The notes beneath the pieces were generated by a model. That model was not told the DNA's origin. It saw only the letters and a list, made by a program, of their open reading frames with translations, and searched no databases. Source: Watersipora subatra (taxonomy: Eukaryota; Bryozoa; Gymnolaemata; Cheilostomatida; Watersiporidae). From it: a stretch of 64,000 nucleotides of DNA. The position numbers were made by a program, and so were the translations under genes. The stretch lies in the NCBI RefSeq assembly GCF_963576615.1, contig NC_088708.1:31069191-31133190 (forward strand). The letters run 5' to 3'. Positions within the stretch are counted from its first letter, which is position 1, and each line of letters starts with the position of its first letter. Shown here piece by piece: positions 1 to 64,000 of the stretch.

Positions 1-26
1 AGTCTTTAAATAATCTCTTTTAACAG

Positions 27-3000
27 ACTGAAAGTGAGTCAAGGGTTGCTCGTTGACTTTCCATCCTTCCCCCAAAAGTTGATGGGTTTACTGAGCCTAT
101 GCTTAGATGAGGCGAAGAAGGAGACACCAAAGTGAGTGCCAGATAAGGGCATCATTTGACCTAGCCCGACTCATTATTTAGGCAGTTCTGTTAAGTTTTT
201 ATATTGCCTTTGAGTGACGCTTTGTGTTAGCACGATGCGGTCTCTGTATTGTAACCATTGTACCTGTATTGTAACCATTGCACCTGCAACTATATTGCAC
301 CTGCAACTGTATTGCATCTGTATTACGCCTTAATTTTTGTTCAGGTTTATTCTCCAGCTTTCCCTTCAGGATGGTAAGGCAACTCTTAATGTTGTTGAGA
401 CAAATCCATTCAAACACTTGACACACCTGTCCCTTCAGGTGGTACCCGGAAATGATGAGGCAGTTAAGACCTTCCTCTCCGAATGTTTGCGCGATTACAA
501 AGTAAGTTTGCTGTCATGTAGTTTGGGTGTAGGTATATGACCTTGTAGTCTGAGTGTAAGTAGATGACCCTGTAGTCTGAGTGTAGGTGTATGACCTTGT
601 AGTCTGGGTGTAGGTCGATGACCTTGATTGGTCGTGTCATGTTACATGCTATTGGTAGGAGCGGAATGAAAAGCTGACCAATGAGCTCAGAAGTACGGAG
701 ACTAGTCTCAGGAACTCATTGAGCGCCACAGAAGAGGTGAGCTTGATAATTAGAAATTATACTACACTGCCAATTTATGGTACAAAGACTAGTAAATGCT
801 TGACACGTGTATGTTTACTTGTAGGCATTGTCTGCTCGGAATGCCGAGTTAGCTAGTATGAAGTTGCAATGGGAAAGCAGACTCTCTGAAATACAGGCTC
901 AGAATGCACACCATATCAACAGTGAGAAAGAGGAGTCACTCAAGGTAGACTTAGTTCTACGAGTAGATATAGCCCCTGGTTATTAGTATCTATTCTCATA
1001 CTGTTAGTAGCAGCTGTTGCTAACATCCAGTCTCTATTGTACAGAGTCAGTCCCAGACACAGCAGCGGTTCCTACAAGAGAAGCGAGATTTGGAGCAGGC
1101 TCATATGAAGATAGTCAAACAGCTAGAAGCAAGAGTATATGAACTTGACACGCAAAACAAGGTGGGTTTGTGTAGTCTCTCTCTGATTTGCTGATCAATT
1201 TTTAAAGAAGTGAACAATTACTGTGAACATATTGAGACATGATTTTCTAAATTCACCACAAATGTCTTTAGGTGCATGTAATTAAAATTTGTTACTTTTT
1301 TAGAAATCATAGCACGGCGTGTTTACATAATCTTAATTACACTAGGAGTCGTGTCCATCCAAAGCCACCCTAAATGGCTTTAGGAAAAAAGTGCATGTGT
1401 TTATTGATTTTTAACAACCGTTAACTGGCTCAGTTATCACGTACCCAAATCAATGTAGAATTTACTGTAATTCTAAAATTGTGAATGAGAATGATTAGTT
1501 GGATGTTGGTGTGTTGTATATGAGATTTTGTGTGACAAACTTGTCTGACCTCACAAGTATTTCGCGATACCGTCTCTTCAGTTTCCTCTGTCCTTTTTGA
1601 AGCGTGGAAGACTAGACAATGTAGTCCACTGAAGTTGATGGTGTATGACTTGTTTTACATCTACGCAAGAGTTGATAGCGTATGACTTGTTTTACATCTA
1701 AACATGAGTTGATAGCGTATGACTTGTTTTACATCTACGCAGGAGTTGACAGAGACCAAGTTTGTAAATGATGCCTCAATTCGAGATCTGACTTCGAAGC
1801 TTTCACTGGCAGAGGAGGAAGGCTTAAAGATGAGGCAGGATGTACAGCAACTTCGTAAAGACAATATGGACCTCGAGTCTGACCTTCACAGGTGCAGATT
1901 CTATTGCTAGTGGTTGAGAGTACTCAGTGTTGAGCTCTATACATATCTCTTTGAAACTCATTATCTGTTAAGGCAAATATGCTGTCGAAAGCTGCAGAAA
2001 GGCGCTATTGCCACGTTTAAAGAAGTTGTTGGCAGCGATCAATCTGTGATTTTTATATTGGCTTTATATATGCAATGGTCTTAGCAAAAGTGTTGTATAT
2101 AAAACATGTTAAATAGTATTCTGGCACTGTTTGTACCTACATGTACATACCATCATGTACACTTGGCTGCTCATGAGCATACATAATGAAAGGGAAATGT
2201 ATCATGTCAGCAAGTCCCTATTGGTCATCACATCTTGCTGCAGATGAATATTCTAGTAATGCATTGAGTTGCAAACGATAGGTCTTCATTGTAGCATATG
2301 AAATTCAACAAGACAAGGTTTAGAGCTGTCATTTGCCGTTTTATTTGCTTTTGTTTTAGAGTTGTAAAAGGCATTGGCACCATTGTGACTTTGCCCAAAA
2401 ACCTGTTTTTGTTTATCAACCAAGCTCTATAGCATAGCTCACCATAAACATATAGTGTATGTTATACACTTAGCAACAATTAGATGTCACTTTGAGTAAA
2501 TCATAGTCTAAGGTAGACAACTCTGTGTTAGCTTACTAGCTTAAGTTAGTAAGTGGATGTGCTGTGGCTTCTTGGAAGGTAGCCAGTTTTTATTTTATAG
2601 CTCCCTTCAATGTTTAGAGCAAATATTGGCTCTGGTTCAAGAGCATTCTAAACTAGAGCACAGCATGGTGGTTTTTATAACTTTTGTTGTCCACCGTTCA
2701 TTCACACTCATTATGCTAATTTTAACACCATAGGAATATGTGTAATCATAAATTTCCTGAACATAATCAAGTTACTTTGAGCAAGCGAAATGAGGATATT
2801 TATAATTGTTCATATATTCCAATGAGTAATAGTTCATGGATGACATGTCTTATTTCTCTGTGTGACAGGCACGAGAAATCAGAAAATCAACTTCTGACTC
2901 GGGTAGCTGTGTTAGAGCAGCAGGTGCATGATAAAGACACAGTTATTGGCAGCTCTAACGACCTCCTACACGCTGAGCAAGCGCAGAAGGTTAGGTCTCA

Positions 3001-6000
3001 TTTAGGTCATCCATCGAGGTCATTCATTTTCATTCATTCAGCTCATTTTTGGTTGTTACTGCGTAATACTCAACTAGCTTTATATTTGGTTCACTTGTGC
3101 TACCTGTCCTCAGATGACAACTAAACTGTTGGTTAGTGACATACCACAACCTGATGTGGTATATCACCATGCCTTGCTTATGCTATAGAAATTACTGGAT
3201 GATGAGTTAACTAACAGCAAGTCTAGGGTTGTGCAATTGGAGCTCAACACAAAGACCCTTTCAGATGAGATTGTCAAGGCCAATGAGATAATCCGTAAGC
3301 TTCAGCAGGAGGGCAAAAATGTACAGGCTAAGGTTTGTAGCTTGCTCTTTGTATGTTTTACATTCTCTGGGTAGATACTCTGTGGGTAGCTAATTTGTGG
3401 ATAGGTTGTCTGTGGGTAGATACTCTGTTCATAGATATTCTGTGGATAGATGTTCTTTGGATAAATACTCTGTGGATAGATATTCTGTGGATAGGCACTA
3501 GATGGATTTTTGGGTTTCAAATTTAACCATCATTAAACCAATTTCAGGAAACATTTAGCAAGATTTTTCATGTGGCTTGCAAAGACATTGAATGTACTCT
3601 AACGACATTTTTAAATATATCAGGGTTTTGTTAGAGTTTGCAGTTCAAGCAAGATTCTTGACCAACTCGTTAAGAGTCCTTTCAGTGCCATTTCTGTCTT
3701 GCAGCTAAAGCTGCGTTCACAGATTGCTCTGAGGCAGGAAGAGGTTCTGAAGGAGAAGGAGAAAGAAGCAGATTCAGCAGAGAGAGAAACGATTAAAATG
3801 AGAGAAGAGCTGGAAAAGTGTAACAGTAAAGTAAGTGTTACATAATTCAGGCAGTTTAGAGGTTAAGTGTTACCTAGTTTCTAAATTGCGTGATCACACA
3901 GGTTTGGGGGGAGTGGCTCATGTGTAGCTGGAAATTCCATATGTTGTAGTTAAAGGAATTCGAGTCTAAGTTGCAAATTGTTGAGTCGGAGAAAGCTGAA
4001 TGTGAGAAGAAAATAGCGAGCAATGAGAATGGTAAGACATCTGGTTGGTTTATCGTTTGGAAAGGCTGTACTGTATGGTATTCAACTAGTTAACTGTTGT
4101 TATTTGTAGTTCATAGAATGTATGAAAACTGATAATTCTAAATGTAACTTATTGTGTCAGTCTGGACTAGTGTTGGGCCGGTAAGGAGTTATCCGCTTTT
4201 ACCGACACCGAGTGATTATCAGTATCCGGAAAACCAATCATTTTCGGTGACAGCTAGTTATCTGCGGCCGGTTTGATATGATCAGTATTTATCCGTGAAA
4301 GCCAATCAGTAAATGGTTATCCGGAAAGTTTTTTGTATTTGACAGGCTACAGCATTACCAGCGACGTGATGCGGAGGAGAATTGATGTTATGGTCAATTG
4401 CAAAAACGCCTCTTTGACGAGCACGCTAAGCAAAAAGAGTCTCTCAGCGTGCATTGGCAATCACAACTTTTTTCTCAGACATTTTGAAAACACAACCCAT
4501 GCGAATTATATTATAACTCTTTCTTCAACGAACATTTCCACGCTTACCTATAGGTATCTAGTATTATATTACGTCTTACATTGATAAAGTGTAAAACGTA
4601 ATATACGTTTTATATTTTATTAAATATAAAACGTATATTACGTTTTATATTTTATTAAACCCCCATTTGATACGTTTGATATATTTATACGTTTTATATT
4701 TGATTTATCCCCCCACCTGCGTTATATAAAAAATGGGCAGTAGGTAAGCTGAAGTTAAACGCACACTGAAAACCATATACCGAACTACAATACCGACAAT
4801 ACCGAACTTAGTTAGCAAATGATACCAAAGATGGTAAATACAGAGGATACCGACAACGGGATACCGATAATACGACAATACCGATAAAAAAGTGCAAGGA
4901 TACCCTATCCGGCACTAAATTATATACCAGCCCAACACTAGTCTGGACAGAGACATCGGAATCGTCTTACTTTTCTGAAACCACTACAGGTAGTGCAATA
5001 GTTGTTATATGGGTGGAAGAGACTTATCGTAATTAAAGTTCATCCAGTCCAGGCTTGCAACTACTACAGTAATCTATGGACTATGATATGAAGTCTCTGT
5101 AATACAAGTATAAAAGATTGTGTCATTATAAAAGCCATAGTTATCTGTGCACCATTTTCGTAGTCATCTCATGGTTGAACAAGCAACTGGATCAGGTACA
5201 AATGGGCAGAGCTCGAGTAGCCCAACCAATTCCTACACACACTGTCTCACTCACCCAGCACAACTCCAGACAAAGCACCAGTCTCGCCACGCCTGTACGT
5301 ATGCTGCTCCTTATTCTTCATGTCTCTTTCATCTCCAAAAAGTAGCGATGCTGTTTCCTAATCAAATATGCTAATCCCTTCCGCTAACAGTTTTATGCTA
5401 AAAGTGATATTTCAGGAACGTACTTACTATGTATACGAGGGTATGTAAATTCATAGTTACATCTATGTCGCAGCTCTCAAATGCTTAGTGTTGAAAGAGA
5501 CTCTCACAAATTAATACATTAACCATTTCCATGTTTTGTCAATTCACTTTGCATGTCTTGTTTTGATATCGAAATAAAGTGCAACAAGTCTCTGTGTGAA
5601 ACGACAGACAGCAGGCAAGACTAGCAATGCAGCTTTCATGGCTAAGTTCTTGCTTGTGGCGCAGTTTGTCCAAGTGGGTGTCATATACTGCTTTGATATT
5701 GTAGGATGGGCCTCAGCCTGTCACGCCAGAAGTGGCAAGTAAAATTCCACAACCCAAGTACAAGAGCACTCCTATTGTACCTCCTACTACCGAGGGGAAG
5801 GAAAAGTAAGTTTGAGATGTCAATCGTTGGACATGGAGTGTCAGTCAAGGGTCATATATTGGTGTTCACACTTTATAGACAGCCATTTAAGTTGTATGTC
5901 GGTTGTGAATAAATTGACATGTTTGTGGATTTAATAATCATGTAACAGATTGATTGGGTAGTTTGGTTAGTTTACCCAATCTATGTTTTCAGACAGCCCG

Positions 6001-7892
6001 ATCAATCACATCTAGTATGTCAGTGGAGACTCAAAATTATAATGAAAATGAAGATAAGCTGGCTTATAGGCAACTGCATGTTAAATGCGTGAAAACAGTC
6101 GTGTCGGCTCAAGGTTGCTGAGGAGTTGCATTCTCTAAACAATTGCAATGAAGTTGATAGAAAACTAGAATAATCTTACCTCTTATATCACATAAACGTT
6201 ACGCACAGACCAGCTAGAGACTTTTATCATCTATAAAAAAAGAAATTAATAACCAGCCATAACATGTTTCGGCTATTTTTTCGTGTGTACTGGCTCGTGT
6301 GTAATTACTCAATAGATGATGAAAAACTGCGTGTTTTGTTAAAATGGTTGCCACAAATTCAACTAAAAATGTGAGACACATCAAAATCAATTAAAAAATA
6401 TATTCTGCTGTCAAAATATTTAAAGTAGAGTTATCAAATTTGAGTAAAAGTTTCCAAAATGATAAAAGCATTTTACCACTAAATAGTTTCGTGCATAGTA
6501 GGTGCACTCTTCAGGTAAAATGACCAAAGGTTGGTAAAATGTATAAACAAAAGCTAAGCAATATATAGGTTTAAAATAAATAGGATTAAAAGACACTACA
6601 AATGAATGTTGTATGGTAACAGAATTCATGTAATGTGACCCAGTCTGTGCTGGAAAATTTTTTAGCATGCATCTTCTTTTAATCGGTCTACAAAACTTTG
6701 CAACCTTTATCAATGGTAAAAATTCTATATAGTTCACGAGCCACAGCTATCAACATTAAACAACAGAGTAGAAATGATATCGACATGTAGACATTCACGA
6801 AAGCACAGGCTGGGTCACATTACATGAATTCTGTTACCATACAACATTCGTTTGTAGTGTCTTTTAATCCTATTTATTTAAAACCTATAATTGCTTAGCT
6901 TGCGTTTATACATTTTACCAACCTTTGGTCATTTTACCTCAAGAGTGCATCTACTATGCACGAAACTATTTAGTAGTCAAATGCTTTAATCATTTTGGTA
7001 ACTTTCACTCAAATTTAATTTTAGTCAGCTTTGTTTTATTGAGCATCTTTTCAAACAATGCGATAATCCTTCATAAAGTGGAATTATAATGTTTGAACTA
7101 ATTTATGAGAAGTAAATCAACACTATTTAACCTAATCTGGCAAATACTTATTTGATTGGAGTCTTTTATAACACATTAATTAGAAATATCGTTCAATGCC
7201 ACCAGAGTAAACACATTCCAGTTCTGATTGTTCCTTAAAAAATTAGCTTTACAAATGCAACTACACAACTAGGACTAAGTAAGATCTCTTAAAATCATTA
7301 TATTTAAAAATATCTTAACTGGTTTTCACATTTAACAAATAGTTCAAATTGAAATTTAACTACAACAAATTTTTAATGTGTTTTCGTTGTACTATTCTTA
7401 TGAAGACTCGTGACTCTTTATGTACCTAAGTTCGGGCTTATGTACATACAGAGCACCACTCTGTTAAAACGGTAAAACATGAGCTCCGCTCTAGATCTAA
7501 ATCATCTGGAAGTAGGTGGAAGTTATGAAACAAATAGCCATAAGTTTTTGTTCCTAGACATTTGAATTGTGCCCAAATGCATGTGATTGTTATAAAATGG
7601 ATTTACTAATGTTATTCACTTGTAGGCGAATCCTGTGCATATAATGTATTCATCCATGAGTATGTATACATTGGTCTTGCTGTAAACTACAGTCCTATAT
7701 TTTAGTGAGCCCATAGTCGATGCTAAGTACCTACCTGCAGAGACAAGACCAGCGGTCGTGCCTCTCAAAGCGAGAAACTGGATGCTGAACTCGGGCGACC
7801 CATTAATGCTACCCGCTAAACCGAGGATAAGCAAGGAGCAGGTGAATCCACACAGTGCACTGGCTACTGCTTACTTTCCTAGGAGCAAATGA
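27..7892 (+). CDS. SASS6: SAS-6, spindle assembly abnormal protein 6 homologue (5' partial, spliced)
   Basis: Builds the ninefold cartwheel of the centriole: N-terminal globular domain plus long coiled coil that dimerises. Thirteen exons with GT/AG borders and consistent phase: 27-131, 345-501, 659-736, 825-944, 1045-1161, 1743-1891, 2869-2989, 3189-3332, 3705-3830, 3950-4031, 5164-5294, 5705-5805, 7706-7892. About 538 residues are visible; human SASS6 is about 657. The first visible exon reads [20 protein letters not shown], and the second has [20 protein letters not shown], both typical of the SAS-6 head domain. Exons 659-4031 are heptad-rich, Glu/Lys/Gln-rich coiled coil including [14 protein letters not shown]. 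The exon at 5164 carries the conserved [11 protein letters not shown], and the C terminus ends in a Ser/Pro-rich tail with AYFPRSK then TGA. The start codon and first residues lie left of the window. Family known; exon joins inferred by eye. Confidence 0.95.
513..625. repeat. 27-bp minisatellite directly after a SASS6 5' splice site
   Basis: About four diverged units resembling GACCTTGTAGTCTGAGTGTA begin roughly 10 bases after the donor at 501/502 and run through the short intron. Confidence 0.7.
1634..1744. repeat. 37-bp triplication ending on a SASS6 3' splice site
   Basis: Three units start at 1634, 1671 and 1708. The third contains the acceptor CTACGCAG and the first two bases of the exon beginning at 1743. 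The first unit keeps CTACGCAAG; the second has changed to CTAAACATG. Since 37 is not a multiple of 3, and an in-frame TAA occurs in the unit, using an upstream copy would break the reading frame. Confidence 0.85.
3352..3500. repeat. About 15-bp minisatellite after a SASS6 donor
   Basis: Degenerate units of TCTGTGGATAGATAT begin about 20 bases into the intron that follows the exon ending at 3332. Confidence 0.7.
4168..4940. mobile_element. hAT-like non-autonomous element (MITE), 773 bp, in a SASS6 intron
   Basis: Ends are TAGTGTTGGGCCGGTA and, inverted, TAGTGTTGGGCTGGTA. A perfect 8-bp target duplication GTCTGGAC flanks both sides (4160-4167 and 4941-4948). Eight-base duplications and TAG-type ends are characteristic of hAT transposons. 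The interior is AT-rich with inverted stretches around 4590-4650 and no recognisable transposase, so this is a deletion derivative or MITE. Confidence 0.88.
6435..7017. repeat. Long inverted duplication in the last SASS6 intron
   Basis: The left arm, about 6435-6652, is repeated as reverse complement at about 6801-7017 with few differences, separated by about 150 bases. The open frame on the minus strand in the left arm is not matched by any known protein family. It looks like a foldback element or an inverted repeat insertion; no clear target duplication was found. Confidence 0.75.
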
Positions 7893-8401
7893 AGTGTTTT
7901 TCTATAGAAGTGTTTATCTTTCTTTATTTATAAGATCATGGCAGTGGATGCCATAGTTTTAGTTGCTATATATGTGATATCTTATTTATTTATTGCTTGC
8001 ACTCTGGTTTTTTATTCTTATATTCTCTGTAACTGTAGTCTTGCACAAAGAGAAGATTTTTCTGAAATGGTATGGATGTGAGATTTGTGAAACACAAAAC
8101 ATTACAAAATATAAAACTGTTAAAACATACTGAGAGTAGATAATTAGCAATATTGCACTATATAACATGGGAACTTAGACATGAAAGGTTCCTAAATTCT
8201 TCATCGCTGAGAAACTCATACTTGCAAATCACAAGAAACAGATTTCTTGGCTGTCTACAAGACATTGCATTGTTGGTCAGAGATAAGGCAGTGTTAAAAT
8301 GTTATGGAGCAAGTAAAAGATTTGTCAAACAAACCCGGCCGATTCGACATTACAGAGACTGTAGGTATCGCAGACGCCTCTACAGGAAGCTTAGACGATA
8401 T
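7893..8401. other. Convergent 3' region between SASS6 and the ML-domain gene
   Basis: No further gene seen. TTTATT-type motifs near 7924 and 7983-7990 give AATAAA on the minus strand, suitable as polyadenylation signals for the ML gene. AATAAA on the plus strand at about 8514 could serve SASS6, which would make the two transcripts overlap tail to tail. Confidence 0.5.
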
Positions 8402-11400
8402 TTATAGCTTCAATGTCGCCAGGACGCATAGTTCCACGACTTTCTTGTGATTAGATAGCCACGCCTTAGCTTTATACTCCCCCTAAAAGCATGTGGATTT
8501 TGCTAATTTCTTACCAATAAAGATTGGAGAACTTGAAGCAGTGTAAGGGTGGTTCTCACAACACACTGCATTTGACAGCGATTATATTACAGTTGGAGGG
8601 ACAGTCTCAGCCATTACCTACATCTCAGCATTGCAGGTTTAACACTCACTTATTACTGAAAGCAAGGAGTTGCTAGTTGCATGTTGTAGTGCTTATTATT
8701 AATAATAAGTGATTGCATGAGCTCAAATCTGCTATATTATTGAATTAGACTAACTGCATTTGCACTATATAATTGACACAAATTGATCTGCGCAGGGGAG
8801 TGCTTGCCACATGCACACAATCTATAGCAGGCTGTTAGTTGCTCAGCAATATCATTGTCTCATCCATAGAGTTTTCTCTCCCTAGAGTGATAACTCTATG
8901 GTCTCATCTACTAGTGTATGTAATTATGGCCGTTTTATTAGTAAAATTCAAAGATACATTATAGCTTGCCAATAGTAATATTTAAAACAAATAGATCATT
9001 ATTCTACATGATGACTAGTTGAATTCTTCTGCACATAAGTAAAAGATAGACAATTTGAGTTTTAAAAATAACTACTGCTCACGCATGAACTGCAAAACAA
9101 TTTTCATTAAAAGATATATCTACTAAAACCATATTGCACACCATCCAGTATAAATTCATTTAAAGCATCACAAGAGATCCGCAACCATTTAAAATTTAAA
9201 TCCAGCTTAGTCTAAAACACGACATCATTTTAGTGTGGGAATAGTTTTACTGCTGTCACAAAAGTCGTAAAACAAAAACTTTATTTTATGCTAGACAGAC
9301 TTCGTAAATTTGCAGTTCACAAATCATTTCATAAATTCGTACACGAGATTTGCATGACCTTGAAAGGTCCACGCATATAAATGTAATAAACTAACATTCT
9401 TTGACAGCAGCAAAGACTATTTTTGAAACATCTAAAAAACTAAACCTAAGTAAATACTAGCCAAAATCATAACAGCAAAAAATCACCAGCCTGAATAGCG
9501 ACATTGGTGAAAACTGGCTGGGAGCTTAAACGACCTTCAAATAACCTTTGCTGCTTGGCTGATATATTATTTCCAAAAACCCATCTTATTAGTATCAGCA
9601 TTGTTTCATAATAATTATTTGATAAGCTTTTGTGTCATGAAATTAAATGTGAAAAAGTGCTAGAACCAAGTGAGTTTACTTTTGCAAGGTGTATATTCTT
9701 TTGTATGTGAATTATACTAACAGTAAAGATGTTCCTACATCAACTGATACAAAGCAAATATCATAGCAAACCTTAGGTAAAAGAGATGAGATCTTCCACT
9801 CTCTTTTCAAAAGGAATAATCCTTTACTGATTGGACATTTGAGCTCTTCATCAGCAGAGCATAAATCAAGTGTATTGGCAAAGAATTCTTGACCATTGTA
9901 ATCGACAAAAAATTGGACATTGCCATAATATATCGTCTCATCTATAACAAGCAACAGTATGTGACAACCTGGTACTTTGTAGAGCATTCAGAGACAGCAA
10001 GCAACAGTATGTGGCAACCTGGTACTTTGTAGAGCATTCAGAGACAGCAAGCAACAGTATGTGACAACCTGGTACTTTGTAGAGCATTCAGAGACAGCAA
10101 GTAACAGTATGTGACAACCTGGTACTTTGTAGAGCATTCAGAGACGGACAACTTGTCAGCCTATAGCAGAGCACTGCATAACACTAGTAGCAGTTAATAG
10201 AAACAACATATAAGACTCATTAAAAAAATGAATGCTCAAGTTAATTTTGAAACTGTATTGACTGCCACTATTTGAAAATACTCATTAAGCAGATAATATA
10301 ATAACACAATTCAAGATAGTACTGCAAACTGATGGTATTGGCTGTCAGTTCAGTTGAAAAAGTAATTTAATCATTATTAGTTTTTTTGAACAACCATGTG
10401 TTTTTAATACCGCAAATTTGTAAAACAGCCCAAGTAATATGCAATGAGTCTAATGACGGGATGAATGATTAGCCATTACAGGAGTTGTCTAATCTTCATC
10501 AGTATTTTAAAATTTTCCCCAGCTTGAAAAATTTTGCAAAAATTTTTACACAAAGTATTACGACTTACTCCCCCTAGCAGTCAATTTGCAAAAGTATAGG
10601 CTAGTCACTTGAGTCAAATAACAATGAGAACAAATGCCTATCTGGCTTACCGAAGGAGGTGTTTGCATACATCTTAACCTTGATACCGTCAGTCTCAGGA
10701 TCCAACATGACCACGATCTTCCCGATGGTGATCTTGTCACTTTCGTCTGAGTAGAAACAAATGGTACGGTTTTTATGCACAGGCATCTTAACCAATCTTC
10801 ATTTCAGAGGATGCCTTTTGAGTTTTGTGTGCAGCCATTTTGGTTAGCACTGAAGAGTGAGAGAAAACAATGGTATGTAATTGCGTGAATAAGGAATAGA
10901 CATGGCTAGATAATGTACTTGAATTGATGCTAATTATCTTGCAGATGATGAATATTGGACTTTTGCTTGCCTAGTTTATCATAGCTTTATCTTTAAACTT
11001 CAACAACTAGCTAGCAACGCAGCAACGTCCAAAGGGCTTTGTACCATAATTCAACCTTGCAAGCGTTTCTTGGCAATCACTGGGTTTCCACGCTTTGAAT
11101 AGGTTTGGAGTTGCTTTTACTCTGAATCATAGAAACTGTAAAGTGTGAACATATTTGACGCATTTTTGCTTCGCTAGATTTATGCGAAAGCATTCGCTGT
11201 GAAAGTACTATTTGATATCATAAAAACATTCACTGCTGATGGATCCGAATCATTAATACTCAGCTTTTTACCTCCAGCGAAGATAAAAAATTCTACTCAA
11301 CTGGTGCCAACCTCTTTCCAAACTGAGCTCTTCTAGTTTCAAAAAGATTCCTTAGTGTAAACAACCGTTGTTCATTTTGACCTCTGAAGTAAGGCCAGTA

Positions 11401-12222
11401 CACGAAGTAGTAAACTCTGTTAATATCTTGTAATATGGAGCACAGGGAATAAGGAAATATAAAATAAAAATGTTATCAGGCATATTGGCAACTAGTTGAC
11501 TTCGCATGAATTAAAAAGTAACCTTGACCCGAAAGCATGTCTACTTTAACCAAAGGTGTTCTTTGGTGGAATATTGCCTAAGCCGAGGCGGGCCGGAGGC
11601 TACACACACACAAAAACAACTTTTTTTGTGTGTGTGTGCGTGCGTGCGTGTGTGTGAGTAGCCTACGGTCCGGCCTCGGCAATATCCCACTAAAGGGCAC
11701 CTGTGACTTGAACACGCTTTGTTTCGAAGAAAAAATCGCGAATCTTGAATTCGTCGACAGCATTAAACTACGAACCTATTTAAAGCATGGAAGCACAGTG
11801 AATAGCTGTTTTTCTAGTCTCAGCTTCCTCTTTTTACACCTTATATCTTCATTTCGAGTTGGCTAAGAATTTTGACCTTGGTGCATTACAGTTTGAAATG
11901 TTTGAATCAGAATGTCAGGGAGTGAATAATTTCCAAAAAATAAAATTACGCAAGACTTACCACAGGCACCATCAAATACAGTACCGATTGGAACATATTT
12001 ATTTTGAGCGAGCCATTTTTCCCAGGCAGCTCTTGATATCTCCATGATGGTGTGCTCTTTGTTAGGATCGAGCTCATAGCTTCTTGAGTCGACCTGAATA
12101 CCTTGATTTTTAAGAATCTCCTCAGCAGGTGGATGGCGAATAAAGGTGACATATGTGCTGAACAGCGACCCTAGCCCTATGAGAGCGACGCACCCGAATA
12201 CTTTAAGCTTTTTTCCCATCAT
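8402..12222 (-). CDS. Membrane-anchored ML (MD-2-related lipid-recognition) domain protein, spliced
   Basis: Four coding exons on the minus strand: 12222-11961, 10746-10651, 9941-9772, 8482-8402; phases match at every join and give 202 residues ending in TAA. Residues about 8-28 are a hydrophobic segment after a Lys-rich start (MMGKKLKVF), predicting a signal anchor. Residues 29-80 form a linker. The rest fits the ML fold: FDGACDESDKITIGKIVVML, FFVDYNGQEFFANTLDLC, ELKCPISKGLFLLKREWKIS and a final GEYKAKAWLSNHKKVVELC. This is the pattern of GM2 activator, NPC2 and fungal PG/PI transfer proteins, which bind a lipid inside a beta sandwich. ML proteins usually have a cleaved signal peptide, so the anchor is unusual. 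The acceptor at 12227/12226 implies an untranslated upstream exon. The ML assignment rests on motif order and Cys spacing recognised by eye; the exact subfamily is unknown. Confidence 0.8.
9950..10149. repeat. 50-bp minisatellite, four units, against the ML-gene acceptor
   Basis: Units start with GCAACAGTATGTGACAACCT at 9951, 10001, 10051 and 10101 (small changes). On the minus strand the array ends 8-9 bases before the 3' splice site of the exon starting at 9941, so it supplies repeated pyrimidine-tract-like sequence (ACTGTTGCTTG). Confidence 0.9.
11555..11702. repeat. Short palindromic element with a TG/CA-rich loop
   Basis: The arm near 11560-11605 (AATATTGCCTAAGCCGAGGC) pairs with the arm near 11660-11695 (GGCCTCGGCAATATCCCACT). 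The loop is an ACAC...GTGTG run. It sits in the first coding intron of the ML gene. A foldback MITE is likely; family not recognised. Confidence 0.6.
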
Positions 12223-12659
12223 CAACCTAGTAAAGGCAGAACAAGCTGGTGAGTCATACGAAAAGAGGATAAAGCAATAATACACTGCTGAGTGCTGCCA
12301 AAGAGAGCATATAGCATGTGCTATTATTATTAGTTTTGCTAGAAAAATCACATCTCATCGCTGCTCAGATAAAAAGCTGAGGCTAGGCTGATGCCGATTA
12401 CATAAAAGTTTTATCTAAATTCTGAAGAATGGCAGCTAAAATCTCTTTCCATCACGAAACCGTCTTTGTTGACAATTCCTACTGTCAACTATACAACACT
12501 GCTTCATAAACTTTGATTACATTAATAGTTTGGTGGTGCATGCCGAGTTCTTTCTATTTTGACAATAACAGCTTAAACAGCTTATTTAGACAATAACAAC
12601 TTATACAGCTTATGCATTTTTAAGCTCATGCTTAAAAATCCCAGGTTTAATAATCTATA

Positions 12660-13160
12660 AATAAATTTGAAAGTTTGTGTGTGTGTAATTCAGTTTGTCC
12701 AGCTATAGCTATTAAAATATCGAAATGAAGAATCCGTACCGCAGAAGATTTGATCTCGGAACTTCCTGTTTACCAGGCAACCATATTAGCAATTAAGCTA
12801 CGCGAGATGCATTGAATTCTGAGGCGATATGAGCCGTTATGAGTAACGTTGCGCATTGCAATGTCACCAAAACTTGCTCTCACGGCTCATTCATATTGGC
12901 AGGTTTAGGAATACTATAGGTTTAGCAATAGATAATAGCGTATTCAAATTAGTCTTTGGCAATGTGCCAGTCTAATAGCAAGTGGCAGGCAACTACATTA
13001 CCTGCAACTGTTTATATCACCTGCAATATTTATAATACCTGCAACTGTTTATAATACCTGCAACTGTTTATAATACCTGCAACTGTTTATAATACCTGCA
13101 ACTGTTTATAATACCTGCAACTGTTTTTTAAAACCCGTGCAGCGCTGGGCATTCGGCTAG
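12660..13160. mobile_element. Helitron-like composite repeat with tRNA-like segment
   Basis: The left part (12660-12812) is, on the minus strand, a tRNA-like segment (box A-like TAGCTTAATTGCTAA, box B-like GAGATCAAATC) followed by a segment with ATAGCTATAGCTGGACAAAC. The right part has six or so 19-bp units of ACCTGCAACTGTTTATAAT (about 12995-13125) and ends GGGCATTCGGCTAG before T. A second copy with the same order is at 25665-26315 and a related one at 59640-60335. The CTAG|T end after a GC-rich stem (CCCG...GGG) resembles Helitron 3' ends. Confidence 0.55.
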
Positions 13161-13792
13161 TTATAGTATAATTTCCTTGACAGCAATGTCCTGGTGCACT
13201 GTTTGTTGAAATCTCTCATCTAGAAAAAGAATAAACATAACATAAAAAGTAGTGGCATCACCTATCCATATCAGGAAAGTCTATTTACAAACATTTCGTC
13301 ATCAGAAAGCTAGCCATGTGTTTCATATTATTCACTACAATGCTCTCTGGAGACCACGTGAAGAGCCTTACAAGAGCCGTTACAAAAAGTTTGGAGATTA
13401 CAGTGGCTGAGTTTTGCCTATTGTGGAGTGGCTGCAATGCAAGGGCAGCCGAGTGATAAACACACTGCCAATTATTCCTGGCAGTTATTCAATAAAAACT
13501 GATAGAGAGGCACCTTTGTGACTTAGTTGAGATATGACCATGTTGTTGCTTTTTGTCTATATTCCTAGTTTCTTACAAATATGGCTATACCAATTTTGAT
13601 ACTGACTTTATGCCACGATATACTATGTTTGGTACATTTTTGTTAAACAGGTTCATTACTGCATATGAGATAAACAAAGTATGTCAAGAAAAGGATTTAA
13701 TTTCATTATATACTAATACCCAGCCCTTTCCATGCGCTGTGAGGGATAGTCATGAGTTACGAATATTGGCACATTTATTTCTATATGTGGAA

Positions 13793-13860
13793 AGGCGGTC
13801 AAGTGGTGCAGTTGCTTGCATGGGAAGTCGAATATCGGGGTTCGATTTTCATGCGCTGCA
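13793..13860 (+). repeat. Possible tRNA-derived SINE head
   Basis: AAGTGGTGCAGTTGC resembles a tRNA box A, and GGGTTCGATTTTC about 30 bases later resembles box B. No full cloverleaf with a paired acceptor stem could be confirmed, so a SINE relic is more likely than a tRNA gene. Confidence 0.35.
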
Positions 13861-16524
13861 ATCTTTTTTCTTAACACTTAACATGGCTTCGGACAGACAG
13901 AGCTCTTATAGTAAAAAATTGGTGAAAAGATGTGTAAATAGGTTAGTTACATTAAGAGAACCTAGTCTGATGCATGAACGCTTGATCAGTCTAAGTAATA
14001 CCCTGTTATGACCAGTGAGTTGGCACACTACCTGTTTGTTAAGGAATGGTTGATGACTGACTTATTGATGGCAGCCAAAGGTCAACTTGAGACCTACTAA
14101 CTGATCATCATGTTAATTTACATGAGCCAATGCAATCTGCCCGCCTTTGCTGAGAGGCCTCAAATCAAATGAAAGACTTACTACATAAAATTCCCTATCA
14201 AATGACTTGCTGTTATTGGCACACAAGAAACCAATTGCAATTTGTTGATAGTAGAATACATGTTAGGCTGATCGATCTAACACAAGGCTTGGCAGCAAGT
14301 CCTAAAAATTTCAAAAGCTAGCTTAGTCAGATTTTAGCTTCTCACCGATCAGATTCGATTGTTGAGGAAAATGATCCAACAGCATGTACAGAACTACTGT
14401 GCGAAATGCTAGCACATCAAAACAAATTTTTAGACATGCCGTTTGGCATCACTGCTGTTTTGACCAGAGACTGAAGATTTTGAGTTACAGGTCAAGGTAG
14501 TATTTGGCGCCATTGGAGAGTCAACTACTGATAAAGAAAGTAGTCTGTAATCTAGTAGAGCGCTTCTCAGAGTCCTGCATGGGTTACTCAACAATGGCAA
14601 CAGCATCTTGGCCTTACCACTCACTCAAACGGATCTTATCTTATTTGTAAGCATAGATAAGTAGACAGCTAACAATAAGCCATTTTCATGTCCAACACAT
14701 TTTGATCGAATCCAAAATTCAGTATGAATTACGGGAATTAGGGGACAGATTTTGATGAGTTGGGCTCTAGCAATAATGAATATTTTAGCATTACTATAAT
14801 ACAACACAAAAAAGAAAAGGCTTGATGGAATAGCCTACAATTCACAAGTGTCCATGGAACACTCGTCGCGCAATCAATATAAGAAACTACAGATACCAAG
14901 ATTATTGGCAGAGACCATAACCAGGATAACTAACTTACACCCAAAACTTAAGAGACTTGAGCAAACTGAAAACCAGCTCTCACAGTGATCTGGCCTAACA
15001 AAGTTTTATACGACTTGTATCCTGAACGCTATCTTTCAAGCTCGTATATTACAAGCATTGCAAAAGGCGGCGAGATGAAAGTGGGAAGGGTATACTAAAA
15101 GTCACCACGCGTCATTCGCTCTTCCAAATGCTTTCAACCAAAATATACCTCAAATGAGCTAGGAACCAAGTCTAGATTTTACCCACTCTGTCTTCTTGCC
15201 ACCGCCTCTTGCAGTGAACATAGTAATTGTGATTTCAAGCTATGCCATGTTTGAGAGCTAGTCAGCTACAGAATCTGAGTGTACACTTGCACACACAATA
15301 GATAATAGACGCTACTTACGCGTGCTGTTGTCTTTCAGATCTACATATTGTCTGGCAGATGCTCCTAATGATGCACTATAAACACACTCAGCTGCCAACT
15401 GATTGCAGTGACAGTCAGCTGTAACCTCATCCCTGCCCTTTGCACTTGTTATCATATCTCAAGACAAATGATTAGATAAGGAACATTGACCCTGGGGTTA
15501 GGGCAAAAAATGCAAGTGTTATGGAGTGCAATAAGTCAAAAACTGACTCTTTCAAGTTTATGGTGTATCCCATTACTCATAAAGGCCACTCAATATCAAT
15601 AACAAGTGAGCAACAGGTGCCAACCATATCAACTTGTTTTCGGGCTAACGGATTATAAACGTTTTTGACATTCAAATTTTGACATACGAAGCTAATCCAT
15701 TCCAGTATTTGCTTTGTATGTCGCAACTGTTTATGTTGTTGCAAATATTTCTGAAGGAATATTTTACACAAATAACCTTTCATTGTATTTTGTTCAATTC
15801 ATTCTAAAGCTCAACATAGAAAATGAACATTTTAAATAATCATAAACAGGTTTAAAAGAAATGCATTGTAAAAGGTTATGTACAAATGAAAAACATAATC
15901 CAACCACACGTACAAACTAAATTAATAAAGTAACAATCAGTAAAAAGGATTTTATTGCTACTCTATTTGAGAAAAAAGTGAATGGAAGTACCTGTTCAGC
16001 AATGAGGTTTGGTCGAGAAGCGAGTGATGGAAACATACAAAGTAACTTACGCTATCTTATATTTTAATGTTTTAATCTTAAATTTTACTAGTTCTTTTAA
16101 CTAACTCTTTTGTTTCACAAAATATCATATCACATATCTGTATTTGCTCAAATTTTGCTAAATCTATCAAAAAATGTTGTTTACGCGGAGGTGATAGTAA
16201 GCTAAGGTTTGACTGCACCTGCAGACTATAGTATCAGCAGACGCAGCCAAGACAATAAGCAAAATCAGTTTAGATCCAACCATAAGGAATAGATGTCTCA
16301 AGGTCAAAAATATTACAAATAGCTGTGTTCCTACAGATCTTAAAGCCATGTAACACAATTATAGCCTCATCTATTCACTGGCAGGATATGGCATGTAAAA
16401 ACCCGATGAAGATAGATGACTTATAAATGATACTTTAGAGAATTTCGGCTTGCTGAGAGCTTTCTGAATTACAATAAGATCAGGAACAAACTGGGAGTCT
16501 CAAACTTTCACAATAGACAGCCGC

Positions 16525-16745
16525 TATCCGACCTGCAACAGCCGCAGTTCGACCTACGACAGCCACAGTTCGACCTGCAACAGCCATAGTTCGACCTACA
16601 ACAAACAGTATCTGACCTGCATCTGCCACTGTCCGACCTGCAACAGTTTCTGCTCAACCTGCCACAGCCACTGTTTGACCTGCAAAAGCCGGCCTGACCT
16701 GCAACAGCCACTGCCTGACCTGCAACTGTTCAACCTAGAACTTTT
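16525..16745. repeat. Diverged minisatellite of GACCTGCAACAGCC units
   Basis: Seven or so units of about 30 bases built on CGACCTGCAACAGCCACAGT. The minus-strand translation (Cys-Arg-Ser repeats) is a by-product of the repeat. The ACCTGCAAC core is shared with the array at 12995-13125. Confidence 0.75.
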
Positions 16746-17155
16746 GTTTACTGAATACGCAGACTTCAAGTCCTACTACGACTAGTTTAATTAACTAGTG
16801 ATCCCTTGATTTGGCCATATACTTAAGTCATGTTATTTACAAGATGATCGTGTACAAGGTATACACAAAATCATCAAATCGCTGTGAACAACCATTTTAT
16901 ACCATGGCAGGTCTATCGTAGCATATGCAAAATAAGTACTTTTCAGCAATAAAATCTTTGGTCAAAATCTAGACCAACACCGATAATGTTTTATCTTGCC
17001 TTAAATGGTGCGCACAAGACATATAAATATATATACTCATATATATAATATTCAATACTTAGTTAAGTTATTCATCACTAAGTAGTTTAAAATAATCCGG
17101 CAAGTGGAATGACAATTGAACTTTCTAACCGACAGAAAAATTAAAACAAACACAA

Positions 17156-20100
17156 TTATCCCGGTTCCTCTTCCTCATTTCGATTACCTCTAAGACCACG
17201 TTTAAGATTAAGTAATTTCAGGAGTTGTGCACCCCGCCTGTAGTAGTCATAGTAAGAAGAAACATTATAACTGTGGTCAGTTTTGTCAGAGAATGGGGGT
17301 GGGTATGACACCATGTCCTCTATGTAGTTCTCCTCTTTGCAAAGTTTTCCTGAGCGCTTTAGCTGACGACATCTTCGTTTTCTTCGCTCCTTTTGCCGCG
17401 TATGACGCCTTTTAGTGACATCCCCTATGTAACCAACAGTAGCACAAATCATGTATAAACAGTCACTTCTAGTGAGTGGCATGAGCGTTTTGCAATCATC
17501 AGATTTGTGGTAAAACTAAATTAGGATTTATCTTTATGGATCTATAGTTCTTACTATAATGTATATACTCATGAGTTGCTGAGTGTGAATTTGTACAGAT
17601 GCAATAGTTTCCGCAACTAGAGTAAAGAATCTGTTTCCAAATTAAAAGAGATACCAAATGTGGGCGCGCTACCCTTTTCATTTGTAGAATAATTAAACAA
17701 GTTTTGATAAAAATGGTCTAACTTGATGCACAACTAATCCACACTTCTATTCCTGCGTTTGCAAGGTCCAATAACAATAATAACCACTTTTTATTTACTA
17801 TTACATTAAATTAGTTTTTTTAACAAAAAATTTAAAAAACATTTTTCAAATAATTTTATATAATGCATTTGCTTAAATTTTACAGCATTGTTAAGAAGCT
17901 ATCTTAGGTTTAGAAGCTTCTGAATGATGTAAACAAATTATTGTGTATTATTATATGAACTTTCGCACACATTTTCTATAACAAGCTTACTGTTTCTAGG
18001 TAGGTTCTCACACAAAAATGACGTTGAAGATAATACAAGATTTGCTATATTTCAATGTACAGTGAAACACGGATAACTCAAACTTCAAGAGACCGAGCAA
18101 AAGTGTTCGAGTTATTAGAGCGTTCAAGTTATCAGGACAGTCATAAGTGCACGTATTTATCAGTAGATACATGTACATATACAAACTATATATCAATCGA
18201 AAGCATAGATTGCTTGTTGCAAGTTAAAGGGTCTCTTGTGTGAAGTTTTAAATATTTTTAATCAGAAAGTATAGATATTTTTTTATCACTTGAGATTTGT
18301 TTGTTGATTTAGGTGATGTGACTGCCAGGACGTTCTCACATTAAAATTGGCAAAACTTGATCGCGATTAAAACGCTCAGAAAAAATACATACGTATTTTT
18401 CTACTGAGCGTTTTAACCAAGATCAATTTTGCAGTAAGTCAGTTATTACAAAATTGCTTTACTATTAAAAACCCATTATCAATTTTGCCGATATTACTTT
18501 AAAGTTATCCAAATTTTACCTCGCTTTTCTTGCATTCGGAGGGCTTATCGCTAAGCGGATGTTTGGTAAAATTTGATTTTTGTAAACCTTTAGAAAAGTA
18601 ATTAATAAAAATATTTGCTGATGTTGGTAATAACGAGGCCTAAGAACTACTAAAAGTCGATGTTTATCTCTATGGCTTGGAATAAAGTGATATTCTAAAG
18701 CGATAGTAACAAACGTCTCGGTAGCCGTTTGGCAAAAAACTGTTCGAGTTAACGGAGTTTCGGTCGAGTTATCTACAGCCATTTATTATTGCGTGGGAAC
18801 GGACCAAGCAAATCCATTCGAGTTAACCATGTGTTCGATATATCCGAGGGCGATTTATCCGAGTTTCACTGTATTTGCTATACAGCCATTAATACTTTAT
18901 ACTCCTGCATACTTTCAAGACCTATGAACAACAGCGACAGGAAACAGCTTCTTCAAGCCAACATGAACTTTCTGTGCCAGAGTGGACAACTAATTTAGTA
19001 AGATTTGTTAGCATTTTTCAATGTTTCTCATCTATTTTAATGAGAGCTCAGAGGATAACTGTTTAAAATGTGTGATTCAAAACATTTGGAATGAACTATT
19101 TTCATAGATCACCAAAATTTAAAAAAGATGAGATTATCATTTTAGAGGAGAGTGAGCGTAACCTTTAATAATAATCATAATAATGTATTTAGAGCTCAGT
19201 TTTTAAAAAGCAACAAAAAGGAGAAACAAAGGTTTCTTTCTATTTTAGTCTACTAGGAAACCACTGTGATTGTTTACTGCTTCTTTAAACATCTATGTTT
19301 GAATGAGTGCAAAGCTGAGACGAGCCTGGATTGGTTAGTTTATATAATAATAAAAATACAGTGGAAAGGCAACTCCAAAATTCTCCTCTAAACCAATTTA
19401 TGAGATGCAGGAATACACTATGCCAACTACACAAATGCTGGGTGTAATTCCAAGCTATTGTGACATCTGCAATTGTAGCTGATAGGAGCTTGATAAACTC
19501 GACTTAAAAAAAATCACAACAAAAATTTTTTGTGGAGTCGAGGATAAGGATATGACATACATGCAAATCATGTACCATAATCACCCTGTCTAATTATTTT
19601 ACTTGACCACTAAATTCTGGTCTATTGAGCAAAAAACTGACAGTAGACATGACAGTAAAAAAACTCAGACAGGTGAGAGAGTGAGAACCGGCAGGCACAA
19701 CGGAAATGGTGCATCACTGAAGATCAGTGACACACTAATACTGTCTTCCTTCTCCACAAGCGCAACAAAGCATATTCATGCCCTGCGCGCTGGATACTAC
19801 TTGCAATCTTTTGCATCTTTCTAAGGTGCAACTACATTAAATTTTATGTTAGATATTTTCACGGGGTGCATTTAAAACCATTGATACTATGAAAGTCGAA
19901 ATCGAAGTAACCCAAGGACTCCTTGTGTATAGAAACATCATGAGCATCTTATATACTTTTTATGATTGGCTAACCTACAGAAGGCGTGTAGCGCCATAAG
20001 TATTTATATGGGAGGAAAATAATAAGCAACCACAGACAGCATGCATTGAGATACACTATTTAAAAAAAATATAGATATAGATACATCTATTGATGATGAC

Positions 20101-23100
20101 AGTGGCCCACAGATGCCTTTGACACCTATCAAAGTTTTATTCTCCAACCCAAACTTTTTAACAGACAACTTGTCTGCCAGATACCTGAAGCGGGTTGTAC
20201 AGAGTTGCAATATCGTTCCTCCAGTTTACACCTTTGAGTCTCTGTGATCTGTGGACAGGCATTACCGTTAGGAGAAGGATGCTGTAAGACAACCCGAGAT
20301 CTTGTTCTGTTTCCCCATTTATAACCACAGGCCTTTCCCTCCCTCAAGCAGTCCGACCATGAAGACCATGACTCAACCAAGCAGTCAACTGTAATAGACG
20401 GTAGACAAGGATAGGAATCAACTGTAATAGACGGTAGACAAAGATAGGAGTCAACTGTAATAGACGGTAGACAAAGATAGGAGTCAACTGTAATAGACGG
20501 TAGACAAGGATAGGAGTCAACTGTAATAGACGGTAGACAAGGATAGGATTCAACTGTAATAGACGGTAGACAAAGATAGGAGTCAACTGTAATAGACGGT
20601 AGACAAGGATAGGAGTCAACTGTAATAGACGGTAGACAAGGATAGGATTCAACTGTAATAGACGGTAGACAAAGATAGGAGTCAACTGTAATAGACGGTA
20701 GACAAAGATAGGAGTCAACTGTAATAGACGGTAGACAAGGATAGGAGTCAACTGTAATAGACGGTAAACAAGGATAGGAGTCAACTGTAATAGACGGTAG
20801 ACAAAGATAGGAGTCAACTGCAATAGACGGTAGACAAGGATAGGAGTCAACTGTAATAGACGGTAGACAAGGATAGGAGTCAACTGTAATAGACGGTAGA
20901 CAAGGATAGGAGTCAACTGTAATAGATGGTAGACAAAGATAGGAGTCAACTGTAATAGACGGTAGACAAGGATAGGATGCATTCAACCCTCTGACTTGAC
21001 ACTTTACAGCTGACTATGTGGAGCATCACCATGACAACACTTTACAGCTGACTATGTGGAGCATCACCGTGACAACACTTTACAGCTGACTATGTGGAGC
21101 ATCACCGTGACAACACTTTACAGCTGACTATGTGGAGCATCACCGTTGCAAGTCTTCATTCAGACTGAATTTACAAATATCTTAATTGAGCAATAACTCA
21201 GAAGAATGGCCTATCGAAAAAATTTTTAATAACAAAATTAGCTGACATCAGACCTTGGAAAGATTAGCTCTGTTAGAAGGTTGACTTATAATCTACAATG
21301 GTATGCGACTCAGTAAAAATACTCGACTGAGTAATCGTGAGGCTATAACAGAAAATCTAACCTGTTCAAGCAGCTCCGCTACCCACCCACGATAAAAGTT
21401 ACTTATCTTGTGCTGAGATGAACCAAAATCGCTGATTACAAAGCAATTGGGATTACAACTAGTTAAAATCTTACAGGTAATTCAAAGACTGGATTCTCAC
21501 CTGACCCGATGACTCTGTTTATTCCTAACCATACCATTTCACCTATAAAACTGATTCTGACAAGTCTATAGGGTATTTTTACTCCCCCTGCACATGAGGG
21601 ATATGCATAAGGTATGTGAATTACAATCGCATCAACACAATTGTAGAATTACAGTAGTTTTTGTGATGATTGGGTACAAAATAACACGGTTGAAAATGCC
21701 TCAGTGACAGTGAGTACACGTGTCTGTCTTACTAAAGACTAGCCTGAGATCTTGCGTATGCTAAGATAACTAATTGCTTACTTGATCAGCCTGAAATCAG
21801 CCTTATATTTAAGATGCTATTTAGAATTTAGGCTACCAATTAATACCTAGCTTAACCTAGCAATTAATAGCTAGACACGCAGTCAAAGTTAGTCAGCTGC
21901 CAAAGGAGTTTAACTAATTAATGTGTATATATATATATTAATTCAACTATTATATATATTATTATTCAACTAGTATATATATATATATACTAGTTGAATG
22001 TCTGGCGTTGCACGGATAATAAAAAAAGGTTTTTACATAAAATTTTTTATTCTCAATCAACATTTACTATTCTAACATTTAAATGAAGGTATTTGTTTAT
22101 TTCTGTGTGTGTCTGGCCAATGCATAATCCAAATATTGGAAAGCTCGAGGCATAGGTAAAACAGATTGTTGAAAAACATTTACTTCTTATGCTACAAATT
22201 CGTTCCAGATTTGAAACAGCTTCTAAACAGTAACAGGCAATGTAGTTTCTTCACCAACAAATCTTAGTAACTTAAGCTAGTAACTTAAACTGAAATTTTA
22301 ATATTTACTATGATAAGAGCTGTGTTTGTCGGAAGCCAGCTAAGAGCGTTAGGAAAAAAGATTGCACCTCGCCTTGAACCCGAAGATTCGGATGCGCGGA
22401 TGTAAAGCCAAACGCACTACCACTAAACCAATAGCTTTGGAATACTTGTGCATATGATCATTACACATGATCTATCATGGCGCACTACACTGCAAGAATG
22501 TGTATTTTAACCAATCGCTATATACTGGACATACGAAGGACGACAGACACCTGATTTTATATATAAAGATAATATATATAATACATATATATACAGTCAA
22601 ACATGGACAACTCGAACTTCACGGGACTGAGCGAAAGTGTTCGAATTATAAGAGCGTTAAAGTTATCAGAGCGTTAAAGTTATCAGAGCACTGTCACAAG
22701 TCCATGTATTTATTTATTTATTAGTAGATACATGCACATATACAAACTATAATATAAATCAAAAGCATAAATGGCTTGTTTTAAATTAAATGCTTCTAAT
22801 GCAAAGTTTAAAACTTTTTTATCAAAAAGTAGAGATTTTTCTATTACTTGAGATTGGTTTGTTGTTTGAGGTGATGTTATTGCCAGGACGTTTTGAGATT
22901 GACATTGGCAAAACTTGATCATTGTTGAAATGCTCAAAAGAAAAGACATCTTTTTCTTTTGAGCATTTTACCCTAGATCAATTTAGCCGATTTTTCTTGT
23001 AGTTTATGCAAAGGTTACCTCACTTTTCCTTGCTTCTGAAGGGCGATTGCTAAGCGGATGTTTGGTATAAACCAAATTTCACCAAACCTTTAGAAAAGTC

Positions 23101-26100
23101 GTTGACAAAAATATTTTGCCGATGGTGGTAATAACGACGCCTGTGAATTATGAAAAGTTGAGGTTTACCTCTATGGCTTGTAATAAAGTGATTTTCTAAA
23201 GCGATAACAACCGTTTCGGTAGCCGTTGGGCAAAAAACTGTTCGAGTTAGCAGAGTTGAGGTCGAGTTATCTAAAGCAGTTTATCATTACGTGGGAACGA
23301 ACCAAAGAAACCGTGAGAGTTAACTGTGTGTTCGAGCTATCCAAGGGCGAGTTATCCATGTTTGACTGTATATATTACATATACAGTCAAACATGGATAA
23401 CTCGAACTTCAAGGGACCGAGCAAAAGTGTTCGAATTATCAGAGCATTCAAGTTATCAGAGCACTGTCACAAGTCCTTGTATTTACTTATTTATTAGTAG
23501 ATACATGTACATATGCAAACTATAATATAAATCAAAAGCACAAATGGCTAGTTTCAAATTAAATGCTTCTAATGTAAAGTTTAAAACGTTTTTATCAAAA
23601 AGTATAGAGATTTTTCTATCACTTGAGATTGGTTTGTTGTTTGAGGTGATGTTATTGCCAGGACGTTTTTTTAGATTGACATTGGCAAAACTTGATCGTT
23701 GTTGAAATGCTCAAAAGAAAAGACATCTTTTTCTTTTGAGCGTTTTACCCACGATCAATTTTGCCGACTTTTCTTGAAGTTTATGCAACTTCAAGAAAAA
23801 GTTACCAAAGAAAAATCCCTCACTTTACCTGGGATTCGTTAAGAGCAACACTCCGAGGCAGTTCAATTAAAAGTTTTACGAGGTTTAACGGTACATTGTA
23901 TATCACTCACGCTTTTTGAATGGATACTTATTGAATGTACACACGTATTCTGTGTTTAGGTCAAACGATGAAAAGTTTTTTTTAGCTAAGACAACGTATA
24001 CGTTTAGTAAAAACAATTTTAAGACGTTTTAAACATTCAACATTCCGACGTTGATTCAACACGGATTCAACGTCGGAAAACTTCGTCACGGGCTAGCCGG
24101 GTCACGCACTCAAGGATTTTCGCCACGCACATGCAAAACAACATGCTGTTTTTGTTTTGTATGTGCGTGGCGAAAATCCTTGCGCGCGTGACCCGACAAG
24201 CCCGTGCTATTAATCGTATAGCAGTGTAAATCAAATTTGACCAAACCTTTAGAAAAGTCGTTGACAAAATTATTTTGCCGATGGTGGTAATAACAACGCT
24301 TATGAATTACGAAAATATGAGGTTTACCTCTATGGCTTTGATTAAAGTGATTTTCTAAAGCGATAACAACCGTTTCGGTAGCCGTTAGGCAAAAAAACAG
24401 TTCGAATTAACAGTGTTGAGTTCGAGTTATCTATAGCAATTTATCATTACGTGGGAACGGACCAAAGAAACTGTTCGAATTAACCATGTTTTCGAGCTAT
24501 CCGTGGCCGAGTTATCCATGTTTGACTGTATATGATTTGTTTTGCCATATTACTTTTATGGTCTACCTGCCTTTTTATTTCTACTAACAGAACTTTAATA
24601 TTTCTAAAAAATTTTTGACGAAGTATATCAGAAATTATTTTGCATTTCAAAACAAGTACGGCACATAATCATCCATAGAAACTAAATTAATAAAGTTATA
24701 ATCAATAAAAAGAGGTTTTTAGTGTTACTTCACAATGGAGACCGCTAGTGTAGGCTTGACAGTGTGTAAGATTGGTAGCAGAGTGAGTAGTAGAAATGAG
24801 TGACATAATTCACTCTAACTTACATTTGATATACGGTAGTTCGGATCAACTTAATGTACATAACTTTAGTATTTTTAATAGTTCTTTTACTCAATCTTTA
24901 TCACTTTTTAACTTTACTCACAACATTGTAATGTTTTGAAAGATGTCAGATACCTCATGTTAGCAATCGCTTGTTCCAATTTTACTTCCAGTATTGAAAA
25001 AGTTTCCTGCAGAGGTAATCATAAGTCAAGGTTCGACTGCAGTGCAAAGAGTAATCTCAGTACACTTGCTCATGGTTTATAACAAGGTCACTTTGCTCTA
25101 GATAATACTGTCACTTGAAACAGGTTATAGAACATGACTCCAGCCTTTGTGAGAAGATAACACGAGGGAGCCGATCCTCAGCAATTTATGACGCAACTAA
25201 ATCATCCAGAGCAATATCTGACTTCAAATGCTTCCTGTTCATGGCGGTATTTTCTATAAACTGTATAACTTAGTAATAATAATTACCTTGTTCAAAACAG
25301 TCTCTTCTGTAATGGGAGTGGTACAGGTTGGAAGGGCACTCCAGGATGCAAGTACCTCTATACTCCAGGTATGGCTCCTGACATTTATCGCAGAAGTCTC
25401 TCTGACTGCAGTGAGCGCATCCCATAGGCTCACATTCTATCAATTAATCACAAGTATTAATATAATTTTTTAGTGTCATTGTTCAAACATAGGGTAATAT
25501 TTCTAAACAGGGTGGAAAAAAAACAGCGCTCCTAATGTGCTCTTGCTCAATATTTACATCAAGAGCACTGAGCTCTTGCGGTAAATATTTTTGAAAAGGA
25601 AATATTTCATGGTGTTGTATTAAACACGGGCTGTAGGGTCTACGTTAAACCTATATAACATATATAAATATAGGTGTTTGTTGGTCTGTTATCCGCATGT
25701 CCAGTTATAGCGATAAAGTCATAGGAGCAAAATATCTACTTTGTGCTGGAATTGAACTCAAAAACACCAGTTTTGCGCACATACATGCTAACCATTATAC
25801 CATGCAGCCACCTTGCTCTATTACAGAATAATTGTTTGTTCTAGCAGACTTGAGGATCATGATTGCGTGAGAGATCGCGAAGTAAAAGTTAGAATTACAG
25901 TTAAAGAATTATAAATACAATTATTCCATGCCATGTCAAGCTGGCTGCGTGGTAGTGTGCTTGGCTTCACATCTGTGCTGAATGTACCAGTTCGATTCTT
26001 GTGATGTGCAGTATGTTTTCTTACCGACCAGACGAAAGGACAGACAAGGTTACTAGCTTAGGTTACTCCACTTTATTGGGTAAAGAAACTTAGCCAATGT

Positions 26101-27622
26101 CAACTACATTACCTGCCACTGTTTATAAGCTGTTTTAAATCTGGAACGAATGTGTAGCATAAGAAAAAATGTTTTACAACAATCTGTTTTAGTTATGCCT
26201 CAAGCGTTCAAATATTTTAATTATGCATTGACCGGACACACACAGAAATAAACAAACACCTTCATTTAAAAGTTAGAATGGTTTATTACCAGTGCAATGG
26301 CAGGCATTCAACTAGTAATGAGCCAATTAGAATTTTGCTAAAGGAACTTGATGCATGGATCAGGACTGATTCTGGCAGTATGCCCTTCTTCACAAGAACT
26401 GAGTGGGTCTGGACGTGAAAGAGAACAATGTCGTTGAACAACTGCAATGAGGGCCTCCGGTTAGTTTGGTGTTAACAGTGTTATGAAAGGGTTATGTTAT
26501 AAGACATACAATTATAAAATCTACTTTGGCCAGATATCTTAATAACTGCCCGTGAAAATTTTAAGTGGTCAGAGTGCAATCGGATAAGAGTAGGACCATG
26601 CCTTCACATCTCGTTCTCATAAAGCATTACATACACAGAAAGACTAACTGCTATAAAGTATCAATACATTATTTGTTATCTCCATGGCTTCAATACCTGT
26701 ACACCTGACATGCTCGGGCGCATGTAGGAAGGCTTGCTTGAAATAACCAATCGGACAATCCCGCCGACAGACGCCAATGCGTCGCAAAAAGACCTTTTCC
26801 AGCTGCCAGACAAAGTCTTTAGAACAGGTTAGACAACCATTCCATTTAGAGCATGTGAAACAACCAAGGGGGCACGTTTGAGGAAGGGTCGAGATTTCCA
26901 TTCCACCTGCAAGAAACTGAGAATTTTGTGACATAATAAAACAAAAAATTTTTAATGTTAGCATTCGATCAGTATCAACCAGGCCCTTTACTCTTGGAGG
27001 CCAACACAACTAAGTGGAAATAGTCACGAACAAGAGACATTACTATGAATCAAAATGTCACTGAATGACACTAAAAGGTACACAATGCCGGGTATTGCGA
27101 GCGTTGTTTGTAAAAACAATCGTAGTGCATATCAATTCTAGCTGCACCTGAAGTTATAGTAAAACTGACATTTGGCCTGGTCCCCTGCAAAGTCGATCCA
27201 AGTGTATCCAGGTTGAGCAATCGGTATAATTCATGAAGCCGTCGTCATTCATTCGGACGCCCTAACTAAAAGTGACTCACGTCCAAGATCGTACATCTCA
27301 CACTCTACGGCTAATCAAAAAGATTGATGCGAATCAAGCTATTTATTACTGATGCAGAGAATGACAACTTGCAGATGCATTTAGAAAAGCCTAGATTTCG
27401 CAACGGAAGACACAACTTCCAAAACTTGTGATATACTACTGCAACTAAGACAGAACATACATGTATAATTAAATTTCTTATAAAATACTATAAACTCGAA
27501 ATAATCATCACAAACCAACCTTTCAAGGAGTCCCCAGAAGATAACAGAGTTGGGTCAGGCTGAGAGGAGTGCAATACAGAGATGAACATGGTGAGAGTCA
27601 GATAGTGCAGGACATCAACCAT
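17156..27622 (-). CDS. RSPO: R-spondin, secreted Wnt-signal enhancer (spliced, complete)
   Basis: R-spondins are secreted ligands that bind LGR4/5/6 and the ubiquitin ligases ZNRF3/RNF43, sparing Frizzled receptors. Five exons, minus: 27622-27520, 26906-26697, 25436-25287, 20388-20185, 17424-17156; every join is phase 1/2 and gives 311 residues. Residues 1-19 form a signal peptide (MVDVLHYLTLTMFISVLHSS). FU1 lies in 47-105 (CPLGCFTCSKWNGCLTC, then IGVCRRDCPIGYF). FU2 is in 105-155 (CEPMGCAHCSQRDFCDKCQE, RGTCILECP). TSP1 is in 155-215 (CLVESWSSWSDC, CGYKWGNRTRSR, RCKLEERYC). The tail 222-311 is basic (KRRHTRQKERRKRR), as expected for heparan-sulphate binding. One exon per domain is the usual RSPO gene plan. 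The length is somewhat above vertebrate RSPOs, owing to an extended tail. The 33-bp array before exon 4 may lengthen the protein by alternative acceptors. Confidence 0.95.
18060..18871. mobile_element. TA-flanked MITE, copy 1 (Tc1/mariner-pogo-like)
   Basis: Starts CAGTGAAACACGGATAACTC after TA and ends in the near inverse, ...GAGTTTCACTG, before TA. Length 812 bp, no transposase. An internal inverted pair (AAAACGCTCAGAAAA / TTTTCTACTGAGCGTTTT) occurs near 18370-18415. Lies between the last two RSPO exons. Confidence 0.85.
20389..20977. repeat. 33-bp minisatellite (about 18 units) carrying copies of the RSPO TSP1-exon acceptor
   Basis: Plus-strand unit begins CAACTGTAATAGACGGTAGA and continues CAAGGATAGGAGT. 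On the minus strand each unit contains TACCGTCTATTACAG|TTGACT, the same bases as the real acceptor at 20389/20388. Units differ by one or two bases (AAGG or AAAG, GGAG or GGAT). The frame through the array is open and in phase with the TSP1 exon, giving DSYPCLPSITV repeats. Confidence 0.95.
21001..21144. repeat. 38-bp minisatellite, about four units
   Basis: Units ACTTTACAGCTGACTATGTG plus GAGCATCACCGTGACAAC, nearly identical; adjoins the 33-bp array within the same RSPO intron. Confidence 0.9.
21990..22440 (-). mobile_element. Helitron-like or SINE-like repeat, reverse orientation
   Basis: On the minus strand a tRNA-like segment (22435-22365; TGGTTTAGTGGTAGTGCG, then GGGTTCAAGGCGAGG) is followed by the body shared with 25940-26315 (CGTTCCAGATTTGAAACAGC region inverted, then TTATTTCTGTGTGTGTC region) and the terminus GACATTCAACTAG before T at 21990. 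A second plus-strand CTAG end lies at 21970, facing it. Confidence 0.6.
22594..23368. mobile_element. TA-flanked MITE, copy 2
   Basis: Ends CAGTCAAACATGGACAACTC and inverse GAGTTATCCATGTTTGACTG with TA on both sides. 775 bp; lacks the extra segment found in copies 3 and 4. Only 15 bases separate it from copy 3. Confidence 0.88.
23384..24528. mobile_element. TA-flanked MITE, copy 3 (long form)
   Basis: Same ends as copy 2 (CAGTCAAACATGGATAACTC), 1145 bp. Carries an additional internal segment of about 350 bases (about 23805-24225) that contains the nested 120-bp hairpin at 24087-24206. No transposase frame. Confidence 0.88.
24087..24206. mobile_element. 120-bp hairpin element nested in MITE copy 3
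   Basis: Inverted arms CACGGGCTAGCCGGGTCACG and, at the other end, GTGACCCGACAAGCCCGTG; the middle pairs CGCCACGCACATGCAAAACA with its inverse, so almost the whole element is one stem. A same-length copy is at 51002-51121 inside copy 4. Confidence 0.85.
25665..26315. mobile_element. Helitron-like composite repeat with two tRNA-like segments
   Basis: The left part has a minus-strand tRNA-like head (25811-25743; ATGGTATAATGGTTAGCATG and GAGTTCAATTCCAGC). The right part has a plus-strand head (about 25938-26015; GCTGCGTGGTAGTGTGCTTG and AGTTCGATTCTTG), then the body with CAACTACATTACCTG, and the end GGCATTCAACTAG before T. Lies in the RSPO intron between FU1 and FU2. Confidence 0.55.
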
Positions 27623-28036
27623 AGCTACCTATGCATCATCAGCTCAATGGTAGGGCACTGACCTAACTCTGCCTTCCTTAGTTTAAGCATTCCTAAAAGT
27701 CCTGCGCAGGTGGTACAACAAAACCACCAAGGAAAAATGATCCAATCAAATGTTGTTAATACCAAAAGACTAGAATGAGAATGAGTGTAGGCTAGAAAGG
27801 TCTAGCAACACAAATCAACGAGTACAAACATTGCCGAGTCAGTGATGAATGCAACAAGCATTGAAGCCAGCACCAGCTAATTAAACAATTAAACAGTGTA
27901 ACAATAAGCTACGACATTCAAAGCGTGTAATTTTACGCAGAGATTTAGCAAAACGCTTTAGGCAAATCTTGCCTAGATATTTTTCAAAGCAACAATTGAA
28001 AGCAAATAATGAAGCTAGAAGACAGGTATAAATATT

Positions 28037-28042
28037 TTTATT
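28037..28042 (-). terminator. Polyadenylation signal of EIF3E
   Basis: TTTATT on the plus strand reads AATAAA on the minus strand, about 155 bases after the EIF3E stop. The RSPO start codon lies about 415 bases further on, in the same direction. Confidence 0.6.
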
Positions 28043-28196
28043 AATATTCCAAATACGACAGTAAACTCCATGTTACAAGCACACAGCGAGAAAGGTTCTT
28101 TACAAGTATGTGTATCAAATCAGGCGATGAATGGGTGATGGTCAGATGCCTCAAGTGCAAGCAGCAACGAGAACAGAGAGGTAGGAACTTCTATGA

Positions 28197-31100
28197 CTAG
28201 AAGTCTTGGCCAGCCCACTACAAAAAATAAGTTCAATTGATATCAAGAGACCAGCTCCGGTCAATTCATAAAGGGTCTGGTCAACAACCAATTGCTGTGG
28301 TCAATTCATAAAGGGTCTGGTCAACAACCAATTGCTCCGGTCAATTCATAAAGGGTCTGGTCAACAACCAATCCCTCTGGTCAATTCATAAAGGGTCTGG
28401 TCAACAACCAATCCCTCTGGTCAATTCATAAAGTTCTCATACCTGAAACCAGTGAATGTTCATTGACCATGTTAACAATGTTAAAATACTAGTAAGCAGT
28501 TAGCACGAACCTGCTACTGTTACTCATATCAGGGCGGACAAAAATCACATTGATTATTCGTGTTGCATCATAAGAAATATTTATATATCGGGTCATGAAT
28601 TGCACAAATTCGGACCAATGTTTTCAGATGTTTCTATCAATGCATTTGCACGCTCAGAAGATGTATTGTACTTCATAAAAGTGGTGATTCACTTGAAAAA
28701 TAATTGCAAGAGTCTCCATACAATCAGAGAGGTCAGTAAAAAGCCACACTTGATAAAATCCAGTTGATTGTCGCATCAAAAACAAAGCAGGTTCACACAC
28801 TGAACATCATGGCTAACCTATTCTAGTTGATTAAAATTGCTAATTTACAATCTCTATGACTCTTGATTGACATTATTTATATTTAAAGGTTTAGTTACAA
28901 ATTTTTAAGATGTCGGTTGTTACGTTAAAATCCTATCTTTATTATAACAAACTGATATAAATGACCATAGTAGACATTATAGTTCACAATCGGTACCATA
29001 AGCTGTACATCATTCACAGCGCGTCAAATATTTAAATATTACTGTTTATTTATCAAAGGATTTTTTTATTTTCACCTTCATTAAGACTAGCCCAAGACAG
29101 ATTCTTCTAATGGTAATGTATCAAGGAAAGGCCACCGCCATGGAGGTCAAACTAGATATTAATAAAAGTGTAGAGTAATTTATTCAGTATGTTCTTACAC
29201 TGAAAATTTGAGTTACACTGTATCTTAGGAGCGAATCATTATCATAAGCCAAGGACCCCTGTACATGTTCTTACCAGGAAAGATGGGCATTGAAAACTAA
29301 GGACCCCTGTACATGATCTTACCAGGACAGATGGGCATTGCAAATTAAGGACCCCTGTACATGTTCTTACCAGGACAGATGGGCATTGCAAACTAAGGAC
29401 CCCTGTACATGTTCTTACCAGGACAGATGGGCATTGCAAACTAAGGACCCCTGTACATGGTCTTACAAGGACAGATGGGCATTGCAAACTAAGGACCCCT
29501 GTACATGTTCTTACCAGGACAGATGGGCATTGGAAACTAAGGACCCCTGTACATGGTCTTACCAGGACAGATGGGCATTGCAAACTAAGGACCCCTGTAC
29601 ACGTTCTTACCAGGACAGATGGGCATTGCAAACTAAGGACCCCTGTACATGGTCTTACCAGGACAGATGAGCATTGCAAACTAAGGACCCCTGTACATGA
29701 TCTTACCAGGACAGATGGGCATTGCAAACTAAGGACCCCTGTACATGTTCTTACCAGGACAGATGAGCATTGCAAACTAAGGACCCCTGTACATGTTCTT
29801 ACCAGGACAGATGGGCATTGCAAACTAAGGACCCCTGTACATGTTCTTACCAGGACAGATGGGCATTGCAAACTAAGGACCCCTGTACATGATCTTACCA
29901 GGACAGATGGGCATTGCAAACTAAGGACCCCTGTACATGATCTTACCAGGACAGATGGGCATTGCAAACTAAGGACCCCTGTACATGATCTTACCAGGAC
30001 AGATGGGCATTGGAAACTAAGGACCCCTGTACATGGTCTTACCAGGACAGATGGGCATTGCAAACTAAGGACCCCTGTACATGTTCTTACCAGGACAGAT
30101 GGGCATTGGAAACTAAGGACCCCTGTACATGATCTTACCAGGACAGATGGGCATTGGAAACTAAGGACCCCTGTACATGATCTTACCAGGACAGATGGGC
30201 ATTGGAAACTAAGGACCCCTGTACATGATCTTACAAGGACAGATGGGCCGAGGACACTTGTACATGTTCTTACCAGAAAAGATGGGCATTGCGAACTAAT
30301 ACTACAATGGCATAGTGTTGTTACTTTTACTATCTCCTTCATCAACCAGAAATCCAATATCGGGATCGTAGTTACAAATGAAAAATTACATTTGATTGTC
30401 TAAAAAACAGCTCTTAATGAAAGAACAATTATGCACCTTGCTTTTTCTATCTCACATGCACTGCTGGGTCACCTGTGACTTTCCTATTTTGAAGCGAAAG
30501 ATGAGCAGCGGATCAAGAACAATTTAGAGAACAAATTGCCTAGCGTGAAAACTAGTATGTCCCCAAGCATTCCATGTCAAAAATGTAAGACTTATCACAA
30601 GCTGAATACATTATGACTCTCTCAACCTATTGGCAAGCACCGAGTTAAATACCCCTAGAGTCCGAGGTACCAACAAGCTAGAGTATGTTGACCACAAAGC
30701 ATTCACATACTATCTCAGAAGATGTGTATTACTCACCCCATCTCTTTCTCTGGGGGCCAGTTTTTTTTCAAGATTGATTGCGAGCATCTGTGATCTGAAG
30801 GAAAGACCTTTTGTTTTCTCAATGACCTGTTGATAGACTGAGACAGCCTGCGTACCCATCACCACGTGACCCTGTGTACGAACAATCCCTAATCAAATGA
30901 CCGCTCCAGGCCTCTGCTACAGTTTTATATCGGTAAACTATAGTAATCAAATTAAGAGATCAATGACGATATGCACCGACTAAACCAACAATACCCGGCG
31001 GCATTCCTAAAGCAAATCACACACTATAACAATGTGAAGTAAAAATAATAATATATAAAGCAATAAGAATGAGAAAAAGAAACAGCGGAATACGTAAAAC

Positions 31101-34100
31101 CTACGAGTTGAGAGTCAATCTTGGCATCAAGCCTAGCGTTTCGTATCAGGTTTACTATCCATTTCTCAGCATCCTCTGGTGACATGTTAAGCTTATCAGC
31201 AAGCATGCTACAAGAACACCAATGGCAAATGAATGTTTGCAAACAGGAGAGGTAACTTCTTCATTCTGATCTGTTTTGACGGATAAGAGGAAGAGTGAAC
31301 GCAGTCATATTGACATGAGGAAGATCAAGATTAACCTGCAGCTCAAAAAGTCAATGCATTATCAGTAACACGTAACAGTGCCAACTAGAGTTTCAATAAT
31401 ATTTTTGTGTAATTTCGACCAAATACTAGGTATTATCAATATTATCAAAGGTCATTTTAAAAAATGGACACAAAGATACAATATTTGCAAACTATTGGCC
31501 AAAAACAGCTGCAACACTATATGGTCAAATTAAACTTGCATTAAATTAGATAATCTAACTTAAAAATTGACTTCTGAGGATAACTAATTTTGAAAGATAA
31601 CTTTGAAATTTGAAGTTTATTAAAGAGATGAGAAACGAAAGTCGATTGATTTCATCCTATAGCAATCTCTCAAGGACTAATGTGAAACATATAACTATGG
31701 TACAGGCTTTTGTGTAATCCGTTTTGACTTAGCTCCGTATGTATGACAGAGGGAAGTCATGAGGAGGTGAGCTAATCACTATCCTTTTACCTAAAGACCA
31801 AAAGGGTCTAACAGTACTCGGCACGTACCTCTAGTGATAATCTTATTTTTATTGTACCTTCTTCATTATCTCCTATATTTCTAAGCTTATTAAAAACCTG
31901 TTAAGGCGTGGTCACACGAGCACCGAACCGACGTAGGATCGGTTTGGTTTGGAGGCTGGTTCGGTTTGTGGCACATGTCACACGGCCACCGAAGTAACTT
32001 CGCTTCCTAGATACCATACGTATAGAGACATACCTGCCAACTCTCACGCATTGGGCGTGAGACTCACGCAATCACCCCAAAGAAAAAATGAAAATGCGTG
32101 AGATTTTTGCCCCAATTTCCACAATTTTATATATACTATCATTGATACATCAATTGCCCAAAACCAAATCTCACGCATTGCCCCTCTCTTGCGTTGGCAG
32201 GTCTGTATAGAGACAGGACACGGTTTCATTAGTAGTTTTTATGTATTTGAGTTAAATATTTCTATTGTAAACAAAAAACTTTGAGGAACAATTATAAATT
32301 ATAATTACACAACAGATTTATCAGAAGATCGTTCAGCTGTTCAAAATAAATCACTCGATACAAAGATTTTGCCAACCCTTCCCATCAACATAATTATATT
32401 TTTTATTAACATATGAATGTTTTTCTATGCTGAGTACATAACAAACAAAAACAGTCTTTATCATAGTACTGTGGTTTTACATAAATAAATCAGTCAACGA
32501 TACTTCATCAGGATGAATATGACACATTACTTATATTCTACACGAAAGAAAATCACAATTCTCTTACATTTATGCAAAACTTAAGTGCAACATCTTACAT
32601 TTATGCAACACAATCATAAGTCCGGGTGAACCTTGTTGTAAATTGCTTCATGTGGTTTATTTAACGAAATAAAAGTATCGTCCCATTTCTTTTTTAACAT
32701 TACTCACGCGAACGTAAGTAGAAATGTGACGCGTGCTCGCTAGAATTCTAGAATTTTAACCAGCCAATAAGAGCAAGGGTTTGGCACGAAATTTCGAGCA
32801 GGACCGAAAAGGTTCGTTTCGGCCAGAAATGTCCTCGGCCGAACTTTTTAGAGCTGAAAGCGACGTCGTTTTGCGTCATTTAGTTCGGTTCGACGCTCGT
32901 GTGACCACCCCTTTATGATGCATTATAAGCGATGGTCAACATAAGCTAATTTGTTTCCCATCCACTCATTGGCTAGTCTGCAACAATGACAACTGAAACT
33001 TATACATCTATATCTTGACAAAAATGTGGCCTCCTTACGCCACATCCGATCTTGCCTTGAGATTGTTTCGGTCTCCAAAACTGGAGTTTCGTTTTACTAA
33101 CATTGCAATCATTGATAAAAATGAAACATGATTGTGTTGCTATATATTCTAAGTAAATGTAATTTTAAAATGCAGTCAGCTAATCTGTAAGTGACCAAAT
33201 TTAGTTACTACTATATCCCCAATTGATTTTATGATGAATACTGGATGACTATTTGGTTAGAAACATGTGAAGTAAACACATCACCGATTGATGGAAAGCA
33301 TATATAAAGACATGGCAAAACAAGCTCTACGGGTACCAAAATTTGGTAGAAAAATAATGGTGAGTGTACTAAAGTCATAGCCAAGCATAAGTTACAAGAA
33401 AGCCCTAGACTTTCTGGTGACAATGACTCAAGTGTCAAGGCACAAATATATTAACACTATATGCTCCAGTGACATACACACAGGAGATGGTATGCTCTAT
33501 ACACACAGTATCTGATGTTACTCTATACAGATAGTACCTGATGTTACTCTATACACAGAGTACCTGATGTTACTCTACAGTCTACACACTGAGTATCTGA
33601 TGTTACTCTAGACACACAGTATCTGATGTTACTCTATACATACAGTATTTGATGTTACTCTATATACGCAGTATCTGATGTTACTCTATGCATACAGTAT
33701 TTGATGTTACTCTATACATACAGTATTTGATGTTACTCTATACTCTATACACAGAGTACCTGATGTTAATCTAAGACACAGTATCTAATGTTACTCCATA
33801 CACACAGTATCTGATGTTACTCTATACATATAGTACCTGATGCTGATGCATTGGTGAATCCTACAGAATGTCTCAAAAATGAAAAGCCTTGCATTCTCTA
33901 TGAAGTCATCGAGGCAGGCAACAAGAAAGAAGTCATTAGAGAGAACCTGTATATATAGAAAGATATAAATAAACTGATAAACAGTGTGTCTCTTGATGTA
34001 CTTAATTCACCACAGCAATTTATGTCGATTGATCAGTGAACTGCGTGGTGCAAAGTAAATTGAACGCAACTCATGACCGGGATCTCCACTCAATTTCAGA

Positions 34101-37100
34101 ACAGCAACTGTGAGGCTGTTTATCTATACTAGTCATAGAAATGGCTGGAATGCCAACATGATGACCCTTGCATGCATACGTAAATATTAACCAACTATAA
34201 AAAGGAAGGCAAGTATTCGGTTATAAACAAAAAGATAGCTCAGTGGGAAATCCTAAAAGCAATCTTTTAAGGAGGTGCTGTTTGGGTTATAAAGCGGTTT
34301 TGTCAACAGCTGAATGCCATTTTTTTCAAAATCACAAAAAGATGTCTGATTGCTGACAACAATAAACAGAATAATAATGTCCGATTGCTGACAACAATAA
34401 ACAGAATAATAATGTCTGATTGCTGACAACAATAAACAGAATAATGATGCCTGATGACTATGATAGAAAAGCATTGAGCCACAATGCCTAACCTAACAGT
34501 ATGAATAGATCTATATCATGCACACAATTTACTTAAAACGTGATAGTGCCTCGAGTCAAGTAACATTTTCCTAATTAGTAGCTCGTAGATCTGGTAGTTG
34601 GTGAATCTCTGAGACTTCCTTGTAACAGTAGTATAGTGCAGTCTTACGTGAATACTACCCGAGAAAAATGCGCGACAAGCAAGGAATAATTGTAATTTTT
34701 CCAATCATTTTCTGAAAATGCTGCTTTACTGCCACTAGCCATTCATGCCACATTTAAATTCCACTGGTTTGCTCACTTTGCTGGCAATTTTAAGAATTTA
34801 CGATTATTCACAATAGCAAAAGACAGGCTAAGAGATCCATGTACTTACTGTCTCACAATCGCGCAGCTGTTGCTGAGCTCTGTCAAAGTCAAAGTTGACA
34901 TAAAGACACTCCAGAAATTCTGTGATAGGATCCCTGTATGTGTACGCCTCCTACAACGAACATATAAAGTAAATTACAGCCATAAATCTACATAGGAGCG
35001 TAATTCGTTCTAGGACTGAGCTCGTATGTCAATTTACTCGTGTTTCAAGGCAATATTTTTTATACAAAATAACTAAATACAAATTAATTCCGGTACCTTA
35101 CCATGAAAAAACACGTAACAGGATATTATGATGGAAAAATGTGTTTCTAATAACTGTAATTCAGTACCTACGCTAACAAAGTAACAAATATACCTTTAAA
35201 GTTGTTAAAATCTGCAAAAAAATATAACATTACGATGTACACTACTGTAAGTTTTTACCTTCGAGACAGACGTAGAGGCTAACAACTGTCTGATAGAGAC
35301 TTGATAGCAACACGTTCAGCACACTAAACTTTTGTGACGCTACGCAACATAAACTTTGAAATTTACAAGAATTTTACTCACTAAACACATACTTTAAGGC
35401 AAGTTTTAATTTTTTACTAAACTTACTTTAATTTTGTCATCCTAATTTTTTATTATTCGTTTCCGGTTTGATGACTTTTAGCCTCGCGTTACTATAACTT
35501 TTAGCCGACCTTTTAAATTTTTTTCAAACTGATCCAAGGAGGAAGACCGAGCGAAGCTGTTCTCGAAAACGGCCTCTAGCGTACTTGGCCATATAATGGC
35601 CATCAATAACCAGCTCATAAGTAAATATTATTCCTATCTCAAGGAAGAAACTTGCTTGAAATTCTACGCGTATCTCGATTGTCTCATATGTTGGAGCACT
35701 CGTATGTCAAGGTATGACTGTATAGCTATGCCACTCCACTTCATTCTTAGAAGGAAGATGGATGATCTAGCACACAAATGGCAGCAGCTCCGCTGGTTAT
35801 AATGCTTGGAGAGAAGAATGGGAAACAAGTGGTGAAGAACTGATACTTATCGGCAAAAAATTATTTTGTGAAAAATGAAACTTCGATGAATGAAATTCGT
35901 GAAAAGATGTCCGCGATCAAATAAACAAAGCGCTGAGTATATGCAGATCACCTGCTGAATGACCTTGACCAAATCCTTGAGGACCGTTTTTCTGCGCTTG
36001 TTGATGATGACTGCAGTGGTGAGATAGCGTAGGATGTGTGGACAGTTTGTCTGAATTGTATTGAGATACCTAACAAAAACAACACAAAACTGAAGGGAAA
36101 AACATTCACACAAGAAGGTACATCAATTGTAATGAAAAAAAGACAAGATTGGTGTAGAAATCCCGTAGCCAAGTACTAATGTGTAACAGATATGAAAAAC
36201 ACTTGATTTTTGTGTGACCAAAATTACAAATGTTTTGCCATTGATAGAGTTAGTATACATACTTGTTATCATGCTTGCTGTCGACTAGAAACATGTCTAT
36301 AATAAGATCGCCTCCCTTTGGGTGATTAAAAAAGACAAAAAGACTCCAGTGAATAAACCAGGTTCTCTGTTGGAGCGATTGCAAGTCTGAGCTGAAGGGC
36401 TAAAAAAAGAATTGCAGAAAAGTTTAAAATGAAAGAAATGAGTCATGAGTGAAAAGACAATTTATCCTCTGTAATTGTTTGACAGCAACTCCAGTGAGCC
36501 CCATGGAATTACATAATGAAATAACCCACACATTATTATTCTCTGAAATCAAATAATTGAAAGCAAAGTCTATTTTGAGGCCTCTTTAACCTTGTCGCAA
36601 CCTCAGCACTACATATCACAAAGTGTACTAATCTTTGATGACAAACTAATCTTACAGCAAATATCAAAGGTTTTTAAATCAAACAGCAATGAGTTATTTT
36701 CTAATCGTCTAATCAAAGCTCAAAGCCTGGTTTTCCTACAAATCTCAAAGATGAAATGACCAGATATATTTTGCATTTTAATTTTTGGGTCGCTAATACA
36801 GAAGTGTTACAAATTGTTACGGGCAAATTGTACAGCCTACATGTATATAAATGGGTTAAAAGTTACGTATTGTAAAATGGCAGCAACTAGCCAGTACACA
36901 GGGCTTATATTGTAACCTCCAAACTAAATGATTTGAGGTTGTACACGTATGTTGTCGGAGGAAAGCGTGGTTTTTTTCACCAACTCATGTAAAACTATGG
37001 AGATAGAATTTGTCAACCATACTTTACACTAACTGATTTTAATACAATTATATAAATTATACAATATGCTTTAGGTTCATATTCTTTCAGAATGTATTGG

Positions 37101-40100
37101 CTACTATAATACATATTATTTACTATTAAAGTGCACCCTCAGCATAAAATTTTGACTTGTTCCAGAGTTGGTATCAAATGGTGAAAAAATCGTATGTATT
37201 GGTATAGAAACCATAGAAATTGTATAATGCAAACATCCCCTGGTAAAAATCCTCAAAATTTTATGTAAGTGCTGTACATATTAAACATTAGTAACAAAAT
37301 AGTATATTAACCTTGATAACTATAGTTATTTACAGTAACTTTATTATATTTAGTGAATTTATTGGTTATGATCTGCATTAAAATGTAATGTTACAATGTG
37401 CTATGAGCAGCACTTCAAGACAGACGTATGTCTAAAAAAAACTTTGAATTCACTTCAAATAAGTTTAGCTTACTTAACACACACCCGCACACACTTAAAG
37501 CTAAGTTGTAGCTTGTATTTTTTTAACTATATTACTGATTTTCAACTATTTTTACTCAATTCAGTTTTTGTCTTCGCTTTCACTATAACCTTTAACGAAC
37601 CTGTTTAAAACATTTTTCAACCTAAGCCGGCAAGTAAACCCAAACGATGCTGTTTTCGTAATAAAATGGATTTTTGTAAGTTAATGGAAGTTGTCTGACT
37701 ACTAAACATTCTGTATGAAGGGATCGTAACTCCAACTTTGCTACTGGTTTTAAATGGAAAATATTCATGTTTTACACACAAAAATTGCTGAACTGAGAGA
37801 AATCAGACATCATGTACCTTTCAAGCGTTGTAAAAATATTTTCGGCGAACAGCATTTCGGTGTTTTTGTTATTTTACCGTATGTAATAAGTCCACCAGCT
37901 GCCAATTTTGAACTTGGGCAAAAATTTTGTTGAATTCGTATAGTGAAAGATTCGTATGGTGAGGTGAAAAAAATCTATCGGGGTAATCGACTAATCGTAT
38001 CCTGAAAGTGCGCGGTATATGTTATTATAGTTTTGTGCTGGAGTTTTGCATTCAGACTCGACTCACAGATCTGAGAGAAAGAAACTTCCAACAGAGGTGG
38101 TTAAGTGATATTACACTAAATGCTATCCAAGGCAACTTGAATTATGTTCATATTAACAAAATAACATGTATGCATATTTTAATCAAATGAATAATGACAT
38201 CAAGCGTATATCATGAAGCAATAACAAAACATGAAAAGCTAATCTCTAAATTTTCAACTCGTCCACTTAAAATGTTTTTCATTTGATGTGTGCCAGACAT
38301 AAACGTGGAATAAAGTTTCATTTAAAAAAATGCAGGTTATGCTCATGTGATATCTTTTTCAATTTGGATGAATATGTATGTCTTGTTAATGACAAAAATA
38401 TGAATAGAAACCGTGTCAACAATGATAACAGGAAAAGAATAAGCAACTTTTAAGTCTAACAGAATGCATGCATAATCAACTGCAAGCCTAACTCAGGTTA
38501 AGAAATTCAAATAGATCAATTATATATATTGAATATATTATCACAATGTTCACAATAAATATTGTGAACTTTTTGAACAGTGATAACACATTCTAATCCT
38601 TGACAGTTGCCTTTACATAAGATTTGAGTCCTACCGAGCTATCAATAATCTCTTTGAGCTTATTCAGATCCTCCAGAGCCGCATCCCAATTCTGCATGAG
38701 AATCTCAGCTGCTAGTTTCCCCCACAATGCATTATATGCTAGCTTGTCATCATTGGCTGCCTGCGGAAAAATATAAATATGCAAGAATGCAATTCATTAG
38801 TACAAATGATAAAATTATCCAACAATGAGATAATAATAACTACTGTTTTCTCGGTTACAGTGCGTTACCCTTACCCTTTTGCAGTGCGTTACCTGCACCT
38901 TTTTGCTTCCAGAGTGAAACACCCTTTTTGTTCTGCTGGCAGTTCAAACAGCAGAGGGTTATTTGCTTTCATTTCTTATTAGCGCAGACAAAGAAAATAA
39001 GTTTAAAACAAGTCAGGACTGCATAATAATAATAAATACAGTGTTTAATTCGTTCAACAGCTCAAAAATCTATTGATAATCGATCTGGTAATTGCGGATA
39101 GCATTTAAAATGCAATACGAAATACTTTATAAAAATAAATTATGAAACTAAATTATATGGAAACAAAGAAAGTGATAATGAATAAGAGGTGGTTATTGTC
39201 AGCTTTATGTTACAGACAGGCGAACTGAAGTGCAGTCTTAGAAATAGAGGAGACAGAAGGTGCTTAGGTAGAGGCCACAATAGTAATATGGAGCTGGACA
39301 CACTTAGAAATGAAATCTTTTAATTCTAAGCTTGTATATAACTCAGTTTTGATATTTTTCATTGCTACTAACACTCGCACTGGTCTTCATGATTTGAAAA
39401 CTAAAAAGAAAGGTAAGAGACGCTGTTTAACATTAGTCAAGCAACACAATTCATACACACACACATCCAAATATTACATTGTATGGTGATCTAATAATAA
39501 GTTGAGTGTTTCCACTTAGTTTTTTGACAATAAATACATTAAAGGAATTTTCAAAGTGCCAAACTAGAGGCTTTAGTGATGAAAGCTTGGAATTTTGAAG
39601 TCTCGTTGAAAATCACAAAAACCGCTATCATTAATATAAACTATCTTTGTTGCGATTGATTTAAGAAAACTTTGAGAGTTAAAAAAGCTGACCCTCAAAA
39701 GCAATTTATTCGTCAATACCTTTATTTATCACCACAGAGATCAGTAGTTTTTTTAATTTTTCTTATTAAAATCAGACTGATGCCAATTTAACAAATACTA
39801 TCAGACAAGCGAGGAAAAGGGAGGCACATACCACAACTCTAACAAAGTAGAGATATTCTGCAGCTCCTGTGTAGTTGCCACACTCGTACTGGAACTTGGC
39901 ATATTGATACAATGTCTGCAAGCTTTCTGTCGTAAACTACAATTGACAAATTGCTAAAGGAGTTAGGTTGGAGCATTGTGAATACTGTTCAAGTAAAACA
40001 ACCATGAACCTAAGTCTTTCTGCGTGTATCTTTTATTAATATTATTTCTCGACCGACTAAAAGAAATTCAAAAAGTTCAGTGATCATTAGTATAAACCGA

Positions 40101-40910
40101 AATTTGGAACATAAACCAGTTTGGATGGTGATTTGAGCTGATAAAACCATAATAACAGACCAAATATAATAGCCATTTTCATCCGCATAAAAAACTAACA
40201 AGGTGCAAGTATAGCTACTGGTTCGCACATTGTGCTCTTTGGAGAGAGTATCAAACAACTGCCGACCATCCTTTGACTGCTGTATGAGTTCTACTACTTC
40301 TGGCAGCTCCATTATCTTTACAATTGGCTCCGTCATGTCTTCTCTCATCCTCAGCTCTTGTACGACTTCTCGACGCTTGTTAGTGAAAACTACATAGAGA
40401 CAACAGTACAGCTTGACAAAGGTTTAAATATTTTAAGTTTCAAACAGACATTTATAACGAAAAAAACTTGCACAAGCTTTTTGTGAACTAAGAGGCATTA
40501 CATTCTGGCGCTTCATCCGTGTCTGGATGGAGTCTCATATATACTTCTTTGGCAAAGTCAACCATGTTAGTATTACTGAGCAGATCAATCTTTCCTTGCA
40601 TGATGTCCTCTGGGGCATAAATCTGCAATTATTAAGTTACCATGCCATTAGAAGTCACCTGTCGCTGAACTTAAGGGCGAAACAATGAATTAATGTTTCT
40701 TAAGAAAAAAAAACGGAACGAGTGTCAGGTAAAGAAAACAAAAACATATACCTACTGCACGACCTCCTCTAAGTTTAACTTTCCAAGGCTTATTAACATT
40801 TACAGTAAGTATAACCTTACATCTTTTTCAGACAGGAACTCCAACAATGGAAAGACTAAATGTCGATCCAAATACTGTCCCATTGTGGAAGTCAAATCCC
40901 ATTCAGCCAT
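28197..40910 (-). CDS. EIF3E: Eukaryotic translation initiation factor 3 subunit E (spliced, complete)
   Basis: PCI-domain subunit (Int-6) of the eIF3 complex, which loads mRNA on the 40S ribosome. Twelve exons, minus: 40910-40821, 40622-40502, 40389-40229, 39936-39832, 38760-38635, 36399-36263, 36069-35952, 34950-34849, 33946-33837, 31207-31105, 30871-30737, 28217-28197. All joins keep phase; 442 residues against 445 in human. Diagnostic stretches are [16 protein letters not shown] (N terminus), [78 protein letters not shown] and [14 protein letters not shown] (PCI winged helix and end). The last exon codes only WAGQDF and stop, matching the short conserved C-terminal exon. The weak donor at 40229 (AAT|GTGCG) is the least standard site. 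The gene is intron-heavy; several introns hold repeats. Confidence 0.97.
28258..28434. repeat. 40-bp minisatellite just upstream of the last EIF3E exon
   Basis: Units of TCAATTCATAAAGGGTCTGG plus TCAACAACCAATTGCTCCGG start at 28261, 28301, 28341, 28381 and (partial) 28421. On the gene strand it ends about 40 bases before the acceptor at 28218, in the branch-point zone. Confidence 0.9.
29245..30290. repeat. 48-bp minisatellite, about 21 units, in the last EIF3E intron
   Basis: Unit starts AAGGACCCCTGTACATGTTC and continues TTACCAGGACAGATGGGCATTGCAAACT with few variants. Because 48 is a multiple of three, both strands give long open frames (371 codons minus, 110 plus); these are artefacts. On the gene strand each unit contains CCTG|GTAAGA, a good 5' splice site match, followed 10 bases later by TGTACAG|G. 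Confidence 0.95.
31904..32912. mobile_element. PIF/Harbinger-like MITE, about 1 kb, in an EIF3E intron
   Basis: Ends AGGCGTGGTCACACGAGC and, inverted, AGGGGTGGTCACACGAGC, flanked by TTA on both sides (31901-31903, 32913-32915). TTA duplications are characteristic of PIF/Harbinger. Subterminal inverted stretches (ACCGAACCGA / TTCGGTTCGA) extend the similarity. No transposase seen; hosts a nested element. Confidence 0.8.
32031..32205. mobile_element. 175-bp MITE nested in the Harbinger-like element
   Basis: Starts TACCTGCCAACTCTCACGCA, ends GCGTTGGCAGGTCTG; the ten bases TATAGAGACA occur directly before and after. Internal TCTCACGCATTG motifs are also inverted. The 10-bp duplication would fit a Mutator-like or similar family, but the family is not certain. 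Confidence 0.75.
33480..33845. repeat. About 27-bp minisatellite copied from an EIF3E 5' splice site
   Basis: Units GATGTTACTCTATACACACA plus GTATCT repeat about 13 times. On the gene strand each reads AACATCAG followed by (A/G)TACT. The exon ending at 33837 ends GCATCAG|GTACTATATG, and the first unit begins there. Three further units keep CAG|GTAC (plus-strand GTACCTG at 33534, 33560 and 33756); most others read CAGATAC and have lost GT. Confidence 0.85.
34330..34455. repeat. 35-bp minisatellite, about three units
   Basis: TGCTGACAACAATAAACAGA plus ATAATAATGTCTGAT in tandem within an EIF3E intron. Confidence 0.85.
34975..35725. mobile_element. Possible degenerate DNA element in an EIF3E intron
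   Basis: GAGCTCGTATGTCAATTTAC near the left and GCACTCGTATGTCAAGGTAT near the right look like related end motifs. The part at 35390-35570 is similar to 37490-37670 in a neighbouring intron (shared ACTATAACTTTTAGCCGACC-like stretch). No target duplication established. Confidence 0.35.
36400..38634. other. EIF3E intron between exons 5 and 6
   Basis: AT-rich. Apart from the diverged repeat near 37490-37670 I see no gene, RNA or clear element. Confidence 0.4.
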
Positions 40911-41312
40911 GTTGCTCGCCGTTGCTCGCTCGTGTCAGCGGTTAAATGTCAAGGTCATCCCTTTTTGACGAATTAAATGTCTAAGGTTAACGGCAACCCT
41001 TTGCGCAGTAATCAACATAAAAGACGGTCGGTATTCGATTCAAGCTATGATCACATCTGTTCTAACGCAGGCTACACTGTTGACCTTAATCGTTAGTTAA
41101 TTTTGTAGAAGCCGAGTTTCTTCTCACTTCAGGCTTATCAGGAAGGAACACTTCAATTAAATTTATGTAGCAGCACATATTAAGTTGATTATGCTTTTTT
41201 TATAACATTTGCTACTGCAGATTCAACGACTCTTAATATTCAACGTAAAGTTTTCCCATTCCAGCATTTGAGTTTGTCATGCGATTGAGTGCGAAGAGCT
41301 ATTGAATGAACG
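40911..41312. promoter_or_regulatory. Divergent EIF3E / CERT promoter region with a candidate CERT 5' UTR exon
   Basis: EIF3E starts at 40910 on the minus strand and CERT runs on the plus strand. A consensus donor GAACG|GTAAGTT at 41312/41313 and the acceptor CTTTTCAG|CAACC at 43451/43452 would make a non-coding first exon of CERT ending at 41312. That leaves about 400 bases between the start of EIF3E and this exon. No TATA box stands out. The assignment is inferred from arrangement and splice signals only. Confidence 0.4.
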
Positions 41313-42670
41313 GTAAGTTCATACATAACTTTTCTATTTCATGTTTCGTTAATACATGTATTTGACTGTTTTCGGGCATTGCAAAAACTTCGTTATATAA
41401 ATATTTTTTAATGATGATAACGGTATGATTATTTCGCCCACGATCAAGTCACGTACAAAATTCTTGCGAATCACCGTGTTTTAATTACTTGCTGAGCTGT
41501 GTCCACTTTCACTACTAATGCTGTAACACGCTCTTTTACCATTGTTAGATTAGTATTTGTGTTTCAAGCTCGATGTACGTAGCATAAGTTAATAGAATAG
41601 ATGTTAGGCGCGTCATCCTATTGTTAAGTCGATTTGCTTTTGACTCTGACAGCGAGATCGTGATAACCAATCCTAATCGTGTTCTTGTTATGGTTATTTG
41701 CAGTTAATGCTTTTTAAGTCGCAGGCAGCATATCTGAGTTGTGTTGTTTGAGTCACTTTAAATCACACAACAATGTCTTAATTACATAGAACCAGTAGTG
41801 TCTTTGATGGACATATCATTTATACGCCAACAACTTCTTTATGTTAATATTTAAAGCATTTCAAAGTTGAGGCATATTTCAAGCTCCCGCATTAAAAAAA
41901 TGTTTGTATAAACTAGAAGATTTTGCGACATACAACAAATTGATCTCACGCGCTATGATTTGCATACTTTGTAAGTCACTAGTACATAGGCCTACATCAT
42001 AAGTGCCACATTTAAACTGTACTATTAATAATACATACTTTTGGTGTTGTGTAAAACATGGGTAACTGATAATATGCTACATAGCTTAATTTGTCATGAA
42101 GTATATATAAGAATTTTCTACAATGAACTTTCAGTACATACTGGAGGCGAGGTTCAAATGCTGGGAAAAAGTTAACTCATGTTGATGTTAATTTAAACGC
42201 TTTGCTAGTTGCTATCAGATTAGTCTGTTAGACTATTAAGTTGTTTGCTTTTGTTATAGCTACTTTATTAGTTCAAAGGAGAAGTGACAGTGTGTAATCC
42301 TGCCCTTTTGGCCATATCGGTTACAGGATAGACAACTCCATTCAAATAGGGAGTATTTGTTTTGTAAAATAATTTTTTGTTTAATACAAAAATTTTCCGA
42401 TGTTGCTAACAAACAAATATTTTTTGCTATATCACTCATGCTTAGAGCATGGCTATGCCGAATACTTTTACTCATTTGATAAATGGAAGCATGGCATTGC
42501 ATCACCGATATTTTATTCAAAGGTTTTTAATATTATGATTCAAGTTAATCAAGTGCTAGAAAAAGATTTTACATTTGATATAATAGCAGGGAGCTTTGTT
42601 ATTCATTGTTAATTCCTATAACTGTTCTGCCGAGTAATTTAAGTTTATTGCATGCCGGTTTTTATCCATA
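41313..42670. other. Putative CERT 5' intron, no feature seen
   Basis: AT-rich sequence with only short open frames; nothing recognised. Confidence 0.4.
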
Positions 42671-42674
42671 CGAG

Positions 42675-43150
42675 TAATATTATAGTATATTGTAGTATAG
42701 TAATGTTATATTGTAATATAGTAATATTATTTTGTAATATAGTAATATTATATTGTAATATAGTAATATTATTTTGTAATATTATTTTGTAATATAGTAA
42801 TATTATTTTTTAATATAATAATGTTATATTGTAATATAGTAATATTATATTGTAATATAGTAATATTATATTGTAATATAGTAATATTATATTGTAATAT
42901 AGTAATGTTATATTGTAATATAGTAATGTTATATTGTAATATAGTAATGTTATATAGTAATATTATTTTGTAATATAGTAATGTTATATTGTAATATAGT
43001 AATATTATATTGTAATATAGTAATATTATTTTGTAATATAGTAATATTATATTGTAATATAGTAATATTATTTTGTAATATAGTAATGTTATATTGTAAT
43101 ATAGTAATATTATTTTGTAATATAGTAATATTATATTGTAATATAGTAAT
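42675..43150. repeat. AT-rich minisatellite of TATTGTAATATAGTAATAT
   Basis: About 25 units of 19-21 bases, with a few shortened ones. The palindromic nature (ATATTAC / GTAATAT) makes open frames appear on both strands; they are not genes. Lies about 300 bases upstream of the first coding CERT exon. Confidence 0.9.
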
Positions 43151-43499
43151 GTTTATGATCAACTCAAGAATACTATTCAAGAGGAGTAGCCATCACTTCA
43201 TCATGGCAGTATTAAGATGTTGTTAGCCAATTGTAGTAGATAGATAACGTGCAGAACTTTGGCAATATATGCTACTCTTATCTGCCTATCTGGTGTTGTA
43301 TCTCGGCTCTCATAAGTGTATACAAGCCAAAATGGCTAATCTTTAAGTTACTGGTAGTTACTGGTGGTGGGAAAATGCATTTTGCATAGTTCATCTCTAG
43401 GTTACTATGTTGGTTTTGTTTTGTTAAACATTTTTGGCTCCCACTTTTCAGCAACCTTCTCAGACGACACCTTACTCTTCATTCCTGGAATTAGTAATT

Positions 43500-46400
43500 A
43501 TGGCTAGCAAATCAAAGTTGGAGTCTCGTGAAGTGCCTGATGTTATCTGTGAGAAAAATAGCTTAACAGATACAGACGAGACAGATGAAGATGATGACTC
43601 CGTAGAGGATGGGCTGCCACAGCTTACTGGAACCCTCCACAAGTGGACCAACTATTTGCATGGCTGGCAAGAGCGTTACTTTGTGCTTAAGGAAGGAACA
43701 CTTACATATTTTAAATCACAGACTGATCGTTCATTTGGTTGTCGAGGAGCCGTCAGCTTGGCTCGAGCAATCATTACAGTGAGTATGGTTTTTGACTGCT
43801 GCTTATTAAGGGGTTCCGTCGATTATTCAACACACACATTTTGTTTCTGACAACGACTCATTATAGAGTATGGGCGGATGTTGAAGATTCTGATGACTAA
43901 ATCATTTTAAAAAGAAAACATGACTTTTACTGATTTAAGTAAATGGCTACGCGGTACAATTAAGAGTGCACAACTTATACTTGAGATGGTGAAATACGCA
44001 GTCTTCAAGCCAGCTAGTGGACTCTGCATTCTATAAGGAATCTTTTTCGCATTTCATCTTCATTTACTAGTTTCCATACAGCGATGGTGTAGCGACACCT
44101 GAGTGCACCAGCGCAGCAGCGCTATGCTGGGATGACCAGCAGATTATGCTTCTATGGGGAGCTATAGTGGAATGATGGTTGCGGTACACCTTGTGACAAG
44201 GTCCTTTAAGCATACATAGGTGCGACTCTGTTAGTCACATCGCACAGGTATTTCGCTTTCAAACAGCGAAACTGAATCATGACAGAATTAAAGCGACGCA
44301 GCCATTACCAGGATGGCATAGCAATGCCATATAGCGGTGTGTCACTACAATATAGCTCTATGGAAACTTACTATTTATGTACAACAGGTAGTTGCTATTT
44401 CTAATTCAGTTTTTGTAAATGTGCTTTAAAATTTATTTTATGAGAATTCATATAATGAAATAGTTTACAACTTGAATAAACAAGTAATAAACAAGTGAAA
44501 TATACAGATATTGTGACAGCTAGACATTTAGTTATGAAAGTTCACTTCAACTTTAAACAAGCAAACATACAGCTGCATAGATAATTACTAATGTCAACAA
44601 TGCTTTGCTAAGTGGTTGTCTATCACATGAGTAGGTATAAACGGTGTGATATTCCCATTTTGTTTTGCTTTATTATATCTACTTATTCCGCTGTGCTGTA
44701 ACATGTTTTGTATGTTATTGCTGTTGGATGTTTTTACTTGTACGTGATGATACATCGGCCTACTCTCTGATGAGGTGCAGCTGTTCCCAATTTATTTTCT
44801 CATAAGAAAGATTTGCTTGATTTTCTAGTGCCATCCTGTGGATGAGTGCAGATTTGACATCACGGTAAACGAGAATCTCTGGTATCTGCGAGCTGATTCC
44901 GCAGAGGACAGAGTCCGGTGGTTCAACAATATAGACCTACATAGAGTAAGTCTGCTTCTGATCTGTATTTCCTCGTGTTGATATGAGTATGCTACATACT
45001 CTAGGGCCATGCCTGAGGGGAACATGTGATAACAACTCTGCGCGGGCTCTTTGCATACGCAGACATACTCAGCCATGAAATTCTGAATCATGCGCTATCT
45101 GATTCATTGTTATTGACTAATTCCCTCACAAATCTATTGATCGCAAATCTATTGATCGTTTAAAATTGAGGTGCCATTATCTTGGGTTGGTGAGCGAGCG
45201 TGGGCGTAGAGATATTCTTGAATACATAAATGGCAAAAGACATTCTGGTGAATTTTTTTATGATGCTGCATGCTTTTTGCTGGTTGATTTTGCTAACAAA
45301 TTTGACTTACTTTTCACATATTAGCAGGCACAAGGTCAAACAACGTTCAGTCACTTTAATTATTCTGTCGAGAATCCACACAATGTATAAGACTCATTCA
45401 TATACGAACATTTTGCTTGGCCCAGGTTGACACATGTGCCAGTTATAGACGGCTTGCTCGCTTTTACATGCAGGCCTGTGGATGTAGCTTAAGGCTGGTC
45501 TACACTATATCTCCATATATCGGAGTTATCTTCTCAGCAATGGTTCGTCGACTGCGCGTGCCATAACCAATGGCATCGGCGAGGCAGCGATGATACGTTG
45601 GGAAAGTTTGCAGCTATCAAACTTTCCTGATAGTTCGTCGAGCATCCACGACAGCCTGTACAAGGTGCACCACTTAGCGATGATGATTGCCCGTCATGGA
45701 TTGCTCGATCCATATTTTTTTCATGACAGTTTCTGCGGGACTAGTATTTCATCGTTTCTATGATCGCATCTACGATCACCGAAGTATTGTTTGATTAACA
45801 CCGGCATACGGCCTTATGGTGTGAACCAGCCTTTTGAGCTGAGGAATTACCTAACGAGATCGATGGTTCAATATAATAGTTAAAGTATGTCACTAACTTT
45901 TCTGAGCATAGGTCTGTCTGAAGTTCATACTTTTCTAGCGGCTCGAATTTGATCTTTTGTTGTTTGATGCATTCTTTTATTAGATTGTGATTGGTCAATT
46001 AATTCTTGCATCACTTGTATTGCTGCATTGTTCACATATCAGTTGTATTGTTGCATTGTTCACATACTGGTTGTATTGCTGCACTACATCATTGCATAGT
46101 TCAAATGATGCAATTGGGCATTTATTGGTCATTGTATTGTAGCAAGCAGAGTCGGGGTATGGCAGCATGAACAGTTTAAGAAGACAAGGATCTCTCATCT
46201 CCATCACCTCTGCTAACAGCATTTCTACCTCGACGTCTTCCTTTAAGGTTGGCTATTTGACAGCGCTTAAACCAAGCTTTTGTATTCTCATATTTCCCTG
46301 CCTAACATTTCGAGTTTCCCTCGGTCCTTTTGCTCTCTTGTTGCCCTGTCTGTCTGCCATTTCGGCCACTGTAAATCCGTGTATCCAAATCTCAGTTCTC

Positions 46401-48814
46401 AAACCTAACCTATGGGATGGGATGTTAGCAAAATGTCTGTGGCTGATTTTAGAGGGGGCGGGGCCTGCCTGAAAAGCTGGCAGAAATGGAAACATTTCGG
46501 GACATACTGTGCAGGCAAGTGGACACCCTACAGGGCTACTTTGATGCATGTACTCAGGCTCTCTCTGTACTGAACAAAAACTCTACAAGTGTACATGACC
46601 GTAAGTCACTATAAGTGCTTATTTGCCGTCATTTACAATTTGTTATGGTTTCTTTTGTAAGATACTCGAAATGACCATTTCTTATTTCCGAAGCACACGT
46701 TGTATAAAGCTGGTAGTTAAGTGGCGATGCACTACCCTGTCTTTTGTCTCTGGTGTCATTAACTTCCTTCTATAATCTAGGCCTTGCTGGTTTCAACTAT
46801 CTCTGTCAGTATCATCATACATCCATACAGACAGGAAGTCCACGTAAAGGAATGAATTCAAGCAACACCCACTGGGTCTGAATGGCCTGAATAGGTGAAG
46901 CTTTAACAAGTGCTCCACCTTCTATACCTGTCATATCTACATCTATTATCTCTCATGTGATTGCTCACCAACACACAAAAGTCAATGGTCGCGTGTACTC
47001 AAAATTAGATAGCACGCATTCTGCCCATGCTCTCCTATTTCAAGCCATATCTGTCTGACTCATGACCCCATTCTAAATTGTTTGACCTTTGTCACTTGGT
47101 CACCCTGACGCATCGCAGAACTTGACCACTTGGTCACACTCGCAGATAGTAGAGTTTTTCAATGTATGTACAGGTGCCTTTTGGGCGGTGAGTAGCTGTT
47201 TGTAATCAGTTTAAGATTAGTGAGTTCGGTAGAGGTTGTATGCATTGGCTCTCCTTGGCCCCTCTTCTGCCCCTCTTCTGCAAGAGTACCATTCAGAATA
47301 GATTTGATCTTACTATTGCCTGCATTGCCATGAAACCTGTTCGGTGCCATAAGTTCACATGTATGCATAGACAATTGGTTTTTCTCGAAACCTGTCAACC
47401 AAATAATCGGTTGTTATATATTGGTCTGTTGGATTGGTGAACTAGTTTGCACGCTTGAGTACGCTCGAGTGCGTCTCAGACTAAGTCGTAGTAACATCTA
47501 TTGACATTTGATGAATTCTAGATTGTTCTACAGCAGTCAAGGATGAACAACATGTAATTAAATTTTACAGCGAAGCTGGTTTGTAGATCAGAGGTCTTTG
47601 GACAGACTGATTACTTGATTGGTTTTAACCACAAGCGTTAGTCTGACTCACAAACCTATGTAATCGTCTGCAGTAATAAGAGTCACCACAAGGAAGTTCC
47701 CCGCTAACACCTTTACTTCCTTTACTACTAAAGGTCTTGTTTCTTTTGTAAAAAGTTCACTGAACTAACAGTTAATATTGGCGCTAAGACTGGTATAACA
47801 TACACTGTATTAGGTAGATTCCGGACTCGTTCTGCAAGTGTGTCAGCGCGTGCATGCTTTACGTGTGTTCATGTCTGCACACTCGTGTATGGCGTGCATG
47901 TGTTCATGTCTGCACACTCGTGTATGGCGTGCGTGTGTTCATGTCTGCACACTCGTGTATGGCGTGCGTGTGTTCATGTCTGCACACTCGTGTATGACGT
48001 TCGTGTGTTCATGTCTGCACACTCGTGTATGGCGTGCGTGTGTTCATGTCTGCACACTCGTGTATGGCGTGCGTGTGTTCATGTCTGCACACTCGTGTAT
48101 GGCGTGCGTGTGTTCATGTCTGCACACTCGTGTATGGCGTGCGTGTGTTCATGTCTGCACACTCGTGTATGCGCATGTAATTTTGAACTTTCTACATTCT
48201 CCTACTTTCTACGTTGCCTTTTCATTTGTATTAAGGGCACTACCCAATTGCAGTCAGTGACACTAGTTTTAGTCGATGTGTTTCTTATGACATGTTGTGT
48301 TTTTTCACATGCACTACTGAATGATAAGCTTTAATATTGTTAAATGCCAACGTGATAGTTCACCGTTTGCTCTTCCATGGCATGCTTAAACTATTCCTAC
48401 CATGAACAATCAAATGCGTAGAGCTACTGACAAGTATAGCTCAGCTAAAGTTGTTGAAAGTCTACACTGATAATGAATACGCGCACGCACGCGCACACAC
48501 ACATATAATATATATATTATATAAATAATATAATACATGTATATATGTAGCATGAGTATATATATATATATACTCATGCTACAGACAGTACTGTTTCAGT
48601 TTTTGAAGAATTATCAGTGTAGCTCAGAGCAAGCAAGGGAGACAAATCCCATTGCCAATCAGAGGTGACTTTCTGTCATGAAACAACTAAGTTGCCTCAC
48701 AGACTTTAAAAAAAGTCAATGTGCTGGCACCAGAGTGCTCAAATCACAAATGTGATGAGCTTTGCGCTGAGGCTAGTAGTGTCGCACCTTTCACAGAGTG
48801 CTCAACCAAACCGA

Positions 48815-48880
<66 letters not shown>

Positions 48881-51800
48881 ATATATGTAGGTATATATAG
48901 AGTATATATATATAGGGTATATACAGCAAATATATAGTATTACCATTAACAGTACAATTGACTAGCTGTCTTAACAGCTGCATCCTTTCTTGTATATTTT
49001 ATGCTGGTATGTAGATGAATGCAAATAAATGACTCTGATTCTGTCGTATAATATCACACAACCAAAGACTGCAAACACCAAGCTAACCCTAATTTCAAGG
49101 TCTCTGGCTATTTGATTTACAGTATTCGATAGTATTATAATTTATCATTCTTCTGGATATATATGTTAAGATGTAGTATTATTGTAATGTACATGTGTGC
49201 CAGCGACCTAGTTTAAATAGAGCTACCTGCATAGTGGTTTTCACCGAGTGCAGACCCATTGAGATCGCTTTACAGCAGAAAAATTAACAGCAAAATATTT
49301 GCCCTTATTATTACTCTGTACCCTGGCAGTCTGTTGCGTCACAAGAGATCGTCTGGTGTAATAAGTAACTGCACAATTATTCCAAAATGTGGCAAGGTAA
49401 CCGTCTTGCCACTGGCTACTATGCCGAAAATCACGAGTTCGAATTCGATTGAAAGCAATCTTTTTCTCAACCTTCAGCTGTAGCTCCGGATGGATGGACA
49501 CGACTCCTACTATAGCAGAGTTAGCGAAGGACACGACTCCTACTATAGCAGAGTTAGTGAGGGACACGACTCCTACTATAGCAGAGATTTAGCGGAGGAC
49601 AAGACTCTTTCTATAGCAGAGTTAGCGAAGGACGAGACTTCTACTAGAGCAGAGTTAGTGAAGGACACGACTCCTACTAGAGCAGAGTTAGTGAAGAACA
49701 CGACTCCTACTAAAGCAGAGTTAGTGAAGGACACGACTCCTACTAGAGCAGAGTTAGCGAAGGACACGACTCCTACTATAGCAGAGTTAGTGAAGGACAC
49801 GACTCCTACTATAGCAGAGTTAGCGAAGGACACGACTCCTACTATAGCAGAGTTAGCGAAGGACACGACTCCTACTAGAGCAGAGTTAGTGAAGGACACG
49901 ACTCCTACTAGAGCAGAGTTAGTGAAGGACACGACTCCTACTAAAGCAGAGTTAGTGAAGGACACCACTCCTACTAGAGCAGAGTTAGCGAAGGACACGA
50001 CTCCTACTAGAGCAGAGTTAGTGAAGGACACGACTCCTACTATAGCAGAGTTAGTGAAGGACACGACTCCTACTATAGCAGAGTTAGTGAAGGACACGAC
50101 TCCTACTATAGCAGAGTTAGTGAAGGACACGACTACTACTAGAGCAGAGTTAGTGAAGGAGCAGAGGCCACATAAATTTAATGTTTTTGCCATGACCACC
50201 TTGAGCAACTGTCACAAGTTGTCAACACGCTGTCACAAGTTTGACTGAAGCTGCTGATTGTGCATGTTTATTAGTATAAATGTGTTAGTTTCATTAATAT
50301 GGGATATGCATAACCTTGTTGTTGCTTGCAGTGGACCATGGGGACATTGATGACAATATATCGGTTGACAGTATTGGTTCTCCAACATCTAATATTAAAG
50401 ATTCCAATTTATTCACCACATCTGCTAATGACGATGGAGTGAATGCTGATCTTGGTAAGTGGCATACCGTAGTAATCACTATAGCTGCCACATTCGCTAA
50501 GTTTTCATTATGTGGTACAATTTAAGATTTGGTTATGCGATACTGCGTCGATGAATGCATCGACTTTTCATGCATAAATTCGGGACACACCAGTTCAAGT
50601 GTCAAGATTCATAAGAGAACAGTCTATTTTGATATTAGTGATATATTTATATTAGTGATATATTTATATTAGTGATATACAGTCAAACATGGATAACTCG
50701 TCCACGGATAGCTCGAACACATGGTTAATTCGAACATTTCCTTTGGTCCGTTCCCACGTAATGATAAATTGCTATAGATAACTCGAACTCAACACTGTTA
50801 ATTCAAACTGTTTTTTTGCCCAACGGCTACCGAAACGGTTGTTATCGCTTTAGAAAATCACTTTATTCAAAGCCATAGAGGTAAACTTCATCTTTTCGTA
50901 ATTCATAAGCGTCGTTATTACCACCATCGGCAAAATATTTTTGTCAACGACTTTTCTAAAAGTTTGGTGAAATTTGATTTATACTGCGATACGATGAATA
51001 GCACGGGCTAGCCGGGTCACGCTCGCAAGGATTTTCGCCACGCACATACAAAACAAAAATCGCATGTTATTTTGTATGTGCGTGGCGAAAATTCTTGAGT
51101 GCGTGACCCGGCTAGCCCGTGATGAATAGTTTTCCGACGCGACGTTGATTCCGTGTTGAATCAACGTCGGAATGTTGAATGTTTAAAACGTCTTAAAAAT
51201 TTTTGTAATTAAACGTATACGTTGTCTGAGCTACAAAAAACTATTCATCGTTTGACCTAAACACAGAATACGTGTGTACATTCAATAAGTATCTATTAAA
51301 CAAGCGTGAGTGATATAGAATGTACCGTAAAACCTCGTAAAACTTCTAATTGAACTGCCTCGGAGTGTTGCTCTTAACGAATCCCAGGTAAAGTAAGGTA
51401 ATCTGCATAAACTTCAAGAAAAAACGACAAAATTGATCGTGGGTAAAACTTCAAAAGAAAAAAATGTCTTTTCTTTTGAGCATTTCAACAACGATCAAGT
51501 TTTGCCAATGTCAATCTGAAAAACGTCCTGGCAATAACATCACCTCAAACAACAAACCAATCTCAAGTGATAGAAAAATCTCTATACTTTTTCATGAAAA
51601 CGTTTTAAACTTTACATTAGAAGCATTTAATTTGAAACAAGCCATTTGTGCTTTTGATTTATATTATAGTTTGTATATGTACATGTATTTACTAATAAGT
51701 AAGTAAATATATGGACTTGTGACAGTGCTCTGATAACTTGAACGCTCTGATAATTCGAACACTTTTGCTCGGTCCCTTGAAGTTCGAGTTATCCATGTTT

Positions 51801-54800
51801 GACTGTATTTATATTAGTGATATATTTATATTAGTGATATATTTATATTAGTGATATATTTATATTAGTGATATATTTATATTAGTGATATATTTATATT
51901 AGTGATATATTTATATTAGTGATATATTTATATTAGTGATATATTTATATTAGTGATATATTTATATTAGTGATATATTTATATTAGTGATATATTTATA
52001 TTAGTGATATATTTATATTAGTGATATATTTATATTAGTGATATATTTATATTAGTGATATATTTATATTAGTGATATATTTATATTAGTGATATATTTA
52101 TATTAATGATATATTTATATTAGTGATATATTTATATTAGTGATATATTTATATTAGTGATATATTTATATTAGTGATATATTTATATTAGTGATATATT
52201 TATATTAGTGATAGGGGTAACGGGGGCACTTTGGGCCGTTTTTGACATGTGATGCTGCGGAGTCAGCCGTAGATCGCGGATAGCTACCATATTTTACACT
52301 GTGGGAAATTGATGTGTTTGCTACATTCTATCAATGTTTGGTTGGTTTAGTTGCTCAATTTTTTTGTAAAAGTGTATATCAAAAAGCTGTATGTGAGTGG
52401 CCCAAAGTGCCCCGGGGCTGGGGCAGTTTGGACCGGGTGTCGGGGCACTTTGGCCACATTGTAATCTTTGATGCTTTTCCCATGATTTTATTTAAACTGA
52501 AATGAAAACCAAAACTTGAAGTTCAGCAGCAATAGACTTTATATTATGTAAGATGCAATGCGTATTAATTAGGGCTATTAGATACTGTTGACCGCTATTT
52601 AGTATACAAAAATAATGTTTAAAAACACTCCGATAGATCTATCGGAAAACTCAGGCTTTTCCGAAGTTCTTTTTGTTCCGCCAGTGACGGCAGGAGAAAA
52701 CAATAGTAATACAATGTCTTTGATGTCTACAATAGATCGAACTTTAGTGTCAGGCTTTAGAAACTGACCGCCCCATACATAAACAACAAAATTTACTTCT
52801 ACATCATTTGCCGATTTAGCTGTTACCATTGCAACATAGTTTTTCTTTGACTTGGCTCCGTGCATAGCCACCAGTACATAATCAAAGATATTTATGGCGC
52901 TACTGGTGATGGCACTAGAATCTGGCATTACTTCATCAAAATTATCCGGGTCTTCAGTGTCACTTTTTACTTGCTCAGCCAGTTCAGCTTCTGAATTGTC
53001 ATCTTCACTTGAGCTGTCTTCTTCAGGGATTGCCCTCTTCGCAATCTGAAGCAAAACATTGTGCAGTTATATAATGATAGAAAATAGTAACAGTAGAGCT
53101 ATTATGTATGTTATTTGATTTATTAGCACTTTTTGAATTAAAATCCTCACCTTTCTGCCTTTCCTTTTTTATAGCTCGTTCTTTAGCTTCGAGAGTTAGG
53201 CACTGCTTCACTGGAGTATTGGTTAGAATAGACGTTGACATTCTTTTGCAACGTCCAAGATTTTTTCGTGGCCCAGCTTTAGAATGTGGTCGGATATCCT
53301 CCGGAGTGATGATTTCTGGCACCACTTTCCTCAAATTATTAGGTATAGATGAAATTGCAGACGAACCTTTTGAAGCAAAAGTTGAGGGAATAGGTTGATC
53401 ATTTGGTGGCTCAGGTGGACCCGTTTATCCAAAAGTTGAGGGAACAGGTCGATCAGTTGGCAGCGGCATGAGAGCAGGGGCAGGTCAGTCCGTCACGTAA
53501 AAGCCAAAAAATTCATCATCAGAAAAGGCAATTCTGTCAAAGGGAGAGATTCCTAGCCTTGTGAATCCAGACGCAATATTCCCTGTTGTAAATGGTTTGG
53601 GAAATGCCACACTCAGCAGCTGAGCCATATGGTTTGTGAACTGTTGTCAGCACCGTCTCATATATGTTCCAGATGTTTTTCGCTTGAAATCCACATCTTC
53701 TTTGAACTTCTTCCAAATTGTCAAAGAAATCGTTGACATTTTCTTTGTTGAAACTTGTGCTACGACCTAGGCTAGTCGCTTCCGGCTTATGAATTGTAAG
53801 TTCAGTATGTCGTTTCATAAATCCGGTTATCCTGTCTTCTCCTGCATATTGGTTTTCATTCCACACAGCCGGATATTTGCAGCCCAGTTTTTTGACATAC
53901 TGCCATGCCAATTCTCGGCATTGTTTTTTGGTCAAACCATTGTGGTGTTTACCAGCTGTAATAAGGTAGTTCTTAAGCATATTATCTTGAGTGTTATTGA
54001 ATACCTTCCATGCTGAAGTTGTTTGTGTTAGTTTACTACCTCTGTTTCACCACAAGAATGACTTCCTTTCACATATCTGGCTAAAGAGGTGCGTGGTATG
54101 GAGAGAGCTATAGATACTTGTCAAACAGACTGTCTTTCTTCTATTACCATTCGTACAGCTGTACGCATTACATCAGCGATGGTAGAATCAAAAAATTTTT
54201 TTTGGTAATTTCGAACCATCTTTGTAATATACTAAAACAACATTATCAACATTAGGTTCATTGTCAACAGATAGTGATGATACGCTGTGAAATAAACTAA
54301 AACAAAAGTACATTTCCAAATATAATTGACCTGGGGCACTTTGGGCCATGGCCCAAAGTGCCCCAGATCATGCGACCCAAAGTGCCCCACGCTATGTTAC
54401 TAATGAAAATGTTGCACAGCTCATTTTGTATGAAAGTGATACATTAGATAAAGCGAAGAAACAAGCAAAATATACATCCAAATAATGACATAGTTCAACC
54501 CAATCTGTATCCATATACGATTGGAGTATGTGATTCAAATAGTTTAGATGCAATATTTTAGTTTTTCATACAAAAATCAGGTAAAACTAACCTGTGTTAG
54601 CCCACCTTGCTTTAGCTGATAGAAACCAACATGGATGATCTATGACATTTCTTCCTCTCATATTATCAAAAGATGATAACTCCAACAAATACAAAAATGC
54701 TCAAAATATGGGTGGCCCAAAGTGCCCCTATGACCAAAGTGCCCCCGTTACCCCTATATTTATATTAGTGATATATTTATATTAATGATATATTTATATT

Positions 54801-57800
54801 AGTGATATATTTATATTAGTGATATATTTATATTAGTGATATATTTATATTAGTGATATATTTATATTAGTGATATATTTATATTAGTGATATATTTATA
54901 TTAGTGATATATTTATATTAGTGATATATTTATATTAGTGATATATTTATATTAGTGATATATTTATATTAGTGATATATTTATATTAGTGATATATTTA
55001 TATTAATGATATATTTATATTAGTGATATATTTATATTAATGATATATTTATATTAGTGATATATTTATATTAGTGATATATTTATATTAGTGATATATT
55101 TATATTAGTGATATATTTATATTAGTGATATATTTATATTAGTGATATATTTATATTAGTGATATATTTATATTAATGATATATTTATATTAGTGATATA
55201 TTTATATTAATGATATATTTATTGTTGTTTCTTCCATCTACACAAACTCGTTAGAAATCTTGAGCGAAATGGTTCTAAACAGATGGTGCAATGATAATGC
55301 TTTGATCAATCCTTCTCGGTCGATGAAATATGTAGTCGATAAATCATTGTTTCGTATAATAATCCATCGTTTTTTTGACGTTATAACCCTGTTTGCACAT
55401 GCGCTCGTCTACGAAAAAGCCGCCATCTTTGTAGAAAACGATCATCATTCGTATTCATTCTTGATTAATAGTATTTTTTGGTGTTGTTTTGATACTAAAA
55501 TAAAAAATTTGCAAACAAAAGCATTGTTTGCAATAATTAATTGCAGAAGCTTCGGGTTTTTAACGATAAAGGTTGTCTATAAAGATGGCAGACAACGATA
55601 GAATGACGTCACGAAAAGACGAAGGATTCATTTTTATATCGGTAAACTTGATCTTCATGACAGTATCATCTCATGGAAGTTGATTAATTACCTAAAAGTA
55701 GTTACATACATGAAGGTAGCAAAGTGGATGTCGTGTAAATGGTTACAGAACAAACAGTTTAAATTTTTAATTTGGAATGTTAATAATTTTTATTATTCAG
55801 CGAGCTCGCAGCCAATCAGTACTATAGGTTAATAGCGAATAGGGATTGTTATCACTGTTGTTATGTAGACTAGCACCATTTCAGACACTTTAAATCTTAT
55901 GCGTGATAAGCACTGTGCTATAGATGCACCCTTTCTTACATCCAATATTTTTGTGAAACTCGGTTCATAAATGTGAAAAAAGAAAATTTTAATGTCGTAT
56001 TGTAGATGTTAACACGGATAGGGTTTTTTCTGTAAAATCTATGTCTATCTCATGGCATTACCATTATGAAACATATCATAAATATTAGTTCCAGCATGTT
56101 GAAAATTAGCGAAGTGTATCACAACTAAATTTATACTTTTGAGTTAATCAAACTTCAATATAACATGCAAAACCTCCATCTTGAGCTGCATTATAAAGAT
56201 GAGACCAGCCCAGTTTCTCAGTCCTTGCTCTATAAATACTGGCAGTTTTACTGGTAGGTTATTGGATGGGGCTGAATGAATAATTGTTAAACTGGTAAAT
56301 CAAGTGAGGCAGCTTAGAATTCCAGTTTGGCATTAATCTGTGCATGTAAAGGTGATTGCTTCACATAATTGTTAAAAATTTATAGCCATTTGTCTTTCAA
56401 CTATGCAATATAGAACGATAGCTTTTCTATTCTGTTTTAGAAATTTAAAATTAGAGATTTGCTTGAAAGCCTTTGTAGATGATTTTATAATATTTAAGTG
56501 TCATTTTAAATGTCAGTAAATAAACCCAACCTAATTCATTTTGACACCTTAATTAGTTAAATTGCGGTTACCTCCATGCATCTATAGAAATTTGCTTTAC
56601 TTTGAGTGCAGTCTCTTAGGGAGCTTATTAATTTGCTGAAAAATTTGAGGTATATATAATGACTGCTTTGTGTATCATTTGGTAAGATTTTATGATGAAC
56701 TTTGGGCTGTACAGTTTCAATACTTTTATGAAGAAAGTCATTTGCACTAGTTGAAAGCAATGAAAGCAATGAGACTATCATGAAAGAATAAATGTTATAT
56801 AGAGTAATTATATACTCTTACCAATTCTTTTGTTATCAGAAAATAGTAGTTTGTCACGCAACTCTCATCTTAACTTTTCACTGCCATACGCGAGTTTATG
56901 CGAATTCTATGATCGACTGCCGGAGGCAAATTTTTGAGAAGTTCACTGTGGTTGCGTAGTAACTGAATATTAATAATTCGTGACAACATAACCGACGATC
57001 ATTAGTATTTCTAATGTGTTAAGAGTGTTGTTCGAATACTTCTCTGAAAAATTGGCCTATATTCGCTAAGCAAATTATCTTTGATCAGAAAATTTCAAGT
57101 CAAAAATTAACATTTTTGTCTGATGATTTAACTTTTTAGTTGCAATATGGTTTCTGCAAGCACCTCCTGTGTTAGAAACAGAATAGATTCCGTTGATGAC
57201 ATAGCCGATTCAGAATTAATTAAATATTGAGACAATGAAAGTGACAACACTGACTCTGATGGTGACGAAAGTCATAGTTTTGTAAGAGCAAGGAATATAA
57301 TAGTAGAGGATCATTATAGCTTCATAGCAATCGTAGCTTCACCTAGCTTTAGCAATGCACATAGTATAGCTACATTGTATATTTTGCATAGCTCTGTTTG
57401 TTACCATGTTGGCAACATGAAATATATAACAAAAATGCTCTAGATAAAGTTTCAAATGGAAAGAACTTGTATACATATCATGCAGCCAAATCAGCAATTT
57501 TCAGTACATTGGCTGGCGATAGATCGAAAGCTAAATTTGTACATGGATGACAGTGAAAGGGTTGATAGCTTCTTAGTGAGTGAATTGCAGTTGGATTTGT
57601 TATCTATTAGTTAGATTGAATCTATAAATTGTCCGTTATTTACAATTATATATTATTACAATTATCTATTATCTACATACCTTGTTCTACTTCTATTATT
57701 GTTGATAAAAATAGACTACAATCATAAGAGGAGCGATAAATAATCAATATTAATGTGAGAATCAAGGTTGAGATAGCTAATGCTTAAGTAGAAACCAATA

Positions 57801-60800
57801 TTAGTAAAACATGATATAATTGACTGTCACTATTCATGCCCAGAGATAACCAGACATCTATGTTTGAGACTAGGCTAACCAGTTATGTCACGGAAAGTGA
57901 GTTTTACTCATCGACGTTTAACTTTACAAAATCCACATGTTATTTCAATAGTTGCAGTCATATGTAGAAGTCTATAAGCACAGTTTTGCTTTTACCAATA
58001 AAAACTTGTGTACGAGAACTTCTCCATTTTGTGACTTGTTATTTAGCTGAGAGCTTTTGCGCCGCATAAGCTGCAGATTACAAGAAACCATGCCTTGCTG
58101 CATCATTATAGATGAATTTGGATCACGGATTGGTTATAACCATGTTTCTTGGCTGCCTTGACTAGAGAGTTAAGCTTATCTCATGCGAGTTAGTAGTTGT
58201 TAGATAGAAGAGGAAGTTGTTGTGCCGGCAGCAAAATGAAGGATGGATAGTTGGCAGATTAGCATGTTTCAGCTCATGTGAGGACACTGGTCTTCCTAAA
58301 ACTGTTGTCTTGTTTAACACCGTTCATTGCCACCGTTCATTGCCACCGTTCATTGCCACCGTTCATTGCCACCGTTCATTGCCACCGTTCATTGCCACCG
58401 TTTTAGGTCTGACTATTGGAATTTGCTAAATGTTTTTAGCAGAGCTCTGTTTGCTTTAACGTGTTAATTCTGCATCATGCGAAAAGTAAACCACATTGAC
58501 TGGCTATGGTCAGCCTGAAGGTTTTGGGCATGTCTGGTCATCCCTCAGTGATTGCTGCCATAAAGTCTAGTTAGGCTATTCTGTTATTTAGAGATACAAC
58601 ATGCTTGTTCAAGTCTGAGCTCGCGTGTGCCTACAATTGTCTTTTGGCTTACAGAGGCGATATTTCAGCAGCATGGAGCGCATGCGATAGACTTTAAAGG
58701 GGAAGCGATCACATTCAAGGCCACTACTGCTGGAATCATCTCCACATTATCTCACTGTCTCGAGCTGATGGGTCAGCGGGAGGATGCATGGAAGAAGAAA
58801 TATGACAAGGTATAGCATTTATTCATATAACGGTGTGATCACGCTGTTAGCTTTATGTAACAGTGTGTCTTCTGGGTTGAAGCTATGAGACAGTTTTGCT
58901 GAAGTATACGACAGTAGGCACTAGTTGAGCAATTGCTTTCTGGCTGAGTGTCCCATGATGGTGCTATGCAAACCTGCTAGTCAATGTCATATGTCGAACT
59001 GCGTGCACATGATTAAATCAAGCGTGACTCACTCTGTGGGTAGTTTAAGACAAATTTGGTTTTGGAATGACAAGTTGCCAATGGTTGACACAAAATGTGA
59101 ATACTGTATTTTGTGTCGTGTCAACTACTAAACAAACCTTTGAATGACTCAAAATTAACGCTCGAAAAGCAATTGCCTGCTGGAATTCTCTTACTAAAAA
59201 CTGATCTCTAGCTGCTAAACCCTTTAGTCAGGTCTTTCAGTAAGGCATCAACCTCTCTGCTCCCAAATATTAACTGCTAGTATGACTAGCAGCCTAGGGG
59301 CAGTTTACCTGATTGTTCTGTATACTGTCTCACTGCGATATTCAACTGAATTTGGTTCACTGAATGGTTGAGGCCTTGAGGCCTTGAGGCTAAGTAGAAT
59401 GCTATTTATGTTTGTGAACGCTCAAGCTGATGAAATGGATTGTTTGCTTAGCCTGGTTTTGTGTGGTAACTAATCAACATTGGAGATTGTGATTATATAA
59501 GTGTTGGTCAGCAAACTCAGTTTTTCTCCGCTAATCAAATGGTTGCACGCTTCTGTTTTCTGAATTGAGTCGATGTATCATATTCTTGTATGGATATAAA
59601 TACGTGCGTATGTATGTGTGTATTTATATACATATACATGGATACATTTCAAAGTTTGTCGCTGGTCCTTCTGTATGTCTAGCTATAGCTATGAAAATCT
59701 TGGAATTAAAATTTTGCACTCTGCTTGCCTTGAACTCGCGAAGATTGCAACCGGAGGTTTGCAATCCAATTCTCTAACCACGAGACTACAAAAGCTCTTC
59801 CAATTAATAGCTCTTACTATATAACATGTACACCCTTTTCCGGTTTTTATACCCAAAATGATGTATTAATTGAATTCTATGAAACGCGATGCTTTTTCGT
59901 GTTTTCTTGAACTTCTATTTCCGATTTTCCGTAAGGTTCAATTGGTAAATCGCCATCAAGGCCAATTCTTTTTACGCGGACAATTGTATTATCTCGAGTA
60001 AGAATAGCATCTATATTCTCTCTCCATTCGATCAGTCAAAGACAGTATGATATCTCATTTTTACATTTCGTATTCAAAGTTTTAATGGAAAACTTCTGCT
60101 AGAACGGTAACCTTTTTTATACACACACTTTTATGCACGAATTGTTATTATTAATTCAGCATATGCAGGATTTTTATTTTGTTTTCTCAGTTCATATTAA
60201 TTATATCATTACCAAATCATCTTTTCTTGTAATCTTGCACTTTTAAAATGGGAACTCCCTTGTTATATGTTAAATAAAAATAAATTTTATTTGCAAAGAC
60301 TTTTATTACCCGGACAATGCTGGGCATTCATCTAGTATACATATAAACATATACAGCGCACACACACATATATATATGTGTGTGTGTGTGCACGCGCAGA
60401 GGGCTCAATGATAAAATCAGAGGAAGTTAAAATCAGTAAAATAGACTATATCTTTAGATAAAACACTTCATTACTAATAGTTTCATGCTTTGTAAGAGCA
60501 ATTTTCAGAGATTGGAATCTCTTTATTTATTTGACGTATTCATTACAGTTTGGTTATCGTCTTGTCACGTGATGTCCTCACATGAATTAAAAGGCCAATA
60601 AAAAGCTCAATATAAAACTTATCGTAGCACTAGTTTATGACAAACACTTCGGGTTTTACCAAAGACCCGTATCAAATATAGATGCTCGCTACTTTACAGT
60701 TTTGTTTCGGCTTGGACTAATCGTCAAGTCGTAATCTGATCATGTGACCCAATACTTCGAAAATAATTTTTGCAGCACTTTTCGATTATCACAGGTGACC

Positions 60801-62570
60801 AACAGGCTTGTCATTATTATCAGATAATGATATGTACTCATTCGAGCTAAGGTTGAAAAGTTTAACGATTTTTTACGGTAAGTTATAAGATATCAGTGCT
60901 AAAAGTGACAGCATTATAATGACGATAAAACAGACGCGTAAGAACAATAGACATGGTTTTATTGTATGCGTGAAGTATATTTGTGAAAATATTTTGACGA
61001 ATAAGATTGCATGAAAGTGTAAACCGAAACCATCCTGTAACAAGTACGTCCCATCTGAGCCGTTTTGGAAAGCGAATCCAAACTACAGCGGTCTCGTGTG
61101 GCTGCGATTAACTGTTCGTTTTTTAGCTTTTAAGAGCTTGTAATCACATTCCCACATATTTTGCACCTACAGCACAACAGCGTAAGACATGGTGAATCTT
61201 TTCATATCGAATAACTGTAATGTGAATTTTATTACAAGTCAACCTTTAAAGAAACCTTCGGCAATTAGACAATGCAATCATTATTTACTTCGATGTTGTA
61301 AATTCTAATGATTATTCTTATAATTAAATATTATAATTTTTTTATAAAAAATTTTTTATAAAATCAAATAATTAATTCGAATAGTAAAATCGGCAAAAAA
61401 GAAACAATCACTTTTCAGTACTTCTAAGTTAATTACAGAAACCTTCGGCAATTGAACAATTCCATAGACTGGCGAAATGTGCATGTTTTTCTTGTGAAAT
61501 TTGGACGACTTAATAGTTATACATGTACTATCTGTCGCACGGCCTTATTGGCATTTTGTTGGCCGGTCTTAATTTTGATTAAAAAGGGTTTCTCAAGTTT
61601 CTATTTCGATTTTAGGCCGAATTAATCTGTCTATTTATGTATCATCCGATCAGATGGGTTAGTTTTAGAATTTTGCGGTAACCTTTCAAAGACTTGGTAA
61701 CATATTTAAATAGTTTTATATGTGTTTTGTATTATTATTATACTTGAACGACTCTACACAAAAATGGTTAAATTTGTTGAAGAAATTTCAATACAAGGGT
61801 TTGGTAACGCCGTTGACGGATAATTTTTCGGAAGTTGTGTGCACATATGCATTTATCATAAATCTCCCAAACCAATCGCTTTGCTATGTATGGTCGTGGG
61901 ATTATACAGTATAGATATACATATATACATGGAGATATACATATAAATTATACAGTATATATATATACAGTATACATATAGATAGAATACATATGGATTG
62001 AATAGCCAAAGCTTCTAAACATGTATATCAATTTTGGAACTTCAAGCGAGAAATGAATAAACTAAGCAAGGTTTTCTTTTTACCAATGGATGCTTCTTGG
62101 CAAAGGTCAGAGGTTAGACTAGAATATTTGTAAGTTAACAGTGGATACTTTCAAAGCGATAAAATTTTGTTAGTCAGCAAATTTATATACTCGAGCATTT
62201 TACTCGGTGTGTTTCAGATATGCCATTTGAGAATTTAGCTTAAAGATAAGTTTTCTGATTAGCCGCTTAGGTATGTCTTCCAGCACTGCTGCCTTTTAGC
62301 AGATTATACCAAATGTCCTGTAGGATGTTTTTCTAAAATCTTAAATAATATAAATTTTGCAAACTGATTCTTAAAACATCAAGGCTCATTTGGAAATGAA
62401 AGTGTATAAATTTATAGCAGTGGTACATATGAGAGTCAGGCATGTTCGAGTATGTTATTACACACTATATTTTATAGGAAGTGGAAAGGAGAAAGAAGGT
62501 TGAAGAGCTGTACAAGTCTTGCAAAGACAGCTCACGAAAGCCTATTGTGATAGGAGGCCCAGACTATGAG
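43500..62570 (+). CDS. CERT1: Ceramide transfer protein CERT (StARD11, GPBP), N-terminal two-thirds (3' partial)
   Basis: CERT carries ceramide from ER to trans-Golgi: a PH domain binds PI4P at the Golgi, a middle region interacts with ER VAP, and a START domain holds ceramide. Seven coding exons: 43500-43778, 44829-44945, 46143-46247, 46477-46600, 50332-50454, 58655-58809, 62478-62570; phases agree, giving 332 residues. An acidic N terminus is followed by the PH domain, about 41-132 ([37 protein letters not shown]). The serine-rich motif, about 133-167, reads [20 protein letters not shown] and STSTSSFK, the site phosphorylated in human CERT. The coiled region has [39 protein letters not shown] matches the conserved middle block; the last exon ends IGGPDYE. 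ATG at 43500 has A at -3 and G at +4. The FFAT motif exon and START domain are not found before 64000 and lie to the right. Confidence 0.95.
44069..44368. mobile_element. 300-bp MITE in CERT intron 1
   Basis: Ends AGTTTCCATACAGCGATGGT and, inverted, AGTTTCCATAGAGCTATATT; subterminal GTAGCGACACC / GTAGTGACACACC also pair. TACT precedes and follows the element. Family uncertain. Confidence 0.7.
45492..45832. mobile_element. Harbinger-like MITE, 341 bp, in CERT intron 2
   Basis: Ends AGGCTGGTCTACACTATAT and, inverted, AGGCTGGTTCACACCATAA; flanks TTA (left) and TTT (right), a near TTA duplication. The AGGc(g/t)GGT end resembles the larger element at 31904. Confidence 0.7.
46007..46095. repeat. 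About 27-bp minisatellite upstream of CERT exon 3
   Basis: Three units of TTGTATTGCTGCATTGTTCA with CATA spacers end about 50 bases before the acceptor at 46142, whose tract reads ATTGTATTGTAG. Confidence 0.65.
47845..48172. repeat. 35-bp minisatellite, about nine units, in CERT intron 4
   Basis: TGTGTTCATGTCTGCACACT plus CGTGTATGGCGTGCG, nearly identical units. The unit has no stop in several frames, so overlapping open frames appear at 47838-48334; they have no domain and are rejected as genes. Confidence 0.95.
48486..48920. repeat. AT microsatellites and a perfect small palindrome
   Basis: GTAGCATGAGTATATAT is inverted across 48547-48583. A long (AT)n run covers about 48818-48872 with (AC)n and TATAGG variants around it. 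Confidence 0.9.
49493..50165. repeat. 33-bp minisatellite, about 20 units, in CERT intron 4
   Basis: Unit GACACGACTCCTACTATAGC plus AGAGTTAGTGAAG with A/G and GCG/GTG variants. Frame-preserving, so 252- and 210-codon open frames arise on the two strands ([11 protein letters not shown] repeats). No splice sites join it to CERT in phase. Ends about 165 bases before the exon at 50332. Confidence 0.95.
50636..50679. repeat. 17-bp satellite, left part
   Basis: Start of the TATTTATATTAGTGATA array that continues at 51806 and 54755 after two insertions. Confidence 0.85.
50680..51805. mobile_element. TA-flanked MITE, copy 4 (long form, inverted), inside the 17-bp satellite
   Basis: CAGTCAAACATGGATAACTC at the left and its inverse at the right, TA on both sides; 1126 bp. 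It is the reverse orientation of copy 3 and closely similar to it, including the nested hairpin (51002-51121). Confidence 0.88.
51002..51121. mobile_element. 120-bp hairpin element nested in MITE copy 4
   Basis: Same arms as 24087-24206 (CACGGGCTAGCCGGGTCACG and inverse), same length, at the matching position of the host MITE. Either the host copied with it inside or both were hit before spreading. Confidence 0.85.
51806..52213. repeat. 17-bp satellite, middle part
   Basis: About 24 near-identical TATTTATATTAGTGATA units. Confidence 0.95.
52214..54754. mobile_element. pogo-like (Tc1/mariner superfamily) transposon, 2541 bp
   Basis: Terminal inverted repeats GGGGTAACGGGGGCACTTTG at both ends; further GGGCACTTTGGG motifs repeat inside each end (52255-52460 and 54330-54730), like subterminal transposase-binding sites. 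TA flanks both ends within the satellite. A decayed transposase lies on the minus strand (52599-54219). Confidence 0.88.
52599..54219 (-). pseudogene. Broken pogo-like DDE transposase
   Basis: From 54219 a short N-terminal frame ([11 protein letters not shown], then [18 protein letters not shown]) resembles the psq/CENP-B helix-turn-helix but is cut by TGA. The main frame 53980-53537 has [18 protein letters not shown] and [20 protein letters not shown], typical of pogo/Tigger. The first catalytic block reads [15 protein letters not shown], where the family has Asp (IYNIDETGL), so the first acidic residue is Tyr. Most of the DDE domain is then missing: the sequence jumps, in another frame, to the C-terminal block [20 protein letters not shown] and [13 protein letters not shown]. 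Further frames at 53334-53023 ([19 protein letters not shown]) and 53054-52599 hold the acidic and C-terminal segments. Not functional as it stands. Confidence 0.85.
54755..55222. repeat. 17-bp satellite, right part
   Basis: About 27 TATTTATATTAGTGATA units, some with ATTAATGATA. Confidence 0.95.
55223..58654. other. CERT intron 5, right part
   Basis: A 113-codon open frame at 55260-55601 (plus) has no recognised motif. Near 57147-57290 a short acidic frame ([20 protein letters not shown], stop, then [13 protein letters not shown]) looks like the N-terminal relic of a transposase, possibly piggyBac-like; not certain. The rest shows nothing. Confidence 0.35.
58319..58397. repeat. 13-bp tandem repeat CACCGTTCATTGC, six units
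   Basis: Exact or near-exact tandem copies about 260 bases before CERT exon 6. Confidence 0.95.
59640..60335. mobile_element. Helitron-like composite repeat in CERT intron 6
   Basis: The left part has a minus-strand tRNA-like segment (59795-59720; TCTCGTGGTTAGAGAATTGG and GAGTTCAAGGCAAGC) followed by ATAGCTATAGCTAGACATAC. The right end reads CCCGGACAATGCTGGGCATT then CATCTAG before T. Same order as 12660-13160. Confidence 0.5.
60336..62477. other. CERT intron 6, right part
   Basis: TG/CA and AT microsatellites (60355-60395, 61905-61995). No gene or further element recognised. Confidence 0.4.
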
Positions 62571-62954
62571 GTGAGCATCATTACAACTGTTTTAGTTACC
62601 AGACTACAACAACACCAATGGCGTAACTGAACTGTTTTCGTGGAGTTGTCTTCTCCCACCACATTTGTTTATAATTATTACCCTAGGACACTTAAGTATT
62701 CGCGGCATCTAACTTTCGCGTTTTCGCGGAGTCATCATCACGCGAAAAATTAATGCGCGAAACTAAACTATCATAACGAACTAGCGAAAATTTGAAATTA
62801 AATAGCTATGTTCTACACAGGCCTGTATTCACTGGTTGCAAGTTGGGGGGCTAATGTTAGACGACTAGTTATGAACATCTGGGGTGTGGAGAAGGAGGGG
62901 GGGGTGCTGTAAGCTCCCAACAGGTTTCTCTTATGTAGGGCCTCAGCCGGGCCT

Positions 62955-63360
62955 CTCACGTGAAGTTTTAAAAAATTTTATTGGCAAGTATCAACATTTT
63001 TCTATTTTTTGAGATTTGCTTTGTTTTAGCTGATGTGACTGACAAAACGTTTTAAAATTAAAACAGGCAAAACTTGTATGCAGTTAAAAAGCTCAGAAAG
63101 AAGACATCTTTTTTTTTAAGCGTTTTAACAAAGATCATTTTTGCCGATTTTATTTCAAGTTCATTAAGTAGGATATGGGCAAGCAGATGTTTGCTAAAAC
63201 TTGATATTTTGCAAACCTTTATAAAAGTCGTCAACAAGAATATTTTGCCGCTGATGAAGATAATAATGACGCCTAAGAACTACTAAAAGTTGATGTTTGT
63301 ATCTATGGCTTCGAATAAAGTGAAATTCTACAGCGATAAAAACCTTTCTATAGCCGTTGG
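62955..63360. mobile_element. Degenerate interior fragment of the TA-flanked MITE family
   Basis: Aligns along its length with the interior of copy 1 (18240-18735): GAGATTTG(C/T)TTTGTT, GTGATGTGACTG, GCAAAACTTG, AACTACTAAAAGT(T/C)GATGTTT and TCTATGGCTT in the same order. The termini are missing. Confidence 0.75.
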
Positions 63361-64000
63361 ACTATGAAATTCCTAAAAAGTTGGGGCGTCTTAGCCGGCC
63401 AGCTGTCCAAGGGAATACGGCCCTGTAGTTCATTGATATCCACAACAAAATCGTGATATTAGAAATGCAGATAATTTTGTGTGTGATTGAGCTCATTGGG
63501 AAATTTCTAGTAAATTCGTTAATACACCGAATGAGCAGCATGGCAAAGCAAATTAAGATGACAAGTTTTTTTGGAAAAGCCAAGACAAACGAAGAAGATG
63601 ATGATATCAGTTTAGTCACCGAATTTGTAACTGATGAGGATGAAAGTCTGGTAGGTGAAGTCATACAATTAAATAATACTTATTGTAGTGATGAATTTTA
63701 CTGCCAACCAAAAACGATAACAACCCTCACCAGGTCCAACCATGTTATACAATTCTGGTTGTGATGTTGGTTGTTATCTATTTTCTTTTTTATGAGACAT
63801 GTACTGTATTTGATTTTTGTTTAATTTGAAATATTGTGAACTCAAAACGTGCCATGGCCATCGCTTGCTATAAATACTTGAGATCTAATATTGGTACCAT
63901 ATCGGTCCCGACGGAAAGGACCGAGACGTCATTGATAGTCCAAGAAACAAATGGCAGCAAGCGATCACGTTGAATTATCGATTTCTGCCATACATTTATA
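63361..64000. other. Unassigned right edge, including a 103-codon acidic open frame
   Basis: The plus frame 63453-63764 contains MTSFFGKAKTNEEDDDISLV and TDEDES. It follows a MITE fragment and could be a transposase relic, but no domain can be named. It does not match the CERT START or FFAT exons. Confidence 0.3.

What the first reader, a model, noticed from the sequence alone, without database searches (positions are those of the whole stretch)
20185..20977. R-spondin exon preceded by about 18 in-frame copies of its own 3' splice site
The 33-bp minisatellite repeats TACCGTCTATTACAG|TTGACT, identical to the acceptor of the TSP1 exon. The unit is 11 codons, has no stop and is in phase with the exon (the split codon G|TT followed by GAC works at every copy). 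Choosing an upstream acceptor would therefore insert n copies of DSYPCLPSITV, each with one cysteine, between FU2 and TSP1. This could be a hypervariable, splice-tunable spacer in a Wnt-pathway ligand, or a set of decoy acceptors that slows splicing.
Basis: partly seen in the sequence, partly recalled or inferred. Interest (0 to 1): 0.8.

Follow-up and report, generated by a model that had tools for sequence, protein, structure and literature searches.

The report
Minisatellite copying an R-spondin splice site
In an unidentified animal, a short piece of DNA at the edge of an exon of the Wnt-signalling gene R-spondin has been copied about 18 times, so the gene offers 18 near-identical in-frame splice sites; the same kind of repeat is known from lancelets, where it is reported not to disturb normal splicing.

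Summary
On the minus strand, a 33-bp minisatellite (20383-20977) crosses the intron/exon boundary of the R-spondin TSP1 exon and repeats its 3' splice site 18 times (17 extra copies plus the authentic site at 20388). Spacing is exactly 33 nt, AG is intact in 18 of 18, and the frame is open and in phase with the FU2 donor. Fifteen of 18 copies also have a branch-point-like motif at -30. By its acceptor sequence the authentic site does not stand out.

Given an array across the boundary, being in phase and stop-free has about a 16% chance. Variation among copies shows no sign of coding or splice-site selection. A scan of 39 splice boundaries in three genes found one more case: a 26-bp array repeating the EIF3E exon-9 donor, where 9 of 12 extra copies have lost GT. 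Two of 39 is no more than random placement predicts.

This is the structure called a "mirage" in amphioxus, reported there not to disturb regular splicing. Best reading: a largely passive mirage, with 20388 as the main acceptor and possible low-level in-frame isoforms. No RNA or relatives could be examined; the species is unknown.

The parts
20383..20977 (-). 33-bp minisatellite, 18 copies, each with pyrimidine-rich tract, AG and 6 exon-start bases; 15 of 18 acceptors have a yTnAy branch-point-like motif with its A at -30 (14 TTGAC, and TTGAT before the authentic site)
20185..20388 (-). R-spondin TSP1 exon (authentic acceptor AG at 20389-20390, donor TTCAG|GTATCT), phase 1 at both ends; its first 6 bases belong to the array
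20389..25286 (-). FU2-TSP1 intron, 4898 nt, phase 1 (4337 nt if the first array copy were used)
25287..25436 (-). R-spondin FU2 exon
   Evidence: Pfam Furin-like_2; splice sites
26697..26906 (-). R-spondin FU1 exon
   Evidence: Pfam Furin-like_2; splice sites
17156..17424 (-). R-spondin last coding exon (basic C-terminal region) to the stop codon
   Evidence: sequence, translation; no Pfam match
20999..21146 (-). separate 38-bp array, 3.9 copies, 21 bp upstream of the 33-bp array; its copy nearest the 33-bp array holds the TAG stop that closes the open frame
33495..33842 (-). second boundary-crossing array in the window: 26-bp repeat of the EIF3E exon-9 donor (authentic CATCAG|GTACTA, first intron base 33836); 3 of 12 extra copies keep GT

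Best explanation
This is a 'mirage'-type minisatellite: repeated tandem duplication of the end of an intron together with the start of the next exon. A 33-bp stretch (27 intron bases plus 6 exon bases of the TSP1 exon of R-spondin) was duplicated to 18 copies. Because it straddles the boundary, each copy carries an acceptor: a C/U-rich tract without any AG, then TT[A/G]CAG. In 15 of 18 the exon start of the preceding copy (TTGAC or TTGAT) sits at -30, where it could serve as branch point. Most mRNA probably uses the last copy at 20388, because only that copy is followed at once by the real exon body and its exon-definition signals. Occasional use of an upstream copy would add whole 11-residue units (V-DSYPCLPSIT, one cysteine each) between FU2 and TSP1 without a frameshift or stop. 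Shown here: the structure, the phase, and the near-equality of the copies as acceptors. Inferred: branch-point use, predominant use of 20388, low-level isoforms, and a mainly neutral origin.
For: Eighteen copies, exact 33-nt spacing, AG in 18 of 18. With an approximate matrix recalled from memory, 15 of 18 copies score 2.68, the authentic site included, the others 1.86, 2.45 and 3.24; 2.68 is the 97th percentile of 3618 minus-strand AGs. The acceptors therefore show little local preference. A yTnAy motif with its A at -30 is present before 15 of 18. The RNA of 20340-20977 folds less than its shuffles (z +5.5; 20 of 20 shuffles fold at least as well), so tracts may be accessible. The 6 other scanned boundaries of the same gene, and 37 of 39 scanned in three genes, have no 30-nt copy of 75% or more within 800 nt. 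The second positive boundary (EIF3E exon-9 donor) shows that the process is not specific to R-spondin. In amphioxus, the 3' end of a globin intron with the 5' part of exon 2 is tandemly duplicated (BflGb6, 6 and 3 units in two haplotypes), and Adh3, TnC and PGBD5 have boundary repeats, said not to interfere with regular splicing (passages). In designed human reporter libraries two consensus tandem 3' splice sites showed no order preference (passages), so some use of upstream copies is plausible.
Against: No transcript was examined, so use of 20388 is assumed from precedent. The same library result gives no reason why the downstream one of equal acceptors should win; if the copies compete equally, multiple isoforms could be the norm. 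The tested pairs (2-59 nt apart, two sites) do not match 18 sites. Three of 18 acceptors (20949, 20619, 20520) lack a yTnAy motif in the 45 nt before them, and the authentic one has TTGAT where most copies have TTGAC, so the modules are not fully equal. That all 18 AGs are intact while 9 of 12 extra EIF3E donor copies are dead could be read as retention, but the EIF3E array is more diverged (80% against 96% matches) and copies are not independent.
Confidence: 0.68

Rival explanations
1. Splice-tunable, hypervariable spacer: alternative use of the 18 acceptors inserts 0-17 units of DSYPCLPSITV between FU2 and TSP1, giving functional isoforms, with allele length adding population variation.
For: All copies are in phase and stop-free; AG intact in 18 of 18; acceptor scores nearly equal; two consensus tandem acceptors show no order preference in human reporter libraries.
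Against: Chance of in-phase and stop-free is about 0.16. The 6 distinct variants are 3 synonymous and 3 non-synonymous, with no purifying signal at this sample size. Each unit adds one cysteine to a disulphide-rich secreted ligand (inference: a folding burden). Amphioxus mirages are reported to splice normally. [quoted passage not shown]
Confidence: 0.1
2. Decoy acceptors: the upstream copies sequester U2AF/U2 and slow or weaken splicing of this intron, lowering R-spondin output in proportion to copy number.
For: 17 extra acceptors with tract and AG, in RNA that folds less than shuffles; 9 of 12 extra donor copies in the neighbouring EIF3E array are inactivated, as expected if working decoys are costly.
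Against: No kinetic or expression data. The EIF3E inactivation can be few mutations spread by array turnover. In R-spondin no AG is lost, although with so few changes this has a 44% chance without selection.
Confidence: 0.1
3. The array is constitutively exonic: the exon starts at or above 20949 and all units are translated as a repeat domain.
For: The frame is open through the whole array to 21013.
Against: The acceptor next to the TSP1 domain has the same score as the first copy, which also lacks a yTnAy motif in its 45 upstream nt. R-spondin-2 of the PDB aligns with FU2 joined to TSP1 without such an insert (I built the query without it). No coding signature.
Confidence: 0.06
4. Assembly artefact: the copy number, or the array itself, is wrong.
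For: Tandem arrays can be mis-assembled; the authors on amphioxus BflGb6 say that its draft-genome version appears aberrantly assembled.
Against: Copies carry scattered variants rather than being perfect copies, and the window has many other arrays. Reads were not available.
Confidence: 0.04

Closest known systems
Amphioxus 'mirage' minisatellites (Adh3, TnC, globins BflGb6 and BflGb9; boundary repeats of PGBD5)
   Same: Minisatellite-like tandem repeats that span an exon-intron boundary, many units carrying the splice signal; BflGb6 repeats the 3' end of an intron plus the 5' part of the exon, as here; both donor and acceptor types exist, as in this window (passages).
   Different: Here 18 units of 33 bp, against 6 or 3 units of 150-160 bp in BflGb6; AG is in every copy; the unit is a multiple of 3, in phase and stop-free. 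Species unknown.
Internal tandem repeats of human genes in segmental duplications
   Same: Minisatellites (on average 30-bp units, 4 copies) that change exon and intron limits; [quoted passage not shown]
   Different: Found in recent primate duplicates, half in coding sequence; not described in the passages seen as arrays of whole acceptors.
NAGNAG and other short tandem acceptors
   Same: In-frame choice between neighbouring acceptors changes protein length without frameshift.
   Different: In that study 3, 6 or 9 nt apart; here 33 nt apart, 18 sites, most with their own branch-point-like motif.
R-spondin (RSPO1-4)
   Same: Two furin-like repeats, TSP1, basic tail. The TSP1 exon ends in phase 1; published human RSPO2 introns at c.94 and c.616 are also phase 1 by my arithmetic.
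   Different: None seen that bears on membership; signal-peptide exon not located.

Membership tests
Mirage minisatellite | Tandem repeat that spans an exon-intron boundary | tested here: met
   Array 20383-20977 includes the first 6 exon bases 20383-20388
Mirage minisatellite | Copies carry the splice signal | tested here: met
   AG in 18 of 18
Mirage minisatellite | Unit length within the reported range (10-72 bp in Adh3, 150-160 bp in globins) | tested here: met
   33 bp; range
Mirage minisatellite | Length instability between haplotypes or cells | not testable with these tools
   One sequence, no reads; no whole genome held
Mirage minisatellite | Regular splicing is not disturbed | not testable with these tools
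   No RNA data
R-spondin | Two furin-like repeats | tested here: met
   Furin-like_2 at 40.8 and 29.9 bits, cut-off 28
R-spondin | TSP1 domain of the spondin type | tested here: met
   TSP1_spondin E 9.1e-10 but 39.1 bits, just under the cut-off of 41; FU2+TSP1 matches R-spondin-2 of the PDB over both domains, E 1.4e-21
R-spondin | Basic C-terminal region | tested here: met
   ...KRRHTRQKERRKRRCRQLKRSGK... by reading; no Pfam match
R-spondin | Signal peptide | not tested
   First coding exon not located
Regulated alternative 3' splice sites | More than one junction in transcripts | not testable with these tools
   No RNA data

The most novel reading that the evidence does not exclude
A Wnt-pathway ligand whose FU2-TSP1 spacer is set by choice among 18 nearly equal in-frame acceptors, so that isoform length varies between tissues and, through array-length polymorphism, between individuals.
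Probability: 0.09. Interest if true: 0.75.

Novelty: new member of a known kind. Interest (0 to 1): 0.4.

Why it matters
It is a natural experiment in acceptor choice: 18 splice sites with almost the same tract and AG, differing mainly in position and in what follows, and in a few cases in the branch-point-like motif. RNA reads from this one junction would show directly whether the spliceosome favours the first, the last or many of them. Two boundary-crossing arrays in one 64-kb window suggest that mirages may be frequent in minisatellite-rich animal genomes. The contrast between an in-frame array with all AGs intact and an out-of-frame array with most GTs dead is a testable hint of selection on decoy sites.

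Tried and rejected
Coding selection on the array: 6 distinct variants among 18 copies, 3 synonymous and 3 non-synonymous. No signal, too few for a test.

Selection to keep AG: no change at the 2 AG positions among 13 differences has a 44% chance without selection. The Fisher value of 2.2e-5 for 3 of 12 GT against 17 of 17 AG is not used as evidence: copies are not independent and the arrays differ in divergence.

In-frame openness as a mark of function: for the seven arrays that are at least 100 bp long with a period divisible by 3 (overlapping rows counted once), 12 of 42 frames are open over the full length (one search had left out one of the seven and gave 9 of 36).

A complete branch point-tract-AG module in every copy: not borne out. 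One search looked at one copy; over all 18 found the yTnAy motif before 15.

RNA structure as selector of one copy: the array folds less than shuffles; the fold gave no reason to single out the last copy.

Related sequences: a 21-mer of the unit had 0 exact matches in viral contigs. The other collections open to me are bacterial, archaeal, phage, plasmid or E. coli, so no orthologue comparison was made; the one genome-contig scan was not used.

Species identification was not achieved. Amphioxus was considered because of the mirages. The window has 36.5% GC; my recollection that amphioxus is near 41% is not from a call, so nothing is concluded.

Literature: 10 searches of the held library, several with capped listings (20 of 595, 30 of 42, 15 of 56). 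Passages were seen in eight papers (with 27, 24, 26, 29, 32, 44, 48); no paper was read whole, and the other listed papers were seen as listings only. In the passages, boundary-spanning minisatellites appear in the two amphioxus papers and boundary repeats in the human segmental-duplication study; the DDX3Y passages concern start sites in a minisatellite, and the RSPO evolution paper holds no word beginning 'exon' or 'intron'. The original Adh3 mirage paper is not held and is known here only through papers that cite it. That no R-spondin case is in print is not claimed beyond these searches.

Full report
OBSERVATION. The finding is correct in its facts. TRF reports 18.0 copies of a 33-bp unit at 20383-20977 with 96% matches and no indels. 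On the minus strand the unit is CCTATCCTTGTCTACCGTCTATTACAG|TTGACT. Eighteen copies of the acceptor are spaced exactly 33 nt, from 20949 to 20388; nine of 18 units equal the consensus and the rest carry one or two of six distinct single-base variants. The array runs 6 bases into the exon.

GENE. FU1 (26906-26697), FU2 (25436-25287), TSP1 (20388-20185) and a basic last exon (from 17424) join into one frame ending at a stop. Pfam gives Furin-like_2 for the two FU exons above its cut-off and TSP1_spondin at E 9.1e-10, 2 bits under its cut-off. FU2 joined to TSP1 matches R-spondin-2 of the PDB at E 1.4e-21 across both domains; I built that query without the array, and it aligns with a gap of only two residues at the join. 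The signal-peptide exon was not located. The published human RSPO2 intron positions c.94 and c.616 are also phase 1 (passages; phase is my arithmetic). The position of the human FU2-TSP1 intron was not checked.

SPLICE MODULE. With an approximate, recalled 3' splice-site matrix, 15 of 18 copies score 2.68, including the authentic site; the others score 1.86, 2.45 and 3.24. The value 2.68 lies near the 97th percentile of 3618 AGs on the minus strand. Among 251 AGs of the intron, array copies fill 18 of the top 26 ranks; four non-array AGs also outrank the authentic site. A yTnAy branch-point-like motif with its A at -30 precedes 15 of 18 acceptors: TTGAC for 14, TTGAT for the authentic one. The copies at 20949, 20619 and 20520 have none in the 45 nt before them. 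In all 18 the only AG in the last 29 nt is the acceptor itself. The RNA of the array is less structured than its shuffles (20 of 20).

IS IT MORE THAN CHANCE? Given an array across a boundary, every unit must contain the splice site, so 18 copies are one event, not 18. A random 33-nt unit of this composition is stop-free in a given phase in 47% of trials; with one third for a length divisible by three this is about 0.16. Arrays with TRF score 50 or more cover 10.5% of the window (35 merged arrays). I scanned 39 splice boundaries (19 acceptors, 20 donors) of R-spondin, EIF3E and CERT1. Two of 39 have ungapped 30-nt copies of 75% or more within 800 nt: the R-spondin TSP1 acceptor (16 places) and the EIF3E exon-9 donor (8 places). 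The other 37 have none, and their best matches do not significantly exceed shuffles (smallest p 0.095). The same two are the only ones of 39 that lie inside TRF arrays, where about 4 would be expected by random placement. Boundary-crossing arrays are therefore not enriched.

THE SECOND CASE. The EIF3E array (33495-33842, 26 bp) repeats CATCAG|GTACT. Of 13 sites, the authentic one and 3 of 12 extra copies keep GT; nine have AT. Reading on from exon 9 meets stops. The in-frame R-spondin array keeps all AGs. This fits selection against harmful decoys, but with two arrays of different divergence it is only a hint.

MECHANISM. The most likely account is a mirage minisatellite formed by repeated duplication of the boundary, mostly neutral. 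The last acceptor is used by default because the real exon follows it, and rare upstream choices add whole 11-residue units. The default is inferred from amphioxus, where mirage structures are said not to interfere with regular splicing (passages). Reporter work finding no order preference between two consensus acceptors (passages) warns that mixed use is possible. Each inserted unit carries one cysteine, which I judge a burden for a disulphide-rich ligand (inference).

COMPARISON AND VERDICT. It works like, and meets the sequence features of, the amphioxus mirages; instability and normal splicing could not be tested. Differences are the high copy number, AG in every copy, and in-phase open units. 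I file it as a new member of a known kind. The bold reading of a splice-tunable Wnt-ligand spacer is not excluded but has little support. The locus deserves an RNA check because it is a clean test of choice among many nearly equal acceptors.

Noticed in passing
33495-33842: 26-bp array repeating the EIF3E exon-9 donor, a second mirage in the window; 9 of 12 extra donor copies have lost GT.
   Followed up: yes
30736-40910 and 17156-26906: EIF3E and R-spondin lie next to each other on the same strand; RSPO2 and EIF3E are also neighbours in human (recalled), so this may be an old linkage.
   Followed up: partly
about 43500-62570: Exons of CERT1 (ceramide transfer protein) on the plus strand, running towards the window end.
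   Followed up: partly
29251-30248 and 49496-50160: Long 48-bp and 33-bp arrays with long open frames; their Pfam matches (YabP; LEA_4, SecE and others) look like artefacts of repetitive translation.
   Followed up: partly
51806-52213 and 54755-55222: Two arrays of the same 17-bp unit (TATTTATATTAGTGATA) on either side of frames that look transposase-like by eye (52602-54046); no Pfam match for 53540-54046, the rest not searched.
   Followed up: no
20999-21146: A separate 38-bp array (99% matches) lies 21 bp upstream of the splice-site array.
   Followed up: no
1-64000: The window is rich in tandem arrays: 35 merged arrays of TRF score 50 or more, 10.5% of the sequence.
   Followed up: partly
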